DNA of 33,164 bases from an uncultured Alphaproteobacteria bacterium. Lineage in GTDB: Bacteria > Pseudomonadota > Alphaproteobacteria > RF32 > CAG-239. A model generated the notes under the pieces. It searched no databases. It had not been told where the DNA came from and was given only the letters and a program-made list of their open reading frames with translations. Below, piece after piece: positions 1 through 33,164 of the stretch. The position numbers and the translations under genes were made by a program. The stretch covers positions 1-33,164 of the forward strand of contig CAMAJR010000010.1 in assembly GCA_945835885.1 (NCBI GenBank). Reading direction: 5' to 3'. Numbering within the stretch: the first letter of the stretch is position 1; the number at the start of each line of letters is the position of its first letter.

Positions 1-765
<765 letters not shown>

Positions 766-781
766 TTTTATAACAGATTAT

Positions 782-816
782 CCCCACCGTGTTAAATTTA
801 ACCGGTGGGGTTTTTT
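782..816 (+). terminator. Intrinsic terminator after gapA
   Basis: CCCCACCG (782-789) pairs perfectly with CGGTGGGG (803-810). An inner GTTAAA/TTTAAC palindrome (791-802) extends the stem past one bulged T, and six T follow (811-816). It ends 24 nt before the pgk start. gapA and pgk can therefore be partly uncoupled, with pgk expressed by read-through or from its own signals. Confidence 0.9.
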
Positions 817-840
817 GAATATCTTTACGAGGAAAAATCA

Positions 841-2055
841 ATGCAAGAATACAGAACAATAGAAGATTTAGGCGATTTGAACGGCAAGGTCGTTATGTTG
901 CGTGCTGATTTGAATGTGCCGATGGATGAAAATTTTCATGTGACCAACACTGCGCGTATTGACCGCACCGTTCCGACCATTAAAACTCTAATGAAAAAAG
1001 GGGCAAAAGTAGTGGTTATTTCGCACTTCGGACGTCCGGAAGGTAAGGGTGATGTTAAAAATTCGTTGCGCCATGTGGCACCGGAACTCGAAAAAGCACT
1101 CGGTTCAAAGGTTGTGTTTGTGGACGATTGTATCGGCGAAGTTGTTGAAAATGCCGTTAAAAATATGAAGGCAGATGAAGTTTTGCTTTTGGAAAATCTG
1201 CGTTATTATAATGAAGAAAAGAAAGGTGATGCCGCTTGGGCCAAAGAATTGGTTAAAGTGGCAGATGCGTATGTTTCTGATGCGTTTTCAACCGCACACC
1301 GTGCACACGCTTCTATGGTTGCGGCACCGGAATTGCTGCCGTCGGCAATGGGGTTGCTGATGGCAGAAGAAGTTGCGGCTTTAACATCGGGGCTGAACAA
1401 TCCTAAACGTCCGTTGATGGCAGTTGTCGGTGGTTCTAAAGTTTCGACAAAGCTCGACCTCTTAAATAATTTGGTGAAAAAAGTTGATAAACTGGTAATT
1501 TCCGGCGGTATGGCGCATACATTTTTAAAAGTTTTGGGCGCAAACGGCATCAATGAAGAAAATTCACTGGTGCAACCGGATATGCTTGATACGGCTAAAG
1601 AAATTTTGAAAACAGCAAAAGAACACGGATGTGAAGTTATTTTGCCGGAAGATTTGGTGGTTGCGGAAGAATTTGCCGCCAATGCGCCGCATAAGACGGT
1701 TGATGTTGATAATGTTCCGGCAACCGGAACTTTGCTTGATGTCGGGGCAAAAACAATCGCCAAAATCAATGCAAAACTTGATGAGTGCAATACGTTGGTT
1801 TGGAATGGTCCGCTCGGTGCGTTTGAACTTAAACCGTTTGATACGGCAACCAATTTGGTGGCTCAACATGCGGCAAAACTGACTCAAGCCGGAAAATTGA
1901 CTTCAGTTGCCGGTGGCGGTGATACGGTATCGGCTTTGGCTAATGCCGGTGTGGCTGATAAATTCAGCTACATTTCGACAGCCGGCGGCGCATTCCTCGA
2001 ATGGATGGAAGGTAAGGAATTGCCTGGTGTCGCCATTATGAAAAAATCCGTATAA
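841..2055 (+). CDS. pgk: Phosphoglycerate kinase
   Basis: Transfers phosphate from 1,3-bisphosphoglycerate to ADP, giving 3-phosphoglycerate and ATP in the cytosol. At 404 residues it has normal length. The N-domain motifs are RADLNVP (about 21-27), ISHFGRPEG and LLENLRYY. The nucleotide-binding region has VVGGSKVSTKL, WNGPLGAFE and GGGDTVSAL. I start it at ATG 841, 8 nt after GAGG (829-832). An in-frame upstream start at 805 would lie inside the gapA terminator and adds an unconserved leader. After the conserved ELPGVA the protein carries an odd tail, IMKKSV. The last codons lie in the head of the intergenic repeat element that follows, so the tail may come from that element. Confidence 0.97.
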   Translation: MQEYRTIEDLGDLNGKVVMLRADLNVPMDENFHVTNTARIDRTVPTIKTLMKKGAKVVVISHFGRPEGKGDVKNSLRHVAPELEKALGSKVVFVDDCIGEVVENAVKNMKADEVLLLENLRYYNEEKKGDAAWAKELVKVADAYVSDAFSTAHRAHASMVAAPELLPSAMGLLMAEEVAALTSGLNNPKRPLMAVVGGSKVSTKLDLLNNLVKKVDKLVISGGMAHTFLKVLGANGINEENSLVQPDMLDTAKEILKTAKEHGCEVILPEDLVVAEEFAANAPHKTVDVDNVPATGTLLDVGAKTIAKINAKLDECNTLVWNGPLGAFELKPFDTATNLVAQHAAKLTQAGKLTSVAGGGDTVSALANAGVADKFSYISTAGGAFLEWMEGKELPGVAIMKKSV

Positions 2056-2420
2056 TGGGTAACTAATCGGGAGATTTTTCCTCGTGTACTATTTTGTGTA
2101 CACGTCGTTAAAATCTCCCTTCTTATTTACCGCATTCTCCGGATTTTTTTGTGTATGTTCTTTAATGTCGGTGTTCTCGGCTTATAGGCTTTTATTATAC
2201 ACTGCGCGAAAAGGGTAACAGTGTATCAGTTTCTTTCTCCGGATTTTTCCTCGTGTACCATTTTGTGTACACGTCGTTAAAATCTCCCTTCTTATTTACC
2301 GCATTCTCCGGATTTTTTTGTGTATGTTCTTTAATGTCGGTGTTCTCGGCTTATAGGCTTTTATTATACACTGCGCGAAAAGGGTAACAGTGTATCAGTT
2401 TCTTTCTCCGGATTTTTTTG
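2041..2420. repeat. Hairpin-bearing intergenic repeat element, copy 1, with internal tandem duplication
   Basis: This element fills the gap between convergent pgk (+) and the M20 peptidase gene (-). Its head, CGTATAATGGGTAACTAATC (2049-2068), overlaps the pgk stop codon. Next is a long hairpin: GGGAGATTTT (2069-2078) with AAAATCTCCC (2110-2119), and inside it CGTGTAC (2083-2089) with GTACACG (2098-2104). The tail contains TATTTACCGCATTCTCCG followed by a T run. Head, loop TATTTTG and tail recur at 11522-11814, with different stem arms. It is probably a REP/BIME-like or terminator-like repeat. No protein is apparent in it. Confidence 0.85.
2073..2410. repeat. 169-bp direct tandem duplication (2 copies)
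   Basis: Copy 1 is 2073-2241 and copy 2 is 2242-2410. By eye they differ at one base, T at 2090 versus C at 2259. The duplication starts inside the 5' arm of the first hairpin, so the second hairpin keeps GATTTT/AAAATC and CGTGTAC/GTACACG but loses the outer GGGA pairing. A partial third start (GATTTTTTTGTGT) follows at 2411. Near identity implies a recent duplication or active copy-number change. Confidence 0.93.
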
Positions 2421-2434
2421 TGTTTAGAAAGAGC

Positions 2435-3538
2435 TTATTTTTTTGCCAAATATTCCAAGAATTTAATCTGTATATCGGCAATTTGCTTAACACTCTCGAT
2501 TTCGACATATTCGTCTGAAGCGTGCATACCGTCGCCGGTACCCGAATGCATAATGACGGTCGAGCCCTTTACCGCAAAAGCGCGTGAATCGGTTGCCCCG
2601 CCGATGTGCTCAAACTCTATCGGCTTTCCCATAATATTTTCGGCAAAACGCTTGTAGTTCAAAATATCAGGATTATTCTCGTCCATCACGACCGGTGTGC
2701 TTGCGGAAACAATTTTGTATTCCACACCCTTAACCATACATTTTTGTAAGTTTTTTTCTAAATTTTCCACACTGGAATCTTCGGTCAGACGAAAGTCAAG
2801 CAGTGCCTCGGCATAGTTGGAAATAATGTTGGATACTTGTCCACCCTCGATTTTGGCAAAATGCACCGTATCAAACCAAGTGTCGCTCGGTTGTGGTAAA
2901 TCGGCGGCGTAATACGGATAAATTGCGCGAATATTTTGCCAAGTTTGCATCAGGAGTTCATTGGCATCAACCCCGTTCCACGGGGTAGAACCGTGCGCTT
3001 CTTTGCCGTGAGCGATGATTTTGACAAATACCGGATTTTTACATTTGCTGACAATTTTGGTAATGTCTCCGCCGACATCGTTGTCAAGCACGATACGAGC
3101 ACTGATTTGCGGATATGCTTCCATAAACGATTCGGTTGATTTACTGCCTTTTTCTTCATCGGTTGAGAGAATAACCCCGAATTTTATCGGCAGACTATGC
3201 GCGCATACATATTCCATAGAGTTCAGAGCAACGGCAGCAAATGATTTCATATCGAGTGTGCCGCGTCCGAACATTTTACCATCTCTAATTATCGGTTCAA
3301 ACATAGAATCATCTGCCGGCACTACGTCAATATGCCCCAAAATCACGACGTCAAAATCAAAGGAATCGCAGTTGCGCAGAAAAACAACAGGCGAGGCGGT
3401 TGTTTTAAAAATTTCAACTTTAGCCGCAGTGTCGGCAAATTTATTTTTAATATATTCCGCCGCTTTGGCTATTTCCGCTGCGTTGCCGGTTTCGGTGCGA
3501 AAACGAATAAGGTCTTGAGCCGTTTGTAATAAATCCAT
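2435..3538 (-). CDS. M20-family metallopeptidase (ArgE/DapE/CPG2-like deacylase)
   Basis: Zinc-dependent amidohydrolase of the M20 family, probably cytosolic, that cleaves an acyl group or peptide from an amino acid. Its 367 residues fit single-subunit M20 enzymes. Metal and catalytic residues are visible: GHIDVVP (H69, D71), GRGTLDMK (bridging D96), TDEEKGS (catalytic E near 128 plus a metal Glu), LDND (about 151-154), and a late MHSGTGDGMHASDEYV that supplies the last His. A dimerisation domain with HGKEAHGSTPWNGVDA lies between. AAGGA precedes the ATG. The substrate cannot be told: acetylornithine, succinyl-diaminopimelate and dipeptides are all possible. It converges on pgk across the repeat element. 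Confidence 0.85.
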   Translation of the reverse strand: MDLLQTAQDLIRFRTETGNAAEIAKAAEYIKNKFADTAAKVEIFKTTASPVVFLRNCDSFDFDVVILGHIDVVPADDSMFEPIIRDGKMFGRGTLDMKSFAAVALNSMEYVCAHSLPIKFGVILSTDEEKGSKSTESFMEAYPQISARIVLDNDVGGDITKIVSKCKNPVFVKIIAHGKEAHGSTPWNGVDANELLMQTWQNIRAIYPYYAADLPQPSDTWFDTVHFAKIEGGQVSNIISNYAEALLDFRLTEDSSVENLEKNLQKCMVKGVEYKIVSASTPVVMDENNPDILNYKRFAENIMGKPIEFEHIGGATDSRAFAVKGSTVIMHSGTGDGMHASDEYVEIESVKQIADIQIKFLEYLAKK

Positions 3539-3625
3539 TTTTTCTATCCTTTTTCAATAATTTTTTACCTTTTTTTTATATCTATACGCCATAATCATTT
3601 AAAATAAGTAAAAAGGAATTTAAAG

Positions 3626-4135
3626 ATGAAGTCATTGTTTGTTACAGTATTGGCGACGCTTTTGACTTGGAGTTCCGTGTCTTTGGCGCAGGTTGAAGAA
3701 GATGGCGACGAAACGGGATTGGCGTTACCGCGTATGGTGTCGCTTCGGTCAAGCCGTATCAATGCGCGTTCCGGTCCGGGCATCCGTTATCCGATTGAGT
3801 GGGTCTATCAGCAAAAAGGTGCGCCGGTAGAGATTATCGATGAATTTGAGCTGTGGCGCAAAATCAAAGATTGGGAAGGCACGGAAACTTGGGTGCATAA
3901 GGCGATGCTGTCGGGCAGACGTTTTGTTCGTGTGGCTAATCCGGGGGTGAATAATATTTATGCCAAACCGGAAAAAAATGCAAAAGTTATTGCTAAAGTT
4001 GAAGATGGCGTGGTCGGCGAAGTTGAAAAATGTCCGGCAGAAACGAAAATGTGTTTGATTCGGTTTGATAATATTCAAGGGTGGGTGCGCCGTAGCGCAT
4101 TGTTTGGTATTTATGACAACGAGGTGATAAAATAG
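3626..4135 (+). CDS. Secreted bacterial SH3 (SH3b) domain protein
   Basis: The protein has 169 residues. Residues 1-21 form a signal peptide ending SVSLA before QVEEDGDE. The rest is one or two SH3b-like folds: SLRSSRINARSGPGIRYPIEWVYQQKGAPVEII at about 40-72, then a second region with NIYAKPEKNAKVIAKVEDGVVGEV and GWVRRSALFGIY near the C-terminus. The RxGPGxxYP block is typical of the SH3-type-3 proteins common in alphaproteobacteria, which are thought to bind peptidoglycan in the periplasm. No catalytic motif is seen. It ends 3 nt before the recombinase gene and may be cotranscribed with it. Confidence 0.85.
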   Translation: MKSLFVTVLATLLTWSSVSLAQVEEDGDETGLALPRMVSLRSSRINARSGPGIRYPIEWVYQQKGAPVEIIDEFELWRKIKDWEGTETWVHKAMLSGRRFVRVANPGVNNIYAKPEKNAKVIAKVEDGVVGEVEKCPAETKMCLIRFDNIQGWVRRSALFGIYDNEVIK

Positions 4136-4138
4136 GCC

Positions 4139-5080
4139 GTGAAGCAGGAAATAACGTTTAATGCCGATACAGAGCTGACGGAGTTGATACATCGTTGGCA
4201 AGATTGGCTGTTAAAAGAGCGTTTGTATTCGGCACATACTTTGGCGGCGTATTCGCGCGATTTATCAATTTTTATGAAAAAAATCAGTCCGGATAAGGAG
4301 TTATCTTTAGCGGATTTATCGGCACTTGAAGTTTATGATTTTCGGCGCTTTTTGAGTGAGCGTGCGGCGCAATATATCAACAAATCATCAATGGGACGCG
4401 AGCTGTCAAGCATTAAAAACTTTTTTAAATGGTTAGAACGAAATGATTATGCCAAAAATTCGGCAATCAGCGTTATTTCTTCACCGCGTAAGCCGAAAAT
4501 TTTGCCAAAAGCACTCGATGAAACCGATGCTTTCCATTTGCTCGACGAAGCGGTTGATGTTGCAAGTTGCGCGTGGCAAGGACTGCGGGATAAAGCAATT
4601 TTGATTTTGCTTTACGGTTGCGGTTTGCGCATTTCCGAAGCCCTTGCGTTAAATGTCGGCGATATTTCTGCCGAAAGCGAGTTCCTTCGCGTCAAAGGTA
4701 AGGGAAATAAAGAACGTGTTGTTCCCTTGTTGCCGATAATTTGGCAGAATATCGAACAATACCTTGCAAAAAGCCCTTATACAGCCAACGTAGGAGAACC
4801 GTTGTTTGTCGGAGCCAGAGGTGAGCGATTAAGTCCGCGCATTGTGCAACGCCAAGTAGAAAAGTTGCGCGGCAGATTAGGCCTTGCTGATACGTTGACG
4901 CCCCATGCCTTACGCCATTCTTTTGCTACTCAGTTGCTTAAAGAGGGAGTTGACTTGCGCTCCATACAGGAATTATTGGGTCATTCATCCTTAATCACAA
5001 CCCAGCGCTATACCGATGTTCAAACCGAAACTTTGCAAAGAGAATACCATAAAGCGCATCCGCTTGAAAAGCAGAAATAA
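4139..5080 (+). CDS. xerC: Tyrosine recombinase, XerC type
   Basis: Site-specific recombinase that with XerD resolves chromosome dimers at dif beside FtsK. Its 313 residues are a normal length. An N-terminal SAM-like core-binding domain (about 14-105) is followed by the catalytic domain. All catalytic residues are present: R164 (GCGLRISEAL), K186 or K188 (VKGKGNKER), H256 and R259 (HALRHSFAT), H282 (LLGHSS) and nucleophile Y291 (QRYTDV). The ending YTDVQTETLQREYHKAHP resembles XerC more than XerD, which usually has YTHV. The start is GTG 4139 with weak SD support (GAGGTG about 12 nt upstream). It is a housekeeping recombinase and not evidence for an integrated element. Confidence 0.85.
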   Translation: MKQEITFNADTELTELIHRWQDWLLKERLYSAHTLAAYSRDLSIFMKKISPDKELSLADLSALEVYDFRRFLSERAAQYINKSSMGRELSSIKNFFKWLERNDYAKNSAISVISSPRKPKILPKALDETDAFHLLDEAVDVASCAWQGLRDKAILILLYGCGLRISEALALNVGDISAESEFLRVKGKGNKERVVPLLPIIWQNIEQYLAKSPYTANVGEPLFVGARGERLSPRIVQRQVEKLRGRLGLADTLTPHALRHSFATQLLKEGVDLRSIQELLGHSSLITTQRYTDVQTETLQREYHKAHPLEKQK

Positions 5081-5090
5081 AATATTGTCG

Positions 5091-5138
5091 AAAATCAGAC
5101 AACAAAAAAGAGGCCTGATTTTGTCGCGACCTCTCTTT
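5091..5138. terminator. Overlapping stem-loops between convergent xerC and rpmG
   Basis: AAAATCAG (5091-5098) pairs with CTGATTTT (5115-5122). AGAGG (5109-5113) pairs with CCTCT (5130-5134), and on the minus strand that second stem is followed by a T run (complement of 5103-5108), as for an rpmG terminator. The two stems overlap and exclude each other. The gap is short and convergent, which fits two-sided termination. Confidence 0.6.
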
Positions 5139-5159
5139 CTAATTCTTTATAACAGAAAA

Positions 5160-5327
5160 TTATTTTAATTTCTTTTCAACGAATTCTTCGTGCTTACGAG
5201 ATTTTTTATCATATTTTTTAACCGTAAGCTTTTCCGGATGCGTTCTCGGATTTTTTTCTGCCAAATAGAAAGAGCCGGTCCCGGCGGTGCTTTCCAACTT
5301 AATTTTAATTTTTACTGCTTTTGCCAT
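5160..5327 (-). CDS. rpmG: Large ribosomal subunit protein bL33
   Basis: A 55-residue, strongly basic ribosomal protein of the 50S subunit near the E site. The core [24 protein letters not shown] is diagnostic. The KYDxxxRKHxxFxExKLK ending fits the Gram-negative family. Zinc-binding CxxC pairs are absent, so this is the zinc-independent (C-) form. I start it at ATG 5327 ([10 protein letters not shown]). The frame stays open upstream to 5372 but adds an unconserved leader. It is monocistronic and converges on xerC. Confidence 0.96.
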
Positions 5328-5449
5328 TTTTTTACTCTTTTTCAGGTTAAAAGTTAAAACATTTAGGCGCATTATACATATTTCTGAGTGCTTGTCAATA
5401 GGTTTTTATGTAAAAGTGAAAAAATTTTTTACGTTTTTTTAAAAAAGAC

Positions 5450-5476
5450 TTGACAAAAAATCGGAGGGAATAAACT
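5450..5476 (+). promoter_or_regulatory. Candidate sigma70 promoter upstream of the split gene
   Basis: A perfect -35 TTGACA (5450-5455) and a weak -10 TAAACT (5471-5476) are separated by 15 nt, shorter than ideal. They lie 38 nt upstream of the ATG at 5515. Long A and T runs precede the -35 and could act as an UP element. Only the -35 is strong. Confidence 0.4.
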
Positions 5477-5514
5477 GAGAATAGACAGAAACATTTTTAT
5501 GAAAGGGCAAGACA

Positions 5515-6307
5515 ATGGAGTGTCAATCAGACTTTGAAACGCGTCGTGATGTGAAAAAAATGTTTGTTGCCAATGGTAAAGCACTTTATTTTGTTCCCGA
5601 TGGAACCGGTAAATATGAATTTTGCAGTAAAGATTCCTTATTACAAAAATGGTGTGAAACAATGAAAAACAAACGAGTGAAAGCAAACGCACTAAAATTC
5701 GTTGTAAGTGGAGCAAAAGACTATTTGAAAGGTAAAACTCAGCTCAGAGATACAAGTAATAGTGTTACGGCAAATTGGAAAGATAATCCGGTTGGAACAA
5801 ATGCATTATATCCGATTGAAAATTTTGGATAAGAGAGCGGTATTTTCCACAACTCGTGAACCGGGGAGTGATGGTGCGGCAAAAATTAAAGTGGCACTGA
5901 TTGCTGAAAATGATATGCCTACGACAAACGTGGCTCAAGTGATTATGGGACATTACGGACCGACAGGTAAGGCCGGAATTTATACTGCTATTTTCGGTGA
6001 TGAAGGAATGCCTTTTCCTGAAAATATCGCCAAACGTAGTCCCGATAACAAGGAGTTTATTGCTCACTGCCAAACATATTGGGGCAATCATGTGATGTTG
6101 ATAACACCTAAGAAATTGGAAGCAAATATTGCAAAATTAAAAGCACAAGGTATGTCGACAAAAACACCAGAATTGGCGTTGAAATCATTTCAGAATAGTG
6201 GTGAAAATTCACCGATTGTTAAGCATTTTGTTGCGGAAATTTCACCAAATGCCGTCAGATTACAGATGCCAACAGGCCGAACAGTCGGACCGAAACAATA
6301 CGAATAA
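5515..6307 (+). pseudogene. Unrecognised protein gene interrupted by a +1 frameshift (about 263 aa if restored)
   Basis: Two overlapping frames read as one protein. The 5' part (5515-5832, 105 aa, SD AAGGG at 5503-5507) ends PIENFG-stop, and the second frame continues DKRAVFSTTREPGSDGAA from 5828 to 6307. Removing one G of the GG at 5827-5828 joins them as ENF-DKRAVF. The joined product has no signal peptide or membrane segment. It is rich in Lys and contains GHYGPTGKAGIYTAIFGDEG and QTYWGNHVMLITP blocks. I do not recognise the family. Possibilities are a true frameshifted pseudogene, a programmed +1 shift at TTT GGA TAA, an assembly error, or two separate genes. A hairpin terminator follows. 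Confidence 0.6.
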
Positions 6308-6325
6308 TTTTTTACAATTTTACTA

Positions 6326-6360
6326 AAGAACCTCATGAGTATTTGTGAGGTTCTTAATTT
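6326..6360. terminator. Hairpin terminator shared by convergent genes
   Basis: AAGAACCTCA (6326-6335) pairs perfectly with TGAGGTTCTT (6346-6355) around a 10-nt loop, followed by AATTT (+). On the minus strand the same stem is followed by a TTTAGTAAAATTG tract. It separates the split gene (+) from the S41 protease gene (-). The T tracts are imperfect. Confidence 0.65.
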
Positions 6361-6378
6361 TAATTGTTGTGTTTCTCG

Positions 6379-7446
6379 TTAAATTTCATTTTTAAGCAAT
6401 TTTATTGCTTTATCAATGTCGTCATCTTGTTTGAGGCGGCTTTCACGGATGCAAACATCATTTTCCGTGCCGGAAAGGCATAAGTCCGGCTCAATTCCGT
6501 GTTTATGTATTGCTTTGCCGGACGGCGTGAAAAATTGCTCGGTGGTCAGCACAAGTTTGCCGCCGTTTGACATTTCGGTGACGTTTTGAATTGTGCCTTT
6601 ACCAAACGTATGCGCACCGATGAGTTTGGCTCTTGATTGCTCTTGCATACCGCCTGCCAAAACTTCTGCCGCCGAAGCCGTGCCGCCGTCTACCATAATG
6701 ACCATCGGGCCGGTGAACAGCGCTTTGTCACCGGTGGTATAATAATGTTTGTTGCGTTCGTTGCGGCCGGCAGTGTAAGTAACAATTGCGTTTTCACTGA
6801 ACATATTGGCAATTTTTAATGCCTCGTTGAGCATACCGCCGCTGTTGCCGCGCAAATCCAAGATAACGCCGACGGCACGAGGATTTTCTCGCAAAGATTG
6901 CTCAACCATTTTGGCTGATTGCTTATTGAAAACGCGCATTTTAATATAAAGCACGTTTTTAATCATACGGTCGGCATAAAGTGTGTAAATTACATTGTCG
7001 CGCTCGTGGTCAACATATTCAAATTGTGAATAATAGCCGGAGTATTTATCCATTTTGGATGTCATACCCTTCATCATTCGGTCGACTAACTGATAATCTT
7101 TAAGTTCTGCCGTTTCTGATACTTTGGTAATGTCGGTTAAGAGTTTATGCACGGCGTCCACCCAGCCGAGAATATCGCCGTTGTCTTTCGGAAACGGCAC
7201 AACGCTTTTAATGCGATAATTATAATAAACGTAAAAGCGGTCACGGCCTTTGGTAATTTTCAGCGCTCTATCCATCTCTGGCAGAGTTTTCAGTCCGGTA
7301 TAAATCATCTCGGCATTATCCACCGGTTCAAGATATTGATTATTGACGGTGGTCAGCATTTCATTGATGACACGTTTGTCAATAGTGCCTTCGGCAAATG
7401 CGGCGGTTGTCCATAACAAGCAAAAAATAAAAAACAGTTTCTTCAT
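6379..7446 (-). CDS. S41-family C-terminal processing peptidase without an evident PDZ domain
   Basis: Periplasmic serine protease of the CtpA/Prc family. Its 355 residues begin with a signal peptide (1-18, TTAAFA before EG). The catalytic Ser/Lys pair is clear: S258 in DGGTASAAEVLAGG and K283 in AHTFGKGTIQ. LDLRGNSGG at about 197-204 is also conserved. The substrate-binding PDZ domain normally sits between the cap helix region (here DKYSGYYSQFEYVD, 133-146) and the first core strand (here VLYIKMRVF, about 165-173). Only about 20 residues lie in between, so the PDZ seems to be missing. It follows xth with a 2-nt gap, so the two are probably one transcript. Confidence 0.88.
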   Translation of the reverse strand: MKKLFFIFCLLWTTAAFAEGTIDKRVINEMLTTVNNQYLEPVDNAEMIYTGLKTLPEMDRALKITKGRDRFYVYYNYRIKSVVPFPKDNGDILGWVDAVHKLLTDITKVSETAELKDYQLVDRMMKGMTSKMDKYSGYYSQFEYVDHERDNVIYTLYADRMIKNVLYIKMRVFNKQSAKMVEQSLRENPRAVGVILDLRGNSGGMLNEALKIANMFSENAIVTYTAGRNERNKHYYTTGDKALFTGPMVIMVDGGTASAAEVLAGGMQEQSRAKLIGAHTFGKGTIQNVTEMSNGGKLVLTTEQFFTPSGKAIHKHGIEPDLCLSGTENDVCIRESRLKQDDDIDKAIKLLKNEI

Positions 7447-7448
7447 TT

Positions 7449-8243
7449 TTAATCCTTAAATTCTGCAATTAAAACAGTATGATCGCTGGCTTTTTCGAGA
7501 GCGCGAAAATCACGGTCGATATTACAGGAAACGAGGCGGTCGGTCAAAGCCGGCGCGCTTAAAATATAATCGATACGTAGCCCTAAATCATTTTGAAACG
7601 AACCGGCGTTATAGTCCCAAAAAGTGTAGCCGGATGTGTGCGGAAATAATGCCCGATAAGTGTCGCACCAACCGGCACGCAACAATCGACGCAAACGGAT
7701 TTGAACTTCCGGTCGATAAAGGGCGTCGCCTTTAAATAATTCGGGATTATAAACATCTTGCGGAGTCATAATCACATTAAAATCACCGCCGAGAACAACG
7801 TTTTTTTTCGTGCGCAGCAGATTGTCGGCGTGCGTTATCAGAGCGTCCATCCATTTGAGCTTGTATTCAAATTTAGAAGTGTCTGTCAGACGATTGCTCG
7901 GCGGATTGCCGTTTGGCAAATATAACGAAGCGACGGTGTAATTTTGTGAGTTGATTTTGACAAGACATTCCAAATAGCGCGCATTTTCGTCAGGAAAATT
8001 CGGTAAATTTTCCGCTGTTACCTCAAGCGGATGCCGACTTATGAGCGCAACGCCGTTATAGCTTTTTTGCCCGAGTATTTTGGCTTCGTAACCAAGCATC
8101 TGCAAATCAAAGAACGGAAAGTTGTTAAACTCTGTTTTTATTTCTTGCAAAAGCATAATATCGGGATTGTTTTTCCCGAGCCAAGCGCATAAATTATTCA
8201 GGCGCGCATTTACGGAATTTATGTTTAGAGTTGCAATTTTCAT
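7449..8243 (-). CDS. xth: Exodeoxyribonuclease III / AP endonuclease
   Basis: Mg-dependent nuclease of the EEP superfamily that cleaves 5' of abasic sites and degrades duplex DNA 3'-5' in base-excision repair. Its 264 residues match bacterial ExoIII. Motifs seen are N7 (ATLNINSVNAR), E34 (LLQEIKT), the catalytic Tyr region (SLYLPNGNP), GGDFNV, GLRIDYIL and the terminal SDHTV with the catalytic His. It is the first gene of a two-gene minus-strand unit with the S41 protease. It diverges from the SPOR gene across 127 nt. Confidence 0.95.
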   Translation of the reverse strand: MKIATLNINSVNARLNNLCAWLGKNNPDIMLLQEIKTEFNNFPFFDLQMLGYEAKILGQKSYNGVALISRHPLEVTAENLPNFPDENARYLECLVKINSQNYTVASLYLPNGNPPSNRLTDTSKFEYKLKWMDALITHADNLLRTKKNVVLGGDFNVIMTPQDVYNPELFKGDALYRPEVQIRLRRLLRAGWCDTYRALFPHTSGYTFWDYNAGSFQNDLGLRIDYILSAPALTDRLVSCNIDRDFRALEKASDHTVLIAEFKD

Positions 8244-8370
8244 ATTATATCCTTTGTTTTTACTATAATCGTTTTTTTGAGAATGAAAAGATTTTTTTTA
8301 TTGTGTTAAATGATTTTAAAGAGTAGAAGTTGTATAAGCAATATAGATTACGAAAAAATAGAGAGGGAAT

Positions 8371-9282
8371 ATGTATCAGAATTTTGATAACAAAAACGGT
8401 GAAGAATATCTTGATGCCTTCAAACAAAAAGTGGCAAAACAAAAAATTGCCACAATGGAAGAACGCCGCAACGAAATGACACGTTCACGCAATAATTTTT
8501 TGGGAACATTGGCAGGTGCGATATTGGCTCTTGCGGTCGGTTGGTTTATTTTGATGCCGCAATATCAGCAAACAAATAAAGATGTGCCGACTATTCGTCG
8601 CTCACAGACTGCCGTTAAGATTAAACCGGATAATCCGGGCGGTATGGAAATTCCAAATCAGGATAAAGATGTTTATAATCTGGTTGAAAAGAAAGAGGTG
8701 GATAATACGGTTGTCGAAAATCTGTTACCGACTCCGGAACAGCCGAAATTGCCGGATATTGTGCCGGATACGGTTGATGTGCAAGCCGATAATATAGATG
8801 AGTTGGTGGAAGAAATAGCTGATGATACCGATGTTGCCGTTCCGAACAAACCGGAAGATTTGCTTTCCGAATCTGCGAAAAATGTTGCCGATGACGTAAA
8901 AGCGGCGGAAGAAAAGGCCAAAGCTGAAGCTAAAGCGGCAGAAGAAAAGGCCAAAGCCGAAGCTAAAGCGGCGGAAGAAAAGGCCAAAGCCGAAGCCAAA
9001 GCGGCGGAAACGGCAGTAAAATCCGTTGCGGGCGGAAAGTGGCAAGTTCAATTTGTTGCCTCTAAAAATAAAGATGCTGTTGAAAAAACTTGGACGAACT
9101 TAACCCAAAAATACAGTATGCTCAAAGCATACACGCATGAAATTCAATCGGCTGATTTGGGGGCGCAGGGTAAAATTTACAGATTGCGTGCCGGAAGTTT
9201 TGCCACCAAAGAAGAAGCAGCAAAAGTTTGCAGTATGCTCAAAGCAAAAGGTATGAATGATTGCATTGTTAAAGAGCGTTAG
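8371..9282 (+). CDS. SPOR-domain inner-membrane protein
   Basis: Its 303 residues have the layout of a division-linked SPOR protein. There is a cytoplasmic N-terminus with charged helices (1-42), one transmembrane segment (about 43-62, FLGTLAGAILALAVGWFIL), a long acidic Pro-rich periplasmic linker, a TolA-like Ala/Lys/Glu helix made of three 11-residue repeats (about 178-210), and a C-terminal SPOR domain (about 222-303; KWQVQFVASKNKDAVEKTW, YRLRAGSFATKEEAAKVCSMLKAKG). SPOR domains bind denuded glycan strands at the septum. AGAGGG precedes ATG 8371. The stop TAG directly abuts the nagZ ATG, which implies translational coupling. Confidence 0.92.
   Translation: MYQNFDNKNGEEYLDAFKQKVAKQKIATMEERRNEMTRSRNNFLGTLAGAILALAVGWFILMPQYQQTNKDVPTIRRSQTAVKIKPDNPGGMEIPNQDKDVYNLVEKKEVDNTVVENLLPTPEQPKLPDIVPDTVDVQADNIDELVEEIADDTDVAVPNKPEDLLSESAKNVADDVKAAEEKAKAEAKAAEEKAKAEAKAAEEKAKAEAKAAETAVKSVAGGKWQVQFVASKNKDAVEKTWTNLTQKYSMLKAYTHEIQSADLGAQGKIYRLRAGSFATKEEAAKVCSMLKAKGMNDCIVKER
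8902..9000 (+). repeat. Three 33-bp in-frame tandem repeats coding AAEEKAKAEAK
   Basis: The units are 8902-8934, 8935-8967 and 8968-9000 and differ only at silent third positions. They encode a charged helix likely to span periplasmic distance. Such repeats vary in copy number between strains, which would lengthen or shorten the SPOR protein stalk. Confidence 0.93.
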
Positions 9283-10329
9283 ATGAAAAAAGTTTTACCT
9301 GCTTTTTTATCTTGTCAGGGCGCACGTTTAAGTGATGATGAAAAGCGTTTGTTTGAACGTTATAATCCGCTTGGCGTGTGCCTTTTTTCTAAGTTCTGTG
9401 CCAACATCGAATCTCGAGAACAGGTGCAAAATCTGGTGCAAGACATTAAAGAAGCGGTCGGTCACAATAAGGTTTTGATTGCAGTCGATCAAGAAGGCGG
9501 ACGTGTGCGGCGCTTGGTTGAACCGGAGTTTATGCCGGTGGCGGCGCAACAAAATATGACAACCGTTGAATTGGCTGAACAACATGCATATTTAATCAGC
9601 AAAGATTTACACGATTGCGGGATTAACGTCAATTTTGCGCCGGTGCTCGATAAGATGACACCGCAAACATCAAATGTTTTGCAAGGACGCTGTTTTGACA
9701 GTAATATAGCCGAACTCGGACGGGCGATGGTCGATACTTATGTGCGACAGGGAATTTGTCCGTGCGTTAAGCATCTGCCCGGACACGGTCGCGCGGCGGT
9801 TGATCCGCATTTGGAATTGCCGGTCATCAATGAGGATTTGGCTGTTTTACAAGAGGATTTTGCGCCGTTTAGGGCACTTAGCGATGCACCGATGGGGATG
9901 GTGGCACACATTGTGTTGTCAGCGGTTGATACACAAAATGCCGCAACGCTGTCGGCAAAAGTTATTCGGGAAATTATACGCGGTCAAATCGGTTTCAGCG
10001 GTGTTTTGGTTTCTGATGCGATTATGATGCAAGCGCTTAAAGGGACCGTTGCCGAACGTGCCGAACACGCGATTGCGGCCGGTTGCGATGTGGTTTGTTT
10101 AGGAAATGCCGGATTTGAGGCAAATTTTGAATTATGCCAAAGCAATATTGTAATGACCGACGAAGCAGCCGAACGGGTGAATAAAGTGTTTCAACTTATT
10201 GAAAAAACACCTGATTTTTCAGATTATGAATATGTAAAAAATAAATATTGTGCTACTTTGAAAAATATTGTATCTTACAATTACGATTATGACGCGACAG
10301 AAATTTTGAACAGGTTGCGTCAGGCATAA
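9283..10329 (+). CDS. nagZ: Beta-N-acetylhexosaminidase (glycoside hydrolase family 3)
   Basis: Cytosolic enzyme that removes N-acetylglucosamine from imported anhydromuropeptides during peptidoglycan recycling. Its 348 residues form a single GH3 TIM barrel, the normal NagZ length. It shows VDQEGGRVRRL (about 68-78), NFAPVLD, the KHLPGHGRAAVDPH loop (163-176) that carries the NagZ catalytic His/Asp dyad, and the nucleophile D245 in VSDAIMM. It directly abuts the SPOR gene and precedes a TatA-like gene. In many alphaproteobacteria the order is SPOR - nagZ - scpA - scpB - tatA. Here scpA and scpB are not between them. Confidence 0.95.
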   Translation: MKKVLPAFLSCQGARLSDDEKRLFERYNPLGVCLFSKFCANIESREQVQNLVQDIKEAVGHNKVLIAVDQEGGRVRRLVEPEFMPVAAQQNMTTVELAEQHAYLISKDLHDCGINVNFAPVLDKMTPQTSNVLQGRCFDSNIAELGRAMVDTYVRQGICPCVKHLPGHGRAAVDPHLELPVINEDLAVLQEDFAPFRALSDAPMGMVAHIVLSAVDTQNAATLSAKVIREIIRGQIGFSGVLVSDAIMMQALKGTVAERAEHAIAAGCDVVCLGNAGFEANFELCQSNIVMTDEAAERVNKVFQLIEKTPDFSDYEYVKNKYCATLKNIVSYNYDYDATEILNRLRQA

Positions 10330-10351
10330 ATTTCAGACAAGGAGGAATATT

Positions 10352-10780
10352 ATGGGGGGATTTATGGGTTGGTTTTTGACGTTTTTGCTGGTGTTGGCAA
10401 TATTTAATGCCGAAAAACTGCCGGAATTGCGTGCAAAGTTAGAAGAAAAAATCAAAGACAGCGTCGATGCTGCCAAAGAGGGCTCTAAATTGGCTTCTGA
10501 TAAAATCAAACAGGTGAAGAGCGATATCGAAAATAAGAAAAATGCCGTAGCCGCTCCGGAAGAAGCGGAAGAAAATACACCGGAAGAAATTGAAGAATCT
10601 CTCAAGTTTATGGGCAATTATCTAAAACAGGAGGCAGAGAATAATTCCGCGCAAAAGAATACCGAAATTACAGATACTCCGATTGTTGACGGAAAAGCAG
10701 AGACAGAGAAGAAACAAGCTGAAATACCGTCAACGGAAACAGATGATGACAAACCGATTGATTTGGAAAATCGTTACTGA
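10352..10780 (+). CDS. TatA/TatB-like membrane protein
   Basis: Its 142 residues start with a short hydrophobic helix (about 3-19) and the hinge FNAEKLPELRAKLEEKIKD. This matches the transmembrane, FGxxKLPEL and amphipathic-helix plan of TatA/B twin-arginine translocase subunits. A long acidic, low-complexity tail follows (about 60-142). Differences are FN in place of the conserved FG, and a tail longer than usual for TatA. Its place after nagZ is where tatA lies in many alphaproteobacteria, which supports the call. tatC is not in the window. A strong SD, AAGGAGG (10339-10345), precedes ATG 10352. It could instead be a paralogue with another role. Confidence 0.65.
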   Translation: MGGFMGWFLTFLLVLAIFNAEKLPELRAKLEEKIKDSVDAAKEGSKLASDKIKQVKSDIENKKNAVAAPEEAEENTPEEIEESLKFMGNYLKQEAENNSAQKNTEITDTPIVDGKAETEKKQAEIPSTETDDDKPIDLENRY

Positions 10781-10798
10781 TGATATAAAAAAGAATCG

Positions 10799-10836
10799 AA
10801 AATTAAGGCAATATTAAACATATTGCCTTAATTTTT
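10799..10836 (+). terminator. Intrinsic terminator after the TatA-like gene
   Basis: A perfect stem of at least 14 bp, AATTAAGGCAATAT (10801-10814) with ATATTGCCTTAATT (10820-10833), extended by A-T pairs on both sides. It has a 5-nt loop and ends in a T run (10832-10836). It closes the SPOR - nagZ - TatA-like unit. Confidence 0.9.
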
Positions 10837-10871
10837 ATGTATTAAGTTTAATCTAACGGAAAGTTCTGAGT

Positions 10872-11519
10872 ATGAAAAAAATATTGTTGCTTGCCGGTGT
10901 TGCGTGTTTTTTTGCTTGTGATGCCGATGCATTGACGGTTCGACCATATGTTGCGCTTAAGGGAAAGGTTGCCGTAACCAATAATCGCGTTAAAGTGATT
11001 CAACGTGATGAATTTATTGATTATGACCACGATATAAAAGTAAATAAAGTCATTATGGGCGGAAGTGCCGCGTTTGGTATGATGTTTCCGTTCAATTATC
11101 AGTCGGTGCGTATGGAAGTTGAATATACGCACAACAAAAAGGCCTCTAAAGATGTGGCGGCCCAAAAGAGCGCGCCGACAATAGATGCTTCGGTGCAAAC
11201 CAAGGCCGTTTTCGGAAACATTTATTATGACTTTCAATCCACATCGGCTTGGGTGCCATATATCGGCGGCGGTCTCGGCGCGGCTAAGCTGAAAACGGTG
11301 GCAATGGAAGAAAGTGACAATAAATCGACATTTGCGTGGAACGCCGGTTTCGGTTTGCAATATCGGATGTCTCGCAACGGTTCGTTTGATTTAGGGTATC
11401 GGTATGTTGACTACGGAAGTTTTAAACGGCATTTTAATGATACATACAGATATAAGGAAAATGACAAGATTGCAGCCGCCGCGCATGAAGTGTATTTTGG
11501 GCTTCGTCTCACCTGGTAA
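10872..11519 (+). CDS. Outer-membrane beta-barrel protein
   Basis: The protein has 215 residues. A signal peptide (about 1-20, LLLAGVACFFACDADA before LTVRPYV) is followed by a series of amphipathic strands: RPYVALKGKVAV, SAAFGMMFPF, VRMEVEYTHNK, TKAVFGNIYYDF, WVPYIGGGLGAAKL, FAWNAGFGLQYRM, SFDLGYRYVDYG and HEVYFGLRLTW. The GGLGA turn, GxGLQYR strand and YRYxDYG resemble OmpA-like or surface-antigen 8-stranded barrels. It ends in an aromatic residue, as outer-membrane barrels often do. No peptidoglycan-binding domain is present. It may act as a structural protein or adhesin; function is not resolved. It is monocistronic between a terminator and the second repeat element. Confidence 0.85.
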   Translation: MKKILLLAGVACFFACDADALTVRPYVALKGKVAVTNNRVKVIQRDEFIDYDHDIKVNKVIMGGSAAFGMMFPFNYQSVRMEVEYTHNKKASKDVAAQKSAPTIDASVQTKAVFGNIYYDFQSTSAWVPYIGGGLGAAKLKTVAMEESDNKSTFAWNAGFGLQYRMSRNGSFDLGYRYVDYGSFKRHFNDTYRYKENDKIAAAAHEVYFGLRLTW

Positions 11520-11521
11520 TA

Positions 11522-11824
11522 AAAAAATTCGTATAACGGGTAACTAATCAAAGGTTTTCTTGCTTATGTGCTATTTTGCACACCGCGCAAGGAAACCTTT
11601 TTCTATCTGCCTCGTTAGCCGCGTTTTTTGCGTGTGCGCCTGCGCCAACTCGCTTACTGCGTATTTACCGCATTCTCCGAATTTTTTTTGCGTGCCGTAT
11701 GACGAGGAAACCTTTTTCTATCTGCCTCGTTAGCCGCGTTTTTTGCGTGTGCGCCTGCGCCAACTCGCTTACTGCGTATTTACCGCATTCTCCGAATTTT
11801 TTTGCGTGCCGTATAAGAGGCGGC
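11522..11824. repeat. Hairpin-bearing intergenic repeat element, copy 2, with internal tandem duplication
   Basis: Occupies the gap between the convergent barrel gene (+) and the DUF378 gene (-). The head CGTATAACGGGTAACTAATC (11530-11549) differs at one base from that of copy 1 (2049-2068). The hairpin arms are AAAGGTTTTCTTGC (11550-11563) and GCAAGGAAACCTTT (11587-11600), with one G-U pair, and inner TGTGC/GCACA (11567-11571, 11578-11582) around loop TATTTT. The tail again has TATTTACCGCATTCTCCG and a T run. The arm sequences are unlike those of copy 1, yet the fold is kept. Confidence 0.85.
11590..11814. repeat. About 115-bp direct tandem duplication (2 copies)
   Basis: Copy 1 is 11590-11704 and copy 2 starts at 11705, ending at the repeated GCCGTAT (11808-11814). 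The copies match except for one T fewer in the poly-T tract of copy 2. The duplication starts in the 3' arm of the hairpin, so copy 2 has no 5' arm. This parallels the 169-bp duplication at 2073-2410. Confidence 0.92.
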
Positions 11825-12025
11825 TTATTTTTTAATTATTTTCGGGGTGTTGATAAAATAGGCGTATAAAACATAACAAGCGGCGAGGGCGATAATGATT
11901 TCAACAATAGAAATCAAAATCGGCGCAAACGATAAAATATTTAACACATTAAGGTCAAACGCACCGACCAATCCCCAGTTGATGCCGCCGATAATCGTTA
12001 AAAGCAGTGCTGTTTTTTCTAACAT
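11825..12025 (-). CDS. DUF378 small membrane protein
   Basis: A 66-residue protein with two transmembrane helices (about 5-25 and 38-58). The sequence LLTIIGGINWGLVGAFDLNVL matches the GGINWGLVG signature of the DUF378 (YuzA-like) family, whose function is unknown. I start it at ATG 12025 because AAGGAG lies 8 nt upstream on the minus strand. The open frame runs on to 12229, but that would overlap pgpA on the other strand. It is divergent from pgpA. Confidence 0.88.
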   Translation of the reverse strand: MLEKTALLLTIIGGINWGLVGAFDLNVLNILSFAPILISIVEIIIALAACYVLYAYFINTPKIIKK

Positions 12026-12140
12026 TTTTTTTCTCCTTGTATAAGTTTGTGTAAAAACCGCAATAATGTTTGCCAATAATTCACGGTTCTTATAACATAA
12101 TTTCAATATTGAACAAATCAAGCAGATGAAAGGATAAAAA

Positions 12141-12623
12141 ATGTCAGAAAAACTTGCGTTGATTATTGCTACATATTTTGGGCTGGGTTTATCGCCGAAA
12201 GCTCCGGGGACTGTCGGCTCAATCGGCACGATACCGTTGGCATTTGTGTTGGCATATTTTTTTGGAATCTACGGGATTATCGTGGCGGCAATTCCGATAG
12301 CGATTGTCGGCATTTATGCAACCGATGTGCTGATTCGCGAGCAAGAAGAAAAAGACCCGGGCAAAGTGGTGGTAGATGAAGTTGTCGGGCAGTTGCTGGC
12401 GTTTGTGTTTGTGGCTGATGCGCTTAAAGGTAACCTTAATGACTGGTGGCTCTACTTGGTCGGTTTGGCGGCGTTTCGCTTTTTTGATATTTGCAAAATG
12501 GGGCCGGTCAAATGGTTTGATTCTAAGGTAAAAAACGCGTTCGGCGTGATGATGGACGATGTTTGCGCCGGCTTGATGGGCGGTGCGGTTGTTTGGGCTG
12601 TCAAAACCTATTTCATCGGCTAA
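12141..12623 (+). CDS. pgpA: Phosphatidylglycerophosphatase A
   Basis: Inner-membrane phosphatase that dephosphorylates phosphatidylglycerophosphate to phosphatidylglycerol. Its 160 residues match the family. The conserved blocks GLGLSPKAPGTVGSIG, DPGKVVVDEVVGQL and AFRFFDICKMGPVKWFD...GVMMDDVCAG contain the Asp/Glu metal and catalytic residues, set among four hydrophobic segments. AAGGA lies upstream of ATG 12141. It is monocistronic, with hairpins directly after the stop. In many alphaproteobacteria it sits with thiL or cinA; neither is present here. Confidence 0.95.
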   Translation: MSEKLALIIATYFGLGLSPKAPGTVGSIGTIPLAFVLAYFFGIYGIIVAAIPIAIVGIYATDVLIREQEEKDPGKVVVDEVVGQLLAFVFVADALKGNLNDWWLYLVGLAAFRFFDICKMGPVKWFDSKVKNAFGVMMDDVCAGLMGGAVVWAVKTYFIG

Positions 12624-12677
12624 ACGACGTATCGTTTTATCTTGAAAAACAGCGCCTTGTTCAAGGCGTTGTTTTTA
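12622..12677 (+). terminator. Two tandem hairpins, the second an intrinsic terminator for pgpA
   Basis: AAACGA/TCGTTT (12622-12627, 12632-12637) overlaps the pgpA stop codon. The main stem, AACAGCGCCTT (12648-12658) with AAGGCGTTGTT (12663-12673), is 11 bp with one G-U pair and a GTTC loop. It is extended by A-T pairs and ends in a T tract (12672-12676). Confidence 0.88.
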
Positions 12678-12699
12678 TGATGACGAGAAGTTGAAAATG

Positions 12700-13000
12700 T
12701 GCTAATATAACTATGTTGTTACGATAAACCTTAACGACGGTCGCGAATTCCCTTCACAGAGTGTCGCTCGCATCAGTGCTATATTCTCGGATTTTGACGA
12801 GAATGGCATCTGCCGGCAGGAGTATGGGGCGGTTGCCGGACTGCCTGCCCCTCAAAAAGGGTAAAATACATCGTCTCCGCCATTGTCTGAGCAGCGGCTA
12901 AGGCAAAAGGTCGTATAGATTGTGTGGCTCCCGCCACCAATCATCTTGCAATGGTGCGGGACGAACAGGGAAACATTGTGTCCGTTCCGTGTTTAATATC
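12700..13000 (+). ncRNA. Candidate structured RNA downstream of pgpA (unrecognised)
   Basis: A gene-free 380-nt gap with strong folding potential. An extended -10-like TGCTAATAT (12700-12708) could start a + strand RNA near 12715. Stems seen are ATTCTCG/CGAGAAT (12783-12789, 12798-12804), GGCAGG/CCTGCC (12815-12820, 12844-12849), and GATTG+TGGC with GCCA+CAATC (12918-12922, 12925-12928, 12933-12936, 12938-12942). The last competes with TCCCGCCACCA/TGGTGCGGGA (12929-12939, 12952-12961, one bulge). That stem in turn competes with one pairing 12956-12967 to 12979-12990. I see no RNase P, SRP or tmRNA signature and no clear 3' terminator. The strand is uncertain. It could also be a decayed sequence. 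Confidence 0.45.
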
Positions 13001-13005
13001 GGTTG

Positions 13006-14235
13006 TTATTCGTATCTCAGGGCGTTAATCGGGTTTAAGAGTGAGGCCTTATAAGCCGGAAAGAACCCGAAAATCAATCCGACAACACCGGAAAAACTAA
13101 ACGGCAGCAAAACATAAAATGTTGACAACACCGCCGTAATCGAAGTTATTTTCGGTAATATAAACACACCTAAAATACCGAATGCCACGCCGATTAACCC
13201 GCCTATGAGCGATAATATCAGTGCTTCCATCAGAAATTGCAACCGAATATCCCAGCTCTTGGCGCCGATAGCCATACGAATGCCAATTTCACGCGTGCGC
13301 TCGGTTACCGATACCAACATAATGTTCATAATGCCGATACCGCCGACAATCAATGAAATCGAGGCGATAAAGCCCAAAAATATGGTCATTGCCTGCGATG
13401 AACTCTGCATCATCTCCATAAATTGCGTAAAGTTCATAATCGTAAAATCGTCTTCTTTGTTGAGCCCTAAGTTATGGCGTTGGCGTAAAAGTGCTTTAAT
13501 TTCTTCTTGCGAAGTATAGGTATCTTGTGCTGTTTGTGCTTGAAGCATCAGCTGATTGACCATATCCGGAAACTGTGTGCCGGAAACCTTTTTTTGCGCT
13601 GTTGCAAGCGGCATATACACCATATCGTCCTGGTCTTGTCCCGGACCGCTTTGACCGCGCGCCGTTAGTGTGCCGATAACGACAAATGGCAAACCTTTGA
13701 CGCGAATTGTTTTACCGAGCGGGTCAATATCGCCGAACAATTCTTTCGCCACTGTTTGTCCTAAAATCACGACTTTATTGGCGGTTTTGGTGTCGTTTTC
13801 ACTAAAAAATCGCCCGTATGCCAAATCCCATTCTTTGATTTCAAAGTAGCGGTTATCCGTGCCGACAATGCTTGTTGACCAGTTGGTGTTGCCGTAAATT
13901 ATCTGACCGCTGTCGTTGACGACCGGAACGGCAAGACGAATCGCCGGTATTTTTTCTTGTATGGCATCGGCATCGCCGTTTTTCAATGTCGGCTGAGAGC
14001 CGCGTCCCATACGCGCGCCGCCTGAAGTTGACGCACCCGAGCGAATCATAATCAAATTGGTGCCCATCGAGCGCATCTCGTTTTCAATCGATTGTTGTGT
14101 GCCGTTGCCGATGGAAAGCAAGATAATGACCGCCGCCACACCGATAATGATACCCAAACTCGTCAGCACCGAACGCATTTTATTGGCCTCTATCGCGCGC
14201 ACGGCGATTTTGAAAATCGTTTTTAATTCTATCAT
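13006..14235 (-). CDS. MacB-type ABC transporter permease (FtsX-like)
   Basis: Inner-membrane permease of the MacB/LolCE type VII ABC family. Its 409 residues comprise one TM helix near the N-terminus (about 20-45, RSVLTSLGIIIGVAAVIILLSIGNG), a large periplasmic MacB_PCD domain (about 50-270), and an FtsX domain with three TM helices (about 280-405). The MLVSVTERTREIGIRMAIGA coupling motif lies in the FtsX domain. E. coli MacB fuses the ATPase to the permease, but here the ATPase is a separate upstream gene overlapping by 4 nt (ATGA). Together with the adaptor it probably drives export of a macrolide, peptide or lipid. No TolC is in the window. Confidence 0.92.
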   Translation of the reverse strand: MIELKTIFKIAVRAIEANKMRSVLTSLGIIIGVAAVIILLSIGNGTQQSIENEMRSMGTNLIMIRSGASTSGGARMGRGSQPTLKNGDADAIQEKIPAIRLAVPVVNDSGQIIYGNTNWSTSIVGTDNRYFEIKEWDLAYGRFFSENDTKTANKVVILGQTVAKELFGDIDPLGKTIRVKGLPFVVIGTLTARGQSGPGQDQDDMVYMPLATAQKKVSGTQFPDMVNQLMLQAQTAQDTYTSQEEIKALLRQRHNLGLNKEDDFTIMNFTQFMEMMQSSSQAMTIFLGFIASISLIVGGIGIMNIMLVSVTERTREIGIRMAIGAKSWDIRLQFLMEALILSLIGGLIGVAFGILGVFILPKITSITAVLSTFYVLLPFSFSGVVGLIFGFFPAYKASLLNPINALRYE

Positions 14236-14936
14236 TTGCTTTTCCTTGTTTTATTAAGGGTGTCAGAGTGAATCTCGCCGTCGATGATTTTGATGATTCG
14301 CTTGGCATAAAGCGCAATATCTTCTTCGTGCGTTACAAGAATTATCGTGCGGTGCAAATCGGTGTTGAGCTTGGAAAACAGTTGCATAATCTCAACGCTC
14401 ATTTTGGTATCGAGGTTGCCGGTCGGCTCGTCGGCAAAAATAATCGGGGCATTATTGACAATAGCGCGTGCAATCGCCACACGCTGTTGTTGGCCGCCGG
14501 AAAGTTGGTTCGGTTGGTGATACATGCGCTCGCCCAATCCAACGCTGATAAGCGCCTCTTTGGCTTTTTGCAAGCGCTCGGCATCACTCACACCGGCATA
14601 CACCATCGGCAGTTCGACATTTTCGATGGCTGACGTGCGCGACAAGAGGTTAAAGCCCTGAAACACAAAGCCGATTTTGCGGTTGCGGATTGTGGCAAGC
14701 TCGTCAGCGCTTAAGTTTTCGACATTTTCGCCGTCCAAAATGTAACTGCCGGAAGTAGGGGTATCCAAACAGCCGAGGATATTCATCAAGGTGGATTTAC
14801 CCGAGCCGGACGGTCCCATAATGGCAACAAATTCACCGGCATTGATTTTTAAGTCAATACCTTTTAAAATTTCCAAATCAAAGCCGTCAAGCGGATAGCT
14901 TTTATGGATATTTTTCAGTTGAATCAACGATTTCAT
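14232..14936 (-). CDS. MacB/LolD-type ABC transporter ATPase
   Basis: A 234-residue ATP-binding subunit. Walker A is GPSGSGKST (about 41-49), the Q-loop follows near [16 protein letters not shown], the signature is LSGGQQQR, Walker B is [12 protein letters not shown], and the H-loop is VTHE. The family uses ATP hydrolysis to power a periplasmic mechanical cycle in the MacB/FtsX permease. The start codon shares a base with the adaptor stop (TAATG), and the stop overlaps the permease start (ATGA), so all three genes are translationally coupled. Confidence 0.95.
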
Positions 14937-16120
14937 TAACGCGGCATCCTCATTCTCATTTGCCGTGCTTTATCCATATTCGCACCGGCTTTGGAAACAA
15001 TGACCAAATCGCCTTCTTTCAGTTCATCGGAGATAATCTGCGTGTTTGCATCATCACTGACACCGAGTTTAACGCTGATACGCGTCGGCTTGCCGTCTTT
15101 GATAATCCATACCCCGCGGTCTTGATAACGTTTGGCGTTGTCGCCGTCTTCCATATAAAAACGCAACGCTTGATTTGGTGCCAACAACACGTTTTTGACA
15201 TCGGCGGTAATGATTTCGACATTAGCGGTCATTCCCGGTTTAAGCTTCATATCGCTGTTGTCAATTTCTATTACAACAGTGTAAGACACAACGTTGGAGG
15301 TGGTAACCGCTTCGTTGCGCACCTGCACGACTTTACCGTAAAAATACTCATCGGCATAACTGTCAACGCTGAAACGCACGTCTTGGCCTTCTTTGACTTT
15401 GGCAATATCTGCTTCTACCACCGAGGCCTCAATTTGCATTTTGGTTAAATCTTCCGCCACCGAAAACAGTTCCGGTGTTGAAAAACTGGCGGCAACGGTT
15501 TGTCCGACTTCTACCGCTTTGGAAATCACAATTCCGTTGACCGGCGATTTGATTTCGGTGTAAGAAAGTTCGGTTTGTGCCGAATTAAGCGAGGCCTCCG
15601 CTTGCTTGACTTGTGCCTTTTCAAGCGCCAACTGTGCCACGGCGTTGTCATAATCGCGTTCGGCGGCTTCAAGTTCTTTGACAGCCGAGTATTTGGCTGC
15701 GTTTAATTTAGATATTCTGTCGAGTGTCTTTTTATAATATTTGATATTGTTTTCCACAACTTCAACCTGTGCTTTGGCAATTTCGAGTGCGGCTTCGCGT
15801 TGTGCCACATTTGCCTTGGCGTTATCTTGGTCTATCAGCGCCAACAGTTGTCCTTCTTTGACTTCGGAATTGTAATCCACATAAATTTCGGCAATACGTC
15901 CCGAGGCCTGTGTGCCGATGGAAACGGTCGAGAGCGGGTTAATTGTGCCGGAAGCGGTAATGCTTTCGGTAATGTTATCGACAGTCAGCGGTTGTGTTTT
16001 AAAATCGGCCGGCGTTTTGTTATGGCCGAATATTCCGCGTCCGAAATAAATAATCAAGGCGGCAATAACAATATAAGTAATGTGTTTGAGTGTGATTTTC
16101 TTTTGATTTTGTATGTTCAT
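14936..16120 (-). CDS. MacA-like periplasmic adaptor (HlyD/RND membrane fusion protein family)
   Basis: Its 394 residues span inner membrane to periplasm. An N-terminal TM anchor (about 13-28) is followed by a lipoyl/barrel-sandwich half (IGTQASGRIAEIYVDYNSEVKEGQLLALID), an alpha-helical hairpin coiled coil (about 100-175), the second lipoyl half (SYTEIKSPVNGIVISKAVEVGQTVAA), a beta-barrel domain and a membrane-proximal domain. It would link the MacB-like permease to an outer-membrane channel. AGAGAGGT precedes the ATG. It is first in the operon, so sites in 16121-16328 probably control it. Confidence 0.92.
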   Translation of the reverse strand: MNIQNQKKITLKHITYIVIAALIIYFGRGIFGHNKTPADFKTQPLTVDNITESITASGTINPLSTVSIGTQASGRIAEIYVDYNSEVKEGQLLALIDQDNAKANVAQREAALEIAKAQVEVVENNIKYYKKTLDRISKLNAAKYSAVKELEAAERDYDNAVAQLALEKAQVKQAEASLNSAQTELSYTEIKSPVNGIVISKAVEVGQTVAASFSTPELFSVAEDLTKMQIEASVVEADIAKVKEGQDVRFSVDSYADEYFYGKVVQVRNEAVTTSNVVSYTVVIEIDNSDMKLKPGMTANVEIITADVKNVLLAPNQALRFYMEDGDNAKRYQDRGVWIIKDGKPTRISVKLGVSDDANTQIISDELKEGDLVIVSKAGANMDKARQMRMRMPR

Positions 16121-16178
16121 TTTGTTACCTCTCTGATGGCGAATTATAATCTCTAATTGTGCGGTGTCTATAAAAAAA

Positions 16179-16225
16179 TATGATAATTATCAAAAATTTA
16201 TCATAAAAAGGTATGTATATATACC
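16179..16225. promoter_or_regulatory. Clustered palindromes, candidate operators between macA-like gene and bactofilin
   Basis: Three dyads lie in 47 bp. TATGATAA (16179-16186) pairs with TTATCATA (16198-16205). TGATAATTATCA (16181-16192) is a perfect palindrome. GGTATGTATATATACC (16210-16225) has 5-bp matched arms and an internal perfect GTATATATAC. They lie 59-105 nt upstream of the macA-like start, in the divergent gap, as expected for a repressor site. No regulator gene is next to them. They are AT-rich, so chance is possible. Confidence 0.45.
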
Positions 16226-16277
16226 ATAATGAATGTAAAATGATAGGCAACTTATGCAACGGTAACGGGCGAGGGCG

Positions 16278-16306
16278 TTGACAATTTATAAGATTATGAT
16301 TATGAA
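16278..16306 (+). promoter_or_regulatory. Candidate sigma70 promoter for bactofilin - smpB
   Basis: Perfect -35 TTGACA (16278-16283), a 17-nt spacer and -10-like TATGAA (16301-16306; 4 of 6 to consensus). The ATG is at 16329 with AGGAG (16315-16319) before it. If used, the 5' leader is very short. Confidence 0.5.
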
Positions 16307-16328
16307 TTGATTAACAGGAGTATTTATA

Positions 16329-16769
16329 ATGAATTTATTGAAATGGTTAAATTTGAAGCTTGCCAAAAGCGGAAAAAATTCTAAAACCGCCGTGCCGAGC
16401 ATTATCGGTTTCGATACCAAAATAAAAGGTGATATTTGGGGCGGTGCGACTGCGCATATTGACGGCAGAATCGAAGGCAATATTATGTGCGACGAGGTGA
16501 TTATCGGCGTGCGCGGCTATATTTTGGGTGATATTAAGGCAAAGTCGCTCAGTGTCTACGGCAGTGTCAACGGCACGATAGATACCGATGATTTGTTTGT
16601 GGCCAATAATGCGCGCTTAATCGGCAATGCTTGCTATACAAAAATTGCACTCGAACCGGGGGCATACGTTGAAGGAACGTGTATTCCGCGTGCTAAGGCA
16701 GCGGTTAAGGTTATGCCGAATTTGGAGAGTGAAAACAAACCGGAGTCCGAATTAAAAGCGGTTAAATAA
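16329..16769 (+). CDS. Bactofilin (DUF583)
   Basis: Polymer-forming cytoskeletal protein of 146 residues. A charged N-terminal tail (1-24) precedes the beta-helix core of short repeated strands (about 25-120): SIIGFDTKIKGDIWGGATAHIDGRIEGNI, SLSVYGSVNGTID and LEPGAYVEGTCIP. These follow the bactofilin pattern of G-x-hydrophobic repeats. A disordered tail follows. Bactofilins scaffold envelope growth and often lie near M23 endopeptidases; an M23 gene lies about 1.8 kb downstream (18580). The stop overlaps the smpB start by one base (TAATG), so the two are coupled. Confidence 0.93.
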   Translation: MNLLKWLNLKLAKSGKNSKTAVPSIIGFDTKIKGDIWGGATAHIDGRIEGNIMCDEVIIGVRGYILGDIKAKSLSVYGSVNGTIDTDDLFVANNARLIGNACYTKIALEPGAYVEGTCIPRAKAAVKVMPNLESENKPESELKAVK

Positions 16770-17248
16770 TGGCAAAAAAGGTTAAAAAATCAGATTTTAT
16801 TACAAACGGCACGGTGGCAGAAAATCCGCGAGCCCGCTTTGATTATTTTATCGGCGAAACCTATACAGCCGGTTTGGTGCTGACCGGAACGGAAGTGAAA
16901 TCTTTGCGACTCGGACATGCCAATATTCGTGATGCTTACGGTATTATTGAAGGCGGCGAGTTGTATATGTCAAATATGTTTATAGCCGCTTATGAATATC
17001 AGGGTTATGCCAGTCACGCCGAGCGCGGTAATCGCAAATTGTTGCTGCAACACAAAGAAATCGTGAAAATCATCAATTCACTTAATCGCAAAGGCACGAC
17101 TTTAGTGGCGTTGAAATTGTATTTTGATAATCACGGTCGCGCCAAGTTGCTCATCGGACTCGGCACCGGCAAAAAGCTTTATGATAAACGCGAAACCGCC
17201 AAAGAACGTGATTGGGCGCGCGAAAAAGCCCGTATTATGGCACACTGA
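16769..17248 (+). CDS. smpB: SsrA-binding protein SmpB
   Basis: Trans-translation factor that delivers tmRNA to stalled ribosomes. Its 159 residues match the family. The OB-fold motifs are present: ARFDYFIGETYTAGLVLTGTEVKSLR, HANIRDAY, YASHAERGNRKLLLQ and the GTGKKLYDKRETAKERDW tail that enters the mRNA channel. The start ATG shares its A with the bactofilin stop. No tmRNA gene (ssrA) could be recognised next to it, although a structured RNA candidate lies 250 nt downstream. Confidence 0.97.
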   Translation: MAKKVKKSDFITNGTVAENPRARFDYFIGETYTAGLVLTGTEVKSLRLGHANIRDAYGIIEGGELYMSNMFIAAYEYQGYASHAERGNRKLLLQHKEIVKIINSLNRKGTTLVALKLYFDNHGRAKLLIGLGTGKKLYDKRETAKERDWAREKARIMAH

Positions 17249-17274
17249 ATCGATTAACGCGTTTTTTTTATTTT

Positions 17275-17308
17275 CGACCTCTTCCGGTCGCTCGTTCGGT
17301 TCGTCGCA
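17275..17308. repeat. 34-bp dispersed repeat, copy 1
   Basis: Identical by eye over 34 bp to 18247-18280, and in the same orientation. It contains the small dyad CGACC-N6-GGTCG (17275-17290). The two copies lie 972 bp apart (start to start) and bracket the structured RNA candidate and the nuclease-like gene. The GC-rich composition stands out from the AT-rich flanks. Confidence 0.92.
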
Positions 17309-17460
17309 TTCATCTACTCTTAAAAATATTCAAATTCAATATATTATCTCTTTATAAAGTTCGATTCTTTTGTGACACAACATAAAAGAACCACAACAAA
17401 AGCTATATGAATCGTTACATCAAAATGTTTGAACGCCAATATACTGTTTTATCTTTTTTA

Positions 17461-17489
17461 TTGATTTATTAAGATTATATGCTTATAGT
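17461..17489 (+). promoter_or_regulatory. Candidate sigma70 promoter upstream of structured RNA / nuclease gene
   Basis: -35 TTGATT (17461-17466), spacer exactly 17 nt, -10 TATAGT (17484-17489), with TGC just upstream (17480-17482). The predicted start is near 17496, immediately before the long-range stems. This is one of the better promoter matches in the window. Confidence 0.6.
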
Positions 17490-17495
17490 GCGCTT

Positions 17496-17710
17496 TGTTG
17501 GGAAGTGCCCAAACCTAGCAAGGAATCGTTATCCTAAACAATGTGGGCAATGAAATGGTGTTTTTGTGTAAAAATACCTATTTTAACCAGTTGGGCAGAC
17601 ACCGATATGGTGGATGCCACTGAAATAAGGCCTTGCACGAATATGTGGGCTACTTATCACATTGTTTGTAGTAACGACATCCACCGCCTAGTGCGTTTTA
17701 CTTGGGCTGA
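17496..17710 (+). ncRNA. Candidate structured RNA of about 200 nt (unrecognised)
   Basis: Nested long-range pairings suggest one elongated hairpin: GCCCAA (17507-17512) with TTGGGC (17702-17707), CTAG (17515-17518) with CTAG (17688-17691), TCGTTA (17526-17531) with TAACGA (17672-17677), and AAACAATGTG (17536-17545) with CACATTGTTT (17658-17667). Inside lie GGTGTTTTT-GTGT-AAAAATACC (17557-17578) and CACC-N5-GGTG (17600-17612). The size and long-rod shape recall 6S RNA, but I cannot confirm that family. A protein frame is open through this stretch from 17541, but its translation is Trp/Cys-rich and unlike a real protein. It may be a free RNA or the leader of the nuclease gene. Confidence 0.5.
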
Positions 17711-17717
17711 TTGGTGT

Positions 17718-18182
17718 TTGTCATTGTTTAAGTTTATTGCAACTACATTTATCTCATTTATATTATATGTGCAATCTGTGTCTGCACATGAGTTTGTTGC
17801 AACTATAATCAAAATAAATGATGGTGATACTTTAAGTGCATTTGTGAACAATGAAAATACTAAGATAAGACTGCTTGATGTTGATTGTTATGAAACCAAG
17901 AAGAACGCAAGAGCAAAATTTCAGCAAAAATACTATGGATTATCGGTTGATGAAGTGCTTAAAAAAGGTAAGCAATCACGGAAAACCTTAAAACAATTAC
18001 TGAAAGATCATCGGTATATACGGGTTGAGTGGGAAAAACGCGATTCTTTCGGTCGTATTTTAGGTAAAGTGTATTTAGATGACATTAAATCTGCCGGCAT
18101 AATTGATGTTAATCAGTATATGCTCAAAACCGGTGGCTGCAATAAATATGTGCCATCCAGCGTATCAAAAAAAAGCAAGTAA
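17718..18182 (+). CDS. Secreted staphylococcal nuclease-like (SNase/thermonuclease) protein
   Basis: Small OB-fold nuclease family that cleaves DNA and RNA with Ca. From TTG 17718 the product has 154 residues. It opens with a convincing signal peptide (SLFKFIATTFISFILYVQSVSA before HEFVATI), followed by the SNase core INDGDTLSAF, KIRLLDVDCYETK and DSFGRILGKVYLDD. These carry the equivalents of catalytic Arg35, Asp40, Glu43 and Arg87, so activity is plausible. The frame is open back to ATG 17541, but that extension covers the foldable RNA segment and lacks an SD, so I prefer 17718; TTG 17724 is also possible. SD support is weak for every candidate start. An intrinsic terminator follows. Confidence 0.75.
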   Translation: MSLFKFIATTFISFILYVQSVSAHEFVATIIKINDGDTLSAFVNNENTKIRLLDVDCYETKKNARAKFQQKYYGLSVDEVLKKGKQSRKTLKQLLKDHRYIRVEWEKRDSFGRILGKVYLDDIKSAGIIDVNQYMLKTGGCNKYVPSSVSKKSK

Positions 18183-18208
18183 CGGAAAATTAAGCTATGC
18201 CCGTCGTT

Positions 18209-18236
18209 AAAAATTGCTTCACCGAAGCAATTTTTT
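18209..18236 (+). terminator. Intrinsic terminator after the nuclease-like gene
   Basis: AAAATTGCTTC (18210-18220) pairs perfectly with GAAGCAATTTT (18224-18234) around an ACC loop, extended by A-T pairs and ending in a six-T run (18231-18236). Confidence 0.9.
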
Positions 18237-18246
18237 GCCTCCGGCG

Positions 18247-18280
18247 CGACCTCTTCCGGTCGCTCGTTCGGTTCGTCGCA
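18247..18280. repeat. 34-bp dispersed repeat, copy 2
   Basis: Second copy of the 17275-17308 repeat, in direct orientation. It lies between the nuclease terminator and the tRNA-Asp terminator. Both copies sit shortly after the 3' end of a gene (smpB, nuclease). Confidence 0.92.
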
Positions 18281-18285
18281 CCATA

Positions 18286-18325
18286 AACACAAAAAAGGCC
18301 GTCATAAAGACGACCTTTTTGTGTT
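18286..18325. terminator. Bidirectional terminator, serving tRNA-Asp
   Basis: AACACAAAAAAGGCCGTC (18286-18303) pairs with GACGACCTTTTTGTGTT (18309-18325) with one slip and a mismatch. T runs occur on both strands. On the minus strand it follows the tRNA 3' end by two bases. Confidence 0.88.
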
Positions 18326-18327
18326 AT

Positions 18328-18404
18328 TGGCGGGAGCGACGAGACTCGAACTCGCGACCTCTGCCGTGACAGGGCAGCGTTCTAACCAACTGAACTACAC
18401 CCCC
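18328..18404 (-). tRNA. tRNA-Asp (GTC)
   Basis: 77 nt read on the minus strand. Acceptor GGGGGTG pairs with CGCTCCC (two G-U pairs), discriminator G, and CCA is encoded (complement at 18328-18330). The D arm is GTTC/GAAC. The anticodon stem CTGCC/GGCAG carries loop CTGTCAC with anticodon GTC. The T arm is GCGAG-TTCGAGT-CTCGT. The G discriminator and overall sequence fit bacterial tRNA-Asp. Confidence 0.97.
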
Positions 18405-18418
18405 GCAGAACAATATGT

Positions 18419-18447
18419 CTTATAAACTATGTTTTTTTAAATTGCAA
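18419..18447 (-). promoter_or_regulatory. tRNA-Asp promoter
   Basis: On the minus strand the -35 is TTGCAA (18442-18447), the spacer 17 nt and the -10 TATAAG (complement of 18419-18424). It starts 15 nt upstream of the mature tRNA 5' end. The A/T-rich tract beyond the -35 could serve as an UP element. Confidence 0.7.
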
Positions 18448-18579
18448 CACTTTTTTTTATTTTTTTTCACTTTTTTTATAAAATTGTTCAAAAATACGGT
18501 TTTACGGGTATAACTTGATTATCTGCTTGCATTAAAATTCAAACATTTTATTATCAGCTCATATTGAGGAAATTGGATT

Positions 18580-20475
18580 ATGCCTGCTTTTAAAAGTTTT
18601 AGAAAAAAATTGCGTCGTCGCCGGATAGAAGGAATGTTACTTGCCGGTTATGCGTTTGCCGTAACGTGCGCGCTGTTTCTGTCGCTGTTGCATAAACCGA
18701 TGAATGCCGATGCGCCGAATCTGCCGATTTCTCACTCTAACGCCGATAATTTTGATTTTAATGCCGATATTTTAACACCGGCTTTCAGCGATTCGGTTGA
18801 TGATAATCCGTTTGATATGGTATATGATAAAGTTAATAATCTGAAGTTGTTGAGCGCATACGAAGTTGTTACTTCTAAATTTGAACTTTCGCAAAACGGC
18901 AAAAACGTGATTATGCCTTTGGAGGCAAAACCTCAAATTAAAGAGAAATACGGCGAACTTTCCGGAATCTATCGTAAAGAGCGTCATGTTCTTATTGTGC
19001 AGAAAGGTGATACGTTTATCGGACTTTTGACCAAGCTCGGCATGGATACTAAAAGTGCGACGGAAGCATATAATGTTTTGCGTAAAGTGTATGATGCACG
19101 CAGCTTAAAAATAGGTCAACATATTGAATTAACAGCAACTTTTGATTTGCGAACACATCCGCATCGACTCGAAACGATGGATAAATTAGTGATTACACCC
19201 GAACGCGGTGTAAAGTATACTTTAAGCGTGAACGAATATGATAACTACATTACAACCGTCGAACGTGAAAAGTTCGAGTCGGATATCAAAGTAGTTAGCG
19301 GAACGGTCAACGGTGCCGTGATTAATTCGCTGATTAATGCCGGAATGCCTCGGCGGTTGGCCGGAGAAGTTATTAACCGTATGTCATATTTGGTGAATTT
19401 TTCCAGCGGTGTTCGAAAAGGGGATTCGTTTTCGGTTAAATATGATGTCAGTAAAGCTGCTAACGGTGATGTGGTTAAAATCGGTAATTTGTTGTCGGCT
19501 TCATTTAAGACTTCTCGTGGGAGTTATAAAATATACAGATTTAAAGATAATTACTACAATGAAAAAGGCGAAACCAAGAAAACCGGTTTGGATATTAAGC
19601 CGCTTGCTATGCGTAATGCGCGTATTTCGTCATTGTTCGGTTATCGGCGTCACCCGATTTATAAAACACAAAAATTCCACAGCGGTGTTGACTATGCCGC
19701 ACCGAAAGGGGTTGAAATTTATGCCAGCGGTAACGGTGTGGTTGAAATGGCGCAATATGTCAACGGCTACGGCAATTATATAAAGATTCGTCATAACAGT
19801 GAATATGAAACAGCATACGGTCATATGCAGGGCTATGCTAAAGGAATCCGCAAGGGCGTGCGTGTGCGTAAAGGTCAGGTTATCGGTTATGTCGGAAGCA
19901 CCGGACAATCAACCGGTCCGCATCTGCATTTTGAGATTCTGCGAAAAGGACAGCGTATCAATCCGCTTAAGTCAAATGTGGCTACCGGTAACGATTTGGG
20001 CGGCAGGGCATTGGCTGAATTTAAGAATATGATGCGGCAAGTTGATGCTATGAAAGAAAAAATCTTCAAAAAAGAAGAGCCGGCACCGGTTTTGGCTTCG
20101 GTAGCGGCTGGACAGGAAAAAACAGATACATCGGTTGAATTGTCTGAAAAAACACCGGAATCGCCGGTTGAAAATAAAGCATTGTCAATTACGGCAACGT
20201 CAAAAGACGAATCTGTCAAAACCGTATCTGCGGTTGCTGAACAAAAAGGCGAATCTTCCCAAACAGGAGATGTTCATCAAGATTCTGAAACAAATTCGGA
20301 ATCGAACACCATAATGAAAAATTATAAAGGTAAAATCTATCGACCGATTGATATTACGGCAGAGCAGGCGCGTCGCAAGAATGCGGCACAAGTGCAAAAG
20401 TCAGAGCAGAAATTACCGGCCGGAGGCAAACCGATTAAGGTTCCGACGAAAAAACCGCGGTATGCCGGCAGGTAG
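18580..20475 (+). CDS. M23-family peptidoglycan endopeptidase (membrane-anchored, MepM-like)
   Basis: A 631-residue Zn-dependent hydrolase of peptidoglycan cross-links. After a basic N-terminus there is one TM anchor (about 18-37), then an OapA/LysM-like domain (about 136-185, HVLIVQKGDTFIGLLTKLGM), a Csd3-like middle domain (about 230-320), and the M23 LytM core. The core has zinc ligands H367 and D371 (HSGVDYAAP), the YGHM His, and H448/H450 (GPHLHFEILRKG), so it looks active. A low-complexity tail of about 160 residues follows, ending basic and Pro/Lys-rich, which is unusual for the family. GAGGA (18566-18570) precedes the ATG. It may act with the bactofilin and SPOR proteins in wall growth. 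Confidence 0.93.
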   Translation: MPAFKSFRKKLRRRRIEGMLLAGYAFAVTCALFLSLLHKPMNADAPNLPISHSNADNFDFNADILTPAFSDSVDDNPFDMVYDKVNNLKLLSAYEVVTSKFELSQNGKNVIMPLEAKPQIKEKYGELSGIYRKERHVLIVQKGDTFIGLLTKLGMDTKSATEAYNVLRKVYDARSLKIGQHIELTATFDLRTHPHRLETMDKLVITPERGVKYTLSVNEYDNYITTVEREKFESDIKVVSGTVNGAVINSLINAGMPRRLAGEVINRMSYLVNFSSGVRKGDSFSVKYDVSKAANGDVVKIGNLLSASFKTSRGSYKIYRFKDNYYNEKGETKKTGLDIKPLAMRNARISSLFGYRRHPIYKTQKFHSGVDYAAPKGVEIYASGNGVVEMAQYVNGYGNYIKIRHNSEYETAYGHMQGYAKGIRKGVRVRKGQVIGYVGSTGQSTGPHLHFEILRKGQRINPLKSNVATGNDLGGRALAEFKNMMRQVDAMKEKIFKKEEPAPVLASVAAGQEKTDTSVELSEKTPESPVENKALSITATSKDESVKTVSAVAEQKGESSQTGDVHQDSETNSESNTIMKNYKGKIYRPIDITAEQARRKNAAQVQKSEQKLPAGGKPIKVPTKKPRYAGR

Positions 20476-20568
20476 GATTGCGGTTAAAATTCGGTTGTTT
20501 AAACTTGATATTCCGATGATAAAAACCTAAATCTATATGAGTGCGATGTTGAACGTGGGAGATAAGGG

Positions 20569-21024
20569 GTGATTGATAATTTATCCGGATTACGAGATAT
20601 TCATTTGCCTGAGAGCGGTGTGTCAATGTTTCCGATTGCAAACGGATGGTGGATTATTCTGCTGACGTTGCTCGGTAGCGGTATTGCGTATTATCTCGGC
20701 AAAAAAATCTGGATGACAAGTGCGCGTATTTATACACGACGCATCTTGCTTTCCATTAAAGATGATGTTGAGTTATCGGCAGCCGTTAAAATGTCTGAAA
20801 TCCTGCGTCGTGCCTGTGTTCGTAAGTATCCCGATGCGGTATCGCTGAGCGGCGATGAATGGATTGCGTTCTTAAATCAAAAATCAAAATATAATGTTGA
20901 AAAAAATGCTGCCGAATTGTTGAAAAATGCTCCGTTTATGGCACCGGAAAGCAAAGTTGTGCGTTCGGGCGATATGCGCAATTTGTGGCAGTTTTGCTAT
21001 GATTGGATAGGAGATAATTTATGA
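20569..21024 (+). CDS. DUF4381 membrane protein of the Bat cluster
   Basis: A 151-residue protein with one TM helix near the N-terminus (about 25-45, NGWWIILLTLLGSGIAYYLG) and a cytoplasmic helical domain with EILRRACVRKYPDAVSLSGDEWIAFLN. This matches DUF4381, regularly encoded beside BatA/BatB von Willebrand proteins. The role is unknown, probably assembly or regulation of the Bat complex. The start is GTG 20569, with GGGAG (20557-20561) as SD. The stop overlaps the batA ATG by 4 nt (ATGA). Confidence 0.85.
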   Translation: MIDNLSGLRDIHLPESGVSMFPIANGWWIILLTLLGSGIAYYLGKKIWMTSARIYTRRILLSIKDDVELSAAVKMSEILRRACVRKYPDAVSLSGDEWIAFLNQKSKYNVEKNAAELLKNAPFMAPESKVVRSGDMRNLWQFCYDWIGDNL

Positions 21025-22016
21025 TTACGTTTGCCTATCCGCAATTACTTTGGCTTTCGGTGTTGCCGTTTTTGGCTTATTATATGTTACCGGCGGCGCG
21101 GAAAATGTATGGCGATGCGTTGCATGTGCCGTTTGTGCGTGATATTTCAAAAATCAATGAAGAAAATAAATTCAGTTTTCGGACAGCGTTATACGGCAAA
21201 ATAAAAAGTTATTGGAAATTGTTTTTGTTATGTTTGATTTGGGGATTATGGATTGTGGCGTTATGTCGGCCTCAATGGGTAGGTGAACCACACAAAGTTC
21301 GTATGGAATCGCGCGATATTATGTTGGTTGTCGATATTTCACCATCAATGCAAGAACAAGACTTTTTGTATCAGGGCAGATATTACAGCCGGTTGGCGGC
21401 AGTTAAAAATGTGGTATCCGCTTTTGCCGATGCGCGTGTTGATGATCAAATCGGTTTAATCGTTTTCGGTTCGCGCGCATATCAGCAAGTGCCGCTGACA
21501 TACGACAGACAGTCACTTAAGGAAGTGCTTTATGCAATAGAAGGCGGTATGGCCGGCAATTCGACCTCTATCGGTGATGCCGTCGGTTTGGCGCTTAAAA
21601 ATTTGTCTGCCGATGAAACGCCGGTGCAAAACAAAGTGGTGGTTTTGTTGACCGACGGTATTAACAATGACGGACGCTTGACTTTTCCGCAAGCCATCAA
21701 TATGGCAGAAAAAGAAAATATCAAAATATACACAATCGGTATGGCCAGTGACAGATTGGTTTGGGGCGGTTTGTTTGGAACCGTCAGCGCTGATTTAGAC
21801 GAAGAAAGTTTGCAACAATTGGCCGAAGCTACAAAAGGAAATTATTTCAGAGCAACCGATTTGCAATCACTTTATGCGGTGTATAACGAAATCAATCGTT
21901 TGGAAACCCAAAACAAAGAAGGACAATTTGTGCAAGAGCGAAAAGATTTATTTTACTATCCGATAACGTTGGCATTGTTGCTTTTTGTGCTTTTGTTTGC
22001 GGTGGGGAGAAAGTAA
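21021..22016 (+). CDS. batA: BatA, von Willebrand factor A domain membrane protein
   Basis: The 331-residue protein has two N-terminal hydrophobic segments (about 5-25 and 70-90), a VWA domain with an intact MIDAS (D105-x-S107-x-S109 in VVDISPSMQ; NSTSIGDA; LLTDGINNDG), and a C-terminal TM helix (about 310-328). Bat proteins form an inner-membrane complex linked to stress and aerotolerance and usually work with a MoxR AAA+ ATPase. MoxR and DUF58 genes normally adjoin this cluster but are not seen here. An M23 gene occupies the upstream side. Confidence 0.92.
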   Translation: MITFAYPQLLWLSVLPFLAYYMLPAARKMYGDALHVPFVRDISKINEENKFSFRTALYGKIKSYWKLFLLCLIWGLWIVALCRPQWVGEPHKVRMESRDIMLVVDISPSMQEQDFLYQGRYYSRLAAVKNVVSAFADARVDDQIGLIVFGSRAYQQVPLTYDRQSLKEVLYAIEGGMAGNSTSIGDAVGLALKNLSADETPVQNKVVVLLTDGINNDGRLTFPQAINMAEKENIKIYTIGMASDRLVWGGLFGTVSADLDEESLQQLAEATKGNYFRATDLQSLYAVYNEINRLETQNKEGQFVQERKDLFYYPITLALLLFVLLFAVGRK

Positions 22017-22017
22017 G

Positions 22018-23991
22018 ATGGAATGGATTGAAACATTTCACTTTTTAAGGCCGTATTGGTTAATCGGGCTGATTTTGCCGATTGTTTGGAGCTGGATTAT
22101 TTTTAAGCGGGAAACGGTGCAATCATCGTGGGTTGGCGTGTGTGATGCGCATTTGCTGAATTATTTGTTGATACGGGGACAAAATTTGCAACGTCGTCTG
22201 CCGTATGTTTTTGCGATGCTGATTATGTTTGTTTCGGTTGTGGCCTTAGCAGGACCGACTTGGAAAAAACAAGAAAATCCGGCCATAAATGCCGATAATC
22301 CGGTTATGATTTTATTGAGCTTGGCCAATGATATGCAACAATCCGATGTAGCTCCGAATCGTTTGACACGGGCGCGTTATATTGTTAAAGAAATATTGCA
22401 AGAGTTTGAAGCGACAGAAACCGGTTTGATGGTGTATAGCGATGAGCCGTTTGTGATTACGCCGTTAACGGAAGATGTCGGCTTGCTCGAAAATTTGTTG
22501 CCGCAAATAGAAGCAAATATTGTGCCGGCAAACGGTGACCGACTCGACCGAGCGCTTGATATGGCGGTCGGACGAATGCAAAATGCCGGTTATCAATTCG
22601 GCAATATCGTGATTCTTGCCGCCGATGTGCGCGAAAGTTTTGACAGGGCGCTGCAAAGTGCGGAAAAATCCGCCCGACAGGGATTTGATGTGAATGTGAT
22701 TAAAGTCAGTGTCGGCGATAATGAAAAATTAAAAATGATTGCCGAAAAAGGAAACGGCTTGTATTTAAATTATAATCAAAGTTATCAATCTCTCGGGCAA
22801 AAAATAAATGCTCTCTATCAAAAAGAAATTAAAGAGAGCAAAAATATGCAGTCGGTATGGCTCGATGAGGGATATTATCTGTTGTGGCTGCCGGCATTGT
22901 TGCTTTTGTATTTTTTCCGCAAAGGCGTTATGTTGATTTTACTTTTGTGCTGTCTGGCATCGCCTGTTTATGCCGGTTGGTTTTTGAATAACAATCAGGA
23001 GGCCATGCGTCTGTTTGAGCAAAAAGATTATGAGGCGGCGGCGCATAAGTTTGAAAATGCGCAATGGCGCGGTGCGGCGGCGTATAAAAGCGGCGATTAT
23101 GAGCAGGCGTATAAGGATTTTTCTGTAGGAGATGATGTAACGTCGCTTTACAATCAGGGAAATGCGTTGGCTAAATCGGGTAAAATTGATAAGGCAATAG
23201 AAAAATATGAAGAAGTGTTGAAAAAAGAGCCGAATTTTGAAGATGCGGCGTATAATATGGAATATCTGAAGAAAATGAAGCAAAATCAGCAACAACAGCA
23301 GAATCAAAAAAATCAAGATAACGCGGATAAACAGCAACAAGATTCCGGTAATCAGGAGCAGAAAAATAATCAGCAAAATCAACAAAACGAGCAGAATAAC
23401 GAACAACAACAAAATCAGGAACAGCAACAGTCCGGCGAACAAAATCAGCAACAAAGAGGTTCGCAAAACGAACAACAGAATGAGCAACAACAGGGGCAAA
23501 ATCAACAGCAGAGTCAAGAGCAAAATCAACAGCAGTCGGATGAACAGCAAAACGAGCAACAAGAAAATTCGGCACAACAACAGCAGCAAGACGACGAGCA
23601 GAACGCACAACAAGGACAAAATAAAGAATCGTCGGGCGAGCAACAACAAAGCAAAAACACAGAAACCGGTGCAAACGATGACGGTAACGAACAACAAAAC
23701 GGCGTCGAAAATACACCGTCCGAACAAAATCAAAATAATGCGCAAAATGAACAAAATAACGGCGAAAATCAAGAAACCGAGACTCAAGCACAAATAGGCA
23801 ATCAAGACGAAAAATCAGAGCAAGAAGCGCAGGGGGCTCAGGTGCAAAACGGAGATAAGCTCAACCCTGAAGAACAGGAAAAAATCCGCGCACGGTTACA
23901 TAAATTCCGCGATGTTCCGGAAGATCCGGGCGGATTACTCAGGGCGTTAATCGCAAAAGAATACAGCAAAAACAGATATCAAAACGAGTGA
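22018..23991 (+). CDS. BatB-BatC fusion: VWA membrane domain, TPRs and long Gln/Asn-rich segment
   Basis: A 657-residue fusion. The N-terminal BatB-like part has TM helices (about 12-28 and 60-80), a VWA domain and another TM region (about 285-320). The MIDAS looks degenerate, because LLSLANDMQ stands where D-x-S-x-S is expected. The BatC-like part follows with TPRs (about 325-415; ALAKSGKIDKAIEKYEEVLKKEPNFEDAAYNMEYL), a Gln/Asn/Glu low-complexity stretch (about 421-595), and the conserved BatC ending LNPEEQEKIRARLHKFRDVPEDPGGLLR. I start it at ATG 22018 after GGGGAGAAAG, 1 nt past the batA stop; an earlier GTG (21985) would overlap batA. The fused gene sits where separate batB and batC usually lie. 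Confidence 0.9.
   Translation: MEWIETFHFLRPYWLIGLILPIVWSWIIFKRETVQSSWVGVCDAHLLNYLLIRGQNLQRRLPYVFAMLIMFVSVVALAGPTWKKQENPAINADNPVMILLSLANDMQQSDVAPNRLTRARYIVKEILQEFEATETGLMVYSDEPFVITPLTEDVGLLENLLPQIEANIVPANGDRLDRALDMAVGRMQNAGYQFGNIVILAADVRESFDRALQSAEKSARQGFDVNVIKVSVGDNEKLKMIAEKGNGLYLNYNQSYQSLGQKINALYQKEIKESKNMQSVWLDEGYYLLWLPALLLLYFFRKGVMLILLLCCLASPVYAGWFLNNNQEAMRLFEQKDYEAAAHKFENAQWRGAAAYKSGDYEQAYKDFSVGDDVTSLYNQGNALAKSGKIDKAIEKYEEVLKKEPNFEDAAYNMEYLKKMKQNQQQQQNQKNQDNADKQQQDSGNQEQKNNQQNQQNEQNNEQQQNQEQQQSGEQNQQQRGSQNEQQNEQQQGQNQQQSQEQNQQQSDEQQNEQQENSAQQQQQDDEQNAQQGQNKESSGEQQQSKNTETGANDDGNEQQNGVENTPSEQNQNNAQNEQNNGENQETETQAQIGNQDEKSEQEAQGAQVQNGDKLNPEEQEKIRARLHKFRDVPEDPGGLLRALIAKEYSKNRYQNE
23281..23800 (+). 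repeat. Low-complexity CAA/CAG/AAT-rich coding tract
   Basis: Codes for the Gln/Asn-rich linker of the BatB-BatC fusion. Irregular CAACAG and CAAAAT units rather than an exact tandem array. The complementary strand is consequently open for long Leu-rich frames that are not genes. Confidence 0.85.
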
Positions 23992-23998
23992 GGCAAAA

Positions 23999-25795
23999 AT
24001 GTTGCAAAAAATATTGGTTTTATTATGGGTGATGTGCGGTTTTATCGGCACGGCAAATGCCGGTCAGCTTTCGGCTAACGTGAATCCGCAACGTGTTGCG
24101 TATGGCGAATCGGTGCGTTTTGAGCTGAGTTACGACGGTGACGATGCCGGTACCGTCCAACCGGATTTATCGGTTTTGAATAAGGATTTTTCGATTTATT
24201 CGACATCATCATCTATGCAATCGAGCTATGTGAACGGGGTTGGTCAGCAAAAACGTGTTTGGACTTTGCTTCTAATGCCGAAATATGAGGGAAAATTGCA
24301 AATTCCGGCAATTACGGCCGGTGCATATAAAACTGCTCCGCTTGAGGTGGAAGTGTTGCCTGCCGGCTCAAAAGCACCGACACCGACGGCACAAAATAAC
24401 GCGCCGCAAGGGCAAAATACCGCTGTTAATAATATGGCAACAACAAATACCGGTTCGCAAAATTCGGAGCAGGGAAATGACGGTAATTTTTGGGCGGAAT
24501 TGACCGTTAATAATAAAAATCCGTTTGTTCATCAAGAGATTACGGCAACTTTAGTAATTTATGATCAAAAAGGCATTGATTTGCAAATGCCGGCGTTTGA
24601 AAACACACAGGATTGGTTAATCGAAATGGTCGGTAATCCCGAAATTACGGAAAAAAACGGACAGCGTATCATCAAAATAAATTATTCGCTTGTGCCGCAA
24701 AAAAGCGGTGCTTTGACAGTGCCGAGCGTGCGGGTGGAGGGGACTTATCTTGACACTTCGTCAACGCCGGTGACAAATTCCTTCGGCGGTTTGATGAAAA
24801 TGTTTGATTTTAATTTTGACTTTCAGAACGTGCTTGGAACACAAAAGCCGATTATGTTGCGCACTTCACCGATAAACATAAATGTTAAACCGATTCCCGA
24901 AGATTATGGTGCGCACTGGTGGCTGCCGGCCGAGGCATTGGTTATGAATGCAAAATGGAGTGATGCCAAACCGGTATTTAAGGTGGGGGAAGCCGTTACG
25001 CGTGAAATTACGGTTCTGGCTTCCGGTGTGGCGGCGGAAGATTTGCCGGAATTAAATTTTGCCGATAATTCGGCGTGGAAACAATATCCGGAAAAACCGC
25101 AGCTCAACTCGGTGATGCATAACGGACGGCGTATTGCGCAAGCGGTAACGCGCATTGTTTATATTCCGCAAAAAAACGGAGAACAGGAAGTGCCTGAAGT
25201 AAAACTGCGTTGGTATAATGTGCGCACAAATCATATCGAAACGGCGATTATTCCGGCAGAAAAAATGTATGTGGCGGGAGATAATCAAGCACTGCCGACG
25301 GCCGAAAACGAGTCCAAAAACACTACACAAACACAAGTGCCTGCGGATTATGATAACGCGGTTAATAAGGCCATTGACGAAATTATGCACAAGGTTCGGT
25401 TTGTCGCGGGAATTGTGTTGGCGTTTTTAGCCGGTTTGGTTATCAGCTTTTTGTTTTTGCGTCGTCGTTCACATACCGAAAAAGAACAAACGGCCTCGGA
25501 TTGTGTTAAACAAATCGAACATGCTTTGAAGAGTTGTGATTATCGGTTGTTGCGCGATAATTTGCTTAAATGGGGCGAACAGGTGTATGTCAGTGAAAAT
25601 ATTACAAATCTCAATGATTTGTCAAACTTAATCGGCAATGAAAAGTTTAATGAACAAATGTTAAAATTGAGTGGTATTTTGTATGCGGGCAAGCAAGAAA
25701 CTTTAGATGACAAAGTGATTACGGATTGTCTGAAACACGGATACAAAAAAACAAAAAAACATCGTGAAAAACCATTGCCGGATTTATATAAATAG
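23999..25795 (+). CDS. batD: BatD oxygen-tolerance protein
   Basis: A 598-residue periplasmic/membrane protein. Signal peptide 1-21 (FIGTANA before GQLSANVNPQRVAYGESVRFEL). Immunoglobulin-like beta domains run from about 22 to 430, split by a Gln/Asn/Thr-rich linker near 125-160. One TM helix (about 465-488, FVAGIVLAFLAGLVISFLFL) precedes a cytoplasmic helical tail. The opening VNPQRVAYGESVRFEL and the WTLLLMPKYEGKLQIPAI block are typical of BatD. It starts 7 nt after the fusion gene, so the Bat genes form one operon from 20569. Confidence 0.9.
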   Translation: MLQKILVLLWVMCGFIGTANAGQLSANVNPQRVAYGESVRFELSYDGDDAGTVQPDLSVLNKDFSIYSTSSSMQSSYVNGVGQQKRVWTLLLMPKYEGKLQIPAITAGAYKTAPLEVEVLPAGSKAPTPTAQNNAPQGQNTAVNNMATTNTGSQNSEQGNDGNFWAELTVNNKNPFVHQEITATLVIYDQKGIDLQMPAFENTQDWLIEMVGNPEITEKNGQRIIKINYSLVPQKSGALTVPSVRVEGTYLDTSSTPVTNSFGGLMKMFDFNFDFQNVLGTQKPIMLRTSPININVKPIPEDYGAHWWLPAEALVMNAKWSDAKPVFKVGEAVTREITVLASGVAAEDLPELNFADNSAWKQYPEKPQLNSVMHNGRRIAQAVTRIVYIPQKNGEQEVPEVKLRWYNVRTNHIETAIIPAEKMYVAGDNQALPTAENESKNTTQTQVPADYDNAVNKAIDEIMHKVRFVAGIVLAFLAGLVISFLFLRRRSHTEKEQTASDCVKQIEHALKSCDYRLLRDNLLKWGEQVYVSENITNLNDLSNLIGNEKFNEQMLKLSGILYAGKQETLDDKVITDCLKHGYKKTKKHREKPLPDLYK

Positions 25796-25855
25796 CTTGC
25801 AAATCATAAAAATCTGTGCTCTAATTAACCCGTCTTGAAGGATAAGGAGAAAATT

Positions 25856-26950
25856 ATGCCTTTTTTGAAAAAAACGGTTATATGGACAATCTTTTTGGCT
25901 ACCATGTATTTTGGCGGAGCCGGAACGCAAAGTTCAAATAATTTTTTTCAGGGAATGGGCTTTTTTTCTATTGTGGCCGCTTGTGCCTGTTTATATATCA
26001 TATTTAAGCTTATTTGGGGACCGCTCGGAAATTTTAGCCGGCTGTTGCTTGTCGGCGGAGTGATGCTGTATATTGCGTTCAGCATCGGTCTGTTTAACGG
26101 GAACACGTTGAAATCGTTTTTAAGCGGTGCGCCGCGTCCGCAAGCGCCGATTTCGTATGAGCCGGAAAATCTAACGGCGGAAATCAATGCTTTGGAAATT
26201 CAGATGTTTGGAAACAATCAAACGGCACAAACCGGGAATGCTCCGACCGAAAGTTCGGATTTATCAACGCAGCCACAACAGGGGACAACATCAATAACAC
26301 CGGAACGCGGTGTTCTGAATAATCAGGGCGGACAACCGCAAATTCCGGTGCAACCAAATCAGAATCGTTCCGCAAACGGCTTTATCGATTCTGTTAAAGC
26401 GTGGTTTGGCGGTGAAAAAAATCAAAAAATTTCAGCAACGGTAAATCACTTAAATCCGATGGATTATCCGGAAATATTCGGTCATCCTCATGTTGTCAGC
26501 GGAAGTATTTTGATGCTGAACGGGGTTCGGATTAAATTGTTCGGAATCGATGCGCCGGACCCGACACAAACTTGTGAAAATCGTCACGGAAATTCTTATA
26601 TTTGCGGCAAAGCGGCCATTATTTGGATGCGTAATTGGCTTAATCAGAAAAATGTCAGCTGCCGCATTATCAGCCGGATTGAAAATAATCGAACGACCGG
26701 AATATGTTTTTCGGAAGATGGCAAATATGATGTGGCGGCGGCGGTTGTTAATGCTGGATGGGCCGTGGCTTATACTGAGCATACGCAGCTTTATGTGGAA
26801 TATGAACGGCAAGCGGCAGAAGCGCGCCGCGGTTTGTGGAACGGCAGATTTTATAAGCCGTGGGATTGGCGACGTCTCCAAAGTCGTAAAATTGATATAA
26901 AAATCGAAAAACAACCAAAAAAGTTTAATTTTAAAGGATGGTTTAAATGA
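25856..26950 (+). CDS. Membrane-anchored SNase-like protein with altered active site
   Basis: A 364-residue protein. Hydrophobic segments lie near the N-terminus (about 6-22, 32-54 and 62-82). A Gln/Pro/Asn-rich linker follows, then a C-terminal staphylococcal nuclease-like domain (about 215-345). Core strands read GVRIKLFGIDAPDPTQTC, NRTTGICFSEDGKYDVAAAVVNAGWAVAY and AAEARRGLWNGRFYKPWDWRR. Compared with the family's RLxGIDxPE, the catalytic Arg35 position is Lys and Glu43 is Asp; the Arg87 equivalent (NRTTG) is kept. Activity is therefore doubtful. I use ATG 25856 because AAGGAG lies 6 nt upstream; a TTG at 25835 is in frame but precedes that SD. The stop overlaps tsaE by 4 nt. Confidence 0.82.
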   Translation: MPFLKKTVIWTIFLATMYFGGAGTQSSNNFFQGMGFFSIVAACACLYIIFKLIWGPLGNFSRLLLVGGVMLYIAFSIGLFNGNTLKSFLSGAPRPQAPISYEPENLTAEINALEIQMFGNNQTAQTGNAPTESSDLSTQPQQGTTSITPERGVLNNQGGQPQIPVQPNQNRSANGFIDSVKAWFGGEKNQKISATVNHLNPMDYPEIFGHPHVVSGSILMLNGVRIKLFGIDAPDPTQTCENRHGNSYICGKAAIIWMRNWLNQKNVSCRIISRIENNRTTGICFSEDGKYDVAAAVVNAGWAVAYTEHTQLYVEYERQAAEARRGLWNGRFYKPWDWRRLQSRKIDIKIEKQPKKFNFKGWFK

Positions 26951-27399
26951 GTAAAGTTTTCAAATCATATTCGGAAAATGATACGGCATATATTGCCGAA
27001 AAATTCGCCGATATAGCAAAATCCGGCGATATTTTTGCCTTAAACGGAACACTTGGCGCCGGTAAAAGCGTTTTTGCACGTGCCTTTATACAAAAATTAA
27101 TACCGGTCAAAGAAGCTCCAAGCCCGACTTTTACCTTGGTGCAAATGTATCCGACGCCGAAATTTGATATTTATCACTATGATTTGTATCGTTTGAAATC
27201 GCCGTCCGAACTTTTTGAACTGAATGTTGATGAGGCCTTTTATGCCGGTGTTTGCTTGATTGAATGGCCGGAAAAAATGGGACCGTTGACACCACGCAAT
27301 ATTTGGCAAATTGACTTTGAAGTGAACGGAGATGAACGGACAATTACCGTATCTTCCGACGATGAGGAAAAATTGCAGAGATTAGAACATGTCGGATAA
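26947..27399 (+). CDS. tsaE: tRNA threonylcarbamoyladenosine biosynthesis protein TsaE
   Basis: P-loop ATPase of the bacterial t6A37 complex (TsaB-TsaD-TsaE). Its 150 residues are normal. It shows Walker A NGTLGAGKS (about 33-41), SPTFTLVQMYP (the Thr-containing switch), HYDLYRL, and LIEWPEKMG with the Walker B-like Glu. Another t6A gene, the Sua5/TsaC-type synthase, lies at 31777-32718. It overlaps the preceding gene by ATGA and hprK by 11 nt, so the three are translationally coupled. Confidence 0.95.
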   Translation: MSKVFKSYSENDTAYIAEKFADIAKSGDIFALNGTLGAGKSVFARAFIQKLIPVKEAPSPTFTLVQMYPTPKFDIYHYDLYRLKSPSELFELNVDEAFYAGVCLIEWPEKMGPLTPRNIWQIDFEVNGDERTITVSSDDEEKLQRLEHVG

Positions 27400-27823
27400 T
27401 CGGCTTTTTCATGCCACGGCTCTTATTGTGAATGATTGCGGGGTTCTGCTTATGGGTAAAAGCGGTAGCGGTAAGTCTGATTTGGCCTTGCGCCTGATTG
27501 AAAATCATAATGCCGTATTGGTTGCCGATGATGCCGTTGTTGTTGAAAAAACAGGACAAAAACTATACGCACGGGCAGCGGCAAATATTGCAGGCTTGCT
27601 GGAAGTGCGCGGTATCGGATTAGTTAAATATCCGTATATTGAAAAAACTTCTGTCGATTTATGCGTGAATTTGACCGATAATGCAGCAGATGTCGAACGT
27701 TTGCCAGAAAAACGAACAGGGGATATTTTGGGGCTTGAAATTAAGCAAATAGACTTGTATGCTAAAGAAAATTCCGCACCCGAAAAAGTGATGGCGGCAA
27801 TTCGTTGTTTTAATGACAGTTGA
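27389..27823 (+). CDS. hprK: HPr kinase/phosphorylase, short alphaproteobacterial form
   Basis: A 144-residue protein that keeps only the C-terminal kinase domain of HprK and lacks the N-terminal half of the Firmicutes enzyme. Walker A GKSGSGKS is at 23-30, the catalytic DD at 47-48 (VADDAV), and the HprK signature EVRGIGLVKYP at about 71-81. It phosphorylates HPr on Ser-46, in alphaproteobacteria as part of the nitrogen PTS. No ptsH, ptsN or PTS EIIA-Man gene follows in the window. The short form supports the alphaproteobacterial assignment. Confidence 0.93.
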   Translation: MSDNRLFHATALIVNDCGVLLMGKSGSGKSDLALRLIENHNAVLVADDAVVVEKTGQKLYARAAANIAGLLEVRGIGLVKYPYIEKTSVDLCVNLTDNAADVERLPEKRTGDILGLEIKQIDLYAKENSAPEKVMAAIRCFNDS

Positions 27824-27844
27824 AAAATGAGATGATGGGATAAA

Positions 27845-28636
27845 ATGCTGAAAAGAATGTTGGGAACATTTTTACAAACTTTAGGAAAAGCTCCGGTCGG
27901 TTTTATTATCAACTTGGGATATTTTATGCAGTTTGTGGCAAAATCGGTGTATAACTGTTTTATGCCGCCGTTTTACTTTAAACTTTTGGGAAAGCAGTTT
28001 ATTAACATCGGTTTTTATTCACTGCCGGTGGTCGGTTTGACGACTTTGTTCGCCGGTATGGTAATTGCAATTCAAACCTATTCCGGTATTTCGGAATATG
28101 GCGCGGAAAGTGTGGTGGCAAGTGTGGTGTTGATTTCCGTAACGCGCGAATTGGCACCTGTGTTGTCGGCATTGATGGTTGCCGGGCGAATCGGAGCGGC
28201 GATGGCGGCCGAAATCGGCACAATGCGCGTAACAGAGCAAATTGATGCCTTGGTGACACTTTCGGCAAATCCGTTTCGTTATTTGATTGCACCGCGTATC
28301 TGGGCGGCTGTTATCGTGATGCCGCTGTTGGTGCTTTTGGGCGATGTTATCGGTATTTTCGGCGGATATTTGGTCGGTGTTTATAAGTTGGATTTTAATC
28401 CGGCTAATTACATCGTAAATACAATGGACTTTATGAAACCGGTCGATATTATAATGGGCGTGGTTAAAGCCGGTGTTTTTGGCTTTGTGATTGCCGTGAT
28501 GGGATGCTATCACGGTTATCGTTCCAAGGGCGGCGCGCAGGGCGTAGGGGAAGCAACAACCAACGCTGTGGTCACTTCTTCAATTTTGATATTGATTCTC
28601 AACTATTTGATTACGGAACTGTTTTTTGCAAGATAG
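27845..28636 (+). CDS. mlaE: MlaE-family lipid ABC transporter permease
   Basis: A 263-residue inner-membrane permease for phospholipid traffic between the outer and inner membranes. It has the family's amphipathic N-terminus and five to six TM segments. The conserved blocks are GLTTLFAGMVIAIQTYSG, LAPVLSALMVAGRIGAAMAAEIGTMRVTEQIDAL and the C-terminal GVGEATTNAVVTSSILILI. mlaF follows at once (9 nt gap). The MlaD substrate-binding protein is not in the window. Confidence 0.93.
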   Translation: MLKRMLGTFLQTLGKAPVGFIINLGYFMQFVAKSVYNCFMPPFYFKLLGKQFINIGFYSLPVVGLTTLFAGMVIAIQTYSGISEYGAESVVASVVLISVTRELAPVLSALMVAGRIGAAMAAEIGTMRVTEQIDALVTLSANPFRYLIAPRIWAAVIVMPLLVLLGDVIGIFGGYLVGVYKLDFNPANYIVNTMDFMKPVDIIMGVVKAGVFGFVIAVMGCYHGYRSKGGAQGVGEATTNAVVTSSILILILNYLITELFFAR

Positions 28637-28645
28637 GCGATTGAA

Positions 28646-29398
28646 ATGTCAGACAATAAAATAGAAATAAAAAATTTGCATAAGGCATTCGGCAAGAAAA
28701 AAGTTTTGGACGGTGTCGATTTAGATATTAAAAAAGGCGAATCGCTTGTTGTTATCGGCGGTTCCGGAACCGGTAAATCTGTTTTGATTAAATGTATTCA
28801 AGGGCTGTTGGTTCCGGATGACGGTTCTATTAAAATCGACGGCGAAGAAACAGTGGAAACACATAAAAATATTCACGAAAAAATGGGAATGCTGTTTCAA
28901 GGTGCGGCGCTGTTTGACAGTTTGAGTGTTTGGGAAAATGTTGCGTTTGTTTTGCTGCAAAACGGCAAAATGTCACGCAAAGACGCTAAAAACGAGGCGA
29001 TTAAAGTGTTGCGACAGGTTGGTTTGGCAGCCGATGTGGCTGATTTGTCTCCGGCCGAGCTTTCCGGCGGTATGCAAAAACGCGTCGGTTTGGCTCGGGC
29101 GATTATCACAAAGCCGGAGATTATTTTCTTTGATGAGCCGACAACCGGTTTGGACCCGATTATGGCCGATGTGATTAATGATTTGATTATCGAATCGGCG
29201 CGCGGATTAGGTGCTACCACGCTGACAATTACGCACGATATGGCTTCGGCGCGTAAAATTGCCGACCGCGTGGCAATGCTTTATCAGGGTAAAATTATCT
29301 GGATTGGAACGGTTGAAGAAATGGAAAAATCAGATAATCCGTATTTGCGGCAATTTATTTCCGGCAGTGCGCAAGGGCCGATACAAATGAACGTGTAA
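28646..29398 (+). CDS. mlaF: MlaF-family lipid ABC transporter ATPase
   Basis: A 250-residue ATPase partner of MlaE. Walker A GGSGTGKS (38-45), Q-loop MLFQGAALFDSLSVWENVAF, signature LSGGMQKRVGLARAI, Walker B IIFFDEPTTGLDP and the switch His in ITHDMASARKI. The ALFDSLxVxENV stretch is typical of MlaF/Mkl ATPases. It is encoded in the same compact strand as mlaE and radA; the radA start is 12 nt past its stop. Confidence 0.95.
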   Translation: MSDNKIEIKNLHKAFGKKKVLDGVDLDIKKGESLVVIGGSGTGKSVLIKCIQGLLVPDDGSIKIDGEETVETHKNIHEKMGMLFQGAALFDSLSVWENVAFVLLQNGKMSRKDAKNEAIKVLRQVGLAADVADLSPAELSGGMQKRVGLARAIITKPEIIFFDEPTTGLDPIMADVINDLIIESARGLGATTLTITHDMASARKIADRVAMLYQGKIIWIGTVEEMEKSDNPYLRQFISGSAQGPIQMNV

Positions 29399-29409
29399 CA
29401 GGGGAAAAT

Positions 29410-30789
29410 ATGGTGAAGAAAACAACAATGTTTGTATGTCAAAACTGCGGTGCCTCTTACCATAAGTGGCAGGGTAAATGCGATACTTGCGGTGAGTGGA
29501 ATACAATAGTTGAAGAAGTTTCTGTAACCGACGGATTTTCCAAAATAAATACAAAAAAAGAAGGCCGTGTGATTGATTTTGTGCCACTTAAAGGCACAAT
29601 GCAAACATATAGTCGCTTGCAAACAGGTATTGCCGAAATTGACCGCGTGACCGGCGGCGGTTTGGTGCCGGGGTCGGTGATTTTGGTCGGCGGCGACCCG
29701 GGAATTGGAAAATCGACATTGCTGTTGCAGGTTTGCGCCGGTTTATCAGTATGTGACGAAAAATACGAATGCTATTATATTTCAGGTGAAGAGGCCATTG
29801 ACCAAGTGCGTATCAGAGCCAATCGGCTCGGATTGGCGGAAAGTCCCGTTAATTTAGCAAGTGCGACCGATGTGCGTAATATTGTGACAACTTTGGAAAA
29901 AGCTAATGCCAAGGTGGTAATCATCGATTCAATTCAAACAATGTATCTTGATGAGGTGGAATCAACGCCGGGTAGTGTCGGACAGGTGCGAGCGTGCGCT
30001 TATGAACTGATTAAACTTGCAAAACGTAAGGGATTCGTGTTGTTTTTGGTCGGTCATGTAACCAAACAAGGTGAAATTGCCGGCCCGCGCGTGCTGGAAC
30101 ATATGGTGGATACGGTGCTGTATTTTGAAGGCGAACGCGGACATCACTTCCGTATTTTGCGCGCAGTGAAAAATCGTTACGGTGCGACTGATGAAATCGG
30201 TGTGTTTGAAATGCAGGATAAGGGTTTGGTAGAAGTTGAAAATCCGTCAGCGCTGTTTTTGGCAGAGCGACAGGGTAATATTTCCGGCTCATGCGTGTTT
30301 GCCGGCATAGAGGGGTCTCGGCCGTTGCTTGTCGAAATTCAGGCGCTGGTCAGCCCGAGCGGATATTCAACACCGAAACGTGCCGTGGTCGGTTGGGATT
30401 CTAACCGATTGTCTATGATTTTAGCAGTGTTGGAAGCACGGTGCAGTATGAATTTTAGCGCACATGACGTGTATTTGAATGTTGCCGGCGGGTTAAAAAT
30501 AAACGAACCGGCAGCTGATTTGGCGGTTGCAATGGCTGTCATTTCTTCATTAACCAAAAAGCCGTTGCCGGCTGATATGGTGGTGTTCGGCGAAATCGGG
30601 CTTTCCGGTGAAGTTCGGTCGGTCACGCAAACAAATCTGCGTTTGAAAGAAGCGCACAAACTCGGCTTTGTCAGTGCAATAATTCCACCGGTTTTCGGTA
30701 AAGATAAAAAAGACAAAGGTAATAAAAATTATGACATTTCCTGTTATGAAATAGGTCATGTTCAACGCTTGATTAATTGGTTTAGTTAG
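29410..30789 (+). CDS. radA: DNA repair protein RadA
   Basis: RecA-like helicase that promotes branch migration in recombination. Its 459 residues are full length. The N-terminal zinc finger has four Cys (C10, C13, C24, C27). The RecA core has Walker A GGDPGIGKST (94-103), Walker B VVIIDSIQT and the RadA-specific KNRYG motif (AVKNRYGATDEIGVFEM). A C-terminal Lon-like domain follows (VGWDSNRLSMILAVLEAR; FGEIGLSGEVR). The neighbour order radA - cvpA is common in alphaproteobacteria. Confidence 0.97.
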   Translation: MVKKTTMFVCQNCGASYHKWQGKCDTCGEWNTIVEEVSVTDGFSKINTKKEGRVIDFVPLKGTMQTYSRLQTGIAEIDRVTGGGLVPGSVILVGGDPGIGKSTLLLQVCAGLSVCDEKYECYYISGEEAIDQVRIRANRLGLAESPVNLASATDVRNIVTTLEKANAKVVIIDSIQTMYLDEVESTPGSVGQVRACAYELIKLAKRKGFVLFLVGHVTKQGEIAGPRVLEHMVDTVLYFEGERGHHFRILRAVKNRYGATDEIGVFEMQDKGLVEVENPSALFLAERQGNISGSCVFAGIEGSRPLLVEIQALVSPSGYSTPKRAVVGWDSNRLSMILAVLEARCSMNFSAHDVYLNVAGGLKINEPAADLAVAMAVISSLTKKPLPADMVVFGEIGLSGEVRSVTQTNLRLKEAHKLGFVSAIIPPVFGKDKKDKGNKNYDISCYEIGHVQRLINWFS

Positions 30790-30800
30790 GAGCACATATT

Positions 30801-31706
30801 ATGGAACAGCTTAATAATCTTGATGTAATTTTTTTAATTATTGTCGGTATTTCGGCATTAGTCGGTATTGCACGCGGTATGACCAAAGAACTGCTGTCTG
30901 TCATCGGATGGGTATTGTCGGCGGTTGCTTTGTTCTATTTAGTGCCGCTTCTTAATCCGTATATGAAGAACTATGTTTCGTCCGATTTGCTTGCCAATAT
31001 TGTTTCCGGTATGGCGATTTTATTGGTGTTCTGCATTATTTGGATTTTGACGGTTGACAAGTTGGCATCTGTTATTCGTTCAAGCAAATTGAGTGCGCTG
31101 GATAGATTATTCGGTTTTGTGTTTGGCACGGCGCGCGGTGTTTTATTGGTTGTTTTGGTGGCGTTGCTGATTTCTACACTTATGCCGGAAGATTCCAAAA
31201 AAGGTGTGTTTGAAAAATCGGTGCTGTTTGCTCAAGCAAATGCTTGTGTCGAGCCGTTAAAAGAAATGATTCCGCAAAGTTGGATTGATGAATTGAAGAC
31301 ACAAAGCGAGCGCTTCAGCTTTGGTAAGAAAAAAGATACGGCAGAAGCTGAAAGTGAAACGAAAAAGCCGGCAGAGGAAAATAAATCCGATGAAAGTCAA
31401 AAGACAAAAGAAGATAAGTCGGAAAAAGTATCGGACGAAAAGAAAGATGACACGAAATCCGATAAAGAAGAAAAGTCGGGCTTGCGTGAAACATTGAATA
31501 ATATTGATAATAACCTCGATGTTTTACAAAAAAGCGGTGAGGCGTTATTTAATCAGTTGGCGCAGCCGAAGACGGAAAACGGTAATGTTGATAACTCGGA
31601 GGCGGTTGATGAATTGATGGATGATTTGGATAAGTTACTTGATGTGTTGGATAACAAAATGGTGACTTCCGAAGAAACACAAAAACCGGCAGAAAAGAAA
31701 AAATAG
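30801..31706 (+). CDS. CvpA-family membrane protein with long charged tail
   Basis: The first 165 residues match CvpA/colicin V production proteins. There are four TM helices (about 8-25, 30-48, 62-84 and 100-122), the SALVGIARGMTKELLSVIGWVLS start and SALDRLFGFVFGTARGVLLV. They are followed by SWIDELKTQSERF. Residues about 170-301 are a Lys/Glu/Asp/Ser-rich disordered tail with a predicted coiled coil (about 228-285), making it much longer than a typical CvpA (160-200 aa). Such proteins are linked to envelope homeostasis. It is last in the mla - radA - cvpA run. purF, often next, is absent. Confidence 0.88.
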   Translation: MEQLNNLDVIFLIIVGISALVGIARGMTKELLSVIGWVLSAVALFYLVPLLNPYMKNYVSSDLLANIVSGMAILLVFCIIWILTVDKLASVIRSSKLSALDRLFGFVFGTARGVLLVVLVALLISTLMPEDSKKGVFEKSVLFAQANACVEPLKEMIPQSWIDELKTQSERFSFGKKKDTAEAESETKKPAEENKSDESQKTKEDKSEKVSDEKKDDTKSDKEEKSGLRETLNNIDNNLDVLQKSGEALFNQLAQPKTENGNVDNSEAVDELMDDLDKLLDVLDNKMVTSEETQKPAEKKK

Positions 31707-31727
31707 GACTGCCGAGTTTACGGATGC

Positions 31728-31761
31728 AAAGTTGCCGGATATTACTCCGGCAACTTTTTTT
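31728..31761 (+). terminator. Strong intrinsic terminator after cvpA
   Basis: A 12-bp perfect stem, AAAGTTGCCGGA (31728-31739) with TCCGGCAACTTT (31746-31757), loop TATTAC, then a seven-T run (31755-31761). It also separates the convergent sua5/tsaC gene. Confidence 0.94.
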
Positions 31762-31776
31762 GAATATTTTATCGTT

Positions 31777-32718
31777 TTATTTGCTGGAGGCGCGTTTGAG
31801 ACGGTCGTTAATTGCCAAGCCCAAGTCAGAGGTCGGAATAGGGGCAACGGCAATTTTACCGTGTTGGGCATTGTTGTCGGCTAAGCGTAAATATGCAAAT
31901 AAATTTGCCGCCGCTTCTTTTAAGTCAGCGCGCGGGCTGAGGTTCAGGTCGCCGTCTAATGCACCGAACCCGATGAAATATTCATCTTGTGCCGGTTCGG
32001 TAATATTGATACGCAATCGGTTATGCGGCGCATAATGACGGCGCATTTGCCCCGGTGCCGTCGGTATGGTCGGATTGCCGATGGAAACTGTTATTTTTTC
32101 GCCTAAAAAATCTTCAATATCTTCTTTTGAAGTGCCACCGGCGCGCAACATAACGATATGTTTGCCGGTCAGGTCGATAATAGTGGATTCAACACCGACT
32201 TTGCAGGCGCCGCCGTCTAATATCATATCAACTTTATCACCCAAGCCGTCGGCAACGTGTTGTGCCGTGGTCGGACTGACGGATTGGTATTTGTTGGCGG
32301 AAGGGGCTACAATCGGCACACCGCTTTTTTTGATAAGTTCTAAGGCAATCGGGTGATTTGGCATACGAACCGTGAGTGTGCGTAACCCCGAACACGCCAA
32401 ATCGATACTCGGATTTTCATCGATACGTTTTAAGACAAAAGTCAGCGGTCCGGGCCAAAAATGTTTGGCAAGCGCAAAAACACGTTCATCAACGGCGGCG
32501 TATTCTTCTAAAAAATCAATTTCGGCAATATGTGAAATCAGCGGGTCAAAATGCGGACGCTGTTTGGCGGCAAAAATAGAGGCAACCGCCTTGGCGTTAT
32601 AGACATTGGCCCCTAAACCGTAGACAGTTTCGGTTGGAAACGCAACCAAACCGCCGTTTTGAATTGTGGCGGCTGCTTGCTCTATATTTTGTGTGGAATA
32701 TTTGTAAATATTGCTCAT
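31777..32718 (-). CDS. tsaC: L-threonylcarbamoyladenylate synthase (Sua5/TsaC type)
   Basis: Makes threonylcarbamoyl-AMP from threonine, bicarbonate and ATP for tRNA t6A37. The YrdC domain occupies about 10-205: GGLVAFPTETVYGLGANV, KxR-like AAKQRPHFDPLISHI, FWPGPLTFVL, TVRMPNHP, VAPSANKYQSVSPTTAQHV and the VESTIID motif. A Sua5 C-terminal domain follows (about 220-313; TAPGQMRRHYAPHNRL). With 313 residues this is the long Sua5 form rather than a single-domain TsaC. Its product feeds the TsaBDE complex, whose tsaE gene is at 26947. It follows the SUKH-like gene by 3 nt. Confidence 0.95.
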   Translation of the reverse strand: MSNIYKYSTQNIEQAAATIQNGGLVAFPTETVYGLGANVYNAKAVASIFAAKQRPHFDPLISHIAEIDFLEEYAAVDERVFALAKHFWPGPLTFVLKRIDENPSIDLACSGLRTLTVRMPNHPIALELIKKSGVPIVAPSANKYQSVSPTTAQHVADGLGDKVDMILDGGACKVGVESTIIDLTGKHIVMLRAGGTSKEDIEDFLGEKITVSIGNPTIPTAPGQMRRHYAPHNRLRINITEPAQDEYFIGFGALDGDLNLSPRADLKEAAANLFAYLRLADNNAQHGKIAVAPIPTSDLGLAINDRLKRASSK

Positions 32719-32721
32719 TTT

Positions 32722-33123
32722 CTAAAATGCCATAATGTTGCTCAGCGCATAATCACGCTCGTTTTCTGTGTATGTTTCAAGAACTTTGAAAGTGTCACGT
32801 TCGACGATTTGATATTGTTTCAGAAAATAGTCATAACACAGCAAATCAAAGTCATTATAACCGAGTAAAATTGTGTTTTTGGGCTTTTTCATTTGTTCGT
32901 TCTTGTCGATAATATCTAAATCGTTGTCAACCGTGGCACCGAATAAATATGAACCGTCAAATTTTATGCCGTTGTATTGTTTGAGAAAGTCAGTGTAAGA
33001 CGGCGGAATAAAATCCATTCCCATATTATGTAAAACTTTTTGCGCAATAATCAATGCTTCTGCTTCAAGCGGCTCGCCTTGTGTAAATTTTTTATCTTTC
33101 AAATCTTCAAGAAAGTTATTCAT
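32722..33123 (-). CDS. SMI1/KNR4 (SUKH)-like protein
   Basis: A 133-residue soluble protein. PPSYTDFLKQYNGIKFDGSYLFGATVDN (about 40-67) matches the SUKH/SMI1-KNR4 signature (P-x-x-Y-x-x-F-L-x-x-x-N-G). The later LLGYNDFDLLCYD segment resembles the YrhA-like branch. Many SUKH proteins are immunity proteins for polymorphic toxins, but others are housekeeping. No toxin gene lies beside it within the window. GGGAGATTGAGCG precedes the ATG on the minus strand. It is transcribed just ahead of sua5/tsaC, probably as one unit. Confidence 0.75.
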   Translation of the reverse strand: MNNFLEDLKDKKFTQGEPLEAEALIIAQKVLHNMGMDFIPPSYTDFLKQYNGIKFDGSYLFGATVDNDLDIIDKNEQMKKPKNTILLGYNDFDLLCYDYFLKQYQIVERDTFKVLETYTENERDYALSNIMAF

Positions 33124-33164
33124 CGCTCAATCTCCCTTTTAGGAAAAGATGCATTCTTTTTGTT

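Follow-up and report, generated by a model that had tools for sequence, protein, structure and literature searches.

A gene-end hairpin family across an order of Alphaproteobacteria, with stem-arm pairs that differ together at orthologous sites

Two hairpins in the window

The window, a 33,164-nt stretch of DNA from an uncultured alphaproteobacterium (GTDB lineage RF32; CAG-239), contains two hairpin elements on the forward strand, each lying at the end of a forward-strand gene. Element 1 (2041–2150) overlaps the end of the phosphoglycerate kinase gene pgk (805–2055; PF00162) and faces a reverse-strand M20 peptidase gene (2435–3538). Element 2 (11521–11630) follows a gene for an outer-membrane β-barrel protein (10872–11519; PF13505) and faces a reverse-strand gene for a DUF378 protein (11825–12229; PF04070). 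The gene calls agree with the initial annotation in placing both elements between convergent genes; the hairpins start at 2041 and 11521, upstream of the 2049 and 11530 given there.

Element 1 folds with −43.1 kcal/mol and has an R1 match of 119 bits at 2042–2150 (a model seed). In the fold, the 5′ outer stem (2041–2050), which includes an A-run, pairs with the 3′ outer stem (2140–2149), which continues into a T-run, and the pgk stop codon (2053–2055) lies within the element at model positions 12–14. The 5′ inner arm GGGAGATTTT (2069–2078) pairs with the 3′ inner arm AAAATCTCCC (2110–2119), and between them stands the apical hairpin (2083–2104, CGTGTAC-loop-GTACACG), which falls within the best-conserved region of the family. 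Element 2, a hairpin with an AAAGG core, folds with −39.0 kcal/mol (R1 match of 69.1 bits at 11523–11630), its 5′ inner arm AAAGGTTTTCTTGC (11550–11563) pairing with the 3′ inner arm GCAAGGAAACCTTT (11587–11600). The heads (2038–2068 and 11519–11549) are 90% identical across 31 nt and TATTTT is present in the loops of both, as first noted from the sequence, and the folds confirm the further claim that the two elements carry unlike stem arms, each of which pairs with its own partner.

The 18-bp tail that was also described as shared is common to both elements as TATTTACCGCATTCTCCGRATTTTTTT; in element 2, however, it lies in a separate 3′ half (11641–11689), compared with locus L353, and the AAAGG hairpin is closed by its own tail, TCTATCTGCCTCGTTAGCCGCG. 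This 3′ half is similar, though not identical, to the corresponding half of the whole element that occupies the orthologous site in G005, and may be the remnant of another core. Both elements additionally contain tandem duplications that the initial annotation lacks: in element 1, a second unit without the 5′ head (2242–2410) is a 99% copy of 2073–2241 (169 bp), and in element 2 the second unit (11705–11803) is a 100% copy of 11590–11688 (99 bp).

A gene-end family across the order

A covariance model built from eight copies found at least 17 full-length copies in the 1.5-Mb source genome, with E-values down to 6e-25; because the seeds match by construction, nine of these are new. Seventeen such copies indicate that the family is not due to chance, and the proposal of a lineage-wide family held up: matches occurred in 21 of the 21 congeners searched first and in 90 of 100 genomes surveyed across the order, the other ten giving no element match among the 38 candidates scored per genome. 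Elsewhere in the class, 3 of 94 sampled genomes had matches. G206 had at least 29, and three other genomes of its order had none. All copy numbers are lower bounds, since the first pass scored 150 of 300 candidates in the source genome and 38 per genome in the order survey. The host order has rumen and gut relatives.

For detailed analysis we used 103 full-length, better-strand copies. They come from 99 loci that together gave 162 matches at E ≤ 1e-4, after partial units, reverse-strand readings and repeats of a place covered by two loci had been removed by hand. All but one (L189, from G022) come from the examined genus, the copies are related by descent rather than independent, and weak copies are under-represented because the loci were taken from the top of ranked lists. 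The unit, 105–112 nt long in these copies, is an imperfect hairpin of about 110 bp with several conserved internal loops, an apical stem of about 5–7 bp and an apical module, CTYRTGTA/TACACNNCG. Ten element loci had no match to Rfam 15 covariance models up to E ≤ 1, and the window at gathering cut-offs matched tRNA models only; as the Rfam scans yielded tRNA and 6S RNA alone, a known RNA family was rejected. The element family is order-wide and gene-end in position, with ten sampled loci lacking an Rfam match. We recognized no published description of it in the titles and abstract openings covered, among which subscription journals are thinly represented. Phage carriage was set aside after one exact apical pattern, which covers one class of copies, gave no match in viral contigs.

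In the genus examined, the elements mostly sit by the ends of genes, here called as the longest non-overlapping open reading frames rather than by a trained gene finder. For 87 of 102 copies, the start of the element falls within −14 to +6 nt of the stop codon that ends a same-strand gene, and 13 of the remaining 15 have a same-strand gene on their left at another distance. A stop codon occupies model positions 12–14 in 94 of 103 copies; when the reverse strand is read, 4 of 103 have one there. Genes upstream of copies include rpsA, rplA, rpsD, rpoA, nusG, dnaK and pgk, and the products encoded upstream, with one representative for each of ten groups, are FabG, S1, L1, S4, DnaK, ClpX, NusG, RpoA, KdsB and a histidine kinase, the last with a match below the cut-off. 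The convergent setting of the window elements does not extend to all copies: of the 87 that could be scored for context, 45 are convergent, 37 tandem and 5 other, with 16 more not scorable.

This placement resembles that of intrinsic (Rho-independent) terminators, which close a transcription unit with a stem and a T-run behind it. The elements differ from these in beginning at the stop codon and in forming one homologous repeat family; usual intrinsic terminators are also shorter than the roughly 110-nt elements. Most elements show a hairpin followed by a T-run at a gene end: of the 103 copies, 75 have a T-rich end, with at least 5 T among the final 10 nt, and 28 do not. The element is present at 4 of 23 pgk sites and degenerate at one, and 16 of the 18 others have a hairpin with a T-run, by a terminator score cut-off of 10 that was picked after the scores were known and with G007 and G017 doubtful by eye. 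At pgk the element therefore takes a position that an ordinary terminator fills in most congeners. Behind rpoA, G001 has a reduced version that retains a short hairpin plus a T-run. Together with the T-run that follows the outer stem in most copies, these sites suggest that the family elements are likely to act as transcription terminators. Some copies lie, by eye, inside apparent ribosomal operons, and some in G206 apparently stand in front of genes; these are not obvious terminators. The 37 copies between tandem genes, and the 15 that start away from a same-strand stop codon, also count against our reading.

Paired changes along the stems

The alignment of 82 copies has changes on both sides at 31 of its 33 pairs, so the expectation that the arms pair in copy after copy was borne out. 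Paired cells amount to 93.7%, against 75.3% in shuffles, and two-sided cells to 495, against 134 in shuffles (0 of 500); with slid partners, pairing falls to 31.5–56.4%. Within the copies themselves, the 495 two-sided cells compare with 50 one-sided cells. The outer helix takes part in this variation, with two-sided changes at 8 of 9 pairs.

Covariation is usually taken as a sign of selection at the RNA level, and one reading of these data is a structured 3′-UTR RNA under selection for its fold, in which stems change by ordinary compensatory point substitutions and the apparent swap is saturation. Strong covariation, the shared orientation of element and upstream gene, and the T-rich end of 75 of 103 copies all agree with it. 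Yet the types of mismatch do not: the 103 copies contain 29 G·T pairs and 39 A·C mismatches, whereas terminator-like control hairpins contain 45 and 22 (Fisher P = 0.0056). The lack of a G·T excess over A·C argues against slow compensation at the RNA level and for copying between dispersed copies at the DNA level, and the 495 two-sided against 50 one-sided cells, like the sister-species differences described below, likewise speak against point-by-point change. We consider this reading rather unlikely, and selection on an RNA fold, which the initial annotation offered as the reason for the swap, is not supported, since the G·T excess is missing and arm pairs are replaced together at fixed sites. 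Covariation can also stem from the exchange of arm pairs, and counts of G·T and A·C offer a simple means of discriminating the two.

Multi-base compensatory change in a single DNA-level event has been described for RNA stems that arise by template switching (PMC8794818, consulted in part); there, a nearby strand is the template from which one arm is made anew. Such foldback switching within a single hairpin, or quasi-palindrome correction, would be consistent with the missing G·T intermediates. It should, however, erase mismatched loops, and the 103 copies retain 171 isolated mismatches of the C·T or T·C type. The recurrence of arms elsewhere in their own genome is likewise left unexplained. 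In the family it is the pair of arms that differs while the loops are kept. Because the mismatched loops persist, we do not favour this mechanism and hold it to be very improbable.

Arm-pair replacement at orthologous sites

How a stem changes both of its strands without passing through a broken intermediate is an old question, and sites in sister species show joint replacement of an arm pair. At orthologous sites the flanks and the outer stem agree, and both inner arms differ together. Between G009 and G002, the kdsB, rpoA and rplA sites have 200-nt flanks that are 94–95% identical and a 13-nt head that is 100% identical, with 69–78% identity in the segment between; at rplA there is hardly any change besides the inner arms. 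That whole arm pairs differ in sister species despite such flanks is difficult to reconcile with compensatory point substitution. Window site 2 and its G005 counterpart differ by an arm pair too, and a 3′ half like that of the other core lies further downstream in the window.

For all four sites compared, one of the two 5′ arms is also present at other places in the genome that carries it (two mismatches allowed, among the loci collected). Other loci with the recurring arm number three for rplA of G009, two for kdsB of G002, one for rpoA of G002 and three for the G005 version of window site 2, where L251 and L356 count as one place. No second copy of the 5′ arm was found among the collected loci for kdsB and rpoA of G009, rplA of G002 or element 2 of G000. 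Joint replacement of the arm pair, with one version recurring in its own genome at four of four sites, makes copying at the DNA level directly testable. When each of the 103 cores was assigned its nearest core, this lay at another locus in another genome for 59, in the same genome for 28 and at the same locus for 16; the same-genome share of 28 counts against same-genome copying.

A swap might also reflect movement of the element itself, if a MITE- or REP-like unit were moved in trans by a hairpin-reading transposase that cuts it out and inserts it again at preferred gene ends. The copies are dispersed, an element stands behind 6S RNA in G000 and G005 and is absent from that site in G003 and G001, and G018 carries its own version after pgk. 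Against this, all 11 full-length G009 places compared (from 24 listed matches, reverse readings included) are occupied in G002 as well, and three of them keep the outer stem while the core changes. The outer ends vary with compensation, as the two-sided changes at 8 of 9 outer-helix pairs attest, so there is no fixed-sequence terminal inverted repeat of the MITE kind. Some support comes from Y1 transposase, matched in 9 of 26 genomes. Three of these, G016, G039 and G040, have at least 17–21 element matches; the Y1 match is a fragment (38–39 model positions) in G016 and G040 and whole in G039. The Y1 model PF01797 has no match in G000, nor in eight further genomes with many copies (G001, G002, G003, G005, G009, G013, G017 and G018), and a RAYT/IS200 main route is not favoured on this search, which covered Y1 as the sole transposase family. 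We judge such mobility improbable. Of the idea of mobile terminators, the gene-end position and the likely terminator role are supported; presence varies at pgk and 6S RNA, but the 11 G009 sites compared are all filled in G002. Kinship to RAYT-driven REPs is not supported, given the nine genomes without a Y1 match, though G016, G039 and G040 have one.

As far as the consulted part of the source goes, the GTAG and CGTC REP superfamilies, including dRS3 and RPE-4/RPE-6, are palindromes of 20–40 bp dispersed near gene 3′ ends, with a tag tetranucleotide and frequent GT pairs, the CGTC type being common in Alphaproteobacteria and having 8–9-bp stems (PMC3733652). The elements share the dispersal near 3′ gene ends, often between convergent or tandem genes, but are about 110 nt long, with several conserved internal loops, few GT pairs and no terminal tag. 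CGTC occurs inside many copies, though not all, and the unit has neither the 8–9-bp stem with a 4–5-nt loop nor the CGTC end tag; G000, moreover, lacks the RAYT/Y1 transposase of GTAG REPs. YPAL/RU-2 of Yersinia is a hairpin-bearing mobile element of about 168 bp that targets dyad symmetry, duplicates 3 to 26 bp of its target site and is expressed with upstream genes; the part of that report consulted mentions no arm exchange (PMC2229807), and copies here are shorter, at 105–112 nt. Stem-loop sequence families are likewise repeat families defined by a common hairpin, and the consulted part of their description contains no paired arm replacement at orthologous sites (PMC2267715).

The variable arms and conserved unpaired positions also recall attC sites, single-stranded hairpins with extrahelical bases that are recombined by a tyrosine recombinase. 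Tyrosine recombinase matches occur in all 26 genomes searched, yet the integron integrase TIGR02249 exceeds its cut-off in none of them, and the recombinase of the window itself scores best against XerC while staying below the XerC cut-off. The integron reading was rejected on the integrase result, and an attC-like site is extremely unlikely. It is conceivable, though unlikely, that the ends of genes have a cassette-exchange system, in which the hairpins make up a pool that spans the genome and a dedicated enzyme, reading the conserved internal loops and the CTYRTGTA/TACACNNCG apical module on single-stranded DNA, swaps whole stem cores between terminators.

With moderate confidence we favour an order-wide family of hairpins of about 110 bp, mostly at gene ends in the genus examined and likely terminators, whose arm pairs are replaced as units, the source probably being another element of the same genome. 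Replication or repair might stall at the hairpin and switch to a dispersed copy, the donor core being copied whole, with both arms and its loops intact, before a switch back within the shared outer part. Beyond the arms, the shared stretches are short by the standards of RecA, which counts against this copying route. If the switch back came late, a 3′ half would remain as an extra unit downstream, as may have happened at window element 2. Selection may maintain the conserved loops and apical module, which could serve as a protein binding site. Simple slippage can account for tandem units, but not for the replacement of arms in pairs.

Hairpin plan and extent of the family

The host genome (1.51 Mb in 91 contigs, of which the window is contig C10) belongs to an order that we take to be RF32 of GTDB, and its closest pgk relatives among named genomes are Alphaproteobacteria MAGs, several of rumen or reticulum origin. 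Element 1 (2041–2150, behind pgk) and element 2 (11521–11630, with extra units up to about 11807, behind an outer-membrane protein gene) are both predicted to fold into long imperfect hairpins on a common plan, which is plainest in element 1. In these folds an outer stem running from an A-run to a T-run encloses a 3-nt by 3-nt loop and a second stem that bulges on one side. Further in come a short stem of the TAC/GTA type and an inner stem that varies, capped by an apical TGTA/TACA hairpin.

Blastn with either element as query found partial and full copies at other sites of the genome. R1, a covariance model of eight copies (38 pairs, of which 21 show changes on both sides), gave 17 full-length copies there by hand count from 35 listed matches, which include tandem units and reverse-strand readings. 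At E ≤ 0.001, R1 matched 23 of 38 genomes, namely the host, all 21 congeners, the single same-order genome and none of 15 from the rest of the class. At E ≤ 1e-4, R2, a model built from 82 copies, matched 90 of the 100 genomes searched within the order, covering all 15 genera. From elsewhere in the class, 3 of 94 genomes matched (G206, G162 and G201). These counts bear out the lineage family proposed in the initial annotation, which had named further copies as the check. G206 carries 29 matches with the layout of the family and a similar apical module, and none of the three other genomes of its order has a match, a pattern that could reflect either patchy spread or transfer. In G206 (loci L304–L315), from another order of the class, at least two hairpins apparently lie in front of genes. 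Several copies (L138, L145, L147, L172, L196 at 2359–2469, L209 at 68–174, L226 and L258) are located some 400 bases or less from a contig end; the repeats may therefore fragment assemblies, and the copy numbers given may be too low.

Other features were noted in the window. A tyrosine recombinase gene (4139–5080, + strand) lies about 2 kb from element 1, with XerC as its best NCBIfam match (309 bits, below the cut-off of 335). An exact 34-nt repeat, CGACCTCTTCCGGTCGCTCGTTCGGTTCGTCGCA, at 17275–17308 and 18247–18280 flanks an open reading frame (17541–18182, + strand) matched weakly, far under curated cut-offs, by calcium-activated nuclease EcnA and thermonuclease models. Another (21985–23991, + strand) has weak, below-cut-off VWA-domain matches and, in its later part, degenerate repeats with many CAA, CAG and AAT-type codons.

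Paired replacement of stem arms

Across A3, a MAFFT alignment of the 82 copies with an RNAalifold structure, 31 of 33 pairs show two-sided changes, and the arm pairing initially claimed for the two elements extends to further copies. Paired cells amount to 93.7% (shuffled mean 75.3%) and two-sided cells to 495 (shuffled mean 134), values reached by none of 500 shuffles, although the percentages are biased toward the structure used, which came from the same copies, and kinship of copies inflates the contrast. Sliding the partners by 1–3 columns lowers pairing to 31.5–56.4% of cells.

The arms also differ between orthologous sites. All 11 sites compared between G009 and its sister genome G002 are filled in both; by our reading, the core (the inner arm pair with its loops) is the same at five, differs within the same outer stem at three (kdsB, rpoA and rplA) and shows larger differences at three (L237, L243 and L244). 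At the three swapped sites the 200-nt flanks are 94–95% identical and the 13-nt head is identical; the stretch lying between these parts is 69–78% identical. At rplA, the two versions share their first 28 nt and also the tail, from CTGCGTATTAACC up to the T-run, while the arms read TTCGCCGACTGTC/GACAGTCGGCGAA versus AAAGTCCTTTTGC/GCAAAAGGACTTT. One 5′ arm version per site recurs, with at most two mismatches, elsewhere in its own genome (rplA of G009 at three loci, kdsB of G002 at two, rpoA of G002 at one). The element 2 site is likewise swapped relative to G005, which has TAAGCGGGTTGGC...GCCAACCCG where the window has AAAGGTTTTCTTGC, within flanks 87% identical over 200 nt; the G005 version is found again at three further places in that genome. 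In both genomes a downstream 3′ half resembles the core of the other, so either version may be the older. At rpsA, G002 has a different whole element, then a 3′ half resembling the one in the G009 element. We read such halves as relics of previous occupants.

Selection on a stem at the RNA level should tolerate G·T (G·U) more than A·C. Among 103 copies, G·T accounts for 29 isolated stem mismatches and A·C for 39, against 4,056 Watson–Crick pairs (55 and 77 in the A3 columns). The control, 138 distinct terminator-like hairpins drawn from these and related loci that lack the apical motif and have no more than one mismatch, gave 45 and 22. The Fisher p of 0.0056 for the difference in ratio is a guide only, given differing alignment rules, chance hairpins in the control and related copies. 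G·T is thus no commoner than A·C, which argues against the RNA-fold selection raised initially as the cause of the swaps. Foldback correction within a single hairpin was considered and is not favoured, as the C·T and T·C mismatch positions (171 cases in the 103 copies) are retained.

We favour an exchange of cores between dispersed copies by copying, through gene conversion or template switching at a stalled fork, which would yield paired replacement with intact loops, fixed sites and left-over halves. A protein bound to DNA or RNA might, as the natural guess, keep the loops and apical module constant. Stem changes in RNA fit template switching, according to PMC8794818, and REP, YPAL and other hairpin repeats likewise lie near gene ends or dyad symmetry (PMC3733652, PMC2229807). 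Our literature searches listed neither this family nor paired arm exchange between dispersed hairpins.

Position at gene ends and putative terminator role

Positions were scored for 103 full-length copies, 102 of them within the genus. In 87 of the 102 copies with a called left gene, the element starts between –14 and +6 nt relative to the stop codon of a gene on the same strand. A stop codon occupies match positions 12–14 in 94 of 103 copies, compared with 4 of 103 for the opposite strand, so a stop codon can be supplied by the element itself; pgk ends in KKSV* in the window versus KK* in most relatives' printed ends. One representative from each of ten groups of upstream genes gave FabG, S1, L1, DnaK, S4, ClpX, KdsB, NusG and RpoA with NCBIfam, plus a histidine kinase under the cut-offs. 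The convergent setting ascribed to both elements, and to be checked for all copies, holds for 45 of the 103 but not for 37 in tandem, 3 divergent and 2 whose left gene is antisense (16 could not be scored). One copy has a 6S RNA gene as its upstream neighbour; as this gene has no stop codon, what the sites have in common may be that a transcription unit ends there.

We infer that the element acts as a terminator. Among 26 genomes, pgk was located in 23, and an element follows it in four (G000, the host; G003; G005; and G018, with a different core and join); the G014 site holds a degenerate remnant. At 16 of the 18 other sites a hairpin with T-run scoring at least 10 is found no more than about 150 nt away, where the threshold was fixed after the scores were known and two of the 16 picks look doubtful; at the four element-bearing sites any hairpins that score are weak, at most 7.2, or there are none. 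By eye, the rpoA site of G001 has a version shrunk to a short hairpin and T-run, and the rplA site of G003 a decayed element followed by an ordinary hairpin.

Four copies (L187, L188, L209 at 656–764 and L162) lie, by eye, between apparent rpmD and rplO genes of a ribosomal protein operon, and three of them lack the T-run. GTCATTC-type repeats, which resemble dRS3/CGTC repeats, occur near an element at L003 and L240 and behind pgk at L064.
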